DNA of 64,000 nt from IMG/VR virus record IMGVR_UViG_3300045974_000760, positions 62,001 to 126,000 of that record. One strand, given 5' to 3'. A program made the translations under genes and the position numbers. Below are positions 1 to 64,000 of the stretch, piece after piece. Source of the stretch: a virus. The notes beneath the pieces were generated by a model that searched no databases, was not told where the DNA came from, and saw only the letters and a program-made list of their open reading frames with translations. Each line of letters opens with the position of its first letter. Position 1 is the first letter of the stretch.

Positions 1-226
1 CGAGCTTGATGAGCTCGACAAACTCCGCTCCGAGAACATTCATCTGCGGCTCACCTCCATCACTCTCCGCAAGCAGCAGCTGATGGCAGAGCTGGGGCGG
101 CTCGGGCAGGAGGAGCTGACCGTGCACAAGGAGCTCTCCGACTTCATCGGGACCGTGCAACGCAAGTACAACGTGACGGATGAAGCGCTTGCCGACGCCC
201 TTCAGAAGATGGGGCAGAACCAGTGA
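1..226 (+). CDS. C-terminal part of a helical protein (left edge)
   Basis: Reading frame open from the window edge (first full codon at base 2) to TGA at 224-226. The 74 visible residues are charged and Leu-rich (ELDELDKLRSENIHL, then QQLMAELGRLGQEEL), as in an alpha-helical coiled coil. The stop overlaps the GTG start of the next gene (GTGA), so the two are probably translationally coupled. The function is not recognised. Because the downstream genes look structural, a tail-associated role is possible, but this is inference. Confidence 0.75.
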   Translation, partial: ELDELDKLRSENIHLRLTSITLRKQQLMAELGRLGQEELTVHKELSDFIGTVQRKYNVTDEALADALQKMGQNQ

Positions 227-1450
227 ATACCTCTGGCCTTCTGAGCACCTACTCACGTCAGTCCGCAGTCCTCACCATCGATGTACCGCTGAGTGATTGG
301 CAGACCGCAGAAGGGGTGCTTCTGTTTCACGCGCTCGAGGTATGGCGCTCGCGGGTTGGGGAGTGGGGGCCGTACGAAGAGGTGACTGCGCCGGGGTACA
401 CGGCGGCCTCCTTCCCAGCAGCTGATGGTCTTGCCCCGGACGTTACGACTGGGCCTTCCATCTTGCTGCACGGCAAGTACCTCGAGCTCGAGGTGGACGA
501 GACCCTCATCATCCGGACCGACTTCTCAGGGGCTGACCCCTACAACTACGCGACGGCGGCAACGGCCATCAACGCGCAGAGCAGGGGACGGTACCTCGCG
601 TACGTGGCTCGCGGCATCCTCCATATCAACGGTGTCTCGGCAGGCTCGGCCGCATCGTTGAGGGTGGTGGGTGGAGAGGCTGCTCCGCTGCTGGGCCTGT
701 CTCTTCTTAGCCCCGAGAATGCGGCGTACGGGCGGGAGCCGTGGACTGCTCTCACGACGGGCATCTCGCGCTACACGTTCGTGGACCGCAACAGTGAGGC
801 GGGCTTCTACTACAAGACGCGCCTTCGCAACATCTTGACGGGTGCTGTGTCGGCGTTCGCGCCTGCCTTCATGCCCAAGGCGCCCTCGGGCTTGTCCGCC
901 GACAACCGTGTGGTGGGGTACGTGCGGCTCGCGAGCTCGACGGGTGGGCCTGACGTCTCGCGACGTCTCGCGGTCCGAGTGGAGTTCCACCCCACGCTCA
1001 TCGAGGGCCACAACATCGCAGGCGGGGACATCGAGCTCTGCACAGATGGGACGGGCTACGCCGAGACGCTGCTGGTTCCAGGCACGCAGATTCAAGTTGC
1101 ACTGGGAGGGACCGAGCTCGTGAGGAGCCTGGTTGTACCTTCCACATCTTTCAACCTTCTCGACCCTGCGTACGGAACCGATGATGTCTTCCGAGTCCAG
1201 TCTAATCCGGAACGATACGCCTCCCCCCGGAGCCGATTACCTGTGGATCTTGTGGACCACAACGGCGGGTATGCACACGTTCCACCACAAGTACAAAGTG
1301 GCGTACGTGCAGGGCAAACGCCTTCTGGACTACCTGCGCCCCTTGCGTGTGGAGAACTGGCAGCGCCGCAGGCCAGTGCGCGCCAATCGACAGCCGCTAC
1401 GCTTCGGGCAGCCAGTACCTGAGAAGAACCTGACCATCTACCTCCTCTGA
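223..1450 (+). CDS. Beta-rich phage structural protein with a frame break
   Basis: Starts at GTG 223 and reads well to about codon 334, then continues sensibly only in the +1 frame, ending at TGA 1448-1450. The switch falls in a run of six C at 1223-1228. Read straight through, the first frame gives an Arg/Pro/Ser-rich tail ending at 1422, which looks like out-of-frame translation. The shifted frame restores GADYLWILWTTTAGMHTFHHK and ends just before the next ATG (1458). Product about 408 residues if shifted. The segment around residues 85-170 (AATAINAQSRGRYLAY, then HINGVSAGSAASLRVVGG) resembles the small beta modules repeated in the baseplate proteins at 4.7 kb and 55 kb. Probably a tail or baseplate component. 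No enzymatic motif seen. Confidence 0.7.
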
Positions 1451-1457
1451 GTCGCCC

Positions 1458-2351
1458 ATGACCTTCCAAAGCGTCACGCTCTACATCCTCGACAAGCAGC
1501 TCGGTACTCCTATCCCCGGGGTGGTTGTGCGCGTATTCAATCCAGAAGGCACCACGTACATCCAGCAGCAGACGTCTGATGCCGACGGCAAGATTGCGTT
1601 GCTGCTCCCGGACGACACGAAGTACCAGTTGCGGATGTACAAGTTCCAGGTCTCGTTCGAGAACCCGGTCTACCTCACCACGCCAGCGTGCGACGAGACC
1701 AACCTCGACGCAGCCTTCGAGGTGTACGGCACTCCCTTTCGGGCACCGCAATCTACGGACCCGGACATGTGCCGAGTCAGCGGCTTCTTCCGTACGCCGA
1801 CGGGAGCTCGAGCGGCGAACGTCAACATCAGCTTCATCACGCAGTTCAAGCCGATGCTGTTGGGGAGTGCGGCGGTGCTGACAGAGAGGGTGGAGTGTCG
1901 GACCAACAAGGACGGGTACGTCGAGCTCGACCTGATGCGGTGTGCCTGCTTCGATGTGGGCGTCGAAGGTATCGAAGGCGTGTTCCGCACCATCCAGGTG
2001 CCTGACCTGCCTTCTGCCAACCTGCCTGACTTGCTCTTCCCGTACATCGCTCGAGTCGAGTTCTCGCCCGCGCCTCCGTGGGATGTGCCTGCCGGTGGTT
2101 TCATCCGCATCGATGCGGTTGCGTACCGAAGCGACGGGGCACCTACCGAGAACATCTCGGAGCATCTCACGTGGTACACGGACGACCAGAGCCTGGTGCG
2201 TGTGGCGGTGGGGGCGAATCAAATCACTCTCGAGTCACCGAGCAACACGACAGGCACGACGCAGCTACAAGCGCGACCTGATGACCTCGGCATCGTGGTT
2301 CTGCCCGTGCCCGTGCTTGCGGGCCTTCCTGCCACTGTACGGGTGGTCTGA
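1458..2351 (+). CDS. Structural protein with transthyretin-like and Ig-like domains
   Basis: 297 residues. The N-terminal half has two carboxypeptidase-regulatory (transthyretin-like) beta modules: residues about 3-80 (VTLYILDKQLGTPIPGVVVRV, then TSDADGKIALLLPDD) and about 95-170 (VSGFFRTPTGARAANVNI, then TNKDGYVELDL). Residues about 195-290 look like a bacterial Ig-like (Big) domain with ITLESPSNTTGTTQLQA. Such domains decorate phage tails and baseplates and often bind surfaces or stabilise fibres. It follows the preceding structural gene by 7 bases and is followed 2 bases later by the next gene, so one operon is likely. Domain calls are from recognition of sequence style, not a search. Confidence 0.7.
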   Translation: MTFQSVTLYILDKQLGTPIPGVVVRVFNPEGTTYIQQQTSDADGKIALLLPDDTKYQLRMYKFQVSFENPVYLTTPACDETNLDAAFEVYGTPFRAPQSTDPDMCRVSGFFRTPTGARAANVNISFITQFKPMLLGSAAVLTERVECRTNKDGYVELDLMRCACFDVGVEGIEGVFRTIQVPDLPSANLPDLLFPYIARVEFSPAPPWDVPAGGFIRIDAVAYRSDGAPTENISEHLTWYTDDQSLVRVAVGANQITLESPSNTTGTTQLQARPDDLGIVVLPVPVLAGLPATVRVV

Positions 2352-2353
2352 CC

Positions 2354-2926
2354 ATGAGCATCGCGCGCGCTCAACTACTGCTCGCCGGCATCGAGCTGTT
2401 GCAGGAGGTGCACCGACAAGATCCCGGCTCGGTGTCGCCGCGCGCGCTGCTCCTCGTGCTGGGGTTGCCTGTCCCTCTTCCGCCGCCCAAAGAAGAGGAG
2501 AAGCCAGCGGGGGAGCTGGGCTTGGATTGCCGGCGACTGCTGCTGGAGATTATGCGGCGAGCGGCATTCGATTGGGTGTTGTTCCGCAACCACCACAAGC
2601 TCGCCAAGAAGAAGCTCGCCAAGGAAGCGTACGTGTGGCTCTTCAAGGAGGAGGTGGGTGACTACGCGTGGCAGACGCGCAAGGTTGAGGATCGCGAGCT
2701 CACCTCCTTCCGTAGCATCTGCATGATGCTGGACCTCGACATCGAGGTGATGCGCGGGAAGTTCCGAGAGCTCACGCCTGCGCGAATACTCAACGCAGGG
2801 CGGCCACCTGAGACGTCCCACACGTATGACCACGCAGCGGGAGTGGAGATACATCTCTCGGCGTCCTACGACCTCGAGGGGGATGGCGAAGATGACTTGT
2901 TGTTCGGCGACTTGACGATGTCCTGA
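2354..2926 (+). CDS. Conserved phage protein of unknown function
   Basis: 190 residues, no signal or membrane segment. An acidic/Pro linker (PLPPPKEEEKPAGE, about 43-56) separates a helical N-terminus from a core RRLLLEIMRRAAFDWVLF...AWQTRKVEDRELTSFRSIC...LDLDIEVMRGKF (about residues 60-140). The core style, a charged Arg/Lys helix followed by a Ser-Phe-Cys/LDLD segment, is familiar from uncharacterised phage proteins, but I cannot name the family. Last gene of the first structural operon; the next unit has its own promoter-like element 17 bases downstream. Confidence 0.65.
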   Translation: MSIARAQLLLAGIELLQEVHRQDPGSVSPRALLLVLGLPVPLPPPKEEEKPAGELGLDCRRLLLEIMRRAAFDWVLFRNHHKLAKKKLAKEAYVWLFKEEVGDYAWQTRKVEDRELTSFRSICMMLDLDIEVMRGKFRELTPARILNAGRPPETSHTYDHAAGVEIHLSASYDLEGDGEDDLLFGDLTMS

Positions 2927-2942
2927 AGTCCTGCGCGGAAGT

Positions 2943-2951
2943 GGGTATAAG
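2943..2951 (+). promoter_or_regulatory. GGGATAAG-type promoter element (variant GGGTATAAG)
   Basis: GGGTATAAG 35 bases before the ATG at 2986, in the only gap of this region. Matches the element repeated in front of at least nine other units. The second box here is weak (CACTCAC at about the expected distance). A good Shine-Dalgarno (TTTAGGAGACAG) lies between the element and the ATG. Confidence 0.55.
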
Positions 2952-2985
2952 CGCATTGTACCCACTCACTGTTTAGGAGACAGAC

Positions 2986-3552
2986 ATGGCAAAGTCGTTC
3001 CCGTTGGACCGTACACGCGTGGCCGCCGTCAACGCGGTGGACAAGAAGGGCCGGCCACGTTCGGCCAAGCAAATCGCAAAGAAGCTGCGCGAGCTGTCGG
3101 TCAGTTTCGAAGAGGAAGGCCGCCCGATGCAGGTGTTGCAGCTGCGCACAGGTGGCGTCATTTTGCTGGGTGGCCCCAGCGTGCGGGCGATCACTTTGGC
3201 GGAAGTACTGGGACCATCGCTTTCTCCGGAGCCCTCGCCACCGCCCGGGCACGAGAAGGCCTCCCACGAGAAGATGTTGCCGGAAGTTGCGGCATGGATG
3301 GCGGGTGTTGTGACTGCCGCACAGATGCAACCGGGGCTTTCCAAGAAGGAAGGGCTACGTGCTGTGACGCGCGTAGCTGAGTCTCGCTCCCGCTCCTTCC
3401 CGCGGGAGAAGAAAGAGGCGTACATTGCAGAGGTGCGGCGCTCCCTCGCAGTACACGACGATGTCTGCAGCGAAGAGGACTGCTTCACCGGTCCAATCTA
3501 CAAGGCGCTGATTGCTGGGCTCGAAGTATCCCTGAAAGCGAGTCTTTCATGA
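2986..3552 (+). CDS. Hypothetical protein, basic N-terminus
   Basis: 188 residues, start supported by TTTAGGAGACAGACATG. N-terminal 45 residues are Lys/Arg-rich (FPLDRTRVAAVNAVDKKGRPR, then KQIAKKLRELS). A Pro-rich linker (SLSPEPSPPPGHE, about 78-90) precedes a helical C-terminal half. No known domain recognised. First gene of a unit of small genes; the stop overlaps the ATG of the next gene by 4 bases. Possibly a DNA- or RNA-associated protein because of the basic N-terminus, but that is only composition. Confidence 0.6.
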   Translation: MAKSFPLDRTRVAAVNAVDKKGRPRSAKQIAKKLRELSVSFEEEGRPMQVLQLRTGGVILLGGPSVRAITLAEVLGPSLSPEPSPPPGHEKASHEKMLPEVAAWMAGVVTAAQMQPGLSKKEGLRAVTRVAESRSRSFPREKKEAYIAEVRRSLAVHDDVCSEEDCFTGPIYKALIAGLEVSLKASLS

Positions 3553-3971
3553 AGGTCGTGCATATCGCGCCGGAGAAGCACCGTGACCTAGCATTTGGCG
3601 TGGTCGCGCACGCACTGTCATTCATCGTACCCCTCAACATCCGCGTCATCATCTTCGAGCTCGCTTCGGTGAGCTTGAAGGCGGAGGGCGCATCGGATGC
3701 TGAGGTGCAGCGTCTTGGCGAGGAGCTCGCGGACTTCCTCCTTCCTGAACGCGAGGATGGCAAGTACGAAGCCATCAAGGACAACCCGAGGGTTGCCCCG
3801 CTGCTGGCACAGCTACTCGAAGAGCGGTTCCCTGGTTTTCTCCCAACCCCGAAGGCAAGGAGCAAGAAGCGTGAGCCCAAACCCAAACTCAAGTCACCAA
3901 CCAAGGGTAGATTATTACCCAAACGTCAGGCACGTTGTGGAGGGCATCGACAAGCTGCCCGGAGAGACTGA
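3549..3971 (+). CDS. Hypothetical protein
   Basis: 140 residues, ATG overlapping the preceding stop (ATGA). Residues 1-100 are well-behaved (hydrophobic start VVHIAPEKHRDLAFGVVAHAL, then acidic ELADFLLPEREDG). The last 35-40 residues are a Lys/Arg/Pro tail that overlaps the next gene by about 100 bases, an unusually long overlap here. The true end may lie near 3880 if an indel is present. Function unknown. Confidence 0.5.
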   Translation: MKVVHIAPEKHRDLAFGVVAHALSFIVPLNIRVIIFELASVSLKAEGASDAEVQRLGEELADFLLPEREDGKYEAIKDNPRVAPLLAQLLEERFPGFLPTPKARSKKREPKPKLKSPTKGRLLPKRQARCGGHRQAARRD

Positions 3972-4116
3972 GCACGTGGTGATGTTCACTGCCGATGGCA
4001 GAATGATTGTGGTGTGGCGCGAGGGCAAGGAGAGGAAGAGCTGCTTCTCCGGTCTGGTTCTTCTGTCGCTGAAGCGTGAGGGGATTGCGCTTCAGCACAT
4101 TGGCCCGGAGGCGTAG
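3871..4116 (+). CDS. Hypothetical small protein
   Basis: 81 residues from GTG 3871, preceded by AAGGAGCAAGAAGC, a good Shine-Dalgarno at proper spacing. Content HVVEGIDKLPGETEHVVMF...GRMIVVWREGKERKSCFSGL looks like a compact beta domain. It lies in a different frame from the gene it overlaps, so either the two genes overlap by 100 bases or they were one gene separated by a frameshift near 3880. The stop TAG overlaps the GTG of the next gene. Confidence 0.55.
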   Translation: MSPNPNSSHQPRVDYYPNVRHVVEGIDKLPGETEHVVMFTADGRMIVVWREGKERKSCFSGLVLLSLKREGIALQHIGPEA

Positions 4117-4661
4117 TGCGCATCCCGCGAACTGGGCGGGTGCGTGTGTTTGCAGTACAGGCGGACCGCACCCTCAAGCATTGGAGCGATACACGATACG
4201 GGGCAGCGGGAGGGGCGCTGTTCGTACTGCAGACCATCTGTTACGAGAAGGGCATCACGGTACCTCCGCTGCGCACCGAGGCGCGGGTACCTGCCATGAC
4301 GAAGCTACTGCACAAGGGTGATGTTGGCGCACGTGCCGTTGATTCGCTTTCGCCGTATCAGCGGGGGCTGGTTCGGCTTGTACATCCGGACCACGGACAG
4401 CGCTATATCCGGCGCGAGGACATCCCGCTTGCCTGTGCCATGCTGTACAAGCGGTTCACGACCTACTACGGTCTGCTTGAGCCCGCGCCGCTGCTACCGT
4501 GGATTGTGTCGCAGCTGTGGGAGATCTACCACGCAGAGCAGTTCGGGGCGGCAATCCAGTGGGGGTACAAGACGCCCATCTGGGAGGAGCTCCTCGAAGC
4601 AAAGACGCCCGTAACGTTGGCAAGTGGCGTATCGGCGTGGAGGACGGAGGATAGGCGGTGA
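4116..4661 (+). CDS. Hypothetical protein
   Basis: 181 residues from GTG 4116, overlapping the previous TAG by one base. Basic N-terminus (MRIPRTGRVRVFAVQADRTLK), then a mixed alpha/beta body with GLVRLVHPDHGQRYIRREDI and several Trp/Tyr. No domain recognised. A 26-codon frame (GTG 4658 to TAG 4738) overlaps its stop and runs into the start of the next, very large gene. Confidence 0.6.
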   Translation: MRIPRTGRVRVFAVQADRTLKHWSDTRYGAAGGALFVLQTICYEKGITVPPLRTEARVPAMTKLLHKGDVGARAVDSLSPYQRGLVRLVHPDHGQRYIRREDIPLACAMLYKRFTTYYGLLEPAPLLPWIVSQLWEIYHAEQFGAAIQWGYKTPIWEELLEAKTPVTLASGVSAWRTEDRR

Positions 4662-4698
4662 AGCACGGCAAGCTCGACATGTACGGCGTCGAGCTGCC

Positions 4699-7600
4699 AT
4701 GCTTTTTAGCCTCATGTCCTTCACCGCCGATGAAGTAGATGCCGCCGTTCAGAAGCTCGTCCAAGTCTCACTTCAGGTGAAGATGGATGCGACTGGCGCT
4801 CGACGTACGAGCGACACGTACGACGAGCTGATGTCCACAGCCGCGGGCCTCTTTCTCCTCTTCCCATTCGCCCCGCTCTACATCTTGTACCTCGCAGATG
4901 TGCGGCTGCGTACCCTCATCAAGACGCAGGTCGAGCAGGTCACCAAGCTACAGACCGCGCTCATCGCAGCAGCTCGCGCCGTCACACCCATCGAGGACAT
5001 CAGCGCGCTGAGTGAGGCGCGTGTTGCGCTCTCCGAGCTCGAAGGAGCTGCGGGCTCCCGCACCTCGACCTTCACCGACACTTCGACGCTGCCGGCGTAC
5101 CAACGGTTTCAGACACAAGCAGCTCGCTTTCTCGCGGGCCCGGCTCAGGTGGTGAAGTACGGCAACGACATCGTACAGACACCCCAAGAAGCACGCGCCT
5201 CCATCCCCGCGCTCGTGCTCGCCATCAAGACCACGCAGCTCGAGCTGCAGCGCAAGGCCACGCTACTCGCGGCCGGATACGCCGACTACGAGAGCTTGAA
5301 GCTCCCCTCCCGCCTCACGCGCTCCATGCTGCAGAAGGCGCGGACCACACTACAAGACCACGAGACTCGTCTCGCCTCACAGACACCACAAGAGCGGTTG
5401 TCGACGATGAGGAACGTGACGCTCGATGTGCTCGCCACCAAGGCAGCGGTAGCTACCACCGCTGCCTTCACCCCGTTGTCTGGCTTCCACAACATCGCAG
5501 GCACCGGCTCACCTCTCGGGGATGCAGCACACCCTGCAAATCCCGCCAGCCTCACAGCCAGTGTTGCGAGCCCCTACCCTATCGCCCAAGGCACGTCCTC
5601 CTCTCTCGAGGTGTGGGTAGATGGCGCGGTCTCTGCCAGCGAGACACTCGAGCTCAATCCCGCAACCACACCTGAGTTCATTGGCACAGTACCCGAGCCC
5701 TTCGAGATTGATGTCGCGAGCTCCCCCTTCACGTACAGCGTCACGCTCAGCGGTACGACGTACAGCTTCACGCATGACCTGACCGCGCTTGTGGGTTCAG
5801 GTTCGCGTCTCGCAGAGGAGGTGGCCAACGTCCTCAACCCGCTCATCGCGAGTTGCAACATCGCGTTCTCACCGGTGTTCAACGCGCTCAAGCTCGCAGG
5901 CATCACCACCCTCCTCACCGACGGGGGGATGGTAGGCGGGGATTGGACCCTCACCTTCGAATCCTTCGGCGCGAACTTCATCAATCAGGCGGTGGTGGTC
6001 GGGGACACCATCCTGCTCGAGGCCGCTGTAAGTGCAGGTCTTGGCGCGCTCGAGCACACAGCATGGACGGTGACATCGGTCTATCCGCTCGGTGTCAACC
6101 AGCACCGCATCATCGCCAAGCGCACACAGGCCTCCTTCGTCCTGCCCGCCTCCCCGCACAACATCAACTTCCGCATCGGCGACAAGAAGCAGCTGCAGCT
6201 CGGCCCGCTTGATGTACCGCTCGCCATCACGCAGGACATGGTCATCGCCATCGCGCCGGGCGCTACCAATACCGGCGCTACTACCGTGGGGATGCTGCCT
6301 GGCCTCACGCTCTCAGTAGGGCGCGTGGCTGCCAGTGACCTGATGGCCGACATCAACAGCAAGGCCAAGAAGTGCAAGGCCTCTGTCTCCTTCGTTCCCA
6401 CGCGCACCACGTCCTTCTATGGGTACTCGGACCCCAACGACCCAACCACGCTCGCGCTCTCTTACCTCAACCGCACCTTCCGAACCCTCACCGCAGGTGC
6501 GAGCACGTTCACGCTCAGTGTGCCTGATGCCGACCTTCTCGGGCTTGATGTTACGGTCGGCGATTACGTCACGCTGCGCTCGGGCGTGGACCTCGGTGAT
6601 AGCTTCCCTGTGAGTAGCGTGGATGCGCACACCATCACGTGCACTGGTACGCCAACGAGCGGGCTTGTGCAGTTCGACGTCAGCCCTGACCTCACCGCAC
6701 TCGCGGCCATCAACGACGTGGTCTCGGTGACAGAGGGGCCCAACACACTCCAATACGTTGTGCGGGCACAAGGACTGCGCCGCACCGAGCTCGTTCTGCA
6801 GACCGCACTGCCCAGCTTCAAGGACCCAAGTACGGGCAGCGCCATCGAGTTCCGTGGCGTGCTCGGCAAGACCCTCATCACCCTTGCCTCCCTCGATAAG
6901 ACCACCAAGTCCGCCATCCAGCTGCGCGGGCCCGCCTCCACACTCTTCAATCCCACCTACCCCATGAGTAGCTACGTGTTCGGGGCAACACCCTGGGTCA
7001 AGCTCCCCATCCTTCCTCGCGCCCTCGAGGCAGGTGATGTGCTCGAGCAGTACGGCTCCGACTACCAGCTCCCTGACAGTACGCACACCATCATCGATGT
7101 CGACCGGGCCAACAAGGGCATCAAGCTCGCGACCCCGGTGGATACGCAAGTCGCGCTCTCCTTCGTCGACCAAGAGCCGCCCTTCGCCAAGGTGCGTATC
7201 GCCAAGCATGCCGACTTCCAGACGCTCTCCACCGCGCTCACTGCGTGGCTCGCGCGGGAGGAGAACCAGAGCAACTACTTCGCCAACCTCAACGCGCTGC
7301 TCAACCCCATCCTGCTCAACGTCAACCCCACCTACGAGCAGACAGGCACAGCCGCGAACTCCGTGGCCATCCTCGCGGCGGGCCTCACGCCTGCCTTCGC
7401 TACCTCACTCGATGCTGACCCCGCGGTCTCCGTCGACTACGCGCTCGCAGCCTACACCGCCGACCCAATCCGTGAGGTGGACGCGCTGCTGCGAGCTCTA
7501 CGAGAGCGGGGAGCAGCACGCGCCTCAGACCTCCTCCTCGAGGGACAGTTCACCACGTTCTTCGGCATCCCCGCCGAGGAGGCTACGTACGCAGGCAAGA

Positions 7601-7824
7601 TGTCCTCTGACGTACGAGCGGTGACGCGTGAAGACCTCGTGGTTCGCCGCACTACCTCGAACGCCAAGGCATCTCAGCGCCTCATGGCTTCTGTGCCTGA
7701 CGAGGACCTCGGCTCCACCCTCGGCGATATCGATACAACGCCCGGCCCCGATGTCCCGGTCTCAGGTGCGAGCTCGGGCATGCCCGACTTCTTCGGCTCG
7801 GCAGACAACACGCCAGAGACCTGA
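4699..7824 (+). CDS. Large beta-structural tail/baseplate protein
   Basis: 1041 residues from ATG 4699. Upstream in-frame codons give an Arg-rich stretch that overlaps the preceding gene, so I prefer this ATG, although its Shine-Dalgarno is poor. N-terminal 55-80 contains a hydrophobic segment (AGLFLLFPFAPLYILYLADV), followed by helical sequence to about residue 270 and then a long beta-rich, Thr/Ser/Gly-rich body. The body repeats the module seen in other baseplate genes here: a VD..IT..VSG.TYSFTHDLTALV core, then EVANVLNPLIASCNI. The acidic C-terminus ends in SGMPDFFGSADNT. Likely a baseplate or fibre-hub protein. Assignment rests on composition and on similarity to the 54.9 kb gene. Confidence 0.6.
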   Translation: MLFSLMSFTADEVDAAVQKLVQVSLQVKMDATGARRTSDTYDELMSTAAGLFLLFPFAPLYILYLADVRLRTLIKTQVEQVTKLQTALIAAARAVTPIEDISALSEARVALSELEGAAGSRTSTFTDTSTLPAYQRFQTQAARFLAGPAQVVKYGNDIVQTPQEARASIPALVLAIKTTQLELQRKATLLAAGYADYESLKLPSRLTRSMLQKARTTLQDHETRLASQTPQERLSTMRNVTLDVLATKAAVATTAAFTPLSGFHNIAGTGSPLGDAAHPANPASLTASVASPYPIAQGTSSSLEVWVDGAVSASETLELNPATTPEFIGTVPEPFEIDVASSPFTYSVTLSGTTYSFTHDLTALVGSGSRLAEEVANVLNPLIASCNIAFSPVFNALKLAGITTLLTDGGMVGGDWTLTFESFGANFINQAVVVGDTILLEAAVSAGLGALEHTAWTVTSVYPLGVNQHRIIAKRTQASFVLPASPHNINFRIGDKKQLQLGPLDVPLAITQDMVIAIAPGATNTGATTVGMLPGLTLSVGRVAASDLMADINSKAKKCKASVSFVPTRTTSFYGYSDPNDPTTLALSYLNRTFRTLTAGASTFTLSVPDADLLGLDVTVGDYVTLRSGVDLGDSFPVSSVDAHTITCTGTPTSGLVQFDVSPDLTALAAINDVVSVTEGPNTLQYVVRAQGLRRTELVLQTALPSFKDPSTGSAIEFRGVLGKTLITLASLDKTTKSAIQLRGPASTLFNPTYPMSSYVFGATPWVKLPILPRALEAGDVLEQYGSDYQLPDSTHTIIDVDRANKGIKLATPVDTQVALSFVDQEPPFAKVRIAKHADFQTLSTALTAWLAREENQSNYFANLNALLNPILLNVNPTYEQTGTAANSVAILAAGLTPAFATSLDADPAVSVDYALAAYTADPIREVDALLRALRERGAARASDLLLEGQFTTFFGIPAEEATYAGKMSSDVRAVTREDLVVRRTTSNAKASQRLMASVPDEDLGSTLGDIDTTPGPDVPVSGASSGMPDFFGSADNTPET

Positions 7825-7842
7825 AAATATCACGCGGCTTGT

Positions 7843-7873
7843 GGGGATAAGTGATGTGACTCGCCCCTACGCT
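7843..7873 (+). promoter_or_regulatory. Bipartite GGGGATAAG / CTACGC promoter element
   Basis: GGGGATAAG at 7843-7851 followed after 15 bases by CTACGC at 7867-7872. Sits in the 115-base gap between the large structural gene and the start of the accessory gene block (ATG 7940, with AACAGGAGGG upstream). Same architecture as the copies near 16.9, 19.0, 22.9 and 25.5 kb. Confidence 0.6.
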
Positions 7874-7939
7874 GCGGTCTGCAATCTGTAGTTCTACTCG
7901 AGGAAAGTTGACACTCTTCAACAGGAGGGACACGAAGCA

Positions 7940-8284
7940 ATGAACCGTAGACCAAAGCCGTTTAGCACGGGCGAGCCGACAGCACTGGGTGCGTTTTTCC
8001 AGCGTGTTTTCGATGTTCTCGAGCAGCAGGGCGGGGCCAAGTCGGAGCAGCGCGGTGCGTTCGTGCAGTACATGGAAGCCACGCCGCCCTACGCGCGCTG
8101 CAGTATTCCCTTGAAGGGACTACTGGGAGTGAACGCGACGTTCCACCGGGGTGTGGTCGGCGGGCTCTACATCTCGTTGCCTGACGCACAAGAAACACCA
8201 GCGCGACGGGACAAGCAGCGCGAGATGGGCAAAGCGCTACGCCCGATGCACCAAGAGTGGCTTGAGCTCATCGGCAACGCCTGA
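7940..8284 (+). CDS. Hypothetical protein
   Basis: 114 residues, strong Shine-Dalgarno (CAACAGGAGGG). A Pro/Lys start is followed by ALGAFFQRVFDVLEQQGGAK and a small beta region (YARCSIPLKGLLGVNATF, then GGLYISLPDAQETP). No family recognised. First gene of a long accessory operon behind the promoter-like element at 7843. Confidence 0.6.
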   Translation: MNRRPKPFSTGEPTALGAFFQRVFDVLEQQGGAKSEQRGAFVQYMEATPPYARCSIPLKGLLGVNATFHRGVVGGLYISLPDAQETPARRDKQREMGKALRPMHQEWLELIGNA

Positions 8285-8439
8285 TGCGTATCTCGTTTCA
8301 CTCACTAGCTCATGCCCCCTGGCCGGTACTACACAGGCTGGCCCGCCATCTTCAACTTCAACGAATACCCGCCAGAGACACGCCGAAGAATAGGCTTCAG
8401 CTCGTCATGGCGATTTACCTCAGCATCACAGAGGAGTAG
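8284..8439 (+). CDS. Possible 51-residue small protein
   Basis: ATG at 8284 overlaps the previous stop (TGATG, the standard junction here), and the frame is open for 51 codons to TAG 8437-8439, nine bases before the next ATG. Product starts MRISFHSLAHAPWP and is rich in Arg, Leu and His. Supported by junction geometry and by filling an otherwise unexplained gap; composition gives only weak support. Confidence 0.35.
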   Translation: MRISFHSLAHAPWPVLHRLARHLQLQRIPARDTPKNRLQLVMAIYLSITEE

Positions 8440-8447
8440 GGGATTAC

Positions 8448-8846
8448 ATGCACACAACCAAAGTCGAGTTCATGCGAGACAGGCGAGAGCCCGGCGGGGG
8501 CTTCAACTGCCGTCTCGAACTCCACGGCTCAATGCTTCTGCTCTTCGTCGACGACAGCCTCGAGGCATTGGTCAACTTTCACGCGTTCACGCGAGTCGTG
8601 GCGTGGGACGCGTACCCTGATGACTCGGACGTCGATGGAGGCAACCACGTTGTGTACTTCGAGGGTGATGGCGTCGATACGTTCTACGTCGAGGCGCTGC
8701 CCGGGCATACGTCAGCAATCCTGGCGGCCTGCGCGCTGCACATCATCGGCACGACGTCGTCCGAGGCGTTTGACACCGAGCTCGTTACGCGCCTGGAGGC
8801 GCTTCGTGTTGCAGGCTCCGTGGAAGAAAAGGAACAAGCCAAATGA
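8448..8846 (+). CDS. Hypothetical protein, acidic
   Basis: 132 residues, ATG after AGGAGTAGGGGATTAC. Beta-rich N-terminal half (VEFMRDRREPGGGFNCRLEL, then MLLLFVDDSLEALVNFHAF) and acidic loops (DDSDVDGGNHVVYFEGDG). The C-terminus is helical and charged. No domain recognised. Four-base overlap with the next gene. Confidence 0.6.
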   Translation: MHTTKVEFMRDRREPGGGFNCRLELHGSMLLLFVDDSLEALVNFHAFTRVVAWDAYPDDSDVDGGNHVVYFEGDGVDTFYVEALPGHTSAILAACALHIIGTTSSEAFDTELVTRLEALRVAGSVEEKEQAK

Positions 8847-9466
8847 GTGATGACCCGAACTACAACGAGGCTGCGGTACTGCGCGAGAGCATTCAAGGCC
8901 GCTTCGAGGCATTGAAGGCAGCGGTGAAGGCGGGGCTTGTGCTCACTCTCACCAACAAGGAGGGGCACATGGCAACGGGCGGCGGGATGTTCGTCGAGAC
9001 CCTGCCCGACATCGTGTCGAGAGAGGGCATGGCCCTCATGGGGTACCGCTTCGTCGACACGGCGGATGGTGACACCATCATGGAGCCGTCGAATCGCGCT
9101 GCTCGTGGCGCGCTCAAGCTCCTTCAGACTGAGGTCCCTACGCCCGCTACATGCAGCGCGGCTGAGGAGATTCGTAAGAAGGGCAACATCGTAGGTGCGG
9201 GCGGCTGGGACATGCTGAGGGGCGCCGAGCTTCCCGTCACGGATGTCACCCCGGAGCCGGCGCCGGAGCTAGGTCAGCGTGATCACACGTTGCGCATGGA
9301 TGAAGACGACCTCCGCGAGCTCTTGCACGAGCTCAGGCATCTGCGCGCCCAACGCACCGAGCTGCAGAAGCACAACACGGCGTACCACGACCAAGTCGTG
9401 GAGCTGAAGAATCGCATCAGGGAGCTTGAGTCGCGTGTCGGCGTGGATACCGAGACGGGAGCGTAA
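8843..9466 (+). CDS. Hypothetical protein with C-terminal coiled coil
   Basis: 207 residues; ATG overlaps the preceding stop. Residues 1-130 form a mixed region with MATGGGMFVETLPDIVSREG and an acidic Pro-rich linker (VTPEPAPELGQ). Residues about 150-205 (DDLRELLHELRHLRAQRTEL, then LKNRIRELESRV) have a clear heptad pattern. Probably an oligomeric protein; function unknown. Confidence 0.6.
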   Translation: MSDDPNYNEAAVLRESIQGRFEALKAAVKAGLVLTLTNKEGHMATGGGMFVETLPDIVSREGMALMGYRFVDTADGDTIMEPSNRAARGALKLLQTEVPTPATCSAAEEIRKKGNIVGAGGWDMLRGAELPVTDVTPEPAPELGQRDHTLRMDEDDLRELLHELRHLRAQRTELQKHNTAYHDQVVELKNRIRELESRVGVDTETGA

Positions 9467-9944
9467 ACACGTCCCCTCGAAGGCCACTCTCCTTTTGCGG
9501 GAGTGGTACGAGCAGAAGTACAACGTGAAGGTGGACTGGGCGGCGCGCGAGCCTGTGTTCGGTATCGTTGCTGCCGCTGCGCGTCTTGGTGTGAGCATGC
9601 CCGCGTTGTACAACTGGCTGCACGGGGCGGTCCCCTACATCGACATGCGTATCCTGCTCGAGCAGGAGATGGGCATCCCCCTCACTGCATGGCCATCGAC
9701 GCGCGGGTTCGAGCGACGGGACTTGCTCAAGGATGTGTCGGGGACGCGCGTGGACCATGTTCTCGTGCTCTGCCGTAGTCCGAGACGGGCACAAGAGAAG
9801 CAGGCGTTCTTCGACGCGCTCTGCGACTGCGGTAACTTCTTCCGCGTAGGTAGTGCGGTGGTGCGGTACGAGCGGCGACTGCCCTTCGTGTGTACGCGCT
9901 GCCACAAGTACCGCACCAAGCAGTACGACAAGCTGTCCGCGTAG
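9426..9944 (+). CDS. Putative DNA-binding protein: HTH-like plus zinc ribbon-like
   Basis: 172 residues if started at TTG 9426 (GTG 9435 is an alternative; both lie inside the previous gene). Residues about 40-65 (GIVAAAARLGVSMPALYNWL) look like a helix-turn-helix in which the second helix begins at SMPALYNW. Near the C-terminus, a Cys pair (ALCDCGNFF) and a second pair (FVCTRCHKYR) suggest a small zinc knuckle. Likely a regulator; target unknown. Followed by a strong terminator. Confidence 0.55.
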   Translation: MSRVSAWIPRRERKHVPSKATLLLREWYEQKYNVKVDWAAREPVFGIVAAAARLGVSMPALYNWLHGAVPYIDMRILLEQEMGIPLTAWPSTRGFERRDLLKDVSGTRVDHVLVLCRSPRRAQEKQAFFDALCDCGNFFRVGSAVVRYERRLPFVCTRCHKYRTKQYDKLSA

Positions 9945-9952
9945 TTTCAATC

Positions 9953-9987
9953 GAAGGCCCGGCACTCAATCCGGGCCTTCTTCATTT
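9953..9987 (+). terminator. Rho-independent terminator
   Basis: GAAGGCCCGG and CCGGGCCTTC form a perfect 10-bp stem with an 8-base loop (CACTCAAT), followed by TTCATTT. It separates the operon starting at 7940 from the kinase gene at 10000, which has its own Shine-Dalgarno (CAGGAGATACAC). Confidence 0.8.
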
Positions 9988-9999
9988 CAGGAGATACAC

Positions 10000-10533
10000 A
10001 TGTTCAAGCCTTATCCCCTCACCATCGTGCTTCGCGGTCTCCCCGGTTCTGGTAAGTCCACCCTCGCAAAGAAGTTGAAAGAGATGCTGCGCGGGATGGG
10101 GTTGACCGTTGTCATCGTGAGCGCGGACGACCACTTCACCGCCCCGGATGGGCAGTACACGTACGTGCCTAGTGAGATTGGCAACGCGCACCAATCCTGC
10201 TGGACCAGGTTCTACGGCTTCGTATCGAGCGATTACTTCCCCGACGTCATCATCGTGGATAACACCAACGTCCACGAGGGGGAGATTGCTCCCTACGTTC
10301 TCCCCTCCGAGTGCAATGGGTTCAGGGTCGTCATCGTTTCGGTGGACGCGGAAGGCGCGTCTGCTGAAGAGCTGGCAAAGCGCACGTTGCACGGCGTGCC
10401 GCAGGCGGTGATAGCGCGAATGGCAACGGAAGGTGCGTGGGCAACGCTTCCGCCGTACTGGAAGACGTTGAAGGCGACCGTCAACACGGACCCGGGCGAG
10501 CTCTTCAAGGCCGCGCAGGAGCTGGTGTCCTGA
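10000..10533 (+). CDS. P-loop kinase / ATPase, N4BP2-like (AAA_33)
   Basis: 177 residues from ATG 10000 (CAGGAGATACACATG). Walker A at residues 13-21 (GLPGSGKST) close to the N-terminus. VSADDHF follows at about 40, then FPDVIIVDNTNVHEGEIAPY (about 80-100), the Walker B and lid region typical of the NEDD4-binding-protein-2-like and polynucleotide-kinase branch of P-loop kinases. In phages these often phosphorylate nucleic-acid 5' ends or small substrates. No phosphatase or nuclease domain is attached, so the substrate cannot be given. Next gene overlaps (TGATG). Confidence 0.8.
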   Translation: MFKPYPLTIVLRGLPGSGKSTLAKKLKEMLRGMGLTVVIVSADDHFTAPDGQYTYVPSEIGNAHQSCWTRFYGFVSSDYFPDVIIVDNTNVHEGEIAPYVLPSECNGFRVVIVSVDAEGASAEELAKRTLHGVPQAVIARMATEGAWATLPPYWKTLKATVNTDPGELFKAAQELVS

Positions 10534-10712
10534 TGGACCCTACCGAAACGCTCAACATCATGCTCGACAGGGCCAAGGTCTTGCTCGAGATGTACGACCA
10601 GGAGCAGGACATGCCCGATGAGGCACACGAGCTCGCAGAGGCTGTACAACACCTCGATGAGTGGTTGTCGAAAGGCGGTTTCCTACCAAGCCAATGGACA
10701 CCAAAGACCTGA
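10533..10712 (+). CDS. Small acidic helical protein
   Basis: 59 residues from ATG 10533, overlapping the kinase stop by one base. Sequence is almost entirely helical and acidic (LDRAKVLLEMYDQEQDMPDE, then AHELAEAVQHLDEWL). No family recognised. It overlaps the next ATG (10694). Confidence 0.6.
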   Translation: MDPTETLNIMLDRAKVLLEMYDQEQDMPDEAHELAEAVQHLDEWLSKGGFLPSQWTPKT

Positions 10713-11026
10713 AGCCCCTCTCCCGCAAAGAGAGGGAAGTACTGAAGGTGGCCAGGGCACTCCATCTGCGACTGGGTGCCCCGCCCACTTTCAGCCAGCT
10801 GCGGACTGAGCTAGGCAAGGACGGGACGAACCACGTCTACGCGAGGGTCTACAGCATACGGGGCAAGGGCCACGAAATCCCCGTACTACCGCCCTTCGCT
10901 CTGTCACAAGACACCAGGCTACGTGAGTGCAGGGCGCTTGTGCGGCAATGGCGGGAGGACCCAACCATCGAGCCTGTGGATGTGCTCACGCTGATTGCCG
11001 AGCTACTCGAGCCGGGGAAGCAATGA
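10694..11026 (+). CDS. LexA-like winged-helix DNA-binding protein
   Basis: 110 residues from ATG 10694. Residues about 7-60 follow the LexA N-terminal domain pattern: LSRKEREVLKVARALHLRLG, then APPTFSQLRTELGKD as the recognition region, then a basic turn RGKGHEI. There is no LexA Ser/Lys protease domain, so it would bind DNA without RecA-driven self-cleavage. A paralogue with the same layout lies at 14488. Probably a phage transcription regulator. Confidence 0.6.
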   Translation: MDTKDLKPLSRKEREVLKVARALHLRLGAPPTFSQLRTELGKDGTNHVYARVYSIRGKGHEIPVLPPFALSQDTRLRECRALVRQWREDPTIEPVDVLTLIAELLEPGKQ

Positions 11027-11310
11027 ACGGGGGCCCGCAAGTCATTGCCGTACTGCGACGGGCCAACACAATCTGCCTTGCCAAGCGCGCACAACGTGTC
11101 TTGGCGAGGCAGGTAGCACCTGCGCTATTCGCTATCCTCCTCATCGCAGCTGGTGCAAGGAACAAGGAAGATGAAGCCCAGCTCCCTGTTTTACGTGACG
11201 ACGTTCTGCAACTTCGCGCACAGGTTGAAGGACGGCAAGCCGATAGAACACGAGTGCCACATCCTGCCCAAGGACGCGCTCAAGGCAGAGATGAACGACG
11301 ACATCGATGA
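11023..11310 (+). CDS. Small protein with one membrane segment (doubtful C-terminus)
   Basis: 95 residues from ATG 11023, overlapping the previous stop (ATGA). Contains a short hydrophobic stretch (VAPALFAILLIAAGA, about 31-45) after a basic N-terminus, consistent with a single-pass membrane peptide. Residues after about 60 are Arg/Gln-rich and coincide with the next gene in another frame, so the natural end may be earlier and the frame disrupted. Confidence 0.4.
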   Translation: MNGGPQVIAVLRRANTICLAKRAQRVLARQVAPALFAILLIAAGARNKEDEAQLPVLRDDVLQLRAQVEGRQADRTRVPHPAQGRAQGRDERRHR

Positions 11311-11401
11311 GGCGATGAACATCATCGACAACAACCGCCCTCTGCCCATCCACCCCGGCGTACGAAACCCAAACACAAGGAAGAACAAGAGTCATGGCTA
11401 G
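11171..11401 (+). CDS. Hypothetical small protein
   Basis: 76 residues from ATG 11171, preceded by AAGGAACAAGGAAG. Sequence MKPSSLFYVTTFCNFAHRLK, then EHECHILPKDALKAEMNDDI and a Pro/Asn-rich end. No domain recognised. Overlaps the next gene by 8 bases. Confidence 0.6.
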   Translation: MKPSSLFYVTTFCNFAHRLKDGKPIEHECHILPKDALKAEMNDDIDEAMNIIDNNRPLPIHPGVRNPNTRKNKSHG

Positions 11402-11648
11402 GCACGACCGGTATGAAGTCATCGGCAAGGACCTGTTCGAGCAGGGCGGCTATGACTGGATGGAGCACTTCACGCACAACATCGAACAGGCCGTAGAAGA
11501 GTATGCCTCTGCGGTGTTTGCCGAGGCAGATGCTGGTGACGAGTGGGAGTACACCATCTTGGCCAAAGGCAAGGACGGTGTTGTGCGCACGTTCAAGGTC
11601 AAAGCCCGTACGGAGTTCGACATCGTAGAGGAGGACGAAGACGAATGA
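11394..11648 (+). CDS. Hypothetical acidic small protein
   Basis: 84 residues with an aromatic and acidic N-terminal half (YEVIGKDLFEQGGYDWMEHF) and a beta segment EWEYTILAKGKDGVVRTFKV, ending in a run of Asp/Glu. Four-base overlap with the next ATG. Function unknown. Confidence 0.6.
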   Translation: MARHDRYEVIGKDLFEQGGYDWMEHFTHNIEQAVEEYASAVFAEADAGDEWEYTILAKGKDGVVRTFKVKARTEFDIVEEDEDE

Positions 11649-12049
11649 AGACCTACAACAAGCTGACAGTCAGTGTGTCGATGGGCGACGAAGCGCTGGA
11701 CACGCCCGAGAAGGCACAGCTCTTCCTCGTCGATAGGCTCGGCTCCGTTGTACTTCCTGAAGAGAGCGGGTCGATTATCTGCCGGGACGTGAACGGCAAT
11801 ACACAGACCATCGAGATCGACTACGACGTTGATGAGGAAGAAGAAGAGGACGATGGGATGAATGAGTACAGGGTCACCGTCGTAGAGACGCGTAAGGTGA
11901 CTTGCGAGTACATCGTGCGCGCCGCTGACGACCTCGCCGCTCAGGACAAGGCAAAGAAAGGGGAGTGTGAAGAGTCAGATGACCTCTCCATCGATGAGGT
12001 GATCGATAGGGAGGTAGAGAGCGTCGAGGAGAACACTCCAGCGTCATGA
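11645..12049 (+). CDS. Acidic two-part hypothetical protein
   Basis: 134 residues from ATG 11645. Two small beta modules are joined by a run of Asp/Glu (DYDVDEEEEEDDG, about 59-71). The second part starts at an internal Met (MNEYRVTVVETRKVTCEYIV) and could be an independently started product. Net charge strongly negative, as in some phage DNA mimics, but no inhibitor family is recognised. Confidence 0.5.
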   Translation: MKTYNKLTVSVSMGDEALDTPEKAQLFLVDRLGSVVLPEESGSIICRDVNGNTQTIEIDYDVDEEEEEDDGMNEYRVTVVETRKVTCEYIVRAADDLAAQDKAKKGECEESDDLSIDEVIDREVESVEENTPAS

Positions 12050-12300
12050 CCGCAGTAGAGATGCCGCCTGACATGCTCGAGGCCATACGAGATGCCGACT
12101 TCGACATGCTCGAGGCGTACTACTTGTACTGCAGCTTCTACCACGGCGGGCAGTGGACGGATGAGTACAAGTGGCTCTCGCACCTCACCTCAAGCGGGTT
12201 CAAAATCTCACCTCTTCGGACGATTGAGAATGCGTCTGAGGAGGTGAAGGCGCTGTACAACATGCTGTGTTGGAGGTACCAGCCCGATGACGCAGGCTGA
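12046..12300 (+). CDS. Hypothetical small protein
   Basis: 84 residues, ATG overlapping the previous stop. Acidic helical start (PPDMLEAIRDADFDMLEAYY) and Trp/Tyr-rich middle (YCSFYHGGQWTDEYKWLSHL). No family recognised. Confidence 0.55.
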   Translation: MTAVEMPPDMLEAIRDADFDMLEAYYLYCSFYHGGQWTDEYKWLSHLTSSGFKISPLRTIENASEEVKALYNMLCWRYQPDDAG

Positions 12301-12952
12301 TGATGACGAGGAGCGGGGCTTTGCGCGGGACCAAGCAATCGGCTCCGTCACCCCTGAAGAGATGACGGAGCTGTTGGGCGGGCAGATACAAGACCGTCTC
12401 AATGCGCATCTCGGCGGGATGTTCAACACCCTGGAGGGACGACAACGTGTTGCAGCAGCCGCCGCAGATCTCATTCGCAACGAGCTTCGCCGCCCTTCAG
12501 CACTTCGCGACTTGATTCCTCCCCAGCAGATACCGCCTGCGACGTCCGAGCCTGGCTACGTCGTGAGCCGCCCCGTCCCGTACATGCCGCGCCCTCGCAC
12601 CCGCCCAGCATGCGGCGGGCTGTGCCTACACCTGGGCCGCATGGCGGGCCCACACAAGAGCTCCCTACCCTCACTCGAGCTCGACATGATCATCAACCTG
12701 CGCGGGCTGCGGGATGAGAACTACGACTTCGCGCATCGCGCAGACCCGGTTACCGAAGGCATAAGCCCAGTGTCGGTGCTGCCTGAGATAGCTGCCCTAC
12801 GCGCGTACCGCCAAGAGCACACGGTCCATGGGTCGATGAGCGAGGCACCGCCTACCCACCTCTACACCGCGGCGTACAGCAAAGCGAACGCGCTACACAT
12901 CCGCGAAGACGACCACTGGTACAAGGGGAAACTAGATGACCACGATGATTGA
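12287..12952 (+). CDS. Hypothetical protein with a divergent LG.L-type motif
   Basis: 221 residues. An acidic start (QADDDEERGFARDQAIGS) is followed by a helical region (EEMTELLGGQIQDRLNAHLG). At about 110-135, LHLGRMAGPHKSSLPSLELD then MIINLRGLRDENY resembles the LG[ER]L...DIDxII motif shared by four proteins at 26.6-30.6 kb. Interpreted as a distant member of that family; role unknown. Confidence 0.5.
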   Translation: MTQADDDEERGFARDQAIGSVTPEEMTELLGGQIQDRLNAHLGGMFNTLEGRQRVAAAAADLIRNELRRPSALRDLIPPQQIPPATSEPGYVVSRPVPYMPRPRTRPACGGLCLHLGRMAGPHKSSLPSLELDMIINLRGLRDENYDFAHRADPVTEGISPVSVLPEIAALRAYRQEHTVHGSMSEAPPTHLYTAAYSKANALHIREDDHWYKGKLDDHDD

Positions 12953-13559
12953 AGTCTCGCTCAAGTCCCTCACCCGCATCTTGCTCAGCGCGCGTCGCGC
13001 AAAGAGGCGGGTGAAGAGCATCACTGCCGACTACAACCAGGGCGAAGACGCGCTGGCCGAGCTGCGCATGCATTACGACGATGCAATCGCGAGCAACACC
13101 AAGCTCCACAGGGAGCTCCTAGAGCTCAAGCAGGGGCAAGACAAGCGAGAGGGTGAGTCGCGCTACCAAGAGGCACTGCGGGCGTACGAGAGGCTCCAAG
13201 CCTCACATCAAGCGCTCCAGTGCGAGCATGAAGCCGTGCAACGCGCCAACGCGGCGCTGAACACACTCGCACAGAACGACAAGAAGGCGATAGAGCGCAT
13301 CGCCGATGAGCTCACGACGTGCATGTCCAATAGCTCATCTCGCTACGACGCATACAAGCACGCCACCAAGCGGGCCGAGGAAGCAGAGCGCGTGTTGCGT
13401 GATGCGGCCACCGCCGCGTGCAAGTTCAACATGAATGAACCCGCCATCCGAAACACTCTCTACAACCTCCTCCGCCCCTGGCTCCCCAAAGCCCACCAGC
13501 CAGTACCTGCAGCGGTTGAAACCCAAGACGCCCCCAAGGTAGAGGAATCCGACGAATGA
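12936..13559 (+). CDS. Coiled-coil protein
   Basis: 207 residues, overlapping the previous gene by 17 bases. Residues about 10-155 are long amphipathic helices with heptads (ELLELKQGQDKREGESRYQE, then LRAYERLQASHQALQCEHEA). The C-terminal region is Pro-rich (WLPKAHQPVPAAVETQD). Probably a multimeric scaffold. No enzymatic motif. Confidence 0.6.
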   Translation: MTTMIEVSLKSLTRILLSARRAKRRVKSITADYNQGEDALAELRMHYDDAIASNTKLHRELLELKQGQDKREGESRYQEALRAYERLQASHQALQCEHEAVQRANAALNTLAQNDKKAIERIADELTTCMSNSSSRYDAYKHATKRAEEAERVLRDAATAACKFNMNEPAIRNTLYNLLRPWLPKAHQPVPAAVETQDAPKVEESDE

Positions 13560-13804
13560 TTTTCAGCAACTACGGCACCAGCTGGCTCAACTTCCAGCTG
13601 TGGAAAACACACAACGACCTCTGCCAGCTACCATCGGTGTACGGCAATAGCCCCGCAGAACTCGAGGAGTACGTTGTCGAAGAGCGGCTGCTGCTGAAGG
13701 AGCGCGCCAAGTGGCTCCACGCAGCACTCGCCCGCCCCGCATGGACCCACTTCGCGTCCGCCCTCCTCCTCAAGGCGGCGCAGGCGGTCGAGTATCAGTC
13801 GTGA
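13556..13804 (+). CDS. Hypothetical small protein
   Basis: 82 residues, ATGA overlap with the preceding stop. Trp/Phe-rich N-terminus (IFSNYGTSWLNFQLWKTHND) and an Ala/Leu-rich helical C-terminus. No recognised domain. Confidence 0.55.
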   Translation: MIFSNYGTSWLNFQLWKTHNDLCQLPSVYGNSPAELEEYVVEERLLLKERAKWLHAALARPAWTHFASALLLKAAQAVEYQS

Positions 13805-14316
13805 ACGGCCCACTCGAGTACCTACGTATGAAGCTCCAGGAAGACATCACCGCCTTCCATCAGCGCGGCGGCATGCTGTCCGACTGGCCGGGCTACTACG
13901 ATGAGCCGGAAGAAGACGATGAGGGCAAAGAGTATTGGGTACGCGAGCAAGTAGCCACCATCGCTGACTTCAGCTCTCGCATGCCCGGGTTCATGCAGCT
14001 GCCCAAGGGCTACATGTTCAAGCCCGCCGCCACCCTCATCACGTGCGGCTTGCCTGACAAGCTCCTTACCGAGCCCAACAACGTGCAGAGGTACTTCGCC
14101 GTTATGCGCGAGGCGGGTAATCGATATGGTCTCACCGAAGAGCAGCTCAGTGTGCTGAGCGCGGGCTTCTGCGGCTTCGGGGACAGCAGCACGGTGCAGT
14201 CCGAGCACTACTCCCAGCTCGGTAAGGAGCTGCGTGAGTGGACCGCTCAACGCTTCGGCTTTCTCGTAGGCGGGGTAAGCCCGGAGTACTTCCCACCGGA
14301 GACATCTCATGCGTGA
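13801..14316 (+). CDS. Hypothetical protein with PLEYLRMKLQ motif
   Basis: 171 residues from GTG 13801 (GTGA overlap). The N-terminus GPLEYLRMKLQEDITAFHQR matches a segment of the protein at 29896 (TPLEYIRMQLQIPDEVVVE), so the two share a module. An acidic patch (DEPEEDDEGKEYW) follows. The C-terminal half has TPNNVQRYFAVMREAG-like helices. Function unknown. Confidence 0.55.
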   Translation: MNGPLEYLRMKLQEDITAFHQRGGMLSDWPGYYDEPEEDDEGKEYWVREQVATIADFSSRMPGFMQLPKGYMFKPAATLITCGLPDKLLTEPNNVQRYFAVMREAGNRYGLTEEQLSVLSAGFCGFGDSSTVQSEHYSQLGKELREWTAQRFGFLVGGVSPEYFPPETSHA

Positions 14317-14491
14317 GCTAGCTGAGGCCGGTCTCGTGGCGGTCATCGCCTTCCTGTTCTTCATCTACGTCGTACTCGGGCGACGCAGCGAGGACATGGT
14401 TACGTGCAACAAGATGTGCACCCCAGCCGGCGTACAAACCTACAGCTTCTGGGCGGGCCAGTGCGTTTGCAGAGAGGTCAAACCCCCATGA
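14309..14491 (+). CDS. Small membrane protein with C-x3-C ... C-x-C motif
   Basis: 60 residues. Residues 8-24 (GLVAVIAFLFFIYVVLG) form one membrane helix, followed by CNKMC and, 16 residues on, CVC. The Cys layout matches the lipoprotein-like gene at 24234 (CELAC ... CIC). Likely a membrane-anchored peptide with an outside Cys domain. Overlaps both neighbours. Confidence 0.6.
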   Translation: MRELAEAGLVAVIAFLFFIYVVLGRRSEDMVTCNKMCTPAGVQTYSFWAGQCVCREVKPP

Positions 14492-14967
14492 CCAAGACCC
14501 TGTCTACGTCAGCCTTCGCAACCATCCCGGCCAATGGGGGCGGGCACCGCATCATCGCAGGTGTGACCCCGCTCACGGCGAAGCAGCAAGCGATACTCGA
14601 TGTCGCTTGGACCTATTGGCACGAGCACGGCGAGCTCGTCTCAGTACGCAAGCTGACCGCACTGCTCGGGCTCACGGCAACACAAGGCACGACCGACCAC
14701 ATCCGGGCCATCGAGAGGCGCGGCATCTACTTCCCGCGTGTGGGTCATCCAGTGCCACACACCGATGACCCCGTCACAGACACCGTGGAGGTGGAGCGCC
14801 TCCGCTCGCTCTACTGGATGCACATGTTCGAAGCGAGCACGGGCAGGGCGGTTGGGTCAGACCGCAGCACCCATCGAGCCACCGCCGAGGAGTGCTTCCG
14901 AAGGCTGAAGAAGCTCGACAAAGACCTCGTCAGCAGACCCCTAGAACCAGAGGAGAAGAACGAATGA
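14488..14967 (+). CDS. LexA-like winged-helix protein (paralogue)
   Basis: 159 residues from ATG 14488. Residues about 28-80 read LTAKQQAILDVAWTYWHEHG, then ELVSVRKLTALLGLT and a basic ERRGI turn, the LexA-type winged-helix layout, as in the gene at 10694. No protease domain. The C-terminal half is helical and charged. Likely a regulator of phage or host genes. Confidence 0.5.
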   Translation: MTKTLSTSAFATIPANGGGHRIIAGVTPLTAKQQAILDVAWTYWHEHGELVSVRKLTALLGLTATQGTTDHIRAIERRGIYFPRVGHPVPHTDDPVTDTVEVERLRSLYWMHMFEASTGRAVGSDRSTHRATAEECFRRLKKLDKDLVSRPLEPEEKNE

Positions 14968-15323
14968 GCAAGGTTGAATACGTCATCACCGAAGCCGTCA
15001 CAGCCTACGGATACATACCAGAGCCTATGCCTCCCCCAGAGGGTAACTGGAAGCTGCTTGGTCCACCCGCCGTCTTCGGCCCCAGCACCAATCCCCGCTT
15101 CATCTTCTACTGGGAGAGCATCCCTGAGAAGAAGGAAGAGGTGAGCGCGGATGAGGTAGTGGCGACCACGGCCAAGCTCGTCTCAGCCATCAGGTTCGGC
15201 ATCAATCACATCATCAAGCGCGTCGAGGAGGCACCGAGCCCGGAGAGGGCTAAGGGGGATGCTATTGCGGGCCTTCGCGGCCTCCTCACCGCCATCGACA
15301 AGATGCTTCAAGTGGGGACGTAA
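14964..15323 (+). CDS. Hypothetical protein
   Basis: 119 residues from ATG 14964 after GAGGAGAAGAACGA. Pro-rich segment (YIPEPMPPPEGNWKLLGPP), then a helical C-terminus (TTAKLVSAIRFGINHIIKR). No family recognised. Last gene before a promoter-like element. Confidence 0.6.
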   Translation: MSKVEYVITEAVTAYGYIPEPMPPPEGNWKLLGPPAVFGPSTNPRFIFYWESIPEKKEEVSADEVVATTAKLVSAIRFGINHIIKRVEEAPSPERAKGDAIAGLRGLLTAIDKMLQVGT

Positions 15324-15337
15324 TCCACAACCAGACA

Positions 15338-15380
15338 GGGGATAAGAAGGGTGGCGCAGAAGTACGCGTCACCCTTCTTC
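15338..15380 (+). promoter_or_regulatory. GGGGATAAG promoter element with overlapping inverted repeat
   Basis: GGGGATAAG at 15338-15346, then GTACGC at 15362-15367 in the usual second-box position. AGAAGGGTG (15345-15353) and CACCCTTCT (15370-15378) form a 9-bp inverted repeat spanning the second box. It could form a stem-loop in RNA from an upstream promoter, or act as an operator. The ATG at 15402 has AACAAGGAGAACAAGAC. Confidence 0.5.
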
Positions 15381-15401
15381 ATTCAACAAGGAGAACAAGA
15401 C

Positions 15402-16013
15402 ATGAGCTCAGGTGCTCGTAGAGCGCTGCTCAAGACACTCAGGGCAGAGTGGGCGGGCAGCAAAGAGGGACGTCAATACCGACGTACAGAGCGCAGTGAC
15501 ATGCTCGCCGCGCGTAAGGAAGTGAGGTACCGCTATAGCGAACGTGCAGAACGAATGCTCTCCATCGTCAGCAGCATGTCTCCGAAGAGGCGGGAGGAGG
15601 CACTGCGCGTGTACAACGCATACGCCATGCGAAGGAAGTACGTGCCCCGCTGCTTCGAGGTGTACGGAACTGGGCGCGTCCGGCTAACGTCCGTACAAGG
15701 CGCGCGCAATAGTGCTCTGGCACTCGCGGAGCTAGTTGCGGGCCGTCTCAACGAGATGCTTCTCATTGAGGATGCAGCCTACGTCTTCGCCATGCTCATC
15801 GAGCAGCGTGTGCCGGTGAGAGACCCATTCGTGCAGCACCCGACGCTGCAGTGCATCGAAACAAGCAACGACTTCTACGAGCTCGGTGTGCTCGGCCTGC
15901 TCAACGGCATCATCGGTGTGCGGGCAGATTCAACGGGCTACCTCGCGGCGGATTACAATGACGCGGGCGAGCTCACCAAGTTCATCGTACGGGAGGAAGA
16001 GAACAAGACATGA
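15402..16013 (+). CDS. Hypothetical basic protein
   Basis: 203 residues from ATG 15402. The N-terminal 80 residues are Arg/Lys-rich (GARRALLKTLRAEWAGSKEG, then RYRYSERAERMLSIVSSMSP); the rest is mixed helical, with LLNGIIGVRADSTGYLA near the end. No family recognised. Four-base overlap with the next gene. Confidence 0.6.
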   Translation: MSSGARRALLKTLRAEWAGSKEGRQYRRTERSDMLAARKEVRYRYSERAERMLSIVSSMSPKRREEALRVYNAYAMRRKYVPRCFEVYGTGRVRLTSVQGARNSALALAELVAGRLNEMLLIEDAAYVFAMLIEQRVPVRDPFVQHPTLQCIETSNDFYELGVLGLLNGIIGVRADSTGYLAADYNDAGELTKFIVREEENKT

Positions 16014-16843
16014 GTGAACTAGACAAGTACACGCAGGTATCAGAGGAGGAACCGGACTACAACAAGCTCGCGATGGGCAGCAATGCCCTCATCGCACACC
16101 GGCTTGTGGCAGGCACCCACTGGTTCGGGTTGGTCATGTACGACGGGACCTACCACCCCATCATGAAAGCGGCGCCCATCCCAGAGCTCGGCTGGGTACT
16201 CGACTACCCCCTTAACTCGTCCGTGTGGCGGCAAGACCAATCGCGCGCCTTCAACACGCCCAACTGCGTGGAGATACTTCAGAAGGTTCAGGACAGCTGG
16301 TTCCGAGCAACGAACGGGCAGAAGATTGTGTGGCTCAAGACGTCTCGTCAACTGGCCCTCAAGCTCGACAGTATGGCCATCAAGAGCGTCGAGCACTTCC
16401 TTGTGCCTGACCAGGAGTCGCCAGTGCGCGGCATCGGTAGAGAGACAGTGGTGCTGGATGATGCCAACCACTTCCTGCAGGCCGCGCCCCGCGTATTGCC
16501 TGCTTGGGGCCCGGCCAAGCTCACCCCGCATCGCGCCTTCCCAACGGGCACCACCAAGCCCGCAGACAAGCCATGCCACGAGCCGGGTGGCTACAAGCCG
16601 TGGATGCCCAACTTCCTCAAGGAGTTCGAGCTCTTCCTCACCCTCCTCCCCCGCCTCAAGCTGGTGCACGACGTCATTCGCAAGACGGGTGATGGGCTCC
16701 TACTCGATGTACGGGATGGTGAATACGAGTTCCACACGCAGGTATTCGAGCGTGAGGCCAAGGACCACGTCCTTGTGTTCCGTGCGCTGCGCGAGGACTA
16801 CGGTGACTGGTGCGCAGCACAAGCCAACGCACGCAAGAAGTAG
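16010..16843 (+). CDS. Hypothetical protein
   Basis: 277 residues, ATGA overlap with the preceding gene. Aromatic-rich N-terminal region (VAGTHWFGLVMYDGTYHPIM), HFLVPDQESPVRGIGRETVV in the middle and a charged helical C-terminus. No known domain. Followed immediately by a perfect terminator hairpin, so it ends its unit. Confidence 0.6.
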   Translation: MSELDKYTQVSEEEPDYNKLAMGSNALIAHRLVAGTHWFGLVMYDGTYHPIMKAAPIPELGWVLDYPLNSSVWRQDQSRAFNTPNCVEILQKVQDSWFRATNGQKIVWLKTSRQLALKLDSMAIKSVEHFLVPDQESPVRGIGRETVVLDDANHFLQAAPRVLPAWGPAKLTPHRAFPTGTTKPADKPCHEPGGYKPWMPNFLKEFELFLTLLPRLKLVHDVIRKTGDGLLLDVRDGEYEFHTQVFEREAKDHVLVFRALREDYGDWCAAQANARKK

Positions 16844-16881
16844 CTAGAAAAGAGCGGTGTACACGCCCGCTCTTTTCTAGC
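16843..16881 (+). terminator. Rho-independent terminator, 14-bp perfect stem
   Basis: GCTAGAAAAGAGCG (16843-16856) pairs perfectly with CGCTCTTTTCTAGC (16868-16881). The T-rich arm could terminate on both strands. A promoter element follows 28 bases downstream. Confidence 0.8.
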
Positions 16882-16908
16882 CCCGTGCCTGAATAACACG
16901 CGCGTTTC

Positions 16909-16939
16909 GGGGATAAGAAACGCGAACCCCACACTACAC
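16909..16939 (+). promoter_or_regulatory. Bipartite GGGGATAAG / CTACAC promoter element
   Basis: GGGGATAAG at 16909-16917 and CTACAC at 16934-16939, 16 bases apart, between the terminator and ATG 16952. If the second box acts as a -10, the leader would be only a few bases, so this transcript may be nearly leaderless. Confidence 0.6.
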
Positions 16940-16951
16940 GCGAGGCACAAC

Positions 16952-17746
16952 ATGATTGTTACCGTCACACGCAAGCAGCTGGTTGATGTCGAGGCATGCG
17001 AAGCCTCGATGGACTTCTTCGACAGCATTGCGTTTACGTCAGGTCGGGGCCCCGACTTCAACTACGTCATCGTCGACACGCGCGACACATTGCTCATGGT
17101 GTGGTTCTACTCCTACTACCACGAGTGGGCTCAGTTCGCGGTTCGGCATGGGCTACTGCCCTACTTCGGCCTACGCAATCAGGTCGTGACCAAGCTCGAG
17201 ACTCAGTACCTGCGTGCAGAGCGAGCGGTAATCAGCGAGTCAGTCCTTGTGGACTGGAACGTTATTGACACCAACTTTGAGGGCGCGATGTTCGATCGCG
17301 TCGACATCAAAGACAGTGAGCTGAGCGGGATGCACATGCCAGGCATGGATATCCGCTTCTCGAACCTACGCCGTGTGATGTGGGGCTACGTGAACTTGTC
17401 CGACGGGTGCGTGTACCAATCCAACTTCTACAAAGTGAACATGCATCACGCGCGGTTTAGCGACACCCTCTTCTGGGGGTGCAGGTTCGACAATGTCGAC
17501 TTGTCGAGCGCGCATGGAGGCAAGGTCCGCTTCCGCAACTGCGCGTTCAAAGATACGAAGCTCGCCAACATCGACCTGCGCACGGCAACGTTCGAGGAAT
17601 GTGTCTTCTACGGGGAGGAGATGGACCTCTCCCTCACCATGGTCAATCCCGCCACCTTCCCGTATGTCAAAGGCTGGACGGTCAGCCCCGAGGGAGTGAT
17701 GCTGCGGGAGCCTGCACCACCTCCCGGTACAACTGCCGATGTCTGA
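16952..17746 (+). CDS. Pentapeptide-repeat protein
   Basis: 264 residues. N-terminal domain with RKQLVDVEACEASMDFFDSI, the same ACxxGLxxF-style opening as the paralogue at 18167. Residues about 100-230 are pentapeptide repeats of A(N/D)LxF type: VNLSDGCVYQSNFYKVNMHH, then ARFSDTLFWGCRFDNVDLSS. The repeats would fold as a right-handed quadrilateral beta helix. Phage and plasmid members can mimic DNA (Qnr/MfpA, gyrase protection), but most have no known partner. No secretion signal. The stop overlaps the 2H phosphoesterase gene by 8 bases. Confidence 0.8.
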   Translation: MIVTVTRKQLVDVEACEASMDFFDSIAFTSGRGPDFNYVIVDTRDTLLMVWFYSYYHEWAQFAVRHGLLPYFGLRNQVVTKLETQYLRAERAVISESVLVDWNVIDTNFEGAMFDRVDIKDSELSGMHMPGMDIRFSNLRRVMWGYVNLSDGCVYQSNFYKVNMHHARFSDTLFWGCRFDNVDLSSAHGGKVRFRNCAFKDTKLANIDLRTATFEECVFYGEEMDLSLTMVNPATFPYVKGWTVSPEGVMLREPAPPPGTTADV

Positions 17747-18170
17747 TAACTACGTGAGCATGTGGGGCACGCTCAACTGGCGTACCCCCTTCAGCAACCC
17801 CAAGGTGCATGTCGTAGTAGACGTGGACCCCGAGCTCGCTGCATACGCGCGCACGTTCATCCCACCGTCAGAGCGTATCAACGTCCCTCGCTACCCCGCC
17901 CACATCACGGCAATGCGCGGGGAGGGGACACACAAGCACCACAGACGGTTGCTCGAGAAGGTACGGGGCATGGTCATCCCATTCGAGTGCGGGAAGATGT
18001 CGGAGCTCAGGCACGACAACGTGTACTGGTGGCTGCCCGTCTACTCGCCCGCGCTTCTGATGTTGCGCAAGCTGCTCGACTTGCCCGAATACACCGAGCT
18101 CACGAAACCACCTGATGGTGCGGAGATGTTTCACATCACCGTCGGCAACACGAAAGGTTGGGCACCATGA
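17739..18170 (+). CDS. 2H phosphoesterase-family protein
   Basis: 143 residues. Two HxT motifs, H55-I-T57 in RYPAHITAMRG and H132-I-T134 in MFHITVGN, spaced as in the 2H (LigT / cyclic phosphodiesterase) superfamily. Both histidines and threonines are intact, so it should be catalytic. Family members hydrolyse 2',3'-cyclic or 2'-5' linked nucleotides; phage Acb1 uses this fold to destroy CBASS second messengers, and others act in RNA repair. Sandwiched, with overlaps on both sides, between two pentapeptide-repeat genes. The anti-defence role is inferred from fold and context only. Confidence 0.7.
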   Translation: MSDNYVSMWGTLNWRTPFSNPKVHVVVDVDPELAAYARTFIPPSERINVPRYPAHITAMRGEGTHKHHRRLLEKVRGMVIPFECGKMSELRHDNVYWWLPVYSPALLMLRKLLDLPEYTELTKPPDGAEMFHITVGNTKGWAP

Positions 18171-18949
18171 CGCACACCATCACTCTCACCACTACCGAGC
18201 TGCGGGATGCACGTGCTTGTCCCGCCGGTCTTCGCGCATTCCAAAAGCTCATCGGCAAGGGTAAGCGCTCCATCTCTTTCAATCCCGCTGACCCGCTCAT
18301 CGCCCTCTGGTCGCGCTGCGTCTATGGCCAGTACGTTCACTGGCTCGAGCGCGATAAGCACATGCCGCCTCTAGCCCTCCGCAGTACCCTCATCCAGAAC
18401 GCGGAGCTCCGCGACCTCACCGCGGTCGGCAGCCAATGGTCGCTCGTCAACATTCGTAAATCCAACATCTTCCACGCCACCTTCAACGCGGCGCTCTTCG
18501 ACACCTCCTCCATCAGTCACTCAGACCTATTTGGGTCGCGCTTCAACAACGCGACTTTTCTGAGCTGCAATCTCTTCAATCTGACGCTCACTCAAACGTA
18601 CTTTGGGCACACGCGCTTCAGCCAATGCAGCTTCAGCGATTTGTCGACCAGGCTCGCCTCCTTTCACGGCGCGGTCTTCACAGATTGCACCTTCACAGAT
18701 TGCGACCTCAGTGATGGCAACTTCAAGTACGCCATCTTTCGCGGCTGTCGCTTCGATCGGTGCAAGTTCTCAGGTGCGCATCTAGGCAAAGCCATCCTCT
18801 CCGATGGCTTCTACTCCAACACAGATCTGGGTGGGGCACTCCGCTTCAAAGAAGACCCTCCCCTCCCCGGGTACCGCACCAAGAAGTACAAGCCCGTCCC
18901 GGATTACGTTGTGCTGGAGTCGAGGTACAAGAAGCCGACGAGGGAGTGA
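18167..18949 (+). CDS. Pentapeptide-repeat protein (paralogue)
   Basis: 260 residues from ATG 18167 (ATGA overlap). Same layout as the gene at 16952: an N-terminal ELRDARACPAGLRAFQKLIG domain, then repeats over about residues 80-220 (ATFNAALFDTSSISHSDLFG, then TFTDCDLSDGNFKYAIFRGC). A basic C-terminal tail (RTKKYKPVPDY) follows. Cytoplasmic beta-helix protein; partner unknown. Ends at a terminator. Confidence 0.8.
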   Translation: MTHTITLTTTELRDARACPAGLRAFQKLIGKGKRSISFNPADPLIALWSRCVYGQYVHWLERDKHMPPLALRSTLIQNAELRDLTAVGSQWSLVNIRKSNIFHATFNAALFDTSSISHSDLFGSRFNNATFLSCNLFNLTLTQTYFGHTRFSQCSFSDLSTRLASFHGAVFTDCTFTDCDLSDGNFKYAIFRGCRFDRCKFSGAHLGKAILSDGFYSNTDLGGALRFKEDPPLPGYRTKKYKPVPDYVVLESRYKKPTRE

Positions 18950-18951
18950 TG

Positions 18952-18985
18952 TAGAAGGCGGGCCCATCAAAGGCCCTTTCTTCTA
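18952..18985 (+). terminator. Stem-loop terminator
   Basis: TAGAAGGCGGGCC and GGCCCTTTCTTCTA form an imperfect stem around CATCAAA, T-rich on the 3' side. Same TTCTAGC ending as the terminators at 16.88 and 54.18 kb. Confidence 0.65.
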
Positions 18986-19008
18986 GCCCTGAATCTACAT
19001 CCTCTTCT

Positions 19009-19040
19009 CGGCATAAGAAGGTTGACCCCCAACCCTACGC
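19009..19040 (+). promoter_or_regulatory. Bipartite GGCATAAG / CTACGC promoter element
   Basis: CGGCATAAG at 19009-19017 (variant first box) followed after 17 bases by CTACGC at 19035-19040. ATG 19053 follows with a short leader containing CGGAGA. Confidence 0.55.
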
Positions 19041-19052
19041 ACGGAGACTCAC

Positions 19053-19517
19053 ATGCCCAACGAAATCATCCACCTCGTCGGTTACGAACAGAAGCGCCCC
19101 TACGCCCTCAGCGACAATGGCTTCACCGTCACCGGGCCTACACAGACAACGCTATACCTGCTCTGCAAACAACACCGCCTCACCGTGCAAGTGACCGCGG
19201 ACATGTCCAGCGAGGACGTGATTGCGTTCTTGCGCGAGTCAGTACCTCTCGATGAGGTGCACACCACCGTCCTCGAGCGCCTCACTGTTGCTGCGCGTTA
19301 CATCGATGAGAAGCTGCGCAAGACCGTGAACTGGTACAGCGGCTACGACATCGATGCCCGCCTCGAGGCACTCACCTTTCGCGCGGCCCTGACCGAGCCC
19401 CCATTCAACGAGAAGAGGCGGGAAGCCCTCGCCGACCTCATCGACACCATTCAAACGGGCAGGTCATACGTCGCCCCGTACATCATCGAGAACACGATGT
19501 CGGTGAGGTCGGGCTGA
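19053..19517 (+). CDS. Hypothetical protein
   Basis: 154 residues; mixed alpha/beta N-terminal half (NEIIHLVGYEQKRPYALSDN, then TVTGPTQTTLYLLCKQHRLT) and a charged helical C-terminal half. No domain recognised. One-base overlap with the next ATG (TGATG). Confidence 0.6.
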   Translation: MPNEIIHLVGYEQKRPYALSDNGFTVTGPTQTTLYLLCKQHRLTVQVTADMSSEDVIAFLRESVPLDEVHTTVLERLTVAARYIDEKLRKTVNWYSGYDIDARLEALTFRAALTEPPFNEKRREALADLIDTIQTGRSYVAPYIIENTMSVRSG

Positions 19518-19906
19518 TGCCTACGCACAAGGACGTGTACCTCGGCGACGGCTACATGCTGCACACGTACGAGGACGGCAACGCTCGCATTCGCAGGGAG
19601 TCCGAGCACCTCATGGGCGGCACCCGCTTCAATCAGGTCCAGCTACAGAAGCTGGTCGACGGGCTCATTGAGTCGGGCGTTGTTGTGGCCCCCGCAGACA
19701 AGCTCGCGCAGTTCCTCGAGCGATGCGACGGGCGCATCAAGAGTGTGCGCCGCCACCTCCCCGAGGATGAGGAGGCGGGCATCTACGTTGTGATGCACGA
19801 GACTACCTTCTGCACCAAGACCGCAAGCAGGGTGCAGGAGTACGCCGAAGAGGTGTTCGGGGTTGATGTGAGAGTGTGGATTGAGAAGGAAGTACGAAGT
19901 GAGTGA
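19517..19906 (+). CDS. Hypothetical protein, member of a local paralogue family
   Basis: 129 residues. The core ARIRRESEHLMGG, then QLQKLVDGLIESGVVVAPAD resembles the cores of the genes at 22935 (VVAELVDRGLVQLPVMPTQK) and 24987 (IFEEALKRGLVLMPLTKQQR): a small beta part, a helix, then (R/S)G(L/V)V..P. Function unknown; the repeated use suggests a lineage-specific family. Confidence 0.6.
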   Translation: MPTHKDVYLGDGYMLHTYEDGNARIRRESEHLMGGTRFNQVQLQKLVDGLIESGVVVAPADKLAQFLERCDGRIKSVRRHLPEDEEAGIYVVMHETTFCTKTASRVQEYAEEVFGVDVRVWIEKEVRSE

Positions 19907-20111
19907 GCTGAGGCGCGTCGTGGTGTTCAATCTCACTCTCCCCTCAACGCCGGGGAAGGTGAGTGCCTCAGTCTTTCGGTGTGAGTGCAAGAAGGGGGTG
20001 ATGTTCGATGTCACCTCCAAGCTCGCTGAAGCAATGGGCGTCCTGCATCACGAGTGCGACATCTGTCACATGCGCGTTGTAACCAAACTACGTAGGGGAG
20101 AAGAGAAATGA
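19899..20111 (+). CDS. Small zinc-ribbon-like protein
   Basis: 70 residues from GTG 19899, which has GAGAAGGAAG upstream; an upstream TTG in frame is less likely. Cys pairs FRCECKK and HECDICH about 28 residues apart suggest zinc binding. The body is beta-rich (SELRRVVVFNLTLPSTPGKV). Four-base overlap with the next ATG. Confidence 0.6.
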   Translation: MSELRRVVVFNLTLPSTPGKVSASVFRCECKKGVMFDVTSKLAEAMGVLHHECDICHMRVVTKLRRGEEK

Positions 20112-20866
20112 TTGGACCTGGAACATACGCGGTGATTCGAACCATCGGTGCGGGTGTACACGTGGGCGAGATTGTGGATTGGGACGTCAGCAACTCCACC
20201 GTCGTGTACCTGAAGAACTGCCGGCGCGTACACAAGTGGAGCAGCGCCGCTTCCCCGCACATCCACACGCTCAACGAAATGGCAGTGCGCGGGTTGAACA
20301 AGAGCGACAGCCGGGTGACTGCCCCCATCCCGAACTACACCCTTCTGACCGCAACTCAAATCCTGCCGATGTCCAACCTGGCCATCAGCTCGTTCGAGGA
20401 GGTGGGCTGGGAAGGGGACATGTACAAGCTGCCCTTCGAGGCTCAACCCAAGGCCCCGCCCGAGGGCATAGTCGCCCATGAAGGTGTCACCTGCCTCATA
20501 CGCACCTACGGTGCGGGCGTCTCCCTCGGTGAGGTGGATGCCTGGGACCCCCGCTACCCTGGCGTTGTGCACCTCCGCAACGCACGGCAGGTGTGGCAGT
20601 GGGACAACGCCGTGGCCGGGCCTGATGGACAGGTGTACGTCATCCACAGCATCTCTGAGGCAGCTGCTGTGGGCCCAGGCACAAGCGGCCGGGTCAGCGA
20701 GTACGTCGAGGAGGAGACGATAACGTCAGCCCTCGAAATCATCCCCATCTCTGCCTACGCGCTGCAGCAGTACGCCGCGCAAGGCTGGGAAGCCCCCTAC
20801 AACGGTCGCCTTCCAGTGGGCGAAGAGCCGCCACAGAGGCTACATGCTGACGATGAGTACGCTTAG
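20108..20866 (+). CDS. Tandem-duplicated DUF6948-like protein
   Basis: 252 residues containing two copies of the same domain: residues about 4-100 (YAVIRTIGAGVHVGEIVDWD, then VVYLKNCRRVHKWSSAASPH) and about 125-235 (CLIRTYGAGVSLGEVDAWDP, then VVHLRNARQVWQWDNAVAGP). Each ends in an IIPIS-type strand. The consensus (RT.GAGV..GE.....VV.LKNAR..W.W) is that of DUF6948, usually a single-domain phage protein of about 100-130 residues. Function unknown. The internal duplication is unusual. Confidence 0.7.
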   Translation: MIGPGTYAVIRTIGAGVHVGEIVDWDVSNSTVVYLKNCRRVHKWSSAASPHIHTLNEMAVRGLNKSDSRVTAPIPNYTLLTATQILPMSNLAISSFEEVGWEGDMYKLPFEAQPKAPPEGIVAHEGVTCLIRTYGAGVSLGEVDAWDPRYPGVVHLRNARQVWQWDNAVAGPDGQVYVIHSISEAAAVGPGTSGRVSEYVEEETITSALEIIPISAYALQQYAAQGWEAPYNGRLPVGEEPPQRLHADDEYA

Positions 20867-21200
20867 CCACATCAGGTTGATGCTGTTCGGTCCGTACGAC
20901 ACTACGTTCAGCCCGCACCTTCCCTGTGAGATTCGGGGATGTGCGGGCAGTCGTTGTGAGCTCATGTCCGAAGACATGTTCTACGGTGACGGTGAGGACA
21001 TACACTTCGGCACGCGCAGCTACGACAACGAGCTCGAAGCGCCGGAGTACATACCCGACGGGCCCATTGGCTCCTTCGAGATGGCAGGGCCTCGCGCAAG
21101 GCGCGCGGTCTTGGGCGTCTATGCGTTACATCTGGCTCATACTCGGGCCCGGGCCCCGGCACGAGCTCCACACCGAAGAGACGCGCTTCTGCTTCGATGA
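20844..21200 (+). CDS. Tandem small-protein array, member 1
   Basis: 118 residues from ATG 20844 (AGAGGC upstream; ATG 20853 also possible). Residues 4-80 (HIRLMLFGPYDTTFSPHLPC, then FGTRSYDNELEAPEYIPDG) belong to the array of small Tyr/Asp/Glu-rich proteins. The last 40 residues (RARRAVLGVYALHLAHTRAR) overlap member 2 in another frame and look out of frame, so the end may be disrupted. Confidence 0.5.
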   Translation: MLTMSTLSHIRLMLFGPYDTTFSPHLPCEIRGCAGSRCELMSEDMFYGDGEDIHFGTRSYDNELEAPEYIPDGPIGSFEMAGPRARRAVLGVYALHLAHTRARAPARAPHRRDALLLR

Positions 21201-21294
21201 CTGGAAGGCCGACGCAGAAGAGTACCCAGAACCTCCCTGTAGTGAAACGAAGGCCAGCGGCTGCCTGGCAGTGGAGTATCGAGAATGGAGGTGA
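21121..21294 (+). CDS. Tandem small-protein array, member 2
   Basis: 57 residues from ATG 21121. MRYIWLILGPGPRHELHTEE, then DAEEYPEPPCSETKASGCLA and EYREW. It carries the array signature DAEEY ... GCL.xEY, also found at 22072 and 22468. Ends five bases before the next ATG. Confidence 0.55.
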   Translation: MRYIWLILGPGPRHELHTEETRFCFDDWKADAEEYPEPPCSETKASGCLAVEYREWR

Positions 21295-21298
21295 GCAG

Positions 21299-21508
21299 AT
21301 GATGACCTGGCTACGGTTGTTTCGAATGACACCGATGACGGAGAACTGCAGGTACAAGTCCGGCGTTGGTGCGCACCAGCGTCAGCACATGCCGTGGGAG
21401 GCGCAGATGTGGCCCGGTCTTGCGGACGGGGGCAGCATCTTCGAGAGCAGGGGCGAGGGCATACATCCGATGGCTGACTCTCGCGGTCTATTCACGGCTC
21501 CAGAATGA
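21299..21508 (+). CDS. Tandem small-protein array, member 3
   Basis: 69 residues from ATG 21299 with GGAGGTGAGCAG directly upstream. A Trp/Met-rich start (MMTWLRLFRMTPMTENCRYK) and a Gly/Met-rich body. Shares the short hydrophobic first strand of the array but not the DAEEY signature. Function unknown. Confidence 0.5.
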   Translation: MMTWLRLFRMTPMTENCRYKSGVGAHQRQHMPWEAQMWPGLADGGSIFESRGEGIHPMADSRGLFTAPE

Positions 21509-21705
21509 TGCAGATCTTGAAATGGCACTACTACATAGTCGGTGAACCTGGGGACTCGATCGCGGGGCAAGGTGACTATCGTTTCGCAGCGGGGATTGCA
21601 ACACCTGCTGCGCCGCGTTTTTCCGACGAGTACGACGAGCACCACGGGGGTGGAACAAATGAGCTGTGGAGGAGGCCAGAACGTGATGACACTACAACGG
21701 ATTGA
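21505..21705 (+). CDS. Tandem small-protein array, member 4
   Basis: 66 residues, ATG overlapping the previous stop. MMQILKWHYYIVGEPGDSIA, then FSDEYDEHHGGGTNELW. A first hydrophobic strand followed by an acidic DEY patch is similar in style to members 2, 7 and 9. Confidence 0.5.
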   Translation: MMQILKWHYYIVGEPGDSIAGQGDYRFAAGIATPAAPRFSDEYDEHHGGGTNELWRRPERDDTTTD

Positions 21706-21892
21706 TTTCACCGTCGGCATGCACTTCGTACATGCCGGGCGGGACGAGCTCGGCATCTACGGCAATGGCCAGTACATGCACTACCCGTACGCCGTAGATG
21801 CCGTCAGCATCGGTGATGGTTGGTGCGGTACGGACGAAGTAGTTTGCCACGGCGAAGGCGCCTCCTACAGGAATATTGCGCATGATACCTAG
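21686..21892 (+). CDS. Tandem small-protein array, member 5
   Basis: 68 residues from ATG 21686 (GTG 21683 also possible; GGAGGAGG upstream). Tyr/Gly/His-rich: MTLQRIDFTVGMHFVHAGRD, then GQYMHYPYAVDAVSIGDG. No known family. Confidence 0.5.
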   Translation: MTLQRIDFTVGMHFVHAGRDELGIYGNGQYMHYPYAVDAVSIGDGWCGTDEVVCHGEGASYRNIAHDT

Positions 21893-22085
21893 CAATGCCC
21901 TGCTCATCGTGCGGTCCCGCTACACACTGTTTGCTGAGCCGTGCCCTGGCCTAATGGCCTCCGACGCGGCCTGGTGCGCCTCACTGACCAACACACAGGA
22001 CGCACGACGTACCTGGCATTGTTACCTCATTCGATACCGAGAGTGCATCGGTGAAGCGGAAGGATGGGAAGATGATTGCGGTTAG
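21882..22085 (+). CDS. Tandem small-protein array, member 6
   Basis: 67 residues from ATG 21882 (ACAGGAATATTGCGC upstream). Opening strand IPSNALLIVRSRYTLFAEPC, a Cys/Trp-rich middle and an acidic end (IGEAEGWEDDCG). Overlaps both neighbours slightly. Confidence 0.5.
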   Translation: MIPSNALLIVRSRYTLFAEPCPGLMASDAAWCASLTNTQDARRTWHCYLIRYRECIGEAEGWEDDCG

Positions 22086-22680
22086 AATGTCCCACTACGC
22101 GTACTGGGGTACTTCCAGTCAACCGTATCGACACTACGCTGAGTCGCAATGTGAGTACCTTTGCGAGCGTCCGTGGAAAGGTGACGCGGAGGAGTACGTG
22201 TACGATGAAGAGGAAGCGCTGAGCGGTTGTCTGTACGAGGAGTACACGTACAGCCACCGCTCGGCAGAAGGGCGGTGTTTACGTGTGGCTACGAGCTCTG
22301 CCCTTCGTGCCCTACATGCACTTCTACGAGTACACGCCCATTGCCTCCCACGAATACAACCTCGTAACGGAGTGGAACGTGTTGCTCGTAGAAGAGCTCG
22401 ATACAACGAACCCAACATACCGAGGTTACTGCGCGGACGAGATACTAGACACACACAGGGGCATCTAATGATTGTGCTTCGAATGTCTCACTACACGTAC
22501 GAAGGCACGCACGCGCAGGATGAATGTGCGGACTGGTATAGCGAGGCGTATCCGCCACATTACCTCTGGGCGGTAGATGCGGAGGAGTATGCCTACGTGG
22601 CCCCCCTCCCTGGTGAGCCAGGAGGCGGTGTGCTCGACCACGAGTACACCTACAGTAGTCGCGAGATTGAGAATCGATGA
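22072..22680 (+). CDS. Tandem small-protein array, member 7, reading through to member 9
   Basis: ATG 22072 (AAGGATGGGAAG upstream) begins MIAVRMSHYAYWGTSSQPYR and carries the signature DAEEYVYDEEEALSGCLYEE at about residues 38-57. No stop follows; the frame runs as an Arg/His-rich stretch over member 8 and joins member 9 (ATG 22468) in frame. Either member 7 lost its stop, or a roughly 200-residue fusion is made. I favour a small protein ending near 22280, with an indel or mutation at its end. Confidence 0.45.
   Translation: MIAVRMSHYAYWGTSSQPYRHYAESQCEYLCERPWKGDAEEYVYDEEEALSGCLYEEYTYSHRSAEGRCLRVATSSALRALHALLRVHAHCLPRIQPRNGVERVARRRARYNEPNIPRLLRGRDTRHTQGHLMIVLRMSHYTYEGTHAQDECADWYSEAYPPHYLWAVDAEEYAYVAPLPGEPGGGVLDHEYTYSSREIENR
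22283..22468 (+). CDS. Tandem small-protein array, member 8
   Basis: 61 residues from GTG 22283, in a different frame from members 7 and 9. VWLRALPFVPYMHFYEYTPI, then ASHEYNLVTEWNVLLVEELD is Tyr/Glu-rich like the other members, and its TAA overlaps the ATG of member 9 (TAATG). Confidence 0.5.
   Translation: MWLRALPFVPYMHFYEYTPIASHEYNLVTEWNVLLVEELDTTNPTYRGYCADEILDTHRGI
22468..22680 (+). CDS. Tandem small-protein array, member 9
   Basis: 70 residues from ATG 22468. MIVLRMSHYTYEGTHAQDEC is clearly homologous to the start of member 7 (MIAVRMSHYAYWGT). DAEEYAYVAP and GVLDHEYTYSSRE match the array signature. TGA overlaps the next ATG. Confidence 0.6.
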   Translation: MIVLRMSHYTYEGTHAQDECADWYSEAYPPHYLWAVDAEEYAYVAPLPGEPGGGVLDHEYTYSSREIENR

Positions 22681-22883
22681 ACAACAACGCCTATCTCGTG
22701 TGGGTACAACAGCAGCGGTGCGTCTTGTTCAGTACGCAGAGCCCGCTCGCTGACACGTACAGCCTGTGGCGCGATGATGATGCCCGTGCCTGTCTGCAGG
22801 CCCGTATCTCGCGGGATTACGAGGATTACACCAATCCTCAGCTCGTACTGAACGACTACAGCGCGGGTGTACGAAAAGAGTAA
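22677..22883 (+). CDS. Small protein at the end of the array
   Basis: 68 residues, ATGA overlap. NNNAYLVWVQQQRCVLFSTQ, then DTYSLWRDDDARACLQARIS and DYEDYTNPQ. Similar length and composition to the array but without the DAEEY signature. Last gene before the promoter element at 22887. Confidence 0.5.
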   Translation: MNNNAYLVWVQQQRCVLFSTQSPLADTYSLWRDDDARACLQARISRDYEDYTNPQLVLNDYSAGVRKE

Positions 22884-22886
22884 ATC

Positions 22887-22918
22887 GGGGATAAGAAGTA
22901 CGCAGGCGGTTACTACAC
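22887..22918 (+). promoter_or_regulatory. Bipartite GGGGATAAG / CTACAC promoter element
   Basis: GGGGATAAG at 22887-22895, CTACAC at 22913-22918 after 17 bases, then ACAGGAGGAAGAACAG directly before ATG 22935. One of the best matches to the consensus. Confidence 0.6.
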
Positions 22919-22934
22919 ACAGGAGGAAGAACAG

Positions 22935-23348
22935 ATGGCTGATGCATCAACGGGGAAGTTTGAAGTGGGCGCGCTGAGCGCGTCGTACCGGCAAGAGGGT
23001 TCACTCACCTACGTCACGCTGCACCGCGCGGGCAACTCTAGTATCGGCCCCGCTGTCTTGGGGGCTACCGCAGAAGACCTGGCAAAAGTAGTCGCAGAGC
23101 TCGTTGATCGAGGGCTCGTGCAGCTGCCCGTAATGCCGACACAGAAGCGTGAGGCGCTCAAGAAGAAGATCGCCGAGCTGGGCATAGATGCGACCGTGAG
23201 CGACCCGGCTGATTACAAGGCACACGATTGGTGCACCGCTGAGGTGCTGGCGGTCGTAGTGGTTGCCTCCCTCACACTCGACCAGATGCGGCTACTGCTA
23301 GTCACGTGTAGAGAGACATTCAAGGATAACGAGGTAGTTATCCGATGA
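22935..23348 (+). CDS. Hypothetical protein, paralogue-family member
   Basis: 137 residues, strong Shine-Dalgarno. Core SLTYVTLHRAGNSSIGPAVL, then AEDLAKVVAELVDRGLVQLP and TQKREALKKKIAELG is shared in layout with the genes at 24987 and 19517. The C-terminal part is hydrophobic and helical (AEVLAVVVVASLTLDQMRLL). Function unknown. Confidence 0.6.
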   Translation: MADASTGKFEVGALSASYRQEGSLTYVTLHRAGNSSIGPAVLGATAEDLAKVVAELVDRGLVQLPVMPTQKREALKKKIAELGIDATVSDPADYKAHDWCTAEVLAVVVVASLTLDQMRLLLVTCRETFKDNEVVIR

Positions 23349-23527
23349 GCGTCATCGTCATCATCGACCTCGAGGGTGATGAGGCGGCGAAGCTGTTGAA
23401 GTCCGCCATCATCATGCGGGACGCTGACCTCAAGCGCATCAAGCGCCTGGTGAAGAAGCTCGGCTTCCTCGATGAGTTCAAGAAGCTGGGTATTGACGTC
23501 TACCCAATCAAGGCAAAGAAGACATGA
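23345..23527 (+). CDS. Small basic protein
   Basis: 60 residues, ATGA overlap. Opens with a hydrophobic strand (SVIVIIDLEGDEAAKLLKSA) followed by a Lys-rich helix (KRIKRLVKKLGFLDEFKKLG). No family recognised. Confidence 0.55.
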   Translation: MSVIVIIDLEGDEAAKLLKSAIIMRDADLKRIKRLVKKLGFLDEFKKLGIDVYPIKAKKT

Positions 23528-24234
23528 GCGCGCCCAAGTACTGCTGCGACACGATGAAGCGGCAGATGGAGCACAACTGCGTCAAGTGCATGGGCCAGTA
23601 CGCTTGCCCCGACAGGGTGATCAAGCCACCCAGCGTCCCTGGTGCCGCGTTTGGACTCTACATCCTCGACGGGGGCGCTGCGTACTACGCCATCTACTTC
23701 TGCCCCTGGTGCGGAGCGCGTTTGGCCAGCTGGTGCGGGGCGTCTCAACAAGAACAACCGACCAAGGAGGAAGTGATGGAAGACGAACGGAAGAAGCCAA
23801 TCGAAGGCAACGTTGACTCGTACCGGGAGATCCTCGAGTACAGGGGCTATGACCGCTCCGCTGTATTGCGGTTGCCGTCACGCGCGCCCATCACTCTGCA
23901 GCGCTATGAGCTCGTGGCGGTCGCCATGGCCGTGTTTGGCATGCTTCGAGACAAGTTCAAGGGCGCGGCGCCTGAGCAGGTGTTTGATGCGATTGCGCGG
24001 ATTGTGAGCAGCGAGTGGAAGCCGTCTCCGCAGGAGGTGAGGGACGCGGGCTTCCTGTTGAATCAGGAGCTCACCCTGGCTGGGTGCGCCACGTTTGAGA
24101 TGGTCGGCTACACGCTGACCGAGCTCGTGGTGTACTACAAGGCCGGTGTTCCAAACACCGCCACTGCCAGCGCGTTTCTGCAGAACCTCCCACCCTCGTA
24201 CCGAGGTGTGCGGGTTGTGCCAAAGGCCGTGTGA
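23524..24234 (+). CDS. DUF6980-like zinc protein fused to an unknown domain
   Basis: 236 residues. Residues 5-75 (YCCDTMKRQMEHNCVKCMGQ, then YACPDRV, LYILDGGAAYYAIYFCPWCG) match the DUF6980 pattern of Cys pairs and ILDGG...YCPWCG, normally a stand-alone protein of about 70 residues. The second part (from MEDERKKPIEGNVDSYREIL, ATG 23776) has its own Shine-Dalgarno (AAGGAGGAAGTG), so it may be made separately or have been an independent gene. The second part is helical with no known domain. Confidence 0.6.
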   Translation: MSAPKYCCDTMKRQMEHNCVKCMGQYACPDRVIKPPSVPGAAFGLYILDGGAAYYAIYFCPWCGARLASWCGASQQEQPTKEEVMEDERKKPIEGNVDSYREILEYRGYDRSAVLRLPSRAPITLQRYELVAVAMAVFGMLRDKFKGAAPEQVFDAIARIVSSEWKPSPQEVRDAGFLLNQELTLAGCATFEMVGYTLTELVVYYKAGVPNTATASAFLQNLPPSYRGVRVVPKAV

Positions 24235-24449
24235 TGAAGACCACCTACCTGATGTACTTCCTGAGCATGGCCCTTGTGGTCGTGCTCGGGAGCTGTGGTG
24301 CACGAGACACAGATAAGAACCCTTCTCCAGAACGTGCGTGTGAGCTCGCTTGTTTGCCTGGCAGGGGGACGCTCAGTACCTTCTTCAACAACGGGCACTA
24401 CAGCTGTATCTGCGCCCCACTACCTTGCCCATCTGGGAGTGCACGATGA
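24234..24449 (+). CDS. Putative small lipoprotein with Cys motif
   Basis: 71 residues from ATG 24234 (GTG 24231 adds one). The N-terminus MKTTYLMYFLSMALVVVLGS then C-G-A is a signal peptide with lipobox-like LGSC, so the mature protein would be lipid-anchored at a membrane. CELAC ... CIC follows, as in the membrane protein at 14309. Could be a lysis accessory or envelope protein; no spanin partner was identified. Confidence 0.6.
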   Translation: MKTTYLMYFLSMALVVVLGSCGARDTDKNPSPERACELACLPGRGTLSTFFNNGHYSCICAPLPCPSGSAR

Positions 24450-24601
24450 AAAGCAATGAGAGCCCGCTGAAGAACCCGGAGAACTGGCTTCTTGTGTTCG
24501 TGTGGGCTTGCGCGATGGGCGCGGCCTTCCTCACAGGTATGCTCGCAGGTGACCGGTTGCCTCACGCTCCACCCTCATGCACGTGTAGGTGTGAGCGATG
24601 A
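24446..24601 (+). CDS. Small single-pass membrane protein
   Basis: 51 residues from ATG 24446. NWLLVFVWACAMGAAFLTGM forms one membrane helix (about 13-33), ending in a Cys-rich tail (SCTCRCER). Overlaps both neighbours by four bases. Function unknown. Confidence 0.6.
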   Translation: MKSNESPLKNPENWLLVFVWACAMGAAFLTGMLAGDRLPHAPPSCTCRCER

Positions 24602-24990
24602 GCAACATCACGGTCGAGACGTGGGTAGACACCGCGACGAGTGAGAAGGAGCTGCAGGAGACACCCGACTACCTACGCGAGCTCATCCGCAAGATGGTAG
24701 CGGAATGGATGACGCGGGAGCCGGACCTCAGTGATACCGGCGCGCGGGTACTTGCAGAGAGTGGCATCAAGGCAATCTGCAAGTACTCCGACTTCCTACT
24801 GGTGTTGGGCGACGGGCATATCCGTGACCCGCAGTACCTCGTGCGCTTTGCGCTCCTGCCTCATCCGCAGCGTGAGGTATTGTGCAAGAAGTACGCGGCA
24901 CGCTTGTTCATGGCCCGCTCCGTGTTGGGCTTCTCGTGGGTCAGCCACGCGCAGCTCGAGGCAACCGTCAGCTACATCGAGGGTAAATGA
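24598..24990 (+). CDS. Hypothetical helical protein
   Basis: 130 residues, ATGA overlap. Mostly helical (SEKELQETPDYLRELIRKMV, then KAICKYSDFLLVLGDGHIRD). No domain recognised. Confidence 0.55.
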   Translation: MSNITVETWVDTATSEKELQETPDYLRELIRKMVAEWMTREPDLSDTGARVLAESGIKAICKYSDFLLVLGDGHIRDPQYLVRFALLPHPQREVLCKKYAARLFMARSVLGFSWVSHAQLEATVSYIEGK

Positions 24991-25397
24991 CTACGTGCAA
25001 AGTGGACAGTCGGTACTCGTGGGACGTACGAAAGCAGTACATGAATCGCGAAGGACAGCACATCGCCATTCGGGAGGAAGGACTGCTCGACACCGTGAGC
25101 ACGGTTGTTCTGTCCGGCCCGGTACTTCAGGATATCTTCGAGGAGGCGCTGAAGCGCGGGCTGGTGTTGATGCCGCTGACCAAGCAGCAGAGGCTAGACA
25201 AGCTGCAGGAGCGCTATGCGCTTATCAAGTGGCTTCGCAAGATGGTGTTCTGCGCGGGCGCGATACCCGTGGTGCATGTGAAGCTCAACGGTAGGGCGCT
25301 GCTGGATGAGATCAATGTCTTGCGGGATGAGATTCGCAGGGAGCTCGGTGACGAGGTTCAAGTGAAGGTGACCTTCGGCGACGATGGAGACCAATGA
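24987..25397 (+). CDS. Hypothetical protein, paralogue-family member
   Basis: 136 residues. The core HIAIREEGLLDTVSTVVLSG, then LQDIFEEALKRGLVLMPLTK and QQRLDKLQERY parallels the genes at 22935 and 19517. C-terminal strands and helix (FCAGAIPVVHVKLNGRALLD). Ends its unit before a terminator. Confidence 0.6.
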   Translation: MTTCKVDSRYSWDVRKQYMNREGQHIAIREEGLLDTVSTVVLSGPVLQDIFEEALKRGLVLMPLTKQQRLDKLQERYALIKWLRKMVFCAGAIPVVHVKLNGRALLDEINVLRDEIRRELGDEVQVKVTFGDDGDQ

Positions 25398-25406
25398 TGT
25401 GAGGTA

Positions 25407-25436
25407 ACGAGAAAGGCGCGGTCCCGTCTTTTTCGT
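25407..25436 (+). terminator. Stem-loop terminator
   Basis: ACGAGAAAG (25407-25415) pairs with CTTTTTCGT (25428-25436) with one G-T pair; T-rich 3' arm followed by AGCTATATG. Placed between the last gene and the next promoter element. Confidence 0.6.
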
Positions 25437-25473
25437 AGCTATATGTCTTGCCCCGCAAATACAAGCGCGTAGT

Positions 25474-25503
25474 CGGGATAAGCCATGTGAGCGCACGCTA
25501 CGC
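25474..25503 (+). promoter_or_regulatory. Bipartite CGGGATAAG / CTACGC promoter element
   Basis: CGGGATAAG at 25474-25482 and CTACGC at 25498-25503, 15 bases apart. ATG 25520 follows (AAAGAAGAAC). It shows that the in-frame codons upstream of 25520 are not translated. Confidence 0.6.
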
Positions 25504-25519
25504 GTTCAGAAAGAAGAAC

Positions 25520-25918
25520 ATGATTGAGCATGGTAGGAACCGAGAAGGTCTCACGTGGGTGGAATGGCGCCTCGCCGCCAAGTTCGTCGGTGAAGAGCCC
25601 CCGCGTTCTTTTACCGCATGGCAAAATGGAGAAGATCCGACAGAGTGGGCTGCGGACCTCGAGGAGCATACGCAGCAGGCCATCTCGAACTTCACTGAGA
25701 AGGAGTTCGTCTACACACCGTGTGTAGAGGATGGTCCCGGTGAATACAACGTAGTGATGCCGGTGGAGTGGAAACCGTTCGATAGGGCGGCCTTCCCACG
25801 ACTGCTTACGCACACACGCTGGACTCTCACGTACCTCAAGGTCGGGGAGAGCGCGCTATTGTCCACCATCTATAACCCACAGAAGCAAACCTTCTACGCA
25901 GTAAGGAGGACGAAGTGA
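25520..25918 (+). CDS. Hypothetical protein
   Basis: 132 residues from ATG 25520, chosen because the promoter-like element lies in the upstream in-frame extension. Trp-rich middle (LTWVEWRLAAKFVGEEPPRS), acidic helix and a beta C-terminal part. No domain recognised. Confidence 0.6.
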   Translation: MIEHGRNREGLTWVEWRLAAKFVGEEPPRSFTAWQNGEDPTEWAADLEEHTQQAISNFTEKEFVYTPCVEDGPGEYNVVMPVEWKPFDRAAFPRLLTHTRWTLTYLKVGESALLSTIYNPQKQTFYAVRRTK

Positions 25919-26334
25919 TCAAAGGCGTCGAAGTGGGTGACCGTGTTCAGTTGATTGGCCGCCCCAAGCAAAGCGGGGAGGTGCGAGAGGTAAAGCCTGG
26001 AGCGGTGTTCGTGCGTCTCGGGGACTACCCCGAAGATGACCCGTGCTGGGTAGAGCTCGAGCACCTGGAAGTGATTGGTGTGGCCGAAGAAGTCCCAGAG
26101 TCATTCCGTGCTGCGCTCTACCTCATCGAAGATTTGAAGAAGGAGCGCGACCTGTGGCGCCTGCGGTGCGAGTGGCAGGAGGCGATCGTGGCGGCCATCG
26201 CTGCGGAGAGAAAGTGGCTCACGGCGAAGGAGCAACACTCGTACACGCCCTGCTTCGAGGAGTGCGTTGGGGTAGCCGAGAAGAGGAGAGACGCAGCCAA
26301 GGCGGCCTATGTGGCCGCGGGAGGTGTGGTGTGA
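25915..26334 (+). CDS. Hypothetical protein with small beta-barrel N-terminus
   Basis: 139 residues from GTG 25915 (GTGA overlap). Residues 1-55 (IKGVEVGDRVQLIGRPKQSG, then EVREVKPGAVFVRLGDYPED) look like a KOW/SH3-type barrel. The rest is helical, with CRLRCEWQEAIVAAIAAERK-type heptads. Function unknown. Confidence 0.55.
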   Translation: MIKGVEVGDRVQLIGRPKQSGEVREVKPGAVFVRLGDYPEDDPCWVELEHLEVIGVAEEVPESFRAALYLIEDLKKERDLWRLRCEWQEAIVAAIAAERKWLTAKEQHSYTPCFEECVGVAEKRRDAAKAAYVAAGGVV

Positions 26335-26621
26335 TGGACCCGCGCGATAAGCCACAGCTGCGTAGCTTCGTGTGCTGGTACACGAACTTCAGCTACAACC
26401 GGTACATCATCAACACGAGCAGTCCCGACCACAGCCAGGCAGCACTGCAGTTCGACACGGTTGCGCGCGGACTTGGCTGGCCTACTTGTTACGCGGTCTC
26501 AGTGCGTGAGCTGGAGCTGGATGACACGCTGGGACCACGGCATGAGTTCGACATCGCCGTCACTGTGAAGTGCCGGGAGATTGTAGAGAAGCCCCGAGGA
26601 AAGAAGAGGCAAGCGCAATGA
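26334..26621 (+). CDS. Hypothetical protein
   Basis: 95 residues from ATG 26334 (TGATG overlap). Aromatic and polar (LRSFVCWYTNFSYNRYIINT), with a charged C-terminal tail (EKPRGKKRQAQ). No domain recognised. Confidence 0.55.
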   Translation: MDPRDKPQLRSFVCWYTNFSYNRYIINTSSPDHSQAALQFDTVARGLGWPTCYAVSVRELELDDTLGPRHEFDIAVTVKCREIVEKPRGKKRQAQ

Positions 26622-26628
26622 GTGACGC

Positions 26629-27039
26629 ATGGCCGGGGTGAAGAACCAGGACCTCGCCTCAGAGATAGAGTACCTCTACAACTGCTTCCGGAATGGGTGG
26701 ATAGGCCCCAATGAGTTCGCGAAGCAGTTGACGGTAATACGTAGGAAGCAGGCCAAACACACCATCCCGTATCTCGGCCGCCTTCTACCTAAGAGGGACC
26801 TGCCCATCCTCGACATCGACACCATCATCGAGGCGCGGCACCTCCAGGCATTCACACCCGAGACCTACAAGAGGCGGGTGATGCGTAAGAGGCTGGCAGT
26901 ACATGCGGGCTTGACCAACAACAACTCCAGCTACTTCTTCCGTACCCAGTGGGAGGTCTGGGACATACGAATGAGGTGCTGGCACAGAGACGTGAACAAG
27001 GAACTGCGAGAGCAGTACTTCCCCGACGAGGTGTGTTGA
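26629..27039 (+). CDS. LG[ER]L-DIDxII motif protein 1
   Basis: 136 residues. Residues about 47-70 (YLGRLLPKRDLPILDIDTII, then EAR) carry the motif shared with the genes at 27039, 29558 and 29896. A helical N-terminus and a basic C-terminus with Trp repeats surround it. TGATG overlap with the next gene, also a family member. Function unknown. Confidence 0.6.
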   Translation: MAGVKNQDLASEIEYLYNCFRNGWIGPNEFAKQLTVIRRKQAKHTIPYLGRLLPKRDLPILDIDTIIEARHLQAFTPETYKRRVMRKRLAVHAGLTNNNSSYFFRTQWEVWDIRMRCWHRDVNKELREQYFPDEVC

Positions 27040-27584
27040 TGACGATGCCCCATCCAGTCGTTCAGGTCATGGAACACCAGCGGACCTCACCGCTCTATTC
27101 AGCGCATCTGCAGGATGCGCTGCAAGTGATGGAAGACACCATCTCCCCCGAGCAAGAGACCCGCGCTTTCGTTCAGGCGGCGCAGGTGCTGATTAGCTTG
27201 GTGGCCGGGCAGTACATAGGCCATCACATGGGCGGCCCTGCTTTCTTCGAATCTGTCACCTCGAGCCTCAACTACCACATACAGCAGACCATCGTGCCTT
27301 GTGCACGGTGGTGGCGCGGCTTCGGACACTACGCCCGCTTTGAGACCAAGGATGTAAGCGCGTCGGGAGACGTGCTGCGGATTGACTTGGGCGCGTTCGT
27401 AGGACGACTTGAGCGGGTGACGGGCTTCGCACTACGAGAGGCGATACCCGTCAACCGCCCCATGAAGCGACGACGCCCTCTCAACCTCGGGCGGTTGCTG
27501 CCCAACCCCAGAGGCATCCTCGACATCGATGAGATTATCGAGAGCCGCAGGCCCTCCGCGATACCCAGCCGAATCCGGGGATAA
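27039..27584 (+). CDS. LG[ER]L-DIDxII motif protein 2
   Basis: 181 residues from ATG 27039. Helical body (SPLYSAHLQDALQVMEDTIS, then ALVLISLVAGQYIGHHMG-like segments). The motif LGRLLPNPRGILDIDEIIES sits at about 151-170, close to the C-terminus. Its TAA stop (27582-27584) lies inside the next promoter element. Confidence 0.6.
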   Translation: MTMPHPVVQVMEHQRTSPLYSAHLQDALQVMEDTISPEQETRAFVQAAQVLISLVAGQYIGHHMGGPAFFESVTSSLNYHIQQTIVPCARWWRGFGHYARFETKDVSASGDVLRIDLGAFVGRLERVTGFALREAIPVNRPMKRRRPLNLGRLLPNPRGILDIDEIIESRRPSAIPSRIRG

Positions 27585-27585
27585 G
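27577..27585 (+). promoter_or_regulatory. GGGGATAAG promoter element
   Basis: GGGGATAAG overlapping the stop codon of the preceding gene, 44 bases before ATG 27629. The second box is poor here. The start has CCAAGGAAGAACA. Confidence 0.5.
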
Positions 27586-27628
27586 GAAGGTGAACGCAGC
27601 AAGTAGCTGAACTGACCAAGGAAGAACA

Positions 27629-27904
27629 ATGCCTATCTCACCCGATGCAGCACGAACCATTACTGACCCCGCGTTGTTGACCCGCTTGTCCGAGTTCATG
27701 CAAGTCGTCGACATCGCTCTGATTCAACGCGCGGGAGCTCCAAGTCATGTCTTTTCCCCGCCCGCTGACTTGTTCGCCCACCCCAAGGCGCGGGAGTTCT
27801 TCAGGTCAGCCTACTGGGGGGCTGGCTGGCACGTGTACTTCAGGCTCGAGTACGACCGTGTCCCCGAGCTCACCCTGATACCCAAAGAGGCCAAGGCGTC
27901 ATGA
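27629..27904 (+). CDS. Hypothetical small protein
   Basis: 91 residues. Helical N-terminus (DAARTITDPALLTRLSEFMQ), then AREFFRSAYWGAGWHVYFRL. No domain recognised. Overlaps the next ATG. Confidence 0.55.
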   Translation: MPISPDAARTITDPALLTRLSEFMQVVDIALIQRAGAPSHVFSPPADLFAHPKAREFFRSAYWGAGWHVYFRLEYDRVPELTLIPKEAKAS

Positions 27905-28902
27905 TTACACCCGAGGAGCTGATGAGCGTCATCGTGCGGTTGTTCGGTGCGGCTGCCGTGATGCTCCTCCTGGTGGCATCTGCGGGCCTGCTACGCATCT
28001 GCTCCCTCCAGGAGAAGCTCAAGATGGTCGGGGAGAAGGAGCGGAGGGTGACGGCGGCCGAGCACACCTCTCTCGATTGGTCCCGTCGCATGGGCCTCGG
28101 TATGCCCGTAGGCCAGCAATGCAGCGTCGTGGATGACGCAGGGCGGGTCTTCTGTACCCTCGCCCATCGAACCCCCGACACGTCTCTCGCAACGACGTAT
28201 CTCTGGTGCACCGCTGAAAGGTGCACCACAACAGACACAATGCCTGTACCGGAGTTACAACATGGACATCTCATACAGCACGCAGTTGTGGGAGCTACCG
28301 GTTGTGGAGCGCAACTGGTGGAAGCAATACGTGAAGGGCAAGGACGGGATGAGCGTCGACTTCCCGAAAGACCGCGGTCTGATGACCGTCATCACCGCGA
28401 GCTCACAGGAGCAGCTCGACGCTGCGCTCAAAGAGTTCGACGAGAAGTATCCCTCGATGTACTCCGGGATGAACCGGGCAGTAGGTGGGCCATGACGAAC
28501 CAGAACGACTACAAGCTGCGTTGGCGCAATACCCCCGAGGGCTACGTCCTCTTCCTGCGGTCCCATGAGGAGGGTAAGCCAGATGAGATAGTGGCACAGG
28601 CGTGTTTGGCACCCGCGCTTCAGACCGCCATCGTGCTGGTGGTGTTGCGCTCGCCACAGGGTAAGCCGCTGACCGTCGAGCCGGTGGTGTCGATAACGAG
28701 CGGGGCGCTCTCGCTGGAGGAGACGCTCGAGCTCGCTGTGTGGTGCTTCGAAGAGTCGGGCCTGGAGACAAGGCAGCTCCAGCCCAACAGCATCGATTGG
28801 TTCGCCTTCCCGTCGGGAGCGAAAGAGCGGGCCCAGGCGAACAGGAAGAAGCAGCTCGATCAAGAGGCTGCAGATGCTGCTTGCAAGAAAGAGCCGAACT
28901 GA
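27901..28902 (+). CDS. Membrane protein ORF lacking a stop (runs into gene at 28492)
   Basis: The frame from ATG 27901 is open for 333 codons, but only parts look real. Residues 1-120 are a membrane protein with one helix (RLFGAAAVMLLLVASAGLLR) and a charged domain. Residues about 122-197 are Arg/Glu-rich and coincide with the gene at 28262 in another frame. From residue 198 it is the gene at 28492. The first gene therefore lacks its stop: an indel near 28230-28270, a natural fusion, or an unusual overlap. Confidence 0.45.
   Translation: MITPEELMSVIVRLFGAAAVMLLLVASAGLLRICSLQEKLKMVGEKERRVTAAEHTSLDWSRRMGLGMPVGQQCSVVDDAGRVFCTLAHRTPDTSLATTYLWCTAERCTTTDTMPVPELQHGHLIQHAVVGATGCGAQLVEAIREGQGRDERRLPERPRSDDRHHRELTGAARRCAQRVRREVSLDVLRDEPGSRWAMTNQNDYKLRWRNTPEGYVLFLRSHEEGKPDEIVAQACLAPALQTAIVLVVLRSPQGKPLTVEPVVSITSGALSLEETLELAVWCFEESGLETRQLQPNSIDWFAFPSGAKERAQANRKKQLDQEAADAACKKEPN
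28262..28495 (+). CDS. Hypothetical small protein
   Basis: 77 residues from ATG 28262 (CCGGAGTTACAAC upstream). MDISYSTQLWELPVVERNWW, then LMTVITASSQEQLDAALKEF is well-behaved, and its TGA overlaps the next ATG by three bases in the usual way. Confidence 0.55.
   Translation: MDISYSTQLWELPVVERNWWKQYVKGKDGMSVDFPKDRGLMTVITASSQEQLDAALKEFDEKYPSMYSGMNRAVGGP
28492..28902 (+). CDS. Hypothetical protein
   Basis: 136 residues from ATG 28492. NDYKLRWRNTPEGYVLFLRS, then LQTAIVLVVLRSPQGKPLTV and a charged helical C-terminus. No domain recognised. Last protein gene before the first tRNA-like gene. Confidence 0.6.
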   Translation: MTNQNDYKLRWRNTPEGYVLFLRSHEEGKPDEIVAQACLAPALQTAIVLVVLRSPQGKPLTVEPVVSITSGALSLEETLELAVWCFEESGLETRQLQPNSIDWFAFPSGAKERAQANRKKQLDQEAADAACKKEPN

Positions 28903-29020
28903 CACAGACTAGGAGGAGTCGGGAGGTACGCGGTACACAACCACTACTGGTTTGAACGACCTTTCAGTGATGCCGGGAAGCTCAATGAAAGTGTTCGCCG
29001 CGTAGCTCTTGGCCCCTCCG

Positions 29021-29091
29021 GGGAGGTTGGGGCGGTTCCCCTAGCGGGCCTTATAAGCCGTGATCCACGGGTTCAACTCCCGTACCTCCTA
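29021..29091 (+). tRNA. tRNA-Ile(TAT)-like gene
   Basis: 71 nt. The acceptor stem GGGAGGT pairs with ACCTCCT (one G-T). T arm ACGGG-TTCAACT-CCCGT is perfect, and the anticodon loop CTTATAA gives TAT. The D arm is short, and two outer pairs of the anticodon stem are mismatched, so the gene may be decaying. CCA is not encoded. The 118 bases upstream (28903-29020) hold no feature that I recognise. Confidence 0.5.
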
Positions 29092-29121
29092 CAACAACCA
29101 CAACACAGAAAGGAGCAGCCC

Positions 29122-29565
29122 ATGGCTGTTCGACGTATCCGTGTACCTGCGCGCGAGCTCTCACCCGAGCTGCTCGATGCGGTTCGCGCTATTGCAGCAA
29201 CCAATGATGTACCTGCAGAGGACGTTGAGGTTGACATCGTCAGTCCAGCGGATGCGCCACTACGCGACCGCGTACTAGCTCTGCTGGGAACGCCGCGTGA
29301 GGGCCCGGTGTTTGAGCAGCAGTACCAAGGCATGTTCATCGAGGCTGATAGAGTGCCTGAGCACCCTGAGCTAACGCCACAGCAACAGGCGATACTGAGG
29401 CGGCAGCGAGAAGCGATGTTCGGGAGGAGATACGGGCGTAGCGGCAGAGACTTCAGTGTTTCGTCCCCGCCGCTCACAGAGGAAGAAGGGCGCGCCCTGA
29501 GCAATACACTCGTGGACTCCTTGCGTACACCGCCAGTGCTGCGCAGACCGCATCTTCATGTCTGA
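29122..29565 (+). CDS. Hypothetical protein
   Basis: 147 residues, strong Shine-Dalgarno (AGAAAGGAGCAGCCC). AVRRIRVPARELSPELLDAV, then an acidic Pro-rich middle and EHPELTPQQQAILRRQREAM. Probably mostly helical. No family recognised. Confidence 0.6.
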   Translation: MAVRRIRVPARELSPELLDAVRAIAATNDVPAEDVEVDIVSPADAPLRDRVLALLGTPREGPVFEQQYQGMFIEADRVPEHPELTPQQQAILRRQREAMFGRRYGRSGRDFSVSSPPLTEEEGRALSNTLVDSLRTPPVLRRPHLHV

Positions 29566-30001
29566 GCAAGACTGGGCAGACATCCAGCAGTGGAGCGGTG
29601 AGTCGCCGGATATGGCAGATGCCGTGGCCATGGCCGTAGCAAACACCGTCAAGCCGCGGGTGAAGCGCCCGAAGTACCTCGGTGAACTCATGAAGAAGGG
29701 CGGGCTCGATATCGACGCCATCATCAATAGCCGGGTCGGTGACTACTACTCCCTGGACAAGCCCCGTGACCCAGGCTTCGCCAACTACCTCAAGGACACG
29801 TACAGGTGGAGTAAACACGAAGCTCGCCGCCAATGGCGCGCCCTACTCGATCGCGATATCGACCCCGCGGTAATACTCAACACAAGGAGGGCAACGTGGC
29901 GAAAGATGACGCAGAACAAGCAAACGAAGGTCGCGACCTCGGAGCAGAACCTAGTAGAACCGTTATCCAGACACACTCTGTGCAGCACGTCTTCGCTGTA
30001 G
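29558..30001 (+). CDS. LG[ER]L-DIDxII motif protein 3
   Basis: 147 residues, 8-base overlap with the previous gene. Motif YLGELMKKGGLDIDAIINSR at about 47-66, then a degenerate second copy LLDRDIDPAVILNTRR at about 97-112. The C-terminal 35 residues overlap the next gene in another frame and may not be genuine. Confidence 0.6.
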   Translation: MSEQDWADIQQWSGESPDMADAVAMAVANTVKPRVKRPKYLGELMKKGGLDIDAIINSRVGDYYSLDKPRDPGFANYLKDTYRWSKHEARRQWRALLDRDIDPAVILNTRRATWRKMTQNKQTKVATSEQNLVEPLSRHTLCSTSSL

Positions 30002-30642
30002 GGGAGGAGAGGGCAGTCGGCGCGATGGTGGATGGGCGCTATCACGAATACAACCACGGCGAGACCGTACCCGGACCGAATGTCATCGAGGTGGTCGCGC
30101 AGCTCGAGACTCCGCTGGAGTACATTCGTATGCAGCTGCAGATCCCCGATGAAGTAGTTGTCGAGGCTGCCGCCGCGGGGGCGTTGCGCACTCTCACTGA
30201 CGGGGTGGAGGCGATGTACCTGCTCGACCGGCGAATCATGCGGATGCCACTGCTTCCATTCGGCCCGCTTCATCAGTCGAGGGTGCCGCTGCCCATGCCT
30301 CCGCTCCCAACAAGCAGCGCGGTCTTCCCGCCCTACCGCAACAGCCTGCCCGTACCCCGCCCAGCATGTCTCGGGGAGTTGATGAAGAAGGACGGGAAGA
30401 ACATCGACGCGATAGTAGAAGCGCGGGCGCCCGTACGGTACCCGCGGCACAGGAACCTCAATCAGCTCAACCCAGTGCATCGTGGTGTCCGCGAACAGTT
30501 CAAGGAGTACCTCATTACGAGAGGCATTACCGCCAAGAACTCCAGGCAAGCCTGGGCTACGTCGTCGGAGGAAGGGCAGAGCCCAAGGTTCGTGCTGGAG
30601 TACAGCTTCCAGTACTTCATGCATCGACTGAGGGCGACGTAG
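29896..30642 (+). CDS. LG[ER]L-DIDxII motif protein 4
   Basis: 248 residues from GTG 29896 (CACAAGGAGGGCAAC). Contains TPLEYIRMQLQIPDEVVVEA (about 73-92), like the gene at 13801. A Pro-rich linker follows, then CLGELMKKDGKNIDAIVEAR (about 156-175), the family motif. The C-terminus is basic and aromatic. Function unknown; last protein before the tRNA cluster. Confidence 0.6.
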   Translation: MAKDDAEQANEGRDLGAEPSRTVIQTHSVQHVFAVGEERAVGAMVDGRYHEYNHGETVPGPNVIEVVAQLETPLEYIRMQLQIPDEVVVEAAAAGALRTLTDGVEAMYLLDRRIMRMPLLPFGPLHQSRVPLPMPPLPTSSAVFPPYRNSLPVPRPACLGELMKKDGKNIDAIVEARAPVRYPRHRNLNQLNPVHRGVREQFKEYLITRGITAKNSRQAWATSSEEGQSPRFVLEYSFQYFMHRLRAT

Positions 30643-30736
30643 GACCGCAGGAGCGTTGTACTTCCCGCGGTTTTCTTAGCTACAACACCGCCAATACAAA
30701 AGGTACTTGCGCTTCTGAAAACGCGCTGTATTACTT

Positions 30737-30773
30737 CCCTCGTCCCGAAGTACAACCTAACCGGTGACGAGGG
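30737..30773 (+). other. Hairpin of unknown function
   Basis: CCCTCGTC (30737-30744) pairs perfectly with GACGAGGG (30766-30773), with a 21-base loop. No T-run follows directly. It could be a processing signal before the tRNA genes. Confidence 0.4.
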
Positions 30774-30820
30774 ACCCCCTCTTAGCAGTCAGTAACGCTC
30801 TGTGAAAATGTAAGCCGGTC

Positions 30821-30903
30821 GGAGTTCGATAGGACATGGCTGTCCAGGCGGTCTGTAACACCGCGGCCCTACGGGGCGAGTGGTTCGATTCCACCGGGCT
30901 TCA
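30821..30903 (+). tRNA. tRNA-Tyr(GTA)
   Basis: 83 nt class II tRNA. The acceptor GGAGTTC pairs with GGGCTTC, with three G-T pairs. D stem GGAC/GTCC with loop ATGGCT; perfect anticodon stem GCGGT/ACCGC with loop CTGTAAC; long variable arm GGCCCTACGGGGC; T loop TTCGATT. The acceptor-D linker is four bases instead of two. A terminator-like hairpin follows at once. Confidence 0.65.
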
Positions 30904-30905
30904 CT

Positions 30906-30953
30906 GGAAGAGCTGGCCGCCCCTCGGGGAGGAGGGGCTCTTCCTACTTTTTG
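30906..30953 (+). terminator. Terminator after tRNA-Tyr
   Basis: GGAAGAGC (30906-30913) and GCTCTTCC (30937-30944) form the outer stem, and CCCCTC/GAGGGG-type pairing the inner stem. TACTTTTTG follows. Confidence 0.75.
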
Positions 30954-31027
30954 TTCGGGTCGTTGGTTGTGGGTTACCCCATCGAAAAAGTCCCCCACGT
31001 CCATTCATTTATCCGAACTTGTAGTAC

Positions 31028-31113
31028 GCCTCGTGTAGCTCAGTTGGTAGAGCGCGGGATGACATCCGAAAGGGGTCTGCCCGAGGTCGATGGTTCAAGC
31101 CCATCCACAGGCA
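31028..31113 (+). tRNA. Irregular tRNA-like gene, anticodon uncertain
   Basis: 86 nt. Canonical D arm (GCTCAGTTGGTAGAGC) and T arm (GATGG-TTCAAGC-CCATC). The acceptor pairs at only four positions (GCCT/AGGC). Between the D and T arms lies a longer than normal anticodon region: CGGG and CCCG enclose 21 bases that can form a GAAA-capped hairpin (CC-GAAA-GG). Candidate anticodons are GAC or none. Either a decayed tRNA or one carrying a short insertion. Confidence 0.45.
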
Positions 31114-31207
31114 CACGGGCTGAATAAGCTCGGGCGCAAGCCCCTCTACTCTTGGTGACACAAGAGATAGACTGAGTTCCGGCTCAGAGGTAAACCGGAG
31201 AAGTACG

Positions 31208-31282
31208 GGTAGGGAAGAGAAATGGTTCTCACTGGCCGCGTAGTTCGTCCACGCCCCGTCGGTTCGATTCCGACCTCTACCC
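31208..31282 (+). tRNA. tRNA-like gene, possibly Arg(TCG)
   Basis: 75 nt. Acceptor GGTAGGG/CTCTACC is fully paired with one G-T, the T arm GTCGG-TTCGATT-CCGAC is perfect, and the D arm is GAGA/TCTC. The best anticodon stem is GCGT/ACGC with loop GTTCGTC (TCG), but it leaves six extra bases after the D arm and a three-base variable loop. Real tRNA ancestry is clear; the anticodon is tentative. Confidence 0.5.
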
Positions 31283-31418
31283 CCGCCGGTCCCCGATGAC
31301 GAGTCGACTTACTCTACGTAAGATGTTGGCCGTCTCTGTTCGCCTCTCGTAAACGCTAGCCTCTTCACGAGCGACAGATAGAGAATAATCGGGAGTACTG
31401 GCAGCTACTTGTTGTATT

Positions 31419-31491
31419 GAGGCGTTAGCTCAGGTGGAAGAGCGGTGAGCTGTTAACTCACTTGTCGTTGGTTCAACTCCAACACGCTTCG
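31419..31491 (+). tRNA. tRNA-Asn(GTT)
   Basis: 73 nt, canonical cloverleaf: acceptor GAGGCGT/ACGCTTC, D arm GCTC/GAGC, anticodon stem GTGAG/CTCAC with loop CTGTTAA, T arm GTTGG-TTCAACT-CCAAC. No encoded CCA. Confidence 0.9.
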
Positions 31492-31615
31492 CATGCTGGT
31501 TGTACCGAGACAAGCTTAAGCCCGTGACGCTTAGGCGCTTGCACTCCCCGATGATGTTCTAGACTACTTCAAAGGGGCGGGTGAGCTAGACGTATAGCCG
31601 GCAAGTTCTTTTTTT

Positions 31616-31687
31616 ACCAGCATAGCTCAGCGGTAGAGCTTCGCCTTTACACGGCGGATGTCGGGGGTTCGAATCCCTCTGCCGGTA
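31616..31687 (+). tRNA. tRNA-Val(TAC)
   Basis: 72 nt. Acceptor ACCAGCA/TGCCGGT (one A-C mismatch), D arm GCTC/GAGC, anticodon stem TCGCC/GGCGG with loop TTTACAC, T loop TTCGAAT. No encoded CCA. Confidence 0.85.
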
Positions 31688-31691
31688 CAAT

Positions 31692-31766
31692 GCGCGAGCG
31701 GCGAAACTGGCAAACGCACATGCCTTAGGAGCATGAACTCTAGGGGTTCGAGCCCCCTCTTGCGCA
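31692..31766 (+). tRNA. tRNA-Leu(TAG) with a short variable loop
   Basis: 75 nt. Acceptor GCGCGAG/CTTGCGC, Leu-type D arm (GGCGAAACTGGCAAACGC), perfect anticodon stem CATGC/GCATG with loop CTTAGGA, T arm AGGGG-TTCGAGC-CCCCT. The variable loop is only about six bases, whereas bacterial Leu tRNAs are class II with a long arm. Confidence 0.8.
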
Positions 31767-31779
31767 TAGTTGTTTTCAC

Positions 31780-31852
31780 GCTGACGTAGCTCAGTCGGTA
31801 GAGCTCCTGTTTTGTAATCAGGGGGTCGGGGGTTCAAATCCCTTCGTCAGCT
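31780..31852 (+). tRNA. tRNA-Thr(TGT)
   Basis: 73 nt. Perfect acceptor GCTGACG/CGTCAGC, D arm GCTC/GAGC, anticodon stem CCTG/CAGG with a T-T closing mismatch and loop TTTGTAA, T arm GGGGG-TTCAAAT-CCCTT. No encoded CCA. Confidence 0.85.
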
Positions 31853-31933
31853 CTTCGCCGCGATAACCCAGCTAGAGGAACCACTAGCGTCTCAGTCTCG
31901 GTTGTTTTCGGCGGCCAACCGTAGAGGAAGAAC

Positions 31934-32194
31934 ATGGACTGGCTCAACAACCCGGAAGCCTTCGATCGGTTCCACAAAGATGGTGTTGACGACTTTCCAG
32001 GCGCAGTAGCCGGAGCTGGAATCAATAGGAGGAAGAACATGTTCAACTCAATAGTTGAAGAGGAGGATGCCCGTTTTCTCTGCGATATAGATATCGCCAT
32101 ACTTCGTGAGAGAGGGCTCAGTCAGGAAGAGCTAGAAGTAATGGTGAAGTTGAACCGGCTTACGTTTGAGTGGCAGTGCCGTTCACAAGACTGA
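31934..32194 (+). CDS. Small acidic protein between tRNA genes
   Basis: 86 residues from ATG 31934 (AGAGGAAGAAC). A second in-frame ATG at 32039 has an almost identical and stronger context (AGGAGGAAGAAC), so a 51-residue product starting at 32039 (MFNSIVEEEDARFLCDIDIA) may be made as well or instead. A weak CGCGATAAC element lies at 31859-31867. No domain recognised. Confidence 0.55.
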   Translation: MDWLNNPEAFDRFHKDGVDDFPGAVAGAGINRRKNMFNSIVEEEDARFLCDIDIAILRERGLSQEELEVMVKLNRLTFEWQCRSQD

Positions 32195-32201
32195 AGTACA
32201 T

Positions 32202-32329
32202 GCGCGGTCCTCGGTAGGTAGCTAAAACCCGTCTACAAACTTTTATCTCTCTCGCAAGAGAGGGGTCGGACGTGGATGGTTATCTTCTCTCGACCAGAAG
32301 CGACGGAGGTTCAACTCCTTCACCGCGCA
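32202..32329 (+). tRNA. 128-nt split tRNA-like gene, anticodon CGA?
   Basis: GCGCGGT (32202-32208) pairs perfectly with ACCGCGC (32322-32328). The T arm GGAGG-TTCAACT-CCTTC is good, and CTTCT-CTCGACC-AGAAG is a perfect anticodon arm (CGA, Ser). Between the acceptor and this arm are about 75 bases instead of about 20, including a perfect CTCTCT-CGCA-AGAGAG hairpin. It could be an intron- or insertion-bearing tRNA, or a non-tRNA RNA using a tRNA-like end. Confidence 0.4.
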
Positions 32330-32341
32330 CCCAAAGCCTGC

Positions 32342-32393
32342 CAGTACACGTTGATTGCCCTTTGGCCTCGTGTACTGAGCGGGCTTTTTCTTT
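32342..32393 (+). terminator. Terminator closing the tRNA region
   Basis: CAGTACACG (32342-32350) pairs perfectly with CGTGTACTG (32369-32377). GGGCTTTTTCTTTAGCCC follows, itself a small hairpin with a T-run. Confidence 0.75.
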
Positions 32394-32419
32394 AGCCCCA
32401 GGTCTGCGGCGGGTGTTGC

Positions 32420-32435
32420 TATACTCTTCGGCATG
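32420..32435 (+). promoter_or_regulatory. Leaderless-type promoter (TATACT, 7 bp before ATG)
   Basis: TATACT at 32420-32425, then CTTCGGC and ATG 32433, with no Shine-Dalgarno. A -10 box this close to the start implies transcription beginning at or near the A of ATG. It drives the adhesin module after the terminator. Confidence 0.55.
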
Positions 32436-33656
32436 TCGGGTTCCCACTACGGTCAGCCAGTACAACTCATCGACGGTCAGCTCGACGCCTTCGCTCGTGT
32501 TCGTGTAGCCGAGCCCACCTACGTCTTCGACGCGCAGTTCACCTACGACATCCACCCGCTGTTGTACGAGCCCCTGGTCGCAGGCACCGGCGCCACAGTC
32601 ACGCACGACTCGACGAACCGCTGTGCACTGATGACGTTCGCAGCAACGCCTACCGGCGGTTCTGCCATCCTTCAGACCTTCGAACACTTCCGGTATCAGC
32701 CCGGTCGTTCTCAGCTCGCCCTTATCACCTTCAACTTCAGGGGCGGTGCAGCTAACTGTTTGAAGTTCGCTCTGTACGGCGATGCTAACAACGCCATCGG
32801 TTTCGAGCTCAACGACTTCGTACCTCGCGTCGTCATCCGCTCCGGTACATCCGCAGGCAGCCAGTTCGTCGACCAGAAGGACTGGAACGTCGACAAGCTA
32901 GACGGCAAGGGCCTGTCGAAAGTTCTTCTCGACCCCACCACTACACAGATTCTCGTCGTCGACTTCCAGGCTCTCTACGTCGGCCGCGTTCGCATCGGCT
33001 TCGACATCAACGGACGCATCTACTGGGCGCACGAGTTCTGGAACGCCAACGCCCAAGCGTTCCCCTACATCCAGTCGGCGAACCTTCCTATCCGCGTTGG
33101 GATGACCTGCACCGGCACCGTCTCCACCACCATGATCTTCTGCTGCACCTCCGTGAGTGCAGGCGGCGGTGAGGCGGATGTCGGTGGATACAACTTCGCC
33201 GTCGAAGGTACTGGCACCGCAGGCAGCTCGATCGACGCGCACATCCTCTCCCTCCGCCCGAAGACGACGTTCAATGCCATTACCAATCGAGTGAAGTTCA
33301 TTCTCGATAGCGTAGATGTCACCGTCACCGGCACACCACCAGTGCTGTGGTCTCTCTGTCTCGGGCAAGCCATCACGGCGGGCATCTGGGCAAACGCGAA
33401 TACGCTCTACTCCGCATTCGAGAGCACAACGGCGGGCGTCATCAGCGGCACGCCTGCGATCGTGATTGCGAAGGGATACTGCGCCGCGACTGCGACGGTG
33501 AAGCAAGCCATCTCCAAGACCATCGCTGCGCGCTACCCCATCACGCTAGACGCGGCGGGAGCTGTGCGGGCGCTTGGTACGCTGTCTGTCAACGCGCTTG
33601 GCGTGGGCGGGGCAAGCGCTTGCCGCGTCATTCTCAACTGGCGTGAGCTCCGGTGA
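32433..33656 (+). CDS. Phage structural protein (adhesin/receptor module)
   Basis: 407 residues. Opening FDAQFTYDIHPLLYEPLVAG, then LQTFEHFRYQPGRSQLALIT and DWNVDKLDGKGLSKVLLDPT; DFQALYVGRVRIGFDINGRI and SANLPIRVGMTC follow. This succession is typical of a virion protein found in many phages, usually encoded next to tail fibres. Beta-rich, no membrane segment. First gene of the module that continues to 41.3 kb. The exact virion role (capsid decoration or tail fibre) is not settled by the sequence. Confidence 0.65.
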   Translation: MSGSHYGQPVQLIDGQLDAFARVRVAEPTYVFDAQFTYDIHPLLYEPLVAGTGATVTHDSTNRCALMTFAATPTGGSAILQTFEHFRYQPGRSQLALITFNFRGGAANCLKFALYGDANNAIGFELNDFVPRVVIRSGTSAGSQFVDQKDWNVDKLDGKGLSKVLLDPTTTQILVVDFQALYVGRVRIGFDINGRIYWAHEFWNANAQAFPYIQSANLPIRVGMTCTGTVSTTMIFCCTSVSAGGGEADVGGYNFAVEGTGTAGSSIDAHILSLRPKTTFNAITNRVKFILDSVDVTVTGTPPVLWSLCLGQAITAGIWANANTLYSAFESTTAGVISGTPAIVIAKGYCAATATVKQAISKTIAARYPITLDAAGAVRALGTLSVNALGVGGASACRVILNWRELR

Positions 33657-33681
33657 GCTACCTGCTGTAAGCGCAATCTGG

Positions 33682-33697
33682 TACGCTGGGCGGCATG
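33682..33697 (+). promoter_or_regulatory. Leaderless-type promoter (TACGCT, 7 bp before ATG)
   Basis: TACGCT at 33682-33687, then GGGCGGC and ATG 33695; no Shine-Dalgarno. Same geometry as at 32420. Confidence 0.5.
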
Positions 33698-34135
33698 TCA
33701 GCCACTCCATCGCTCAGCCAGTACCACATCGCGCAGCTGCTCAATGCGAGTGCGCGAGGCATCACCTTCACCCCCGCAGCGGCACTCTTCATGTCGCTGT
33801 ACATCACAACGCCGGGACCGCTCAACACCGGCACTGAGGTGCTCACAGGCATCGGCTACGCCCGCCACGTCATCACCTTCTCAGCCCCCACCTTCGGCCT
33901 CGTCACCAAGGGCACGCTGGTCAACGACAATGCCGAGTTCAACTTCGGCTCGTCGACGGCCAGCTGGAATGCGGGCGGTGCTGGCTCCGTCGGCTTCATG
34001 GGCCTCCATGATTCGCTTGCTATCGGTACTGGCAACCTACTGTGGTACGGCCCGCTTGATACGCCGGGCATCGTCAGTGCAGCGGGTCAAACCATCTCCA
34101 TCGTTCCTGGCGCCATCACACTGCTAATGGGGTGA
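33695..34135 (+). CDS. Phage tail-fibre-type structural protein
   Basis: 146 residues. IAQLLNASARGITFTPAAAL, then LYITTPGPLNTGTEVLTGIG, YARHVITFSAPTFG and a FGSSTASWNAGG segment match the small structural protein found beside adhesins in many phages (start xxLLxxxLRGxxYTPPxxxYxALYxxxP, then YARQxVTF). Beta-rich. No Shine-Dalgarno; start supported by the promoter spacing. Confidence 0.6.
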   Translation: MSATPSLSQYHIAQLLNASARGITFTPAAALFMSLYITTPGPLNTGTEVLTGIGYARHVITFSAPTFGLVTKGTLVNDNAEFNFGSSTASWNAGGAGSVGFMGLHDSLAIGTGNLLWYGPLDTPGIVSAAGQTISIVPGAITLLMG

Positions 34136-34139
34136 GAAC

Positions 34140-34634
34140 ATGTCTGCAGCAGGCGACGTAACCTACGTACCGATTGCCGGGTCAGCTGTACCCGACCAAT
34201 ACATTGACAACGAGCTCGCCACCAACGCTACAGCGCCCGGTGGTCTTGCAAAGCGACAGCGCACAGCCGACAACGACGCTCAACAACTCCTGAGCGACAT
34301 CGCCACGCTGATGCGAATGCTCGTCAGCAACACACCTGCTCGAGACGGTTCTCTCGACGCGGGCCGTGTGACGCTGGCGGGAACGACGAACAACATCGCG
34401 ACTGTCACTACCGTCTCCAGCGTCTCCAGCGTCACAGGAGTGACTACCGTGACGACTGTGACGGGGCAGACGAACGCTGGCGGATTCAACATGCTGGCTG
34501 GTCAGATTGCTCTGGCGAACTCCCAGGCTGCGGCGCTTCGCAGCAAGATCTCGGTGACCCCGTTATGGCCTTCATCATCCGCAAGCTCGATGCGCAGCAC
34601 GATGACCAGCCGGTCTATCTGGGCATCCTCGTAG
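34140..34634 (+). CDS. Structural protein with Thr/Val-rich collagen-like stretch
   Basis: 164 residues. Acidic/polar N-terminus (VPIAGSAVPDQYIDNELATN), a helix (NDAQQLLSDIATLMRMLVSN) and a stretch of short VTTV/VSSV units (about 80-110), then LAGQIALANSQAAALRSKIS. Such repeats occur in small virion proteins encoded next to the preceding type. The last 20-25 residues overlap the next gene in another frame and are doubtful. Confidence 0.5.
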   Translation: MSAAGDVTYVPIAGSAVPDQYIDNELATNATAPGGLAKRQRTADNDAQQLLSDIATLMRMLVSNTPARDGSLDAGRVTLAGTTNNIATVTTVSSVSSVTGVTTVTTVTGQTNAGGFNMLAGQIALANSQAAALRSKISVTPLWPSSSASSMRSTMTSRSIWASS

Positions 34635-34933
34635 GCACGGGGACACTGCACAACGTGTCTCGTGCTGACGCGAAACAATACGCGACACGGGAAGCCGCTG
34701 ACGCCGCACGCGAAGTACTCGGCGAGGTCTACGGAGCGGCAAACCTGGCCACGGAAGACGCGGACGAGCCCCCGGCCAAGACGGCTGAAGAGTTGTTCAT
34801 GGAGAACCTACTCACCGCGATCGCGCTTGCCGAAGAGTGGATGCCGCAAAGCGGGAAGTTCACCCTGGAACAGATGTCCGCGCTCAGGCTCGCGATGTCT
34901 CGCGTCGTGCCACAAGCCAACCTGAAGGTCTGA
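34565..34933 (+). CDS. Hypothetical protein of the adhesin module
   Basis: 122 residues. AFIIRKLDAQHDDQPVYLGI, then ATREAADAAREVLGEVYGAA; acidic middle; C-terminal helix (TLEQMSALRLAMSRVV). No domain recognised. Confidence 0.5.
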   Translation: MAFIIRKLDAQHDDQPVYLGILVGTGTLHNVSRADAKQYATREAADAAREVLGEVYGAANLATEDADEPPAKTAEELFMENLLTAIALAEEWMPQSGKFTLEQMSALRLAMSRVVPQANLKV

Positions 34934-34934
34934 G

Positions 34935-36371
34935 ATGCCAACGACAGTCGGCCTGCGAAAAATCCTGGATGTGAAGGCGTGGGAGACGCTGGCACCAACG
35001 CCGGTCGCGAATACTTCCGGTATGATCTGCGTGCCATCCACCACCGCCGATCCGCACCAAGCGGTCCTGGTGGTTACTGCCCTTGCCACCGCCTGGCTGT
35101 ATTACCCCGACGAGGACGCTTGGGGAGAAATCCCGACGCCATCGCTCTCGGGCACGCTCAACCCTGCCTGTGGCGTATGGCACCCAGGTGGCCCCACCGG
35201 CACCACGACGGCCGGCACAACTACAACCATCAGCACCAACTACACCACGATACGCTCTCTCGTCGGGTACAAGATCCGGCTCACGGGAGGCACGGGCGCG
35301 GGCCAGGAAGGGCTGATCACAGCGCACGTAATCGGCGCCAATACTGTTTTCACAGTAGCCTCGTGGACCAACACAAGCGCTGCTGCCATCTCGGCGCCAG
35401 ACGCCACAACGACGTGGCAGCTCCGCACCGGAAACTTCTATGTACTGATGGGCGGTACGACTGCGGCGGGTTCGTTCAAGCGCTTCGACATGGCCAGCTC
35501 TTCGTGGTCTGGCTCGCTTGGCGTCACGAACCTACCGGCCTCTCTTGGGACCGATATAACAATGGTAGCCGGGCATTCCACCGGCTTCATTACGACACCG
35601 AGGAAGGCAACGGCGGGTGCGGCTGCGACATTGACGGATGCTGTAGCGCCCTCCTGGACGGCAAATCAATGGGCGAACTTCCAGGTGAGAATCCTGGGGG
35701 GAACCGGCGCGGGCCAAGTTCGTACAGTCGCGTCGAACACTGCGACCGTGCTCACCGTCACCGCGAACTGGACGACGATCCCAGATACGACGAGTTACTA
35801 CCAGATCGAGCCCAATGAGGACTGGGTCTACCTACTCGGCAACGGCGCTGTCACGCTCTATCGGTACAGTATCAGCGGCAATACGTGGGCAGTCATCACG
35901 CCCAGTGTCGCGCGAACTGCCGCACCAGGAAACCCGGCAGCAGCGTGCTTCGTCGACGGTGAGACGGCGACGGACTGGACGAGCGAGGCGGCGATCTTGA
36001 ATGGCCGGCGCATCTATTCAATGCGCGGGAATGGCACATCCAGCTTTGATATATACGACATCCCCGGCAATACCTGGCAGGCAGCACCGGCGGTCGGTGG
36101 CACAGCCGCTGTCGGGTATGGCGTCGGGTCACAGGCGATCTATTTCAACGGCACCCTGTATACCGTCAAAGATCAAACTGGCCGCGCGTATCGCACCTCA
36201 CTTGGTGCAGGCCTGATCGAGCCGCTCTCGACCATTGAATACCCATACACAACGCAGTCAAACAGCGCGCATACGTGGGGGGTGAAGTACGTCGATGGGT
36301 CTACAACCATTCCGTACCTTTACCACTGGATTGCGGGCACTACCGTCCTTCAACGGTGCTTGTTGTTCTGA
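34935..36371 (+). CDS. Beta-propeller-like adhesin A (478 residues)
   Basis: 478 residues. Ser/Thr/Gly/Trp-rich, with kelch-like blades: DMASSSWSGSLGVTNLP, then YRYSISGNTWAVITPSVART and YDIPGNTWQAAPAVGG. Contains the repeat WTANQWANFQVRILGGTGAG, then TVASNTATVLTVTANWTTIP. The paralogue at 36792 has the same length and the same blades. Likely a tail-fibre or receptor-binding protein. Two bases separate it from the previous gene. Confidence 0.6.
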   Translation: MPTTVGLRKILDVKAWETLAPTPVANTSGMICVPSTTADPHQAVLVVTALATAWLYYPDEDAWGEIPTPSLSGTLNPACGVWHPGGPTGTTTAGTTTTISTNYTTIRSLVGYKIRLTGGTGAGQEGLITAHVIGANTVFTVASWTNTSAAAISAPDATTTWQLRTGNFYVLMGGTTAAGSFKRFDMASSSWSGSLGVTNLPASLGTDITMVAGHSTGFITTPRKATAGAAATLTDAVAPSWTANQWANFQVRILGGTGAGQVRTVASNTATVLTVTANWTTIPDTTSYYQIEPNEDWVYLLGNGAVTLYRYSISGNTWAVITPSVARTAAPGNPAAACFVDGETATDWTSEAAILNGRRIYSMRGNGTSSFDIYDIPGNTWQAAPAVGGTAAVGYGVGSQAIYFNGTLYTVKDQTGRAYRTSLGAGLIEPLSTIEYPYTTQSNSAHTWGVKYVDGSTTIPYLYHWIAGTTVLQRCLLF

Positions 36372-36399
36372 TGCCTCGCGGCGACACAGGTGATCTGAC

Positions 36400-36792
36400 A
36401 TGGGCCTGACCTACAATCTCCGCAAAGCAGCAAATACGCAGCACCACGAGTCGCGCGCCGTGGTTCCAACTGCGCCTGGCGTCAATGGCCCGTCTGACGT
36501 AGTCACTGCGCTGGACGGCCCATGCATCTACGCTCACGGGCGCATCTATTATTCCATATGGTGGGCCGATTACGCCTTCGAGCGGTTCATGAGGTACTCC
36601 CCATCAGCGGGCAGGTTCGATGGGTGGGGACGCTGGCCTTCGCTCGCGAGTCTTCGTGGCGGAGGAGGAGGAGGAACAAACAGGATGTTCGCAAGCCGAT
36701 ACGCCGACAATGGCGGTGCTGTTCTGCGTCACGTGTACTACGGCGTATCTAATGCGGCTCCGGTGTACCGGAAGCAGGAGCTTGAGGTCTGA
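36400..36792 (+). CDS. Hypothetical protein between two paralogous adhesins
   Basis: 130 residues. GLTYNLRKAANTQHHESRAV, then GPCIYAHGRIYYSIWWADYA and a Gly run (RGGGGGGTN). It may be a shortened relative of the adhesins (similar N-terminus and a YRYSPSAGRFDGW-type blade: RYSPSAGRFDGWGRW). One-base overlap with the next gene. Confidence 0.5.
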   Translation: MGLTYNLRKAANTQHHESRAVVPTAPGVNGPSDVVTALDGPCIYAHGRIYYSIWWADYAFERFMRYSPSAGRFDGWGRWPSLASLRGGGGGGTNRMFASRYADNGGAVLRHVYYGVSNAAPVYRKQELEV

Positions 36793-38228
36793 TGCCTAAT
36801 ATCTTCGGTCTACGCAATGGTCTGTACACCCCGAAAACGGAGACGATGTGCGCGCTACCCACTGCCGCAGCTTTCGGCAACGGGTCGAGTGTATGCGGAA
36901 CACACTACTCTGACCCGTTTCAGCCGATAATTCAGCTGGCCACCAGTACGCTCGCGTTTCTGTACAACCCGCGCGCCGACGGCTGGGTGAACATAACGAA
37001 TCCAGCGTTTACAGGCACGCTCTCGGTCGCGGACATAACATGGAATCCAAATGGTCCGACAGGGACGGTGAGCGCGGCCACCCCCAATAGCATCACTACG
37101 AACTACACGAGCGCGCGAGATCTGCGCCAGTACAGCATCCGGATCACGGCAGGAGCCGGCAAGGGCCAAGAGCGCGTTGTCAGCTACAACACGATCGGTG
37201 CAGGCGCGATATTTACGGTCACGCAACCGTGGGATATACAGCCTGATGCAACCTCTACGTGGGTGCTCCGCACAGGGCGCTTCTACGTATTCGCGTCGAC
37301 CGGGACGGTTATCGGGTTCAAATACTTCGATGTCGCGTCGATGTCTTGGGCATCGCTGTCGACGACGGGGGTGCCGAGCACGTGGGTTACGAGCGCGGCA
37401 GTATGCGCTCCGCATTGCTCCGTATTCGCGACGAATAGCCCGTCCGGGGCCATTACAGGAGGCGCATCTACGATTACCGATGCTGGCAAGAACTGGCTAA
37501 CCAATCAGTGGTCGAACCAGCAGGTACGAATCACCAGTGGTGCAGGCGCGGGCCAGACGCGCACGATCTCCAGCAACACGCCGACCACCCTCACGGTGTC
37601 GCTAGCCTGGACAATCCAGCCTGACAGCTCTTCCGTCTACGGGATCGGCGCGAACGAAGACTACATCTATTTGGTGGGCAACGGTGCGGGCGTACTTTAC
37701 CGATACTCGATCAGCTCAGATACGTGGGTAACACTGTCGCCCGTCGTTGCCCGTGCCACCAGCGCAGCTGCGGGATGCTCCCTCACAAGCGTTGATCAGG
37801 AGACCGACCCTCTTTGGACCGACGAAACGAACTACTTGAATGGTCGTTACTTGTATAGCTTTCGCGGCGGCGGAACGGATAGCCTTACGTACTACGATGT
37901 TGCGTTCAATACTTGGTACAATGACGCCATTGCCGGCGGGGGGAACCCTATAAGCTATGCTGGCCGCGTAGCGTTTACGACTGGCGCTTCCTACGTGTAC
38001 CAAGCCGGCACGCTGTACGCGCAGGTCGGAGGATTGGGTGCGTTGTACAAGTTCTATCCTGCACAAAGCTTCATGGAGCCTTGGCTGAGCGTATCCACGA
38101 CAACTCTCAGCGCGGTCAACGGGAAGAAGATGGCTGTCATTCGCTACGTCTCAGGAAACACCATTCTGAAGTTCGTCTACACGGGCCTGGGTGGTCTTAC
38201 GAACTTTCTCAGAATCCAAGACATCTGA
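36792..38228 (+). CDS. Beta-propeller-like adhesin B (478 residues)
   Basis: 478 residues, the same length as adhesin A. Shared segments: NWLTNQWSNQQVRITSGAGA, then TISSNTPTTLTVSLAWTIQP and YRYSISSDTWVTLSPVVARA. Sequence has diverged over most of the length. Tandem duplication of a receptor-binding protein is the simplest explanation. Confidence 0.6.
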   Translation: MPNIFGLRNGLYTPKTETMCALPTAAAFGNGSSVCGTHYSDPFQPIIQLATSTLAFLYNPRADGWVNITNPAFTGTLSVADITWNPNGPTGTVSAATPNSITTNYTSARDLRQYSIRITAGAGKGQERVVSYNTIGAGAIFTVTQPWDIQPDATSTWVLRTGRFYVFASTGTVIGFKYFDVASMSWASLSTTGVPSTWVTSAAVCAPHCSVFATNSPSGAITGGASTITDAGKNWLTNQWSNQQVRITSGAGAGQTRTISSNTPTTLTVSLAWTIQPDSSSVYGIGANEDYIYLVGNGAGVLYRYSISSDTWVTLSPVVARATSAAAGCSLTSVDQETDPLWTDETNYLNGRYLYSFRGGGTDSLTYYDVAFNTWYNDAIAGGGNPISYAGRVAFTTGASYVYQAGTLYAQVGGLGALYKFYPAQSFMEPWLSVSTTTLSAVNGKKMAVIRYVSGNTILKFVYTGLGGLTNFLRIQDI

Positions 38229-38231
38229 GCC

Positions 38232-39422
38232 ATGCTCCTCGACCTCTACCCAGCGTACGGTCTGCAAATCACCTACTGCTCCGCCAGTCTGGCGGCGCAA
38301 GCTACGATCAGTGCAGCCGCCCTGCGGTCGAGTCGTGTCTCTTCTTCGCTCGAGGTGCGGGCCGAGACATCCGTCACCGCACTCAGTCTGCGCTACTGCT
38401 CTGCCTCCCTCGAGGTGCGCGCAACCATCAGTGCTGCCGCTCTTCGTTCCATGTTCGGCACGGCCAGCCTGGAGGTTCAAGCCACCCTGGCCTGCGCCGC
38501 TCTTCGCTCCTCGCTCACGAGCTCTACGCTCGAAGCCAAGGCGTACACCACCGCCTCCATCCTCCGCTCCACGCTCGCCTCCTCCAGCCTCGAGGCCCGT
38601 GCCAGCACCTCAGCAGCCGCCCTACGTTCGGTGTTCGGTACGAGCTCACTCGAGGTGCAGTGCTCCACCTCTGCCTCCGTTCTGAGCTCCAGCCTCGTCT
38701 CCACAACGTTCGAAGCGCGGGCTGAGACATCCGTTGTCCCTCTACGTTCTAGCCTGGGCCGCACCTCGCTTGATGCTGCCGCCTATCTGAGTTGTACCGC
38801 ACTGCGGGTGACGTATTGCTCGAGCGCTCTCGAGGTACAAGCCTTCCTCGCTGCCAACGCGTTTCGAACAACACTCGTCTCCACCTCTCTCGAATGTATC
38901 GCAACGTGGAGTGCTGTCGGTCTTCGCTCTACCCTCGTCTCAACCAGCCTCGAGACAGAGTGCACCACCAGCGTTGTTGCCCTACGCTCTTGTCTGGGCT
39001 CCACGACGCTCGAGGTACAAGCCGAGCTCTCGGGCGTTGGTACGCGGTTCGGTTCCGACATCAGCTCGAAGATTGTCTGCGCGCTCATAGAGCCACAGTT
39101 CTATTCGGCGGTCACCGCACTTCAACTCCTCGAGGGTCTCGTTGTAGCTCTCCCAGCAGTCGCTGCTGTTGAGGTGAGAACCGCTACGGCGGTGACATCA
39201 TGCGTGCCTCGATACACCGCGACGTCCATCTACAGCAGGTCGGTGTGTGCGGTGTACCTGCGCGTCTTCGAGGCGGTGATTGAGCCGGTGCGAATGGCGG
39301 CGGCGACGGAGGTGATCGATACCATCGGCTGCCCGCGCGTGGTAGCAGCCCCGCCGTATACCGCCTCGGTGAGCGCACAGGTATACTCAGCCACCTCCGT
39401 TCAACGAAAGTCAGGCCGATGA
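38232..39422 (+). CDS. 20-residue-repeat fibre protein
   Basis: 396 residues. From about residue 10 to 275 it consists of about 13 repeats of 20 residues with consensus (S/T)(S/T)LEVxAxxSxxALRSxLxS, for example ASLEVQATLACAALRSSLTS then STLEAKAYTTASILRSTLAS. Regular spacing of Leu, Val and Ser suggests a beta-solenoid or trimeric fibre shaft. The C-terminal 120 residues are not repetitive and could be the tip or attachment domain. I do not know a described family. Confidence 0.65.
   Translation: MLLDLYPAYGLQITYCSASLAAQATISAAALRSSRVSSSLEVRAETSVTALSLRYCSASLEVRATISAAALRSMFGTASLEVQATLACAALRSSLTSSTLEAKAYTTASILRSTLASSSLEARASTSAAALRSVFGTSSLEVQCSTSASVLSSSLVSTTFEARAETSVVPLRSSLGRTSLDAAAYLSCTALRVTYCSSALEVQAFLAANAFRTTLVSTSLECIATWSAVGLRSTLVSTSLETECTTSVVALRSCLGSTTLEVQAELSGVGTRFGSDISSKIVCALIEPQFYSAVTALQLLEGLVVALPAVAAVEVRTATAVTSCVPRYTATSIYSRSVCAVYLRVFEAVIEPVRMAAATEVIDTIGCPRVVAAPPYTASVSAQVYSATSVQRKSGR
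38262..39050 (+). repeat. 60-bp coding tandem repeat (about 13 units)
   Basis: Period of 60 bases within the gene at 38232, with TCG/CTCGAGGTGC-type conserved cores in many units (CTCGAGGTGC at several 60-base multiples). Units have diverged enough that slippage is no longer likely to be frequent. Confidence 0.7.
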
Positions 39423-39802
39423 GCAACTACGCAATGTTCCGAGGGGACTCCCTCACACTCGCAGTCTTGATCACTCAGACCATCGACAGCGTGAAGGTGC
39501 CGGTAGACCTGACGGGCGCGACTGTATGGATGACGGCCAAGCGGCACTACAAGGACACCGACCTTCAGGCGGTCTTTCAAATCAAGACGCCCACCGACAT
39601 CATCCTCGACGGCGACCCTACGACGGGGCGGTGCGTCATCATCGTTCCGGCGAGCGCGACCAAGGACATGGTGTTCGTCGAGAACGTGCTGACGCAAGAG
39701 CTCTACTTCGACATCCAGGTCAAGACGCAGCTCGGTGTCGTGCAGACGGTTGAAGTCGGCAAGCTCACTGTCTCTGTCGATATTACTAACTCCATCACCT
39801 GA
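39419..39802 (+). CDS. Beta-sandwich structural protein (BppU-like style)
   Basis: 127 residues. MFRGDSLTLAVLITQ, then VPVDLTGATVWMTAKRHYKD and LYFDIQVKTQLGVVQTVEVG. The GDSLTL ... DLTGATVW ... YDIQV pattern recurs in phage baseplate or upper-tail proteins. Overlaps the previous gene by 4 bases. Confidence 0.6.
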   Translation: MSNYAMFRGDSLTLAVLITQTIDSVKVPVDLTGATVWMTAKRHYKDTDLQAVFQIKTPTDIILDGDPTTGRCVIIVPASATKDMVFVENVLTQELYFDIQVKTQLGVVQTVEVGKLTVSVDITNSIT

Positions 39803-39861
39803 TACATCTTTGCGTGACGCGCGTGCTAATGTACGCGCGTCGGCACAACGAGGAATACACA

Positions 39862-40197
39862 ATGAGCCTGCTCTCCTTCATCAAAAGCGTAGCGCGCACC
39901 CGACTGACGGCGACATCGATAGTGCGGGAGGCAGCCTGTGGGCCCGAGGCGCAGCAGGTCGTCGAGAGCATCCTCCGCAGGCAGCTCCCACACACCGTCG
40001 GGGCCACCGCAATTGCCGGTGGTCCGTGCCATGCGGTGTATTTCGACGCCGACTGCACCGCGACGGTGCGGCTCTCCGGCGACGCTACCGGGGTGTCCAA
40101 GGCATACCTCGGCAAGACCTGGTATCCCGAGGCGGCCGCGTATGTCACCGCGGTCTCTCCCAGCACAAACTGCACCGTCGGGTGGTTCCAGGAATGA
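39862..40197 (+). CDS. Hypothetical protein of the adhesin module
   Basis: 111 residues from ATG 39862 (ACGAGGAATACACA). SLLSFIKSVARTRLTATSIV, then HTVGATAIAGGPCHAVYFDA and a Cys-containing beta part. A 60-base gap before it contains CTAATGTACGCG, which could be a -10-like box. No domain recognised. Confidence 0.5.
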   Translation: MSLLSFIKSVARTRLTATSIVREAACGPEAQQVVESILRRQLPHTVGATAIAGGPCHAVYFDADCTATVRLSGDATGVSKAYLGKTWYPEAAAYVTAVSPSTNCTVGWFQE

Positions 40198-40958
40198 CCG
40201 TCTGTGGCGTCGCTGCGCGCGTCGGGGCGGGGTCTGCGATGGCGTTCAGCCCGCTCTCTCTCGGCGGGGTGAGATTGTGGCTCAATGGCCGCAATCCAGG
40301 GTCTCTGTGGACTACGTCCGGGCGGAGCGCCAATGTCGCGACGCCAGGAGACCCGATCGGATGCGCCGATGACCTGTCCGGGGTGACAGGCAATGCGCGC
40401 CAAACCGGCGCGGCGCAGCGTCCCACGTGGTCAAAGTCCATCTTTACGGCCGGCGCAATCTCGCTCGATGGCGCCGACGATTTCTTGCTCGGCGCCACGG
40501 CGGTATTTCCGACCAGTATGTCCGCGCGGACCGTGTTCGCGGCATGCGTGGTGTCCAACGTCACGCAGGTGTCAACGCTTTTCACGAACCGCACCGCAGC
40601 CCGCTACCATGCGATGCAGCTGAATAATCTGAACATTTCGAGCAACGGCGCGGACACGGCATCAAATGTCCAGACAAATAACACCGTTACCGCCTCCCTA
40701 TCGCGGTCAACGTACGGATTTGTGTGGCCCGGCTCGGGCGCGCCGTCTGTCTATCTCAATGGCGCGGCGCTGAATATCACCACCGGGTATCAGTGCCCGG
40801 ACACGGGTACTGACGGCTATCTGGTCGGCAAATCGCCGTACCCTGGCCAGAATTTTATCGGGCAAATCGCCGAACTGGTCTGCATCGATAGGGCACTGAG
40901 CAACACAGACTTGGCAGCACTGGTGGCCTACCTCAAGAGCGCCAACGGGACCGCATGA
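40194..40958 (+). CDS. Concanavalin-like lectin domain protein
   Basis: 254 residues from ATG 40194 (ATG 40239 also plausible, with MAFSPLSLGGVRLWLNGRNP then following). LSLGGVRLWLNGRNPGSLWT, SLDGADDFLLGATAV, then VFAACVVSNV, PSVYLNGAALNITTGYQCPD and IAELVCIDRALSNTDLAALV follow the LamG/concanavalin-A jelly-roll pattern (phage lectin or glucanase-like fibre domain). Probably binds surface sugars. Confidence 0.65.
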   Translation: MTVCGVAARVGAGSAMAFSPLSLGGVRLWLNGRNPGSLWTTSGRSANVATPGDPIGCADDLSGVTGNARQTGAAQRPTWSKSIFTAGAISLDGADDFLLGATAVFPTSMSARTVFAACVVSNVTQVSTLFTNRTAARYHAMQLNNLNISSNGADTASNVQTNNTVTASLSRSTYGFVWPGSGAPSVYLNGAALNITTGYQCPDTGTDGYLVGKSPYPGQNFIGQIAELVCIDRALSNTDLAALVAYLKSANGTA

Positions 40959-41356
40959 CACTCTACAATCGTCGCATTATCGGAATCGTCCGCACAGACC
41001 TAGTGACCGCGGTCAATGCTGGTATTTTCTCGATCCTCGGCGAAGGCTACGAGTCCAACCTCACCGTGGCTCTCTCCGCAACAGGCGAGGAACCAGCCAC
41101 CCACTACGCCGGATCGGCGCAGATGCCAGAAGCCCAGCGCGATCTCGTCGTCGGTCTCATGAATCCGGCCGCTGGCGTATACGGATTCCCTGGCTGGGCC
41201 GATGGCGTGGATACAGACGAGACAGCCGTGAAGGTGACAGACCCCGCCAATATGCCGACACCCGTTGGAGAGCAGCGCGTCGTGTGGGATTTCGACGCCG
41301 CATGCGCCTCGCTTGGCCTTCGGCGCGTGCTGCCCAAGATGCCCTGGATGACATGA
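40955..41356 (+). CDS. Hypothetical protein
   Basis: 133 residues, ATGA overlap. TLYNRRIIGIVRTDLVTAVN, then NLTVALSATGEEPATHYAGS and MPTPVGEQRVVWDFDAACAS. Beta-rich; the segment after 40 resembles a structural decoration domain. No family recognised. Confidence 0.5.
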   Translation: MTLYNRRIIGIVRTDLVTAVNAGIFSILGEGYESNLTVALSATGEEPATHYAGSAQMPEAQRDLVVGLMNPAAGVYGFPGWADGVDTDETAVKVTDPANMPTPVGEQRVVWDFDAACASLGLRRVLPKMPWMT

Positions 41357-41688
41357 CCGAATACGAGCAAGCCCTGGAACGGGGGCGGATCCTGGATAGA
41401 AGGATCGAAGCGCAGGAGCGGCATGTCAAGGCGTTCGCCGTGCTGGTCGGCATGTACGCTGCACTGGTGCTCGGCTACAGCGCGGTGGTTCTACACTACG
41501 TCCTCATTTTACGCCGCCTTCTACAAGCGGTGCCGGTCAAGTACCCTGAGAGGCATGACCCTCTCAGATCTCCTCCACGACATCAAGGTCGAGTTCCCGG
41601 GCTTTCGTCTCATGCCCAAAAGCGACTCGACCTTCATGAGCGTGCTCCACGTGCTCCTGACCATCATCACGCTCGGCGGGGCGCGTAA
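41353..41688 (+). CDS. Small membrane protein, end uncertain
   Basis: ATG 41353 (ATGA overlap). A charged helix (TEYEQALERGRILDRRIEAQ) then one membrane helix (AFAVLVGMYAALVLGYSAVV); residues about 25-52 resemble a holin-like or Rz-like topology. After about residue 68 the frame is an Arg/His/Pro-rich stretch that overlaps the metalloprotease-like gene, so the natural end is probably near 41555. Function unknown; proximity to the lysis genes at 51-53 kb is not close. Confidence 0.45.
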   Translation: MTEYEQALERGRILDRRIEAQERHVKAFAVLVGMYAALVLGYSAVVLHYVLILRRLLQAVPVKYPERHDPLRSPPRHQGRVPGLSSHAQKRLDLHERAPRAPDHHHARRGA

Positions 41689-42097
41689 GAGCTTCATGGA
41701 GGATTACGTCACCACCATCGGCAACACCATCTACATCCCCAACGGCTGGGGTTTGATCTCCGCGGAAGAGAAGGTTGTCCTTCTCCGTCACGAGCGCGTG
41801 CACCTTCGTCAGGCGCGCAAGTACGGAGCCTTCCTGTTCGCCTTTCTCTACCTCTGCTTCCCTCTGCCGCTCGTCTTCGCCTACTACCGCGCGAAGTTCG
41901 AGAAGGAGGCGTACGAGGAGAGCATGCGGGCTGATGCAGAGCAGTACGGCCTCACCGTCCTCAACGACAGCTACAAGGCCTTCATCCTCCGTCAGTTCAC
42001 GGGCCCGATGTACGGTTGGATGTGGCCCTTCAAGGCGGGCATTGAAACGTGGTACAACGACACCGTGAAACGCGTGAGCAAGGAGCTGTCCCGATGA
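41555..42097 (+). CDS. HExxH metalloprotease-like membrane protein
   Basis: 180 residues. A hydrophobic stretch (MSVLHVLLTIITLGGA, about 28-43), then LLRHERVHLRQARKYG with H79-E80-x-x-H83, the zinc-metalloprotease motif. A second hydrophobic region (GAFLFAFLYLCFPLPLVFAY) and KEAYEESMRAD, whose Glu could be the third ligand, follow. Resembles M48/M56-type or phage-encoded membrane peptidases. Substrate unknown; no signal peptide. Confidence 0.65.
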   Translation: MTLSDLLHDIKVEFPGFRLMPKSDSTFMSVLHVLLTIITLGGARKSFMEDYVTTIGNTIYIPNGWGLISAEEKVVLLRHERVHLRQARKYGAFLFAFLYLCFPLPLVFAYYRAKFEKEAYEESMRADAEQYGLTVLNDSYKAFILRQFTGPMYGWMWPFKAGIETWYNDTVKRVSKELSR

Positions 42098-42597
42098 CCC
42101 CCGAGATGCAGGCAGTGATGAGCGGTTTTTTCGATGAGATGAGCAAGCTCGCAGAGGGCGAAGAGAGCTTTCTTGACCGGCACGGTCACCACGTAGGTAC
42201 CGCGGCCCAAGGTGCCATAGCAGGTGGCTTCTTCGGGCACGAACTCGGAGGTACGCGTGGCGCGGCTTTGGGTGCGACGCTCGGAGGGTTGTACGGCGGC
42301 GGGGCCACCGAGCTCATGACCCGCGCACATCGAAATGCCATCCTCAGCGCCAACGACGACGAGCTGTTGAAGTCGCGTGAGAAGCTGCAGAACTTGCCCC
42401 GTAACAACGCCATACTCGGAACACTCGGGGGCGCAGGCCTCGGGTACGGGTACGGTAAGGGCTCTCCCGTGGCTGCGGGCATTGGCGCCACAATCGGCGG
42501 GTTGACCGGGTACGCGGTGGGGCGCGGCACACGCGCTCAGAACACGAAGAACATCGATAACCTGTTGGCATCGCGGGCAGAAGAAGGAGAGCACTGA
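42094..42597 (+). CDS. Glycine-zipper membrane protein
   Basis: 167 residues from ATG 42094. Helical N-terminus, then GAIAGGFFGHELGGTRGAAL, GATLGGLYGG and GTLGGAGLGYGYGKGSPVAA: two glycine-zipper regions (GxxxG) able to pack in a membrane. Preceding and following genes have the same kind of segment. May take part in membrane penetration during DNA ejection, but this is inference. Confidence 0.65.
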   Translation: MTPEMQAVMSGFFDEMSKLAEGEESFLDRHGHHVGTAAQGAIAGGFFGHELGGTRGAALGATLGGLYGGGATELMTRAHRNAILSANDDELLKSREKLQNLPRNNAILGTLGGAGLGYGYGKGSPVAAGIGATIGGLTGYAVGRGTRAQNTKNIDNLLASRAEEGEH

Positions 42598-45452
42598 TGC
42601 ATCCGCTGCTGCAAGGCTTCATCGCAGAGGTTCGCGAAGAACTGCAAAAGGAAGCTGACGATGATGGCTCAGCTGGGCCGCGTAGGGGTGACGGCCCCGG
42701 TGCGCGGTGGAAGGCTGAGCGCGCGGCTGACCCCGCGGTGGCAGCGCGAACAGAGCACATCGTGTCCAAGTATAGCCGCCGTCCTGAGGAGCCTAGCGAG
42801 AACCGCTACATCCACAAGCGCCCAGGGGCCACGCACCTGGGACCGACGTACCAAGGGCGACAGCGGCACGGCATGGCTAGCTTCGAGGTACCAGGCGAGT
42901 ACCACGACATGTCGCCGAACGAAGTCGAAGCGCTGAAGCGCCACCCGTTCCGTGACGCTGAGTACGAGCTCGCGAAGAAGCGACAAGATCTCGGAATCCC
43001 CGTGAGGCAGAGGCTCAGTCAAATCGAGCCGCGACAGACCGAGGCAGCGCCAGGCGAGCATCATCTGCCGGACACGCTCAAGGTGATGGAGCAGCACCCG
43101 CAAGGCGCGAACCTAGCCGCCATGGAAGAGCGGGAAGTCGCGAACGCCGTACGCGCTCGTGCTGTAGGTGAGCAGATACAGAAAAGCCAGGAGGCAATGC
43201 AAGAAAAGGCGATGCAGTTCGGCGAACGCGCTGCTGCGCGCGTCGGCTCGGCGGAGGATGCGGCGAAGGCGCTGCGCGCACCTGCGATGGCAGCACCTTT
43301 CGCGCTGGCCGGCTTGGCTGCCGGGCACCACCTTCTGTCGGAGAAGTACAAGGGCAGTACCGGCGAGAAAGTATTCAACCAGGGTCTCACCCCCGCATTG
43401 GCAGGCACGGCAATGGGCATTTCGGCCGGCGGGGTTCTCGGCGCTCTGAAAGGAAAGCCACTGGGGCGTTCCGCTCTGCTTGGTGCGGGCCTCGGGGCAG
43501 TTGGGGGCGTCGGCTTGGATCAGGCAATGCGCGCGATGAATACAGGCGCAATGCTCGACAAGTCGCCGCGGCAGATTCGAGAGCATATCGAGAAGCAGCG
43601 GCTCGTTCCTGCTATGAACGCTGGCACAAACGCACTGTCTGGAGGGGTAGTGGCGGGTACATCCGCGCTGGCACTACACTCAATGGGTGTTGCGCCGAAG
43701 TGGACAGTACCTGCAGCGGCCGTGGGCGGCGCTGCACTTGCCGGTAGTCTCGGGTATCACTACGGGCGCACAGCACTCGACCAGCTCAAGGAACGTGCAC
43801 AGTTGTTTGGCGTGGACCCGGAGATGAAGACAGCGAGCCTCTTCGTTGACAACGGGGCGCTGCGTCGCGGTGTGTTTCCGGCAATCGGTGAGGAGGCTGC
43901 TCGCGTAATGCAGTCGAAGGCCCCCACGTCTTCGTTGCCTGACAAGTTTCGGCGTTTCGGTAACTATTTGGAGCAGAACGTACACCTGCCTGAAGAGATC
44001 GCAGACGCAGCTCCGGAGAAGCTGACGCGCGTTCAGCGCGCCAAGCAGGTACTGCTCGGTTATCGCCCAGCAGCACTGCGTGAGCAGTACGAATCCGTGG
44101 CACCGGGACCGGAGAAGGAGAAGCTGCTCAAGGCGTTGACGCGCGAGGACTCCAACACCGGAATGGCCCGCGCTGGACTAGGTTCTGTGGCGGCTCCATT
44201 GGCGGCCGGTAGTATGTACGCCGGATATCGCGGGGCGAAGAAGTTCATTCCCTCTGTTGACATGAAGTACACCGGAGAGAAGGGCAACGCGAGTGAGGAG
44301 GAGATTGCGCGGCGTAAGGAGCTTGTGGGGGCATCAGGCACTCTCACGGCCGATGTCGCGGACCGGCTCAACACCGACAAGGGCTCGACCAGCAAGGTCA
44401 CGCTTCAGGATGCTACCGATGTCGCGAAGGGCACTGGCGGCGCAGCCGCGCTGACGCGCTACACAGGCAACTCTTCTCTCTCTCGTTTGTTGGGCGTAGA
44501 GACCGGCTATCACGGCACCACGCCAGAGGCAGCGCAGAAGATCTTGGCTACGGGGCTGGACCCAGCCTTCGGTGCGCGAGAGGGCGGGGCTACACGGCGG
44601 CTTGTGGCGCAGAGCAATGTCGCCGCGGCGCTGCGCGGGGAGAAGCCTATGACGAGGGAGGACATTCACCGCCTCAATCCGGCACAGGCTGCGCACGTAC
44701 TTGATGCGCATTTGGGCTACGGCGGCGAGCATCTGGCGGACGAGATTGAGCCGAAGATGCCGCTGATGACGCAGAGCCATGTACCCATCAACACGGAGCA
44801 GTTTGTGGATAACGCTCGCAATCGAACCTACATCGCGCGCGGCGAGCCAGGCATGTACGCTGCGGCGCAGTACGCATCGATGCAGGACCCTCTGGTAGCA
44901 CGGCGCATGAAAGCGGAGGGAGGCGCGCATTTGGCGGACGCAGCGGAGCGGCGTGATATCGGGGGGATGGGTAAGGGCTTGTCCGAAGTGGCGTCCGCTC
45001 CGATGCGTGCAAGGGCCGAGATGATGAGTGATGTGCCTGGCAAAGGACGCGTTGTAGCCATGGCGATGCCGATGGAGAAGTTCGAAAAGAACTTCGAGTT
45101 CGACGGAGACGACGCGACCCGTTTTCAGCATGGCTTTCGAACGGTGCGAGATGAGCAAGGCAAGGGCGTCCCTCTTATCGGTAAGGAGCACCTCAACCTC
45201 GGGGAGGTTACGACGGGCAACATCGTGCGTAACCGCTCCAAGGACATGATGGGTTACATCAAGAAGCACCCGGGTCGCTTCGCTGCGGGTGTCGCAGGTA
45301 CGGGCCTCAACGTAGCGGCACACGGGTACAACCTTGCGCACAACATCATCCCAACCGTGGGCAAGATGATTCCAGACGCGGTCAAGGACAAGGTTCGGTC
45401 CATGATGCCCACCATCGCTTCCCCCGAGACCGCCTCGGCCCCTGAGCAGTGA
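42597..45452 (+). CDS. 951-residue glycine-zipper protein with ADP-ribosyltransferase-like domain
   Basis: 951 residues. Charged N-terminal 200 residues, then glycine-zipper blocks (about 225-300, 345-395, 520-545). At about 637-660: GYHGTTPEAAQKILATGLDP then AFGAREGGATRRL, the [YH]-HGT...GL.P signature of the ADP-ribosyltransferase fold; a possible second motif RTYIARGEPGMYAAAQYASM lies at about 743-762. The third (Glu) motif cannot be placed with confidence. Phages package such enzymes and inject them with DNA (T4 Alt), which would suit the zippers. It could also be an inactive fold. Confidence 0.6.
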   Translation: MHPLLQGFIAEVREELQKEADDDGSAGPRRGDGPGARWKAERAADPAVAARTEHIVSKYSRRPEEPSENRYIHKRPGATHLGPTYQGRQRHGMASFEVPGEYHDMSPNEVEALKRHPFRDAEYELAKKRQDLGIPVRQRLSQIEPRQTEAAPGEHHLPDTLKVMEQHPQGANLAAMEEREVANAVRARAVGEQIQKSQEAMQEKAMQFGERAAARVGSAEDAAKALRAPAMAAPFALAGLAAGHHLLSEKYKGSTGEKVFNQGLTPALAGTAMGISAGGVLGALKGKPLGRSALLGAGLGAVGGVGLDQAMRAMNTGAMLDKSPRQIREHIEKQRLVPAMNAGTNALSGGVVAGTSALALHSMGVAPKWTVPAAAVGGAALAGSLGYHYGRTALDQLKERAQLFGVDPEMKTASLFVDNGALRRGVFPAIGEEAARVMQSKAPTSSLPDKFRRFGNYLEQNVHLPEEIADAAPEKLTRVQRAKQVLLGYRPAALREQYESVAPGPEKEKLLKALTREDSNTGMARAGLGSVAAPLAAGSMYAGYRGAKKFIPSVDMKYTGEKGNASEEEIARRKELVGASGTLTADVADRLNTDKGSTSKVTLQDATDVAKGTGGAAALTRYTGNSSLSRLLGVETGYHGTTPEAAQKILATGLDPAFGAREGGATRRLVAQSNVAAALRGEKPMTREDIHRLNPAQAAHVLDAHLGYGGEHLADEIEPKMPLMTQSHVPINTEQFVDNARNRTYIARGEPGMYAAAQYASMQDPLVARRMKAEGGAHLADAAERRDIGGMGKGLSEVASAPMRARAEMMSDVPGKGRVVAMAMPMEKFEKNFEFDGDDATRFQHGFRTVRDEQGKGVPLIGKEHLNLGEVTTGNIVRNRSKDMMGYIKKHPGRFAAGVAGTGLNVAAHGYNLAHNIIPTVGKMIPDAVKDKVRSMMPTIASPETASAPEQ

Positions 45453-45459
45453 GCCCCGC

Positions 45460-46122
45460 ATGACTCGACCTGAAGAGCAGCTGACCACACGTCGCGAGGT
45501 TATCCGAGACATCGACCGTCACGAGGACACCTGGCGCGGTGTGGTTTCGCAGGTTCAGGGCGAGAAGAAGCGGACGGCCAAGGACATAGCGAACAAGAGT
45601 AAGTGGGGGCCGCGCCTTGTGGTGCCCGGCGCAGTCGCAGGGCTAACGGCGGGTGTTGTGGCTCCTAGTCTTCTGTCCACGGAGTTGATGCGGCGCGGGT
45701 ACAAGGGACTGGGTACCGCGGCAGCGATTATGACGCCCGCCACTGCTTTTGGCGGCGCGCTCTACGGTGGTATTGGCGGCTACCGCCTCGGCGACAAGAT
45801 TGATGACACACCTCAGCGCGACGCGCTGCGGGAGCATTTGAGCAATCTCTCCTCCTACGGGCGACATCGACAAGAAGACCCGCGACCAGCTCGTGCGGGA
45901 TTACAACGAGGACAAGCTCAAGGCACTGCTCGTCTCTTCGGCGGGCGGGGAAGGCCTCGACCTCAAGGGCACCCGCCTCGTGCAGATGCTCGACCCACAC
46001 TGGAACAACGAGAAGCTCCGTCAGGTGGAAGGCCGGGCCATTCGCTACAAGAGCCACGACCACCTGCCCGAGGAGGAGCGCAACGTCACCATCAACAACT
46101 ACCTGGCGACGCGCCCTCGTAA
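45460..46122 (+). CDS. Glycine-zipper protein fused to out-of-frame sequence
   Basis: Residues 1-130 are genuine: RPEEQLTTRREVIRDIDRHE, then PGAVAGLTAGVVAPSLLSTE and FGGALYGGIGGYRLGDKIDD. From about residue 133 (after NLSS) the frame becomes Arg/Pro/Gln-rich because the underlying DNA codes for a helicase fragment in another frame from 45860. The gene is therefore truncated, or joined by a deletion, at about 45855. Membrane-active role suspected, like its neighbours. Confidence 0.5.
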   Translation: MTRPEEQLTTRREVIRDIDRHEDTWRGVVSQVQGEKKRTAKDIANKSKWGPRLVVPGAVAGLTAGVVAPSLLSTELMRRGYKGLGTAAAIMTPATAFGGALYGGIGGYRLGDKIDDTPQRDALREHLSNLSSYGRHRQEDPRPARAGLQRGQAQGTARLFGGRGRPRPQGHPPRADARPTLEQREAPSGGRPGHSLQEPRPPARGGAQRHHQQLPGDAPS

Positions 46123-46255
46123 GGGCATCCTCGAGAGCTTGCACATCTCCGACCCGGGCCTTGGTGCGGACCAGTACCTGACGCGACGGTCTGGCGAGAA
46201 GGACAAGCTGATCGACCAGTTCAAGGGGCTGCTCCCGAACTCGAAGAAGAGCTAG
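45860..46255 (+). pseudogene. C-terminal fragment of a superfamily-2 helicase
   Basis: From 45860 (TGDIDKKTRDQLVRDYNEDK) the frame reads VSSAGGEGLDLKGTRLVQML then QVEGRAIRYKSHDHLPEEER, the helicase motifs V and VI with their D and R residues (GRAxRYxSH as in D6/D11-type and phage SNF2-like helicases). Only about 130 residues of a protein usually three or more times longer are present. No start codon and no motifs I-IV nearby; a GTG at 45893 could give a short product. Best explained by a deletion joining the zipper gene to the end of a helicase gene. Confidence 0.65.
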
Positions 46256-46264
46256 GACATTGTA

Positions 46265-46305
46265 CGCCCCTCCCGCTTTTCGATAGGGGCGCTACGTCTC
46301 TTTCT
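46265..46305 (+). terminator. Stem-loop terminator
   Basis: CGCCCCT (46265-46271) pairs with AGGGGCG (46285-46291), followed by CTACGTCTCTTTCTCTC. Confidence 0.6.
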
Positions 46306-46329
46306 CTCGCTGAAATATTGAGCGCGAAG

Positions 46330-46360
46330 CCGGAATAACAACCGTGCGCGCCCACTACTT
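46330..46360 (+). promoter_or_regulatory. Bipartite CCGGAATAAC / CTACTT promoter element
   Basis: CCGGAATAAC at 46330-46339 and CTACTT at 46355-46360, 15 bases apart, after the terminator and before ATG 46394. The first box is a divergent copy. Confidence 0.45.
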
Positions 46361-46393
46361 TCAGTCGGGCCAAACGAAAGAGACCAGCCAAAA

Positions 46394-47332
46394 ATGTCCA
46401 GCAAGAAGCCCAACAAAGCAGCACCCATCGCAGCCGCCAAACAAGCCGAAGTCATTCAAGCCGCAAGCGAGCGGGTGAAGGGGCTCAGCATCGACACGGT
46501 GCTCGAGACCGCAGCAGCCCTACGAAGCAGCTTGAACAAGAAGGTGGATGAGATTGCCCAGGTTACGCAGAGCAAGCTCGGGGATGTTGCCGCTCTCGAC
46601 ATCGTCATCGCGGAGCGCAAGTCGACCATCTCCCGCTTGGCGGGCATCGACGCAGAGCTCGAGGGGTACGAGGCGAAGAAGGCGGACCTCGAGGCAGAGC
46701 TCACCGACCTCGAGGTGAAGAAGGTCGACCTCGAGAGGCAGCTCGCTGACGAGGACACGGCACGTGCGGCCCGCATCAAGCGGGAGGAGGAGCTGATTGC
46801 CCTCTCCCGCAAGCAGGAGAAGGAGGCATACGACTACAACATTGCGAAGGCGCGACGGGACCTCGAGGATGCGTTCCGAGCCGACCTCGAGAAACGCAAG
46901 CGTGAGGAGACGCTTCGCCGGGAGGACTGGGAGCGCCTCCTCAACCGCGAGAAGAACGACCACGAGGCGTGGCTTGCCTCGGGCAACATCGAGAAGATTC
47001 GCAAGGAGATGGAGGACGGCTTCACGCTCCAGCTCACGACGTCTCTCAACGCCCTCCGCTCTGACCTGACGGACAAGGCGAAGGATGCGGCGCGTCTTGC
47101 AGCCTCCCAGCTCGACAGCGTCAAGAGCCAGCTCGATAGCTCGAACGCGCAGCTCAAGGCGGCCAACCTCGAGCTCGAGCGTCTGCGTCTCGAGAACGCG
47201 GCGGCAGGGGCCCGTATCGAGAGCATCGCCGTCAAGGCGGTGGAGGGGGCGGCCTCTCGCGAGGGCTTCGCCAACCGAGTCGTCGAGACGGCGTTGCAGC
47301 AGCCGACGGTTCAGCCGCGCACCACGCGCTGA
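46394..47332 (+). CDS. Long coiled-coil protein
   Basis: 312 residues. Nearly all helical, with heptads: EGYEAKKADLEAELTDLEVK, then KKVDLERQLADEDTARAARI and RKEMEDGFTLQLTTSLNALR. A DUF-like EEALIALSRKQEKEA segment is not diagnostic. Could be a scaffolding or chromosome-organising protein. Ends with a terminator hairpin. Confidence 0.6.
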   Translation: MSSKKPNKAAPIAAAKQAEVIQAASERVKGLSIDTVLETAAALRSSLNKKVDEIAQVTQSKLGDVAALDIVIAERKSTISRLAGIDAELEGYEAKKADLEAELTDLEVKKVDLERQLADEDTARAARIKREEELIALSRKQEKEAYDYNIAKARRDLEDAFRADLEKRKREETLRREDWERLLNREKNDHEAWLASGNIEKIRKEMEDGFTLQLTTSLNALRSDLTDKAKDAARLAASQLDSVKSQLDSSNAQLKAANLELERLRLENAAAGARIESIAVKAVEGAASREGFANRVVETALQQPTVQPRTTR

Positions 47333-47358
47333 GATATTCGCGTCGGCGAGAAAATGTC

Positions 47359-47386
47359 AAAGCCCTCTTCCGAGGGCTTTTTCATT
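47359..47386 (+). terminator. Terminator, probably bidirectional
   Basis: AAAGCCCTC, TTCC loop, GAGGGCTTT then TTC. Marks the end of the + strand coiled-coil gene and, on the minus strand, the end of the tRNA/Pth2 unit. Confidence 0.75.
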
Positions 47387-47393
47387 AGCTATG

Positions 47394-47464
47394 CGGTTCT
47401 GGCTGGAGTCGAACCAGCTTCCGGGAAGTTAGAAATCCTTGTTCGGCCGTTGAACTACAGAACC
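47394..47464 (-). tRNA. tRNA-like gene, anticodon CTA (possible amber suppressor)
   Basis: 71 nt on the minus strand. Acceptor GGTTCTG/CAGAACC is perfect, D arm GTTC/GAAC has loop AACGGCC, T arm GCTGG-TTCGACT-CCAGC is perfect. Counting from both sides places loop TTCTAAC, so anticodon CTA; the alternative TCT (Arg) needs a worse stem. The anticodon stem has only three Watson-Crick pairs (GGA/TCC) with mismatches at both ends. No encoded CCA. Confidence 0.55.
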
Positions 47465-47519
47465 TTGGTGCTCCCGAGTACGCCGTCGCGAAGGTGGGAG
47501 CGGGGCCGTCTCTACAACA

Positions 47520-47843
47520 TCAACGAGCGAGTGCAAGAGGAAGTTTGCGCACCAGCTTACTGCTCTTGTTGCCTGGCTCGAGCGCGAAGGCGGTCAAGCT
47601 GTTGTTGAGGTCGGGCTCGAAGAAGAGGGCCGTACGGAGGCCTCGTAGACTCGCCTCTTCAGCCAGCCGGCGGAGCTACGTTTCGTCAGGCACGGATAGA
47701 ACTGCGAGCGTGTTACTAGCGGCATACCAGCTCTCCTCCAGATCGCGATGGTGAGCTTGAAACACACGGCACGCATGACACGCTTGAGCGACTTGGAGAC
47801 CGGGAGGCAGATCTGCTCTGACGATGACATAAAGTTTCTCCAT
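47520..47843 (-). CDS. pth2: Peptidyl-tRNA hydrolase Pth2, frame-disrupted
   Basis: Minus strand, ATG at 47843. EKLYVIVRADLPPGLQVAQA, then CHACRV and SWYAASNTLAVLSVPDE match the Pth2 core. The frame then meets TAG at 47676-47678. One base back (-1) it continues NVAPPAEEASLRGLRTALFF, then EPDLNNSLTAFALEPGNKSS and VRKLPLALA, the expected Pth2 C-terminus, ending at TGA 47520-47522. Total about 108 residues, normal for the family. Either an A was lost in the AAA just before the stop, or -1 frameshifting occurs. It hydrolyses stalled peptidyl-tRNA and lies directly upstream of a tRNA-like gene. Confidence 0.75.
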
Positions 47844-48120
47844 CGGCGTACTCCTCATTCTCAAGGATGGGCCGTTCAACTCGGATGTAACTCTCAAGCG
47901 CAGTCACATCAGCAAGAAGATCGCAGCCTTCCTTGTGCTTACAATCTGCCTTCTTGGTGGTGCGCGTGTCGTATCTCGCTCGACAAGAATCGCAGAGATA
48001 GTCGTACCCGACGACGCAGCAACGCATCGTCACGGGCGACTCCTTCCACATCTCCTCCTTGGCGCGGTCGACCATCCGCTCGATCCGATCGAGCAGCTCT
48101 AGGTCCATCGACGACATCAC
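47716..48120 (-). CDS. Zinc-ribbon-like hypothetical protein, end uncertain
   Basis: Minus strand, ATG 48120. About 95 well-behaved residues (SSMDLELLDRIERMVDRAKE, then YDYLCDSCRARYDTRTTKKA and CKHKEGC) with two Cys pairs suggest a zinc site. The rest (Ser/Arg-rich to 47716) overlaps Pth2 in another frame and is probably not real, so the natural stop may have been near 47850. Its ATG overlaps the stop of the gene upstream. Confidence 0.5.
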   Translation of the reverse strand: MMSSMDLELLDRIERMVDRAKEEMWKESPVTMRCCVVGYDYLCDSCRARYDTRTTKKADCKHKEGCDLLADVTALESYIRVERPILENEEYADGETLCHRQSRSASRSPSRSSVSCVPCVSSSPSRSGGELVCR

Positions 48121-48476
48121 TCCGCTGCCTCGTCCTTCTTGTACGGCACCTTCACGCGAGGCGGAGGAGCGGGGATCGCCCCTTCCTTGTTCGCGAGCCA
48201 GGTTGTCAGCGCCTCTTTCGATACGTCTGCTTCCCCGATCATCGCGTCGCGGAAAACGATGACGAGTAGAGAGATATTCGGGAAGTTATGCTCGAACCCG
48301 TTCTCCTTCTGCACCTTGTGGGAACGCTCGATACGTCGGTACGGGAAACCACGTATGAAGCCCCAAGCAAGATTGCCGTACCGGCCTTCTTCCTTGCAGT
48401 GCTTACGGAACGACTTGTGGAACGCCTTGATCTTCTCTTGCTCTTCAGCTGGCAACTGCTTGTAGTTCTCGAACAT
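48117..48476 (-). CDS. Hypothetical protein
   Basis: Minus strand, 119 residues from ATG 48476 (GAGAGGACTACAACC). ENYKQLPAEEQEKIKAFHKS, then WGFIRGFPYRRIERSHKVQK and NISLLVIVFRDAMIGEADVS; Pro/Lys-rich end. No domain recognised. First gene of the minus-strand island with the previous two. The divergent gap to 48645 holds a GGGATAAG element on the + strand. Confidence 0.6.
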   Translation of the reverse strand: MFENYKQLPAEEQEKIKAFHKSFRKHCKEEGRYGNLAWGFIRGFPYRRIERSHKVQKENGFEHNFPNISLLVIVFRDAMIGEADVSKEALTTWLANKEGAIPAPPPRVKVPYKKDEAAE

Positions 48477-48616
48477 GGTTGTAGTCCTCTCTATTGAAGG
48501 TTCTTGTTGTGGAGTCAACAACAAGCAACTGGGAGGACCACGAGGCAGCTAGAAGAAGTGCATGACTCACCGAACATAACACGCGTACTTCGCCGCGCAA
48601 TATCGCGAGGCAATGT

Positions 48617-48626
48617 CCGGGATAAG
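48617..48626 (+). promoter_or_regulatory. CCGGGATAAG promoter element
   Basis: CCGGGATAAG only 20 bases before ATG 48646, with AAAGGAGG between. The second box is missing, so if this copy is functional the first box acts on its own (as a -10-like box), or transcription starts within the gene. Confidence 0.4.
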
Positions 48627-48645
48627 GAAGCTGAAAGGAGGTCTT

Positions 48646-49755
48646 ATGGATGAGGATTTGGATGAACGAGACGCCATGTACCGCGACACGTTGTACATCC
48701 ACACGTGGAGCTTTATTGCCGCGCAGATGGAAGGGCGGCCGGTCGTAGACCAGTGTGTGGTCTACGCGTCGGAGAGTGAGCCTCATGTCCACATTCTGGA
48801 CAAGGGCGCGTTCGTGAACCCGCGTAACGTGTTGATTTTCCAGCCCGATGAGGAGGTGGCATTCGAGGCGTACGAGATTGGTGAGCCGCTCGGGATGAAG
48901 GTGATTCGCGGGGAGTTCGAGGAGATCTACCTTGAGTGCCGGAGAAGGGCAGGGCTGATGTTCTTCGAGACGGGCTCTCCGGCACCAGAGCGGGTTGGGC
49001 AGCTGCGCCACATCATCACGCAGGTTCTTGATACACGCGCCCTACTCGCAGTCTTCATCCCCAAGCCCACCGAGGAAGAGCTCGATCATGCGGTGGCGTA
49101 CATGAAGCGCGTCCACACCTATGACTACGAGGGCAAGGCGCTCGAGAAGGCTTTCACGCGCGGTGGGGTAGAAGAAGTCAATTACCTGCTGAACGCGGTG
49201 GGGATGAACGGACTGCCCGAGGACGTCTTCACCGCACTCAGCGAGAAGAGCCGTACGTTGTCCATCAACGGACTCGTCGACATGTACCACCCAGCAGTCC
49301 ACGCCAGCATCGAGGCTAAGCGCCGCGACTCACCCTGGGTGCTCTACGCACGAGCTCTACGTGAGACGGTCTGGGACGAGATCGGAATGGCGTACCGCAT
49401 CGGGGTCCAGGGAATCATCTACTCGGAGGTCATCTCCGCAGGTGTACTGCTTTTCGACGTGACGCGCTTCGGCAGTTCGAAGCAAGCACAGAAGCAACGC
49501 AAGACAGCCGCGCAGCTTGTAATGCGCCTTTTCAACATCGACACCAGCATCGATCAGAAAGAAGAGACCAAGAACCATGGCACGATCTCCAATGCAGTCC
49601 GCCGACGTTTCGCAGACCTCCACGAGCTCCAATGCAACGCCCTCCGTCGCGAAGCTGGTCTTGGTGTGGAGCTGCATGCCCCTGAAGATGTTGCGGGGCT
49701 CGGGGACGATGAAGTTCATCGAGGAGGAAGTGGGCCTCGAAGCCCACATCGTTGA
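48646..49755 (+). CDS. Hypothetical protein, C-terminus uncertain
   Basis: ATG 48646 with AAAGGAGGTCTT. Residues 1-310 are consistent (YRDTLYIHTWSFIAAQMEGR, then VNPRNVLIFQPDEEVAFEAY and VLYARALRETVWDEIGMAYR). After about residue 312 the frame overlaps the gene at 49577 and becomes Arg/Gly-rich. No known domain. First gene of the unit. Confidence 0.55.
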   Translation: MDEDLDERDAMYRDTLYIHTWSFIAAQMEGRPVVDQCVVYASESEPHVHILDKGAFVNPRNVLIFQPDEEVAFEAYEIGEPLGMKVIRGEFEEIYLECRRRAGLMFFETGSPAPERVGQLRHIITQVLDTRALLAVFIPKPTEEELDHAVAYMKRVHTYDYEGKALEKAFTRGGVEEVNYLLNAVGMNGLPEDVFTALSEKSRTLSINGLVDMYHPAVHASIEAKRRDSPWVLYARALRETVWDEIGMAYRIGVQGIIYSEVISAGVLLFDVTRFGSSKQAQKQRKTAAQLVMRLFNIDTSIDQKEETKNHGTISNAVRRRFADLHELQCNALRREAGLGVELHAPEDVAGLGDDEVHRGGSGPRSPHR

Positions 49756-50347
49756 CCCCAAGGACAAGGGGAAAATCGACCCCGGGCAGTACGCCGGGGT
49801 CATCGCAATGCGGCCCATGATGGGCGCGCCCGCCAAGGGAAAAGTAGAGCGCGTCTCCTCAGCCGGAGGATTCGACGTCCTGTGGCTCGACCACCAAACC
49901 TCCCACCTCACGGAGCATATGAGGAACGTCATCCGGCGTATGGCGGGCGAGACACCTGTGGAGGTCGAGGCCCCCAAGCTCGCGCTCGCCCCCCCGGCGG
50001 AGGTCCACATCCCTGTGCCGATGAACTACCTCCCACAAGTGGAGGTGTCCGAGAGCGAGCAGAGCGTTATGCTTGCCCTCTACGAGAAGGAGAACAAGGA
50101 GCTCGGCGAAGAGCTGCGCGCGGTACGCGAAGAGGCAGAAGCCGCTCATACGCGCGGTAATTACCTCGCCGCAGAGAACGATCGCCTGACCCGCTCTCTT
50201 GCTGAGGCGAACGCCACAATCGACAGTATGCAGGAGCTGAAGAAGGCAGCGAAGGCATTGGCTCCCTTCCGCACGTTGCTCGAGCAGGGGGTCATGACGA
50301 AACAGCAAGTGCAAGAGCACATCTTGCGCTTGATCGACTTCGGCTAG
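49577..50347 (+). CDS. Hypothetical protein with C-terminal coiled coil
   Basis: 256 residues. Acidic/basic N-terminus, FIEEEVGLEAHIVDPKDKGK, then GQYAGVIAMRPMMGAPAKGK and FDVLWLDHQTSHLTEHMRNV. C-terminal heptads (EKENKELGEELRAVREEAEA, then ENDRLTRSLAEANATIDSMQ). ATG has only a weak Shine-Dalgarno. Function unknown. Confidence 0.6.
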   Translation: MARSPMQSADVSQTSTSSNATPSVAKLVLVWSCMPLKMLRGSGTMKFIEEEVGLEAHIVDPKDKGKIDPGQYAGVIAMRPMMGAPAKGKVERVSSAGGFDVLWLDHQTSHLTEHMRNVIRRMAGETPVEVEAPKLALAPPAEVHIPVPMNYLPQVEVSESEQSVMLALYEKENKELGEELRAVREEAEAAHTRGNYLAAENDRLTRSLAEANATIDSMQELKKAAKALAPFRTLLEQGVMTKQQVQEHILRLIDFG

Positions 50348-50359
50348 AATGGGCGGGGT

Positions 50360-50602
50360 ATGGACCCACATAAAGTAGCCGCGATGCGAATCGTGGCCGT
50401 TCCTTGTACCCGGGAAGAGATGACCGCCAAGCTCACAAGTATCCGTAGCGACTTCCACCGCGACGGCTTCGTGGTGAAGCAGGCAGTGCAGCGGCCCGGA
50501 CGTATCCACGGGCATCGCTGCGAAGTACTCTCCGTCACGGGCATCAAGGAACTCGACAAGCGCCTACAACCGCTGCCACGCTCTGCGGATGGCAACGGAT
50601 AA
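50360..50602 (+). CDS. Hypothetical small protein
   Basis: 80 residues. DPHKVAAMRIVAVPCTREEM, then KLTSIRSDFHRDGFVVKQAV. A TAGAAT box ends 9 bases before the ATG and there is no Shine-Dalgarno, so it may start leaderless. Overlaps the next gene by 14 bases. Confidence 0.5.
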   Translation: MDPHKVAAMRIVAVPCTREEMTAKLTSIRSDFHRDGFVVKQAVQRPGRIHGHRCEVLSVTGIKELDKRLQPLPRSADGNG

Positions 50603-50897
50603 AGAAGGCACCGTAGAACAACAGAACCTCGAGTTCCGCCGCGCTATCCAATCCGCGTACACCACGGTGCAAGCCGCCGAGGCGTCACGTGGATTGGGTA
50701 GTGTGACGTACGAGGAGCTGATGCAGCAGCAGGTGGACATGATTGAAGGTTCGGGGACAGATACGCGCCCCAGCATCCTTCAACGCATCGACCGGGTGGA
50801 GGCCGACATCCTTGCCGTGGTTGGGCAGGTGAAGGAGCTACCGGTCGAGTACGTCCTCCAGCCGAACGGGGAGCTGGACGCCAACACAGCACCTTGA
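50589..50897 (+). CDS. Hypothetical protein
   Basis: 102 residues from ATG 50589. Helical (QQNLEFRRAIQSAYTTVQAA, then LMQQQVDMIEGSGTDTRPSI). Overlaps the end of the minus-strand hydrolase frame on the other strand. No domain recognised. Confidence 0.5.
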   Translation: MATDKEGTVEQQNLEFRRAIQSAYTTVQAAEASRGLGSVTYEELMQQQVDMIEGSGTDTRPSILQRIDRVEADILAVVGQVKELPVEYVLQPNGELDANTAP

Positions 50898-51477
50898 GGG
50901 GTGCTAACTCTTCGGGGAGTTTCGGAGGTGCGACGCGGCCGGGGATTGTCTGGGAGAAGTTCCAGCGGGCGACGGCCTTCGGCTCATCAGCCTGGCAAGT
51001 CCCCAGGGTGTAGCCGCTGAGGTTCCCGCAGGCGCCGATGCTTTGCTTCAACATGCGGTGAGCCGCACGGAGGCACTTCTTGCGGTCGGCGATCAAGTCA
51101 GCGCCGGACCACCCTTCAGCTGTCTTACCTTCGCCGATGTGAATCTGTGCGAGGCAGAAAGAAGTGGCTTTGCCTTTCCACTCATCGCAGGCGCCCTTGA
51201 TGCATTTGCCATCGTCGACATCCTTGCGGTACCCCGACTCGAAGAAGGTGACGGCAATCAACAACTGGGCAGTTTGGATGCGTCCGTTTTTGCCCTTGAA
51301 GATTGGTTCTTCTTCCGCCACAACCGTAGCCATGTCGCGCGCAATACTGTTGTAGCGCGCCTTAGCTTGTTCTACCGTCTCGTTGTGCGGGTAGTGCTTC
51401 GCCCACGCGACACGCTTCTCTACAGGTGAAATCAGCAACATCACCGAGAGGATCCAAGTAGTGAGTAGTTCAATCAT
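50644..51477 (-). CDS. Murein hydrolase / lytic transglycosylase-like, minus strand
   Basis: Minus strand from ATG 51477 (no clear Shine-Dalgarno; in-frame ATGs lie upstream). A membrane segment IELLTTWILSVMLLISPVEK comes first, then the SLT-type pattern LLIAVTFFESGYRKDVDDGK (catalytic Glu in FFESGY), SFCLAQIHIG and an SGYTLGTC end. After about residue 195 (APLKVLC) the frame is Pro/Arg-rich and coincides with the + strand gene at 50589, so the natural end is probably near 50890. Likely degrades peptidoglycan, at lysis or at entry. Its position facing + strand genes is odd. Confidence 0.6.
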   Translation of the reverse strand: MIELLTTWILSVMLLISPVEKRVAWAKHYPHNETVEQAKARYNSIARDMATVVAEEEPIFKGKNGRIQTAQLLIAVTFFESGYRKDVDDGKCIKGACDEWKGKATSFCLAQIHIGEGKTAEGWSGADLIADRKKCLRAAHRMLKQSIGACGNLSGYTLGTCQADEPKAVARWNFSQTIPGRVAPPKLPEELAPLKVLCWRPAPRSAGGRTRPVAPSPAQPRQGCRPPPGRCVEGCWGAYLSPNLQSCPPAAASAPRTSHYPIHVTPRRLAPWCTRIG

Positions 51478-51526
51478 CGGACCGAAAGAGGTAGTAGGTC
51501 CCGCCACGCTGTCAACTGAGGAATAC

Positions 51527-51976
51527 ATGACCACACCTGATACAACCGTGCCCGCTGTCGCAACCGCCCCCGTCGAGAAGCGGGTCATCCGTCGCCGTAA
51601 GTTGGAGGACCTCATCAATACGATTGGGGAGCGCTACTTCTCGTTGCCGGGCGTTCCAGATGGGAAGTTGTTGTTGAGTGTTGAGACTGCGGGGGATGCG
51701 TACACCACGGCGGTTGTGAACGAGCAGATGGCGCTCGTGTTCGAGGGCAAGGGGAAGAACCTCGCCGAGGCGCTGGTCGATACGCTGCGCGGGGTTGTCG
51801 AAGCGGAGACCGCGTCGGATGCGGAAGCAGAGGCAATCCGCAAGCTCGAGGAGGAGCTCGCGGCGAAGAAGCTGGCGGCGAAGTCGAAGAAGAACATCCT
51901 CTCCGACTGGAAGGGCTTCGGCAAGAGCGGGGGCGGGGACGAGGCGGCGGACGCCGAGACCGCTGAAGCCAAGTGA
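51527..51976 (+). CDS. Hypothetical protein with charged coiled tail
   Basis: 149 residues from ATG 51527 (CTGAGGAATAC). VEKRVIRRRKLEDLINTIGE, then GVPDGKLLLSVETAGDAYTT; C-terminal helix EAEAIRKLEEELAAKKLAAK and an acidic Gly tail. Function unknown. Four-base overlap with the next gene. Confidence 0.55.
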   Translation: MTTPDTTVPAVATAPVEKRVIRRRKLEDLINTIGERYFSLPGVPDGKLLLSVETAGDAYTTAVVNEQMALVFEGKGKNLAEALVDTLRGVVEAETASDAEAEAIRKLEEELAAKKLAAKSKKNILSDWKGFGKSGGGDEAADAETAEAK

Positions 51977-52686
51977 GCTTCGAGGTCTGGAAGAGCTGGT
52001 CGGTGTACCCGCTCAACTTCCGTACGTGGCCGTCGATGGCTACGTGCGACCTGCACGGCCGCATCATTACGCGGTCGCTGTACAGCAAGGCAGCAGAGGC
52101 GGCGCCGGAGGACAGTGCGTTCCGCGTGTTTCTGTTGAAGCACAATCTGACGATTGACCACGCGGACGTGGGGTATGTGCGGGCGTACTTGCTCGCCTTC
52201 CCTCCAGTCCAGAAGGAGGAGCCTGTTGGCCTTGATACCCCTGCTGCCCGCAACCACCGAGACATCAAACCCAAAGCTCGGGAAAAGCGTCTCCTGGGCG
52301 ATAAAGCAAATGGAGCGCGGGAGGGAGGTGACGCGCTTGCAGTGGGTCGACCCTCCGAAGCGCCCACCGTACCTGTACAGGTCCCTCACGTTGAGCGCGC
52401 TGTGTCGAATACCAGCGCACGTGAGTCTGCCGGCGAATCCGGAGGCGCAGTTGCGAACGAACAAGTCGTACCTGTACGAGCTGAGCCTGCAGGACAAGGA
52501 GGCGAAGGATTGGGTGCGCCTGGACTTCTGGCTTCGGGACAACGGTATACGGCGGCACTAGACTCGTTCCACAAGGGGCGTCGAGTGCGGCGGGGTATCT
52601 GGCCCGTCTCGCAGTGGAAGACGGAGGAGAAGAGTCCATCGCGTGACATGTTCGCGATGGATTGGGAGATCTGGTCGCCGTTATGA
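51973..52686 (+). CDS. Two-part ORF: hypothetical N-terminus and DUF2829/Tad2-like C-terminus
   Basis: GTG 51973 (GTGA overlap). Residues 1-85 (FEVWKSWSVYPLNFRTWPSM, then DSAFRVFLLKHNLTIDHADV) look real. Residues about 85-190 are Arg/Ala/Gly-rich and overlap the gene at 52226 in another frame. The last 45 (ALDSFHKGRRVRRGIWPVSQ, then RDMFAMDWEIWSPL) match the short DUF2829 pattern (AL..L..GKRVRR..W, then DMLA.DWEI) used by the Thoeris inhibitor Tad2. The true gene arrangement here is uncertain; no separate start for the last part is clear. Confidence 0.45.
   Translation: MSFEVWKSWSVYPLNFRTWPSMATCDLHGRIITRSLYSKAAEAAPEDSAFRVFLLKHNLTIDHADVGYVRAYLLAFPPVQKEEPVGLDTPAARNHRDIKPKAREKRLLGDKANGAREGGDALAVGRPSEAPTVPVQVPHVERAVSNTSARESAGESGGAVANEQVVPVRAEPAGQGGEGLGAPGLLASGQRYTAALDSFHKGRRVRRGIWPVSQWKTEEKSPSRDMFAMDWEIWSPL
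52226..52561 (+). CDS. DUF2829/Tad2-like distant relative
   Basis: 111 residues from TTG 52226 with a perfect Shine-Dalgarno (AAGGAGGAGCCTG). SVSWAIKQMERGREVTRLQW at about 20-39 resembles the DUF2829 opening (AL..L..GK.V.R..W), and the domain ends LQDKEAKDWVRLDFW. Similarity is weak, but a more typical DUF2829-like end follows immediately in the overlapping frame. Tad2 proteins sequester the Thoeris signal molecule. Role inferred only. Confidence 0.45.
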   Translation: MALIPLLPATTETSNPKLGKSVSWAIKQMERGREVTRLQWVDPPKRPPYLYRSLTLSALCRIPAHVSLPANPEAQLRTNKSYLYELSLQDKEAKDWVRLDFWLRDNGIRRH

Positions 52687-52729
52687 GGAGGGTGCTTGTT
52701 CAGGCCCTTTTCATAGCTACAACTCTCGG

Positions 52730-53809
52730 ATGACACTTCCGATCTACGCCGGCTCCTACAAGGACTACACCGGCTTTTGGTCTCCGGGCATCTACAAGTA
52801 CAACCTGCAGGCTATTGGCCCCCTCAGCGATGAGGCGGATAAGCGCACTGCGGTCATCGCTGCGACAGAGGGCGGGGCGTACGACGCCTCGAACTTCTAC
52901 GACCGGTGCATTGCGACACACGGCCTGATTCAGTTCTGCGACGCGAGCATGTTTGGCGTCTGTGACTTGTTGGGCGCGGTGGCGGACTACGATGTGACGA
53001 AGATCGAAGCGGTGGGCGAGTACGCCGCACATCGAGCCTTCTCGTTCACCAAGTCCACGGGCAGGTGGCGGTTCTTCGACAACGCCAAGAGGGCCCCCGT
53101 CCTCACGCTCGAGCAGCAGCGCCACCTGTGGATTCTGAACTCCGACGGGCACTCGTGGGATGAGGCATCGAAGACCGTAGCCAAGGGGTGGATCCAGGCT
53201 CTGTCCGCTGTGTGGGCCGATGAAGATGTACGCGCGCTCCAACGCCGCTACGTCGCGCAGAAGCTCATGGGCTTCGTCATGGCCCCCGTCCGCCCCATCC
53301 TGTTCGGCGATGTCGCCTTCGGGGAGAACATCACACTCGCCGGGCAGGCCGCCTACTTGTCCTTCGCCGCCAACCTCCCCGCAGTTGCTGGAGCTCAGTT
53401 CGCCAAGCTCTCCCCCTCCCTCGAGCGCGGCACCATGGAGTGGCTCCTCGAGCTACTACGTGTTCTTACCTTCGGCGCCGGTATCCCCATCTACGTCGAC
53501 CGCTACAACAAGATCCGCCCCCACCTCGAGCGCCTCTACGACGTCGACCTACCCGACACCGCCGCTCTCCTCAAGGCCGGCACAACTGCGCTCGACCACC
53601 CCCCAGCAAGCAACCCAATCGGCGCTTCTGTTGCGCAGCATGCCTTGATTGCTGCTGGATTCGATCTCGGCCCCATGGGCGCCGATGGCGTCTTCGGAGC
53701 TCGCAGCAAATCCGCCCTGGTTGAGTTCCAACGCACCCACGGACTTACTCCCGATGGCATCCTCGGCCCCAAGTCGAGTGATGCCCTGCTCAAAGTTCTC
53801 AACGGCTGA
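52730..53809 (+). CDS. Endolysin with C-terminal peptidoglycan-binding domain
   Basis: 359 residues from ATG 52730. The N-terminal catalytic-type region has AVIAATEGGAYDASNFYDRC (Glu47 in TEGG, a likely catalytic acid) and THGLIQFCDASMFGVCDLLG, as in phage lysozyme-like muramidases. Residues about 300-358 (QHALIAAGFDLGPMGADGVF, then GARSKSALVEFQRTHGL and GILGPKSSDALL) are a PG_binding_1 domain. No signal peptide, so it would need a holin. A stem (GGGTGCTTG/CAGGCCC-like) and TTTTCATAGC precede it. Confidence 0.75.
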   Translation: MTLPIYAGSYKDYTGFWSPGIYKYNLQAIGPLSDEADKRTAVIAATEGGAYDASNFYDRCIATHGLIQFCDASMFGVCDLLGAVADYDVTKIEAVGEYAAHRAFSFTKSTGRWRFFDNAKRAPVLTLEQQRHLWILNSDGHSWDEASKTVAKGWIQALSAVWADEDVRALQRRYVAQKLMGFVMAPVRPILFGDVAFGENITLAGQAAYLSFAANLPAVAGAQFAKLSPSLERGTMEWLLELLRVLTFGAGIPIYVDRYNKIRPHLERLYDVDLPDTAALLKAGTTALDHPPASNPIGASVAQHALIAAGFDLGPMGADGVFGARSKSALVEFQRTHGLTPDGILGPKSSDALLKVLNG

Positions 53810-53915
53810 CTCACAATAAGAACGTGCTGACGTCAGAAAGTACTGGACGTATTGCTTCTTCCAGCGAAAAATAAGGGCCTGCTCAACATAGGAGCTAAGA
53901 GAAGGAGATAAGACG

Positions 53916-54113
53916 ATGGATAAGGAACTTGAGGTCTTTCACCAGAAGTGCAGCGATGGCTTCCAGAATGTCGTGAACATCCTGGCCGCAGCCTTGCTCG
54001 ACCCCGACGCAACCAAGCGGGCTCAGGCAATCCGTACTGCACACAATCGACTGGTCGAAAAGAACCTGCCCGTGCCCGCAGCGCTCGAGCGCGTCGCCGG
54101 CTCCCTTCACTGA
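53916..54113 (+). CDS. Small helical protein
   Basis: 65 residues, AGAAGGAGATAAGACG upstream. DKELEVFHQKCSDGFQNVVN, then LLDPDATKRAQAIRTAHNRL: amphipathic helix protein. No domain. Between the endolysin and the baseplate module, followed by a terminator. Confidence 0.55.
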   Translation: MDKELEVFHQKCSDGFQNVVNILAAALLDPDATKRAQAIRTAHNRLVEKNLPVPAALERVAGSLH

Positions 54114-54134
54114 CCCCACCGCCTTCCCCCTCCA

Positions 54135-54180
54135 GGGCTCCCCACGCTTCTCACCAAGCGCCGGGAGCCCTTCTTCTTTT
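54135..54180 (+). terminator. Rho-independent terminator
   Basis: GGGCTCCC (54135-54142) pairs with GGGAGCCC (54163-54170), followed by TTCTTCTTTT. Confidence 0.8.
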
Positions 54181-54198
54181 CTAGCTCCAACTCTCGTG

Positions 54199-54213
54199 TA
54201 GACTCCCCCCATG
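54199..54213 (+). promoter_or_regulatory. Leaderless-type promoter (TAGACT, 6 bp before ATG)
   Basis: TAGACT at 54199-54204, CCCCCC, ATG 54211; no Shine-Dalgarno. Follows the terminator and starts the baseplate module. Same geometry as 32420 and 33682. Confidence 0.5.
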
Positions 54214-54864
54214 TACGATCTCCAGGTCGTCCTCCCGGTGGAAGTCATCGAGCTCAGCTCCGTCACTCTCCTGGGCGGCGTTACACCCTCCACCATCCGC
54301 GTCGTCGGCAAGGACTTCCGTACTGTCGCGCGCGTCACCATCAACGATATCGAGTCCCCCGCACTCAATATCAAAAGCCGCACCGTCCTCGAGGCTCAGG
54401 TCCCAGACATCATCGACCCGCTCAGCATCTCCGCGGTTCAGGTGATGTCCAACCAGCTCACGCTGTCTCCCCAGAACCTCCTCCAGTTCCGGCTCCTTGA
54501 CGTACCCACCGCCGTCAACGGCTTCTTCCGTCTCATACAGCTCTTCGTCAAGATTCTGCTGACCACCCCAGGTCGCGACATCTTCTCCCCCAATCTCGGC
54601 GGGGGAGCTCTACGTGGACTCGGGCGAAGCTACGCCGGCTCAGAAGCAAGCAGCCTCGTCAGCGACCTGCACATCGCGGTCAAGCAGACCGTGAGGCAGA
54701 TGCTCTCCGTTCAGGCGCGCTCCCCTCGCACCCCCCTGCAAGAGCGGCTGCAGAACGCCTCGGTTGTGAACTCCACGTACAATCGTGACCAGCAGGCGCT
54801 ATACGCCTCCATCGAGCTCCTCAACCAAACCAACATGTCCGCAGCCCTCAACCTCACGCTCTGA
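54211..54864 (+). CDS. Baseplate protein, gp25-like with N-terminal IPT/TIG-like domain
   Basis: 217 residues. Residues 1-90 are a beta domain of IPT/TIG style (VTLLGGVTPSTIRVVGKDFR, then ALNIKSRTVLEAQVPD). Residues about 105-215 (LLTTPGRDIFSPNLGGGALR, then DLHIAVKQTVRQMLSVQARS and NQTNMSAALNLTL) resemble the gp25 / lysozyme-like baseplate wedge subunit (GxRxxxPxxG). The next gene (gp47/J-like) supports a wedge role in a contractile tail. Confidence 0.65.
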   Translation: MYDLQVVLPVEVIELSSVTLLGGVTPSTIRVVGKDFRTVARVTINDIESPALNIKSRTVLEAQVPDIIDPLSISAVQVMSNQLTLSPQNLLQFRLLDVPTAVNGFFRLIQLFVKILLTTPGRDIFSPNLGGGALRGLGRSYAGSEASSLVSDLHIAVKQTVRQMLSVQARSPRTPLQERLQNASVVNSTYNRDQQALYASIELLNQTNMSAALNLTL

Positions 54865-54871
54865 GAAACCG

Positions 54872-57800
54872 ATGACCATCCTCGACCTGCAGACCCTCAT
54901 CATCGAGCGTATCGGCGCGTACGACTCAGACATCGATACCTCCTCGGGCTCGCTTGCGGACCAGAAGATCATCCAGCCACTCCTGAGGCGTATCGGCACC
55001 GACCCCTTCTCCGTCGATGCCCTCACCTTCATCCGGCAGCGTCTTCTCGACGAGTACCCCGACCAGGCTCTGCAAGACGGGGACGCTCTCTCCGACCTCG
55101 TCGTCAATATGAACGCGGTCCTGCTCGAGCCGCTGATTCGGGAGATTGACCGCATCCGCAATCAGCAGTCCTTTGCGGACCCGTCCATCCTCACCCTCGA
55201 TGAAGCAGCCGCGCTCGGCGCGAACTTGTTCTCCGAAGTAGACCGCGGACAAGTAGCCTTCGGTGTGGCGCGCATCTACTTCGGCACCCCACAAGACTGC
55301 CCGCTCACCCCCGTCAACTACTTCCGCTCACGCGCGGGGTTGCGCTTCTTCCTCACCGAGAATCAATCCATCCGCCAAGAGCAGATGGTCCTGAACGTCG
55401 AGAGCAATCTCTATTACTTCGACGTCACCGTGAAGGCCGAGGCCCCCGGCGAGCAGTACAACATCGACGCCGGTGAGCTCGTCTCGATTGCCGCCACCGT
55501 CAGCGCAGCTCGTGTCACCAACAAGCGCCGCTTCCGCTTCGGTGTCTCGGCCGATGACTCGGTCAGCTTCGTAGGTCGTGTAGCGCAAGAGCTCGGCGAG
55601 AAGAGCCTCGTCACCTCTCGCGGCATCATCGCGCAAGTACCGAAGACCTTCCCCGAAGTATCCCGCATCGCCGTCGTCGGCTTCAACGACCCCGAGATGC
55701 AGCGGGACATCTTGCGAGGGGGCAGCGCCGGCCCCGTTCGAGCCGGCGACAGCAACGGGCAGGTCCGGGCAGACGGCGAAGGGCGCTCCTTGTCGCGGCG
55801 GCTCTATGTGCCCGACGCAGACTTCACTGCATTGATTGGCCCCGTGGGCCTCTCGCGCGGTTTCGTCATGACCGTCATCAATGCGTTCGGAAGCTCGAGC
55901 CCCCCACCCGTACGTGACCTTCATGTGCGCGCTATCATCGACCCCAACACGGTCGACTTCGAAGAGCAGGTCATGTTGGCCGGCACCGTCGATGTACCGT
56001 GGGCGTTGAGGAAGATTGAGCTCGTGCTCTCCGGTATCCCCGGCGGCATCCTCTACCCGAACACCACGAACGGCACCATCACCGTCCCACCAGACCAGGT
56101 GCACATTGGCGGGATGACGGATGTGTACCTGAGGGGCGGGACCAGCGATGGTGGGGACCTGACGCTGGATTCGCTGACGGACGAGAACCCCTCACTTTCG
56201 GGCATCGCGTGCGAGTGCATCAACTCAACCGGACAGGTGGTGCTGCGTGACCTGCTGCTCGGCACGAACTACGCGGCGAACGACCCGACCTACGACATCC
56301 TCGAGACAGCGCGTGTGAAGCAGCTCACGCTGCAGATTCTGAATGGGCCTTCTGGGCTCCCTGGCGCGTATCGCATCGTGGAGGTGACGCAGATTGATGG
56401 GTCACATCCAGTTGTGCGGGTGACGCCTGTCCCGCTGGTTGTGAGCGGGGATTACCGCTGGCGCCTGCTCGACATCATCGACGTAGAGCTCGCGGACCCG
56501 AAGGAGCTCAAGGCGGCGGGCAGTGACATGCAGACCATCCAGAACGCGGACTTCGTGTCCACGGCATCTGGTGTGGACTTCGACGCGCTCGGTGTTGGTG
56601 CGGGGGATGTACTCCGTATTCTCAACGGCGCTGATGCGGGGGACTACAAGGTCAAGACCGTCCTGACGCCGTTCTACACGCGCATCCAGCTCGACAGGAA
56701 GCTGGCGTATTCGATGTCCGGGGTCTCCTACAAGATCTTCCGACCGAACACCGACGGCGGCATCTTGCTTCCGCTGCTGCGCATCAACGCGCTGAAGCTG
56801 CTTGATACGAGTGGGCAGCCAACGGGAGCCACCATCCCCTACGCGCTTCCGGTGGATGCGCAGTCCACCGCGTTCAGTAACCCAGCACGCGGTGTGAAGT
56901 GGGAAGTGCGTGACGCACGTCTCGGCCTTGTATCGAAGACCTCCCTCGGCGCAGGTGTAGACCGGACGCTGCTTGATGGCGGCTCGCTATCATTCTCTCT
57001 GGTTGGTTACGGCGTGCGTACCGTGGGCTTTACGCTGCCGGGGCCCGGAACCATCTCTCTGCCCGACCTCGTTGCACTCATTGCGGCCGTGTTCGCCTAT
57101 CCCAACGGTTGTGTTGCGGTGTCGGACTACCCAGGAGGAGCTCCTCTTGCTTTCGGTATTCTGCCCACGCCCCGAGACGAAGGTGTGTACCTGTATGGCG
57201 GGAGCCCTACTGTAATCGCGGCACTATTCGACGGCTCCCCCGTCGGGGTGCTCTCGACGGAGTCCATCTCCTCGACGTATGTAGAAGAGCACGGCGGTTG
57301 GAGCAACGTGCACCCGTTGATTGACCCAGTGCTGGATGTACTCGATGTACTGGAAGGGTATCAGATTGGGCACTACGCCAATCTGACCCCATCAGCGACG
57401 GACCTTCGTCAGCTCATTACGACGCGCAACTTCTCGCCGGAGATCAATCGACTGGTGCGCGTGGGAGCACGCAGTCTCGGCGCGGCGCGCATGTTCTTCC
57501 TCGAGCCCACCACGATCGAGATTGACGACGCGACCCGGTTCAAGGCGGAACTGTCCAACGGCAATATCGTGGAGTTCAAACCCGACCCCACTCTCAGCTA
57601 CCAGAAGATTCCTGCCCTCCCGAATGGCTCCCCGGTGAAGGATGGGACTGTGGCTGCCTTTGACTCCTACCTCGAGTCGCTCAGCACCGACTTCCTCCGC
57701 TACGGCGTACGCGAGGGCGATATCCTCACCATCACGTATCAGCCCGTGCGTGGCACGGCTGCACTCCCTGACCCAGTCGTAGGTCTGGTCGCGCGAAGGC

Positions 57801-58867
57801 TCACGCTGTCGCTCGCCGACGGGAGCAACAAGGACGTCATCTTTGTTCGCGACTCGAGCAGCATCGCGTCCAACGCCGTCACACGTGCGGGCGTTGCGAG
57901 CCAAATCAATCAGACGGTGGGGCAGACCGTCTGCAGCATTGTGCAGGACGGGCTGAACTACTACCTCGAGTTCGACGCCAGTATCTCGGTAGTCATCCGC
58001 GCCGCCAGTACAGCCAACACCTTGCTTGGTTTCGATACGCTCGTAGACACGGACAACAGTGCGGCGTGCGCGGGCAGCTATACAGTACTCACGGCGGATG
58101 TGAACCGCGTCTATGCCCTCATGACGCCTACCGCCGCGGCATCGCGACTGCACTTCAACATCACACGCCCGGGCGCACAGCGCATTGTCGCCACCGCCAT
58201 GGCGAAGAACGTCGCCGAGACCGGCCTCTACTACTTCGATGTAGAGCTCGTCTCCGAAGGTACCGGTGACCTCTGGAACATCCCAGCCAGCATCCAGCTC
58301 TCTCCGCGTGCCTTTACCTCAGACGGCTACTGGCTCACGACGCCTGACACCGCCCTCACCTTCTCTGCCTCCGAGAGGCCCGTGCTGCACGTCTCCCGCA
58401 GCATCCTCGAGGTCGGGGTGAATGACGACCCTGCTTCGGCTACCCAGCTCGCCGGGCAGAAGGTCCAGGTCTCCTACGACTACAGCGCCACAACGGAGAA
58501 CGTGGGCTCCTTCCTCCGCACCGACGACACGCGGGTCATCAACAACAACCCGCTCTCTCGTCACCTCATCCCCCACTACGTCCGCCTCGACATGACCTAC
58601 CAAGGCCCCGTCACAGAGGCGCAGCTCCTCACCGCGATTCAGACGTACGTCGACGAGGCACTGCCGACCATCGCATTCGAAGCGAGTGACATCGCGGCCA
58701 TCGCCTCGAAGCGGGGAGCCACCAGCATCACCCTCCCCCTTACCCTGCTGGCGGTCGTACATGATGTTGACCGCTCGGTGTGGTGCACCCGTTCGCAGAA
58801 CCAGCTCAACATCGGTAGGCTGGCGGCGTTCGTCCCCGACGTCATCACGGTGCGACGAGCGGGCTAA
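54872..58867 (+). CDS. Giant baseplate J/gp47-like wedge protein
   Basis: 1331 residues from ATG 54872. Residues about 15-260 contain the baseplate_J region: DVTVKAEAPGEQYNIDAGEL, then SADDSVSFVGRVAQELGEKS and LVTSRGIIAQVPKTFPEVSR. Family members are usually 300-500 residues; here about 900 extra residues of repeated beta modules follow (e.g. NAVTRAGVASQINQTVGQTV then FDASISVVIRAASTAN). The C-terminus (AQLLTAIQTYVDEALPTIAF, then EASDIAAIASKRGATSITLP) has the J-type end. Likely wedge plus decoration. Confidence 0.75.
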   Translation: MTILDLQTLIIERIGAYDSDIDTSSGSLADQKIIQPLLRRIGTDPFSVDALTFIRQRLLDEYPDQALQDGDALSDLVVNMNAVLLEPLIREIDRIRNQQSFADPSILTLDEAAALGANLFSEVDRGQVAFGVARIYFGTPQDCPLTPVNYFRSRAGLRFFLTENQSIRQEQMVLNVESNLYYFDVTVKAEAPGEQYNIDAGELVSIAATVSAARVTNKRRFRFGVSADDSVSFVGRVAQELGEKSLVTSRGIIAQVPKTFPEVSRIAVVGFNDPEMQRDILRGGSAGPVRAGDSNGQVRADGEGRSLSRRLYVPDADFTALIGPVGLSRGFVMTVINAFGSSSPPPVRDLHVRAIIDPNTVDFEEQVMLAGTVDVPWALRKIELVLSGIPGGILYPNTTNGTITVPPDQVHIGGMTDVYLRGGTSDGGDLTLDSLTDENPSLSGIACECINSTGQVVLRDLLLGTNYAANDPTYDILETARVKQLTLQILNGPSGLPGAYRIVEVTQIDGSHPVVRVTPVPLVVSGDYRWRLLDIIDVELADPKELKAAGSDMQTIQNADFVSTASGVDFDALGVGAGDVLRILNGADAGDYKVKTVLTPFYTRIQLDRKLAYSMSGVSYKIFRPNTDGGILLPLLRINALKLLDTSGQPTGATIPYALPVDAQSTAFSNPARGVKWEVRDARLGLVSKTSLGAGVDRTLLDGGSLSFSLVGYGVRTVGFTLPGPGTISLPDLVALIAAVFAYPNGCVAVSDYPGGAPLAFGILPTPRDEGVYLYGGSPTVIAALFDGSPVGVLSTESISSTYVEEHGGWSNVHPLIDPVLDVLDVLEGYQIGHYANLTPSATDLRQLITTRNFSPEINRLVRVGARSLGAARMFFLEPTTIEIDDATRFKAELSNGNIVEFKPDPTLSYQKIPALPNGSPVKDGTVAAFDSYLESLSTDFLRYGVREGDILTITYQPVRGTAALPDPVVGLVARRLTLSLADGSNKDVIFVRDSSSIASNAVTRAGVASQINQTVGQTVCSIVQDGLNYYLEFDASISVVIRAASTANTLLGFDTLVDTDNSAACAGSYTVLTADVNRVYALMTPTAAASRLHFNITRPGAQRIVATAMAKNVAETGLYYFDVELVSEGTGDLWNIPASIQLSPRAFTSDGYWLTTPDTALTFSASERPVLHVSRSILEVGVNDDPASATQLAGQKVQVSYDYSATTENVGSFLRTDDTRVINNNPLSRHLIPHYVRLDMTYQGPVTEAQLLTAIQTYVDEALPTIAFEASDIAAIASKRGATSITLPLTLLAVVHDVDRSVWCTRSQNQLNIGRLAAFVPDVITVRRAG

Positions 58868-59175
58868 CGCGGAGTCTTGGGGTCCACGATGACGATGTCA
58901 GGCACCGGGTCAGGGGGGGAGAGCACGAGGCCCGAGAAGGGGTCGAACTGCAGGCGGCACGCGTTGCAGCGCAGTACGGCGCGGGCCACAAGACTGTCGC
59001 CCTTGAAGGCGTGCCCTACAACCGATTCCCTAGTGAACTCCGTGCCTCGGCAGTTTCTACAAACCTGGTGGCGGTAGAATGCCTCATTCTTCTTCGCCTC
59101 CGGGCTGAGCTCGTCGGTGTAGTTCTCGAGGACCTTCAGTACCTCGGCTTCTGGTAGCTCTCTGAACACAGCCAT
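58864..59175 (-). CDS. Small zinc-ribbon-like protein, minus strand
   Basis: 103 residues from ATG 59175 (GGAAGGGAACAACG). AVFRELPEAEVLKVLENYTD, then VCRNCRGTEFTRESVVGHAF and VLRCNACRLQFDPFSGLVLS with two CxxC pairs. Sits alone on the minus strand inside the baseplate module; its stop overlaps that of the J-like gene on the other strand. Function unknown. Confidence 0.55.
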   Translation of the reverse strand: MAVFRELPEAEVLKVLENYTDELSPEAKKNEAFYRHQVCRNCRGTEFTRESVVGHAFKGDSLVARAVLRCNACRLQFDPFSGLVLSPPDPVPDIVIVDPKTPR

Positions 59176-59214
59176 CGTTGTTCCCTTCCGTACTACTCGT
59201 GGTAAGAGGTCGAT

Positions 59215-61719
59215 ATGCCAGGCGCCATCATCGTCATCAACCAAGATCGAGATCCCGGACCCGTATCCAACGGTACGCCCGGTATTGCACGCAACGACCT
59301 TTGGTTGAACCGCACCATCCATCTCGAGTGCGCAACCGGAGGCAACAGCTCATACGAGTGGACGCTGCTGTCGAGCCCACCGGGCGCGCTGGAGATGTCT
59401 GCACTACTCACGGGAGCCAGTACCGCCTCCGCCTCGTTCACGCCCCACCTGTCCGGCGCGTACCGTGTGATGCTGACCACGAACGGTGGCGGGCCCGGCA
59501 ATGTCCAGGTGCTCATCTGCGCCGTTACGAAGGACTCCAGCGGTGTAGCGCTGCAGCGCTCGTGGATTCTGCCTGCGTACGGAGAAGAAGCGGGGGAGGC
59601 GAACTGGGATGGGAACGAGAGCGGGTGGGCCAGCGCCATCAATACCATCCTCGAAGACGTTCGCCAGAACGCCCTCTTCCTCGATACACCAAACGGCGCC
59701 GCCAATGGTGACGTCCTCTCGTGGAATGGATCGGCATGGGTCGCCGCAGCAGGGGGCGGGGGCGGAAGTGGCGGCGGTGGGAATGTACTCGTACTCGACC
59801 CGACCCTGTCGGTGTCCGCCGCCCCGGCCTTCAAAACAATGACCGAGCTGCTGGTGGCGCGAGCCGCCATCGAGGGCCCCGTAGAGATTGTATTCGTGGG
59901 CGCACAAGGCACTGATGCAGGTACTTACGATCTGACCGAGTGCACACTCCGCTTCCGCGGCGACATCTCCATCAACGACGGCACGATCTGGCAGAACCCG
60001 TACGCCATCAACGGCGGCGGGTACACACTGTTCAACGGCGGCACGGGGCACATTGAAATCGGCGCGCGCATCCCGCCAATGAGCATCGAGGATGTGCTGC
60101 TCAGCCCTACTGGGGGTCAGGCGCTCTTCGTGACTACGGGGAGCACGGTCTGGGACTTCTTCGGGTGGGTGACAGCAGACGGCGGGGGCCTCCCCATCAT
60201 CAATGCGCAGGCCAATGGAATCGATCTACGTACACACGGCCCTCGCGTGGATATCTCGTATTTCGATATCTACGGGTCGGGCACCATGTTTGTGCACCTC
60301 GAGTGCCCACTGGAGCTCAGCGGCTTCGCGCCCTCGTACGCAGGCACGAAGAAGCTCGGGGCTAGTTACACCCCACTTGTCCCCCGCTTCAATCCTGCCT
60401 ACGGACTCGACGACTCGTTCTACACAAGCTCACTGGGCGCCCTCTCGTACTACCTGGCGCGCTACAAGCCCGCGTGCGCCATCTTCGAGTTCGACGGCCC
60501 AGTCACGTACAATAAGTCAACGGGAGAGGTAGCACTCTACAACAGCGTTGAGCTGCGCGGCTCAACGGCTACAGGCCAGACTCAGCTTCAGATTGACGAC
60601 AACACCTACTTCCACGACGCGTGCACGGTCACCAATCTGAACCTGCTGGCCAACGGCTCAGTCACGCTCTTCCAGTTCTCCTCAACCGCCAAGCTCGAGC
60701 TCAACAACTCCGTCATCCAATCAATCGGGGCACACCCGGTAATCACTCTGCCGCACAAGAGCGTGCTGATCGTCGAGCACTCGGACCTCAATACTCCCGA
60801 TACACCATCGGTCGGTACGGTCCTTATGGGCGCTTCAGCGACTGTTACAGTGATCTGGCGTGAGGGGTCGAACATCCAGAGCGATGTGTTTGTCGGACCC
60901 GCGTCTGCCACGTTGGACGTGTACATGCCGCCGGGGCTTACGTTCCCCACGCAAACGTACTTTGCGGGCACCATCAACGTGTATTCTGCGGGCGTTACGT
61001 CTGGGGGCGTTACGCCTGGGGACCGCATGCCGCTGGACGCGAACCACACGCATGTGTGGTACTGCGACAACGTGACGGCCACCCGTATTGTGGCCGACGT
61101 TGGCGGTGTTGACCTCGTTGCAGCCTCAGGCACCGACGTGAGCAGCACGTACGGGGGTTGTTATAGGAGCTTGAAGTCCGCTACGCGCGCCGGTTCTGCC
61201 AGCGGGAACAGGGTGTGTGTTGGGACGTTGGCATCACCTATTACCCCGACGCAAGATCTCACTCTCGAATACACGTTTCGCATCGACTCCGCATTCAGGT
61301 TTGCAGGCTGGGGGGAACTGCGGGGCGCCTCCATCGATGCAAACCTTGATTCAGGACTGAACCTCCTGCGCTCGAGCCTGTTTCCTGGCTCCTATGAAGT
61401 CAATGCGCTGGCTTGGTACGGCAGTAGTTTCAACCGGAACAGCATACCATACGGAGGTGGGCCAGGTGCTGTCACCCTTGGCACCACCCACCACGTGATG
61501 CTGGCATGGAGTTACTCGCCGTCTCAATTGGATGTGTACATGGACGGTTGTAAAATCATTACGCTTCCGACGTCTACGAGGTCTGGAGCCGCGCCAAACC
61601 TCCTCACCATGGAGACAAATCTAGGTGTCGGCGCCCACATTGCCGACATACGTATATCTAACATCGTACGAGGCGCCGACTACGCAGCAGCGGCCTTCCT
61701 CGCCGCACAAGGACTGTGA
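59215..61719 (+). CDS. Tail fibre with Ig-like, Gly-rich linker and jelly-roll domains
   Basis: 834 residues. N-terminal Ig/PKD-like region (TIHLECATGGNSSYEWTLLS, about 38-90), a Gly linker (AAAGGGGGSGGGGN, about 183-196), a beta-helix-like middle (about 215-560) and a C-terminal concanavalin-type domain (TQDLTLEYTFRIDSAFRFAG, then VMLAWSYSPSQLDVYMDGC, and IADIRISNIV). Typical long tail-fibre layout. ATG 59215 has GTAAGAGG upstream. TGATG overlap with the next gene. Confidence 0.7.
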   Translation: MPGAIIVINQDRDPGPVSNGTPGIARNDLWLNRTIHLECATGGNSSYEWTLLSSPPGALEMSALLTGASTASASFTPHLSGAYRVMLTTNGGGPGNVQVLICAVTKDSSGVALQRSWILPAYGEEAGEANWDGNESGWASAINTILEDVRQNALFLDTPNGAANGDVLSWNGSAWVAAAGGGGGSGGGGNVLVLDPTLSVSAAPAFKTMTELLVARAAIEGPVEIVFVGAQGTDAGTYDLTECTLRFRGDISINDGTIWQNPYAINGGGYTLFNGGTGHIEIGARIPPMSIEDVLLSPTGGQALFVTTGSTVWDFFGWVTADGGGLPIINAQANGIDLRTHGPRVDISYFDIYGSGTMFVHLECPLELSGFAPSYAGTKKLGASYTPLVPRFNPAYGLDDSFYTSSLGALSYYLARYKPACAIFEFDGPVTYNKSTGEVALYNSVELRGSTATGQTQLQIDDNTYFHDACTVTNLNLLANGSVTLFQFSSTAKLELNNSVIQSIGAHPVITLPHKSVLIVEHSDLNTPDTPSVGTVLMGASATVTVIWREGSNIQSDVFVGPASATLDVYMPPGLTFPTQTYFAGTINVYSAGVTSGGVTPGDRMPLDANHTHVWYCDNVTATRIVADVGGVDLVAASGTDVSSTYGGCYRSLKSATRAGSASGNRVCVGTLASPITPTQDLTLEYTFRIDSAFRFAGWGELRGASIDANLDSGLNLLRSSLFPGSYEVNALAWYGSSFNRNSIPYGGGPGAVTLGTTHHVMLAWSYSPSQLDVYMDGCKIITLPTSTRSGAAPNLLTMETNLGVGAHIADIRISNIVRGADYAAAAFLAAQGL

Positions 61720-64000
61720 TGAGCACGTGCGTCTCACTTGGCTGGGGTACAGGTCCTTGGGGCGCAACCCCGTGGGGCGCAGGTGGCAGCTTCACGCCGG
61801 GCGGCGCACTTCCCGTTGTCGACCCCTTCGACATCTACTGCGTCGGGCCTTGTGGCCCCATCTCCGCACTGCTGACGTACTTCGATGTCGAGCTCCACGG
61901 GGATGGGACGCACGTCTCCTACGCGCCCACTGGTGACATCGTTCTGTCGGGCGGCTCCCCCAACAACAACCCCGTCTGGATTGCCATCAGCAACGGAGTA
62001 CCGGGGCAATCGACGTTCGAGGCCACCCTCAAGTTCGACCAGCTGCCCCTGACGTTCTCTGATGTCCTGAACTGCCACATCCTCATCGGCCTTCAGGACT
62101 CCACCGGTATGTCGACCGGGCTGCTGTTCGCGCAGACCGGCATTGCCTTCGCCACGTGCTTCCGCCCAGATGGTTTCTACAACCTGGTGCTCGATGCCCC
62201 TATCCAGATTTTGCCCGACAGCACCGGGCTGTTCGTGGAAGGGGAGTACTACGTTCTACGCGTCGTCACCGACAGCGATACCCAAGTACTCTACGTCTAC
62301 CTCACCAGGGCCATCGAGCTCCCGCTCATCGGGCACCAGCTACGCTTCGTCCTCCCCGCCTTCCCGTCTGCCGACTGCCCCGTCACACCGCCCGACCAAA
62401 CCGTGCTTTCGGTGCGAGGCACCAGCACTCAAGTCACGCGTCTCGCGGTTGGTAGTATCTGTCTCGGCAGCGGGTTGATCATCCCGAATGTCCCGCCGGT
62501 TGCCGACTCCGGCAAAGACCAGGCAGTACAGCTCTGCTCCATCGCCCAGCTCGACGGCTCCCGCAGCTTCGACCCTGAAGGCCAGCCCGTCACCTACACG
62601 TGGCGCCTCATCGATGCTCCGCAGGTCTCCGCATGCAGCTTCTCGGAGTACGACGGTGAGACGCGGCAGGCAGCACCACACGCCCCGCCCGCCCAGTACA
62701 CCAACAAGTTCTACTCGGCCGCGCTCGGCGTCCTCCACGCTACAACCGGGCAGGCCATCGAAGCCGGTGATGTACTTGTTGTAGAAGGCAACCCCTACAC
62801 CATCACCGGTACAGGCGCAGACCTCGGCGCGTTCTTCGTCACCATCGATGGCTACGAGCTCCGAGATGACCTGCCCGCCGGCACGTTCTTTCACCTGCTG
62901 CGCCAGCGCTACGTCTCGGGTCGCACCACCGTGAAGCCCACGTTCTACCCGGACGTCCCGGGCTTCTACAAGTTCGACCTCCAGGTGGGTGATGGCGCCC
63001 TCCTGTCCGCGTACTCCACCACCGTGATGAACGTGGTTGAGTCACCGCTGGCGCGCGGCTGCATCCCCGACATGTCTTTCATGTGGGACTACCTCACCGA
63101 CTTCTGGTCGTTGGTCGAAGACATCAAGCCCCGCATGGAGACCGTGTGGAGCGCCATGGCGCAGATTGTCGCCGCAGAGATGTGGCGCGCCTGGCAGCTC
63201 GAGTACTCCAAGAGCCTCCGCGATATCCCACGCACCTTCGGGCGTAAGTGGCTCCACTACGACACACAGCTCGCCGAGTACGTGCCCGAGGCTACCGCAC
63301 ACCGACTCGCGCAAGGCGGTCTCGCCTTCACCGTCCCGCCCTCCGGACTCAGCTGGGCGGGCCTCTCCATCGCCCTCACCTCCGAGCTCATTGCTGCCCC
63401 GCTCCTGCTCACGTTCACCGGCACTGACCCGCTGAGTGCCACGAACATCGCGGCACAGCTCAACTCGTTCTTCACGAGCCGTGAGCCCCGCATGGTCGCT
63501 ACGCTGGTCACGGCTCGCGACGGATCTGGCGATACCATCCGCATCAACAGCCTCCTGCCGTTCTACGTTGACGCCGCAGGTACGGTCCCCCTCCCCCTCG
63601 GCGCGGCCAACAAGTACCTCCGCGGTACTGGCGGGGTGCGCCTCACGGACACGCTCTACAAAGTCCCGTTCTCCCTCAACGGCATCTCGCTCGGCGCAGA
63701 CCAAGTCCTGCTCATTGGCGAACAGACATACACCATTGTTCGGTTCGTCGACGACCCCGGCGACGTGTGGCCGACGCAGCGCATCCTGGTCGCTGAGAAG
63801 CTCGCGGCGGATGTAGGCGCAACCTGGTCCATCCCTGACCAGACGCTCTCCATTCGCACCGACTTCTACAACGGCTGCTTCACCGCCGGTGACATGGCCG
63901 AGTACGAAGTGCAGGCGCCTAGCGGCGCGACTCTGGATGTCTGGTGCCCCGTCCTCGGCGCCTCATCGATTCAGCCGAACGTCCTGCTCGTCGACCTCGA
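61719..64000 (+). CDS. Large tail/baseplate protein, partial at right edge
   Basis: Open from ATG 61719 to the window end (760 codons, no stop). N-terminus GWGTGPWGATPWGAGGSF is the WGTGPWG-type opening seen in tail proteins. Residues about 265-310 form a PKD-like domain (VADSGKDQAVQLCSIAQLDG, then SRSFDPEGQPVTYTW). Residues about 445-510 are a helical module (FMWDYLTDFWSLVEDIKPRM, then RDIPRTFGRKWLHYDTQ). Beta modules of the type in the J-like gene follow. Most likely a baseplate or central-fibre protein. Confidence 0.7.
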   Translation, partial: MSTCVSLGWGTGPWGATPWGAGGSFTPGGALPVVDPFDIYCVGPCGPISALLTYFDVELHGDGTHVSYAPTGDIVLSGGSPNNNPVWIAISNGVPGQSTFEATLKFDQLPLTFSDVLNCHILIGLQDSTGMSTGLLFAQTGIAFATCFRPDGFYNLVLDAPIQILPDSTGLFVEGEYYVLRVVTDSDTQVLYVYLTRAIELPLIGHQLRFVLPAFPSADCPVTPPDQTVLSVRGTSTQVTRLAVGSICLGSGLIIPNVPPVADSGKDQAVQLCSIAQLDGSRSFDPEGQPVTYTWRLIDAPQVSACSFSEYDGETRQAAPHAPPAQYTNKFYSAALGVLHATTGQAIEAGDVLVVEGNPYTITGTGADLGAFFVTIDGYELRDDLPAGTFFHLLRQRYVSGRTTVKPTFYPDVPGFYKFDLQVGDGALLSAYSTTVMNVVESPLARGCIPDMSFMWDYLTDFWSLVEDIKPRMETVWSAMAQIVAAEMWRAWQLEYSKSLRDIPRTFGRKWLHYDTQLAEYVPEATAHRLAQGGLAFTVPPSGLSWAGLSIALTSELIAAPLLLTFTGTDPLSATNIAAQLNSFFTSREPRMVATLVTARDGSGDTIRINSLLPFYVDAAGTVPLPLGAANKYLRGTGGVRLTDTLYKVPFSLNGISLGADQVLLIGEQTYTIVRFVDDPGDVWPTQRILVAEKLAADVGATWSIPDQTLSIRTDFYNGCFTAGDMAEYEVQAPSGATLDVWCPVLGASSIQPNVLLVDL

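What the first reader, a model, noticed from the sequence alone, without database searches (positions are those of the whole stretch)
42094..45855. Glycine-zipper gene cluster with an ADP-ribosyltransferase-like domain
Three adjacent genes encode GxxxG-rich membrane-active segments, and the middle one (951 residues) carries YHGTT...GLDP, an ART-type signature, at about residue 638. Packaging of ARTs with DNA is known for T4 Alt. Joining an ART with several zipper blocks in one giant protein suggests an ejected protein that crosses the envelope and modifies host targets. The HExxH protein immediately upstream could process it.
Basis: partly seen in the sequence, partly recalled or inferred. Interest (0 to 1): 0.7.

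Follow-up and report, generated by a model that had tools for sequence, protein, structure and literature searches.

The report
Tagged phage cargo with ADP-ribosyltransferase-like protein
A large uncultivated phage carries a membrane-crossing protein with a probable NAD-using enzyme domain, next to a small membrane protein bearing a short N-terminal tag that this phage and its relatives attach to dozens of otherwise unrelated proteins, probably to load them into the virus particle for injection into the host.

Summary
The genes and motifs are there: g146 (167 aa, zipper), g147 (951 aa, zippers; YHGTT...GL at residue 638) and a zipper gene cut off at ~45857 by a fusion to the last 133 residues of an SNF2-type helicase. 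Structure prediction failed, so the ART fold and catalytic Glu remain untested. By sequence, residues 626-666 of g147 match an uncharacterised ART-like, zipper-flanked family; one member lies in a head-gene cluster, another, Salmonella phage Arash gp96c, is annotated 'structural protein' and flanked by zipper 'structural proteins'. A virion-borne ART-like zipper protein is fairly well supported; the enzymatic claim is about even odds. It is H-type, unlike T4 Alt (R-S-E). The HExxH neighbour is not consistently linked to ART genes. Unexpectedly, g146 (and g147 degenerately) begins with a tag, [ASG]-F-x-D-E-L-x-K-I/L-A, that recurs at the N-terminus of unrelated proteins in this clade: 36 N-terminal versus 2 interior hits in 3,664 proteins (permuted motif mean 0.23); held-out p = 2e-10; 53 unrelated body clusters in an IMG/VR scan. 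Bodies include SNF2 helicase, InPase, GNAT, C92 amidase and zippers, overlapping the 'polyvalent protein' repertoire. Likely a capsid-cargo targeting signal, analogous to T4 and P1 signals; untested experimentally.

The parts
41555..42097 (+). g145: HExxH (HERVH) membrane-type metallopeptidase-like protein, 180 aa
   Evidence: Weak M56/BlaR1 match, E 0.0021, below cut-off; H79, E80, H83 conserved in the G001 homologue; homologues in other contexts
42094..42597 (+). g146: 167-aa glycine-zipper protein with N-terminal cargo tag
   Evidence: Gly-zipper Pfam matches below cut-off; strict tag match; ribosome site before ATG
42127..42153 (+). Tag FFDEMSKLA of g146 (residues 12-20)
42597..45452 (+). 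g147: 951-aa zipper and ART-like protein
   Evidence: no whole-length homologue found
42615..42656 (+). Degenerate tag-like N-terminus GFIAEVREELQKEA of g147 (residues 7-20)
   Evidence: Resembles the tag, but neither the strict nor the loose expression matches it; assignment is inference
43392..43517 (+). Hydrophobic glycine-zipper block, g147 residues 266-307
43632..43754 (+). Second glycine-zipper block, g147 residues 346-386
44472..45236 (+). ART-like domain, g147 residues 626-880 (boundaries approximate)
   Evidence: Profile match of its first 41-57 residues to the G044/G045/Arash family (hmmsearch E 5.6e-4 in 2,115 proteins; hhalign E 3e-5, probability 73%)
44508..44558 (+). ART motif 1, YHGTTPEAAQKILATGL (638-654)
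44826..44879 (+). Candidate ART motif 2, TYIARGEPGMYAAAQYAS (744-761)
   Evidence: Aligned with KIHVSKNPFVAGQFA of G044
45186..45188 (+). Candidate catalytic Glu, E864 in IGKEHLNLGE
   Evidence: Position only; inference
45460..45857 (+). Truncated zipper gene (third gene of the finding)
   Evidence: Hydrophobic zipper at residues 50-77; frame ends at the junction
45857..46255 (+). Remnant of an SNF2-type helicase (C-terminal 133 residues)
   Evidence: 66% to intact orthologues L133/L134, homology starts at residue 364 of 496; no N-terminal part elsewhere in G000; Helicase_C 1.6e-9

Best explanation
g146 and g147 are late-made virion cargo of a large tailed phage. A short N-terminal tag, probably an amphipathic helix (clear in g146, degenerate in g147), recruits such proteins into the capsid during assembly. 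On infection they leave with the DNA; the glycine-zipper helices insert into or permeabilise the inner membrane so that the ART-like domain of g147 reaches the cytoplasm and transfers ADP-ribose from NAD to a host target. Shown: genes, zippers, ART-type motif 1, homology to zipper-flanked ART-like proteins in other phages, and the N-terminal tag on many unrelated proteins. Inferred: packaging, ejection, membrane crossing and enzyme activity.
For: Homology of g147 626-666 to G044/G045 and Arash gp96c. gp96c and zipper neighbours gp95c/gp97c are annotated 'structural protein' although they lie amid tRNAs and small genes far from the head module. The G045 member sits among head genes and shares the start MNKYLEKIA with that genome's helicase (MNKYLVKIA) and small zipper proteins. 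Tag statistics: 20/1820 N-terminal vs 1/7978 interior; held-out 15/1473 vs 1/6169, p 2e-10; 36 vs 2, permuted motifs mean 0.23, maximum 2; DNA-pattern scan 66/84 ORFs within 25 aa of the start vs 19.3 expected, 53 body clusters, position -1 A/S/G in 61/66 although unconstrained. Tagged bodies: SNF2 helicase, InPase, GNAT, C92 amidase, MazG, NlpC/P60, zippers. Precedents: T4 internal proteins share only a capsid targeting sequence (PMC3012670); 30 N-terminal residues of P1 DarB target a reporter to the capsid (PMC9024508); a glycine zipper is needed for T6SS effector Tde1 entry (PMC10240207); ARTs are often head-packaged (PMC9503650).
Against: g147's own tag is degenerate. No structure, catalytic residues or activity shown; the homology covers only 41-57 residues. 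The basis of 'structural protein' in the Arash record is not stated, and no paper on Arash was found. Arash shows no significant N-terminal motif bias, and no isolate with the tag was found (a weak test), so no proteomics supports the tag.
Confidence: 0.55

Rival explanations
1. g147 is virion cargo whose ART-like domain is degenerate or is another fold; its job is mechanical, forming part of a membrane-spanning ejection conduit with the zipper proteins.
For: Zippers are the main recognisable feature of g146, g147, gene 3 and Arash gp95c/gp97c; motif 3 is uncertain and the models failed.
Against: The HGT motif and the I..GL that follows are kept across phages that share little else.
Confidence: 0.27
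2. The N-terminal tag is not a capsid signal but a signal for something else, such as an inner-membrane, phage-nucleus or tail-assembly address, or a maturation-protease site.
For: The major capsid proteins of the clade also carry an EKIA-like stretch (GKEKIAEYGG), which would fit a common protease or assembly interaction.
Against: Bodies resemble injected effectors, and ART/zipper relatives are annotated structural in Arash.
Confidence: 0.22
3. The cluster is non-functional: a decaying region, as the helicase remnant and truncated gene 3 suggest, with a chance YHGTT motif.
For: Frame junction at 45857; no whole-length g147 homologue in the 34 related or comparison records searched.
Against: g147 keeps a 951-codon open frame with strong coding signal and a ribosome site; homologous ART-like proteins exist.
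Confidence: 0.08

Closest known systems
Salmonella phage Arash gp95c-gp97c (OQ632216)
   Same: Zipper - ART-like with zipper - zipper gene trio; all annotated 'structural protein'; ART motif 1 and its flanks are homologous
   Different: gp96c is 225 aa instead of 951; no FxDELxKIA tag; different position in the genome
T4 internal proteins / P1 DarB capsid targeting sequences
   Same: Short N-terminal sequence shared by, or sufficient for packaging of, otherwise unrelated capsid cargo (PMC3012670, PMC9024508)
   Different: Different sequence; here it spreads over many more proteins and phages; packaging not yet shown
Polyvalent proteins (Iyer et al. 2017, PMC5512222)
   Same: Overlapping domain repertoire: ART, SWI2/SNF2, InPase, GNAT; predicted virion delivery
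   Different: There 2-15 domains are fused in one chain; here mostly separate tagged proteins
T4 Alt
   Same: ART packaged in the head and injected
   Different: R-S-E active site; g147 has an H-type motif and zipper blocks
T6SS effector Tde1 (PMC10240207)
   Same: Glycine zipper plus enzyme domain; the zipper is needed for entry
   Different: DNase delivered by a secretion system, not by a phage

Membership tests
ART superfamily | His (or Arg) in strand-1 motif | tested here: inconclusive
   YHGTT...I...GL present and conserved in the family, but the fold context is unknown
ART superfamily | Strand-2 motif (Y/S/H) | tested here: inconclusive
   TYIARG...AAQYA aligns with IHVSK...AGQFA in MAFFT only
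ART superfamily | Catalytic Glu/Asp/Gln in motif 3 | tested here: inconclusive
   E864 is a candidate by position only
ART superfamily | ART fold | tested here: inconclusive
   AlphaFold2 pLDDT 36.6 twice
ART superfamily | NAD-dependent ADP-ribosylation | not testable with these tools
   needs an assay
Pfam ART-PolyVal PF18760 | Match to the family model | tested here: not met
   g147's domain has no match to it at E<=10; none in 36 related or comparison records, although the model rings in one of 14 control genomes
T4 Alt / VIP2 (R-S-E) ARTs | Arg-Ser-Glu active site | tested here: not met
   The motif is H-G-T; no Pfam ART match; class definition from PMC5512222. No direct alignment with Alt was made
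Polyvalent proteins | Two or more enzymatic domains in one chain | tested here: not met
   g147 shows one candidate enzymatic domain
Capsid targeting sequence (T4/P1 type) | Short N-terminal sequence shared by unrelated cargo | tested here: met
   For the clade and g146; g147 only degenerately
Capsid targeting sequence (T4/P1 type) | Sufficient to package a reporter | not testable with these tools
   needs a fusion experiment
Glycine zipper | Pfam gathering threshold | tested here: not met
   g146 22.5 bits against 28.9 (PF13441) and 21.5 against 25 (PF13488); repeated GxxxG present

The most novel reading that the evidence does not exclude
[ASG]-F-x-D-E-L-x-K-[ILM]-A is a general cargo-sorting code of a large, mostly uncultivated phage lineage: a plug-in N-terminal address that places dozens of unrelated effectors, including helicases, an InPase, an acetyltransferase, amidases, membrane-active zippers and probably the ART-like protein, into the capsid for injection.
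Probability: 0.5. Interest if true: 0.8.

Novelty: new variant of a known kind. Interest (0 to 1): 0.6.

Why it matters
If the tag is a packaging address, the injected effector set of a whole phage lineage can be read directly from genome sequence, which is now guesswork, and the tag could carry chosen proteins into capsids as the T4 and P1 signals do. It would also show polyvalent-type effectors delivered as separate tagged parts rather than fused chains, and would make 'which phage proteins enter the host first' a testable question.

Tried and rejected
Whole-length and domain searches for g147 in IMG/VR, INPHARED phages, PDB, Pfam, PHROGs, NCBIfam and PADLOC gave no relative by direct search; the family surfaced only through a weak hit in a helicase-bearing phage. 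The Klebsiella phage Miami-type match to Arash gp96c was rejected: no HGT motif, and adding it weakened the profile. The first, crude K-x-A test over all G000 genes showed no excess (37/185 N-terminal vs 19% of interior windows), and the same test in Arash was not significant; only the fuller motif holds. AlphaFold2 models were too poor to use; a fold search was started on one and deliberately not collected. A scan of genome contigs for the ART-like family found none. G022's WHGTS match lies in a zipper-type protein and was judged not ART. The idea that the HExxH protein processes g147 has no conserved pairing.

Full report
WHAT IS THERE. The window is bases 62001-126000 of a 143,216-base IMG/VR virus record, G000. 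G000 belongs to a large group of mostly uncultivated tailed phages: its major capsid protein finds 61 contigs at 41-69% identity, the longest 209 kb, and, among isolates, only Salmonella phage Arash (29%) and three Vibrio phages (25%). Gene order is well kept between G000 and seven relatives, but the genes of the finding are not. g146 and g147 follow the HExxH gene g145 with overlapping stop and start codons and have ribosome sites before their ATGs.

GENE 3 IS BROKEN. The third gene (from 45460) runs as a plausible zipper protein only to ~45857. From there the DNA encodes, in another frame, the last 133 of 496 residues of a helicase whose intact orthologues occur in L133 and L134 (66-67%); the rest of the helicase is nowhere in G000. 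This looks like a deletion fusion; an assembly error cannot be excluded without reads.

THE ART CLAIM. YHGTTPEAAQKILATGL stands at residue 638 of g147. No family library recognises the domain. A search of 45 related records with the domain gave one weak hit, in G044: a 225-aa protein reading ...GYHTVYHGTSKTNAEAIRKEGF..., with zipper-like segments on both sides and the start MNKYLEKIA. Its relative in Arash is gp96c, E 2e-5, annotated 'structural protein', with zipper 'structural proteins' gp95c and gp97c on either side. A profile of these proteins ranks g147 first after the seed family among 2,115 clade proteins (E 5.6e-4, next best 0.27), and hhalign gives E 3e-5, probability 73%, over 41 columns. 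A second motif can be aligned, and E864 in IGKEHL is a candidate third-motif residue, by position only. T4 Alt is R-S-E, whereas polyvalent-protein ARTs are H-Y-D (PMC5512222); g147 would fall on the H side.

THE TAG. Several proteins of the clade begin with F-x-D-E-L-x-K-I-A or close variants: g146 GFFDEMSKLA, g171 GFFEELEKLA (followed by an InPase domain, E 2.6e-26), g068 GFTDELSKMA, and the intact helicases AFCDEFTKIA and AFVDELVKIS. In the genomes used to frame it the strict motif lies at the N-terminus of 20 of 1,820 proteins and in 1 of 7,978 interior windows. In six genomes not used to frame it: 15 of 1,473 versus 1 of 6,169, p = 2e-10; two of the N-terminal matches in the whole set are one homologous family from the baseplate region that probably matches by chance. 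Over all 3,664 proteins: 36 versus 2, against a mean of 0.23 and a maximum of 2 for 150 permuted motifs; the 36 bodies form 22 homology clusters. G026 has five tagged proteins and G030 four, with unrelated bodies. Pfam finds SNF2 helicase, C92 amidase, GNAT, glyoxalase, MazG, NlpC/P60 and zippers among the scan's bodies. No paper in the held library contains the motif strings tried, which is weak evidence of novelty. g147 itself starts GFIAEVREELQKEA, which resembles the tag but matches neither expression; its membership in the tagged set is inference.

MECHANISM. T4 internal proteins share only a capsid targeting sequence (PMC3012670), and 30 N-terminal residues of P1 DarB are enough to load a reporter into the capsid (PMC9024508). 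The same idea explains an N-terminal tag on unrelated bodies with effector-like content. A glycine zipper is needed for the T6SS effector Tde1 to cross the target membrane (PMC10240207), which gives the zipper blocks a plausible role. The chain is therefore: tag-directed packaging (inferred), ejection (inferred), zipper-assisted membrane passage (inferred), ADP-ribosylation of a host target (inferred, the weakest step).

VERDICT. The finding is partly right. The cluster is best read as virion cargo with an ART-like component; the enzyme claim stands at about even odds. The more interesting outcome is the tag, which reaches well beyond this window and can be tested directly.

Noticed in passing
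window 45857-46255: Orphan C-terminal piece of an SNF2-type helicase, fused out of frame to a zipper gene; intact tagged orthologues in L133 and L134, and a shorter tagged N-terminal form in G012.
   Followed up: yes
G000 1211-4306 and 7141-9930 (L002; outside the window): The large terminase and a neighbouring 929-aa protein that may be the portal carry long insertions relative to relatives (g007 residues ~185-567) with weak hits to helicase and ribonucleotide-reductase families: possibly inteins.
   Followed up: partly
window 47393-47464 (-): ARAGORN calls a tRNA with CTA anticodon (tRNA-Pyl), away from the tRNA cluster at 29021-31853; a suppressor tRNA or an artefact.
   Followed up: no
G000 132361-133563 (L006:8361-9563; outside the window): Tagged protein with an InPase domain (PF18823) and a C-terminal HNH_3 match.
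   Followed up: partly
MCP loci among L009-L069: Capsid proteins of the clade share an N-terminal GKEKIAEYGG stretch reminiscent of the end of the tag; it may hint at a common assembly partner or protease.
   Followed up: partly
G045 36374-77187 (L207-L209): A related but distinct tag, MNKYLEKIA, starts the ART-like protein, the helicase (MNKYLVKIA) and small zipper proteins of this genome.
   Followed up: partly
L231, L289, L290: The tag also occurs at residues ~60-90 behind a small domain reading MPKWIHDRA...IATQQSHSLGK, so it is not always strictly N-terminal.
   Followed up: no
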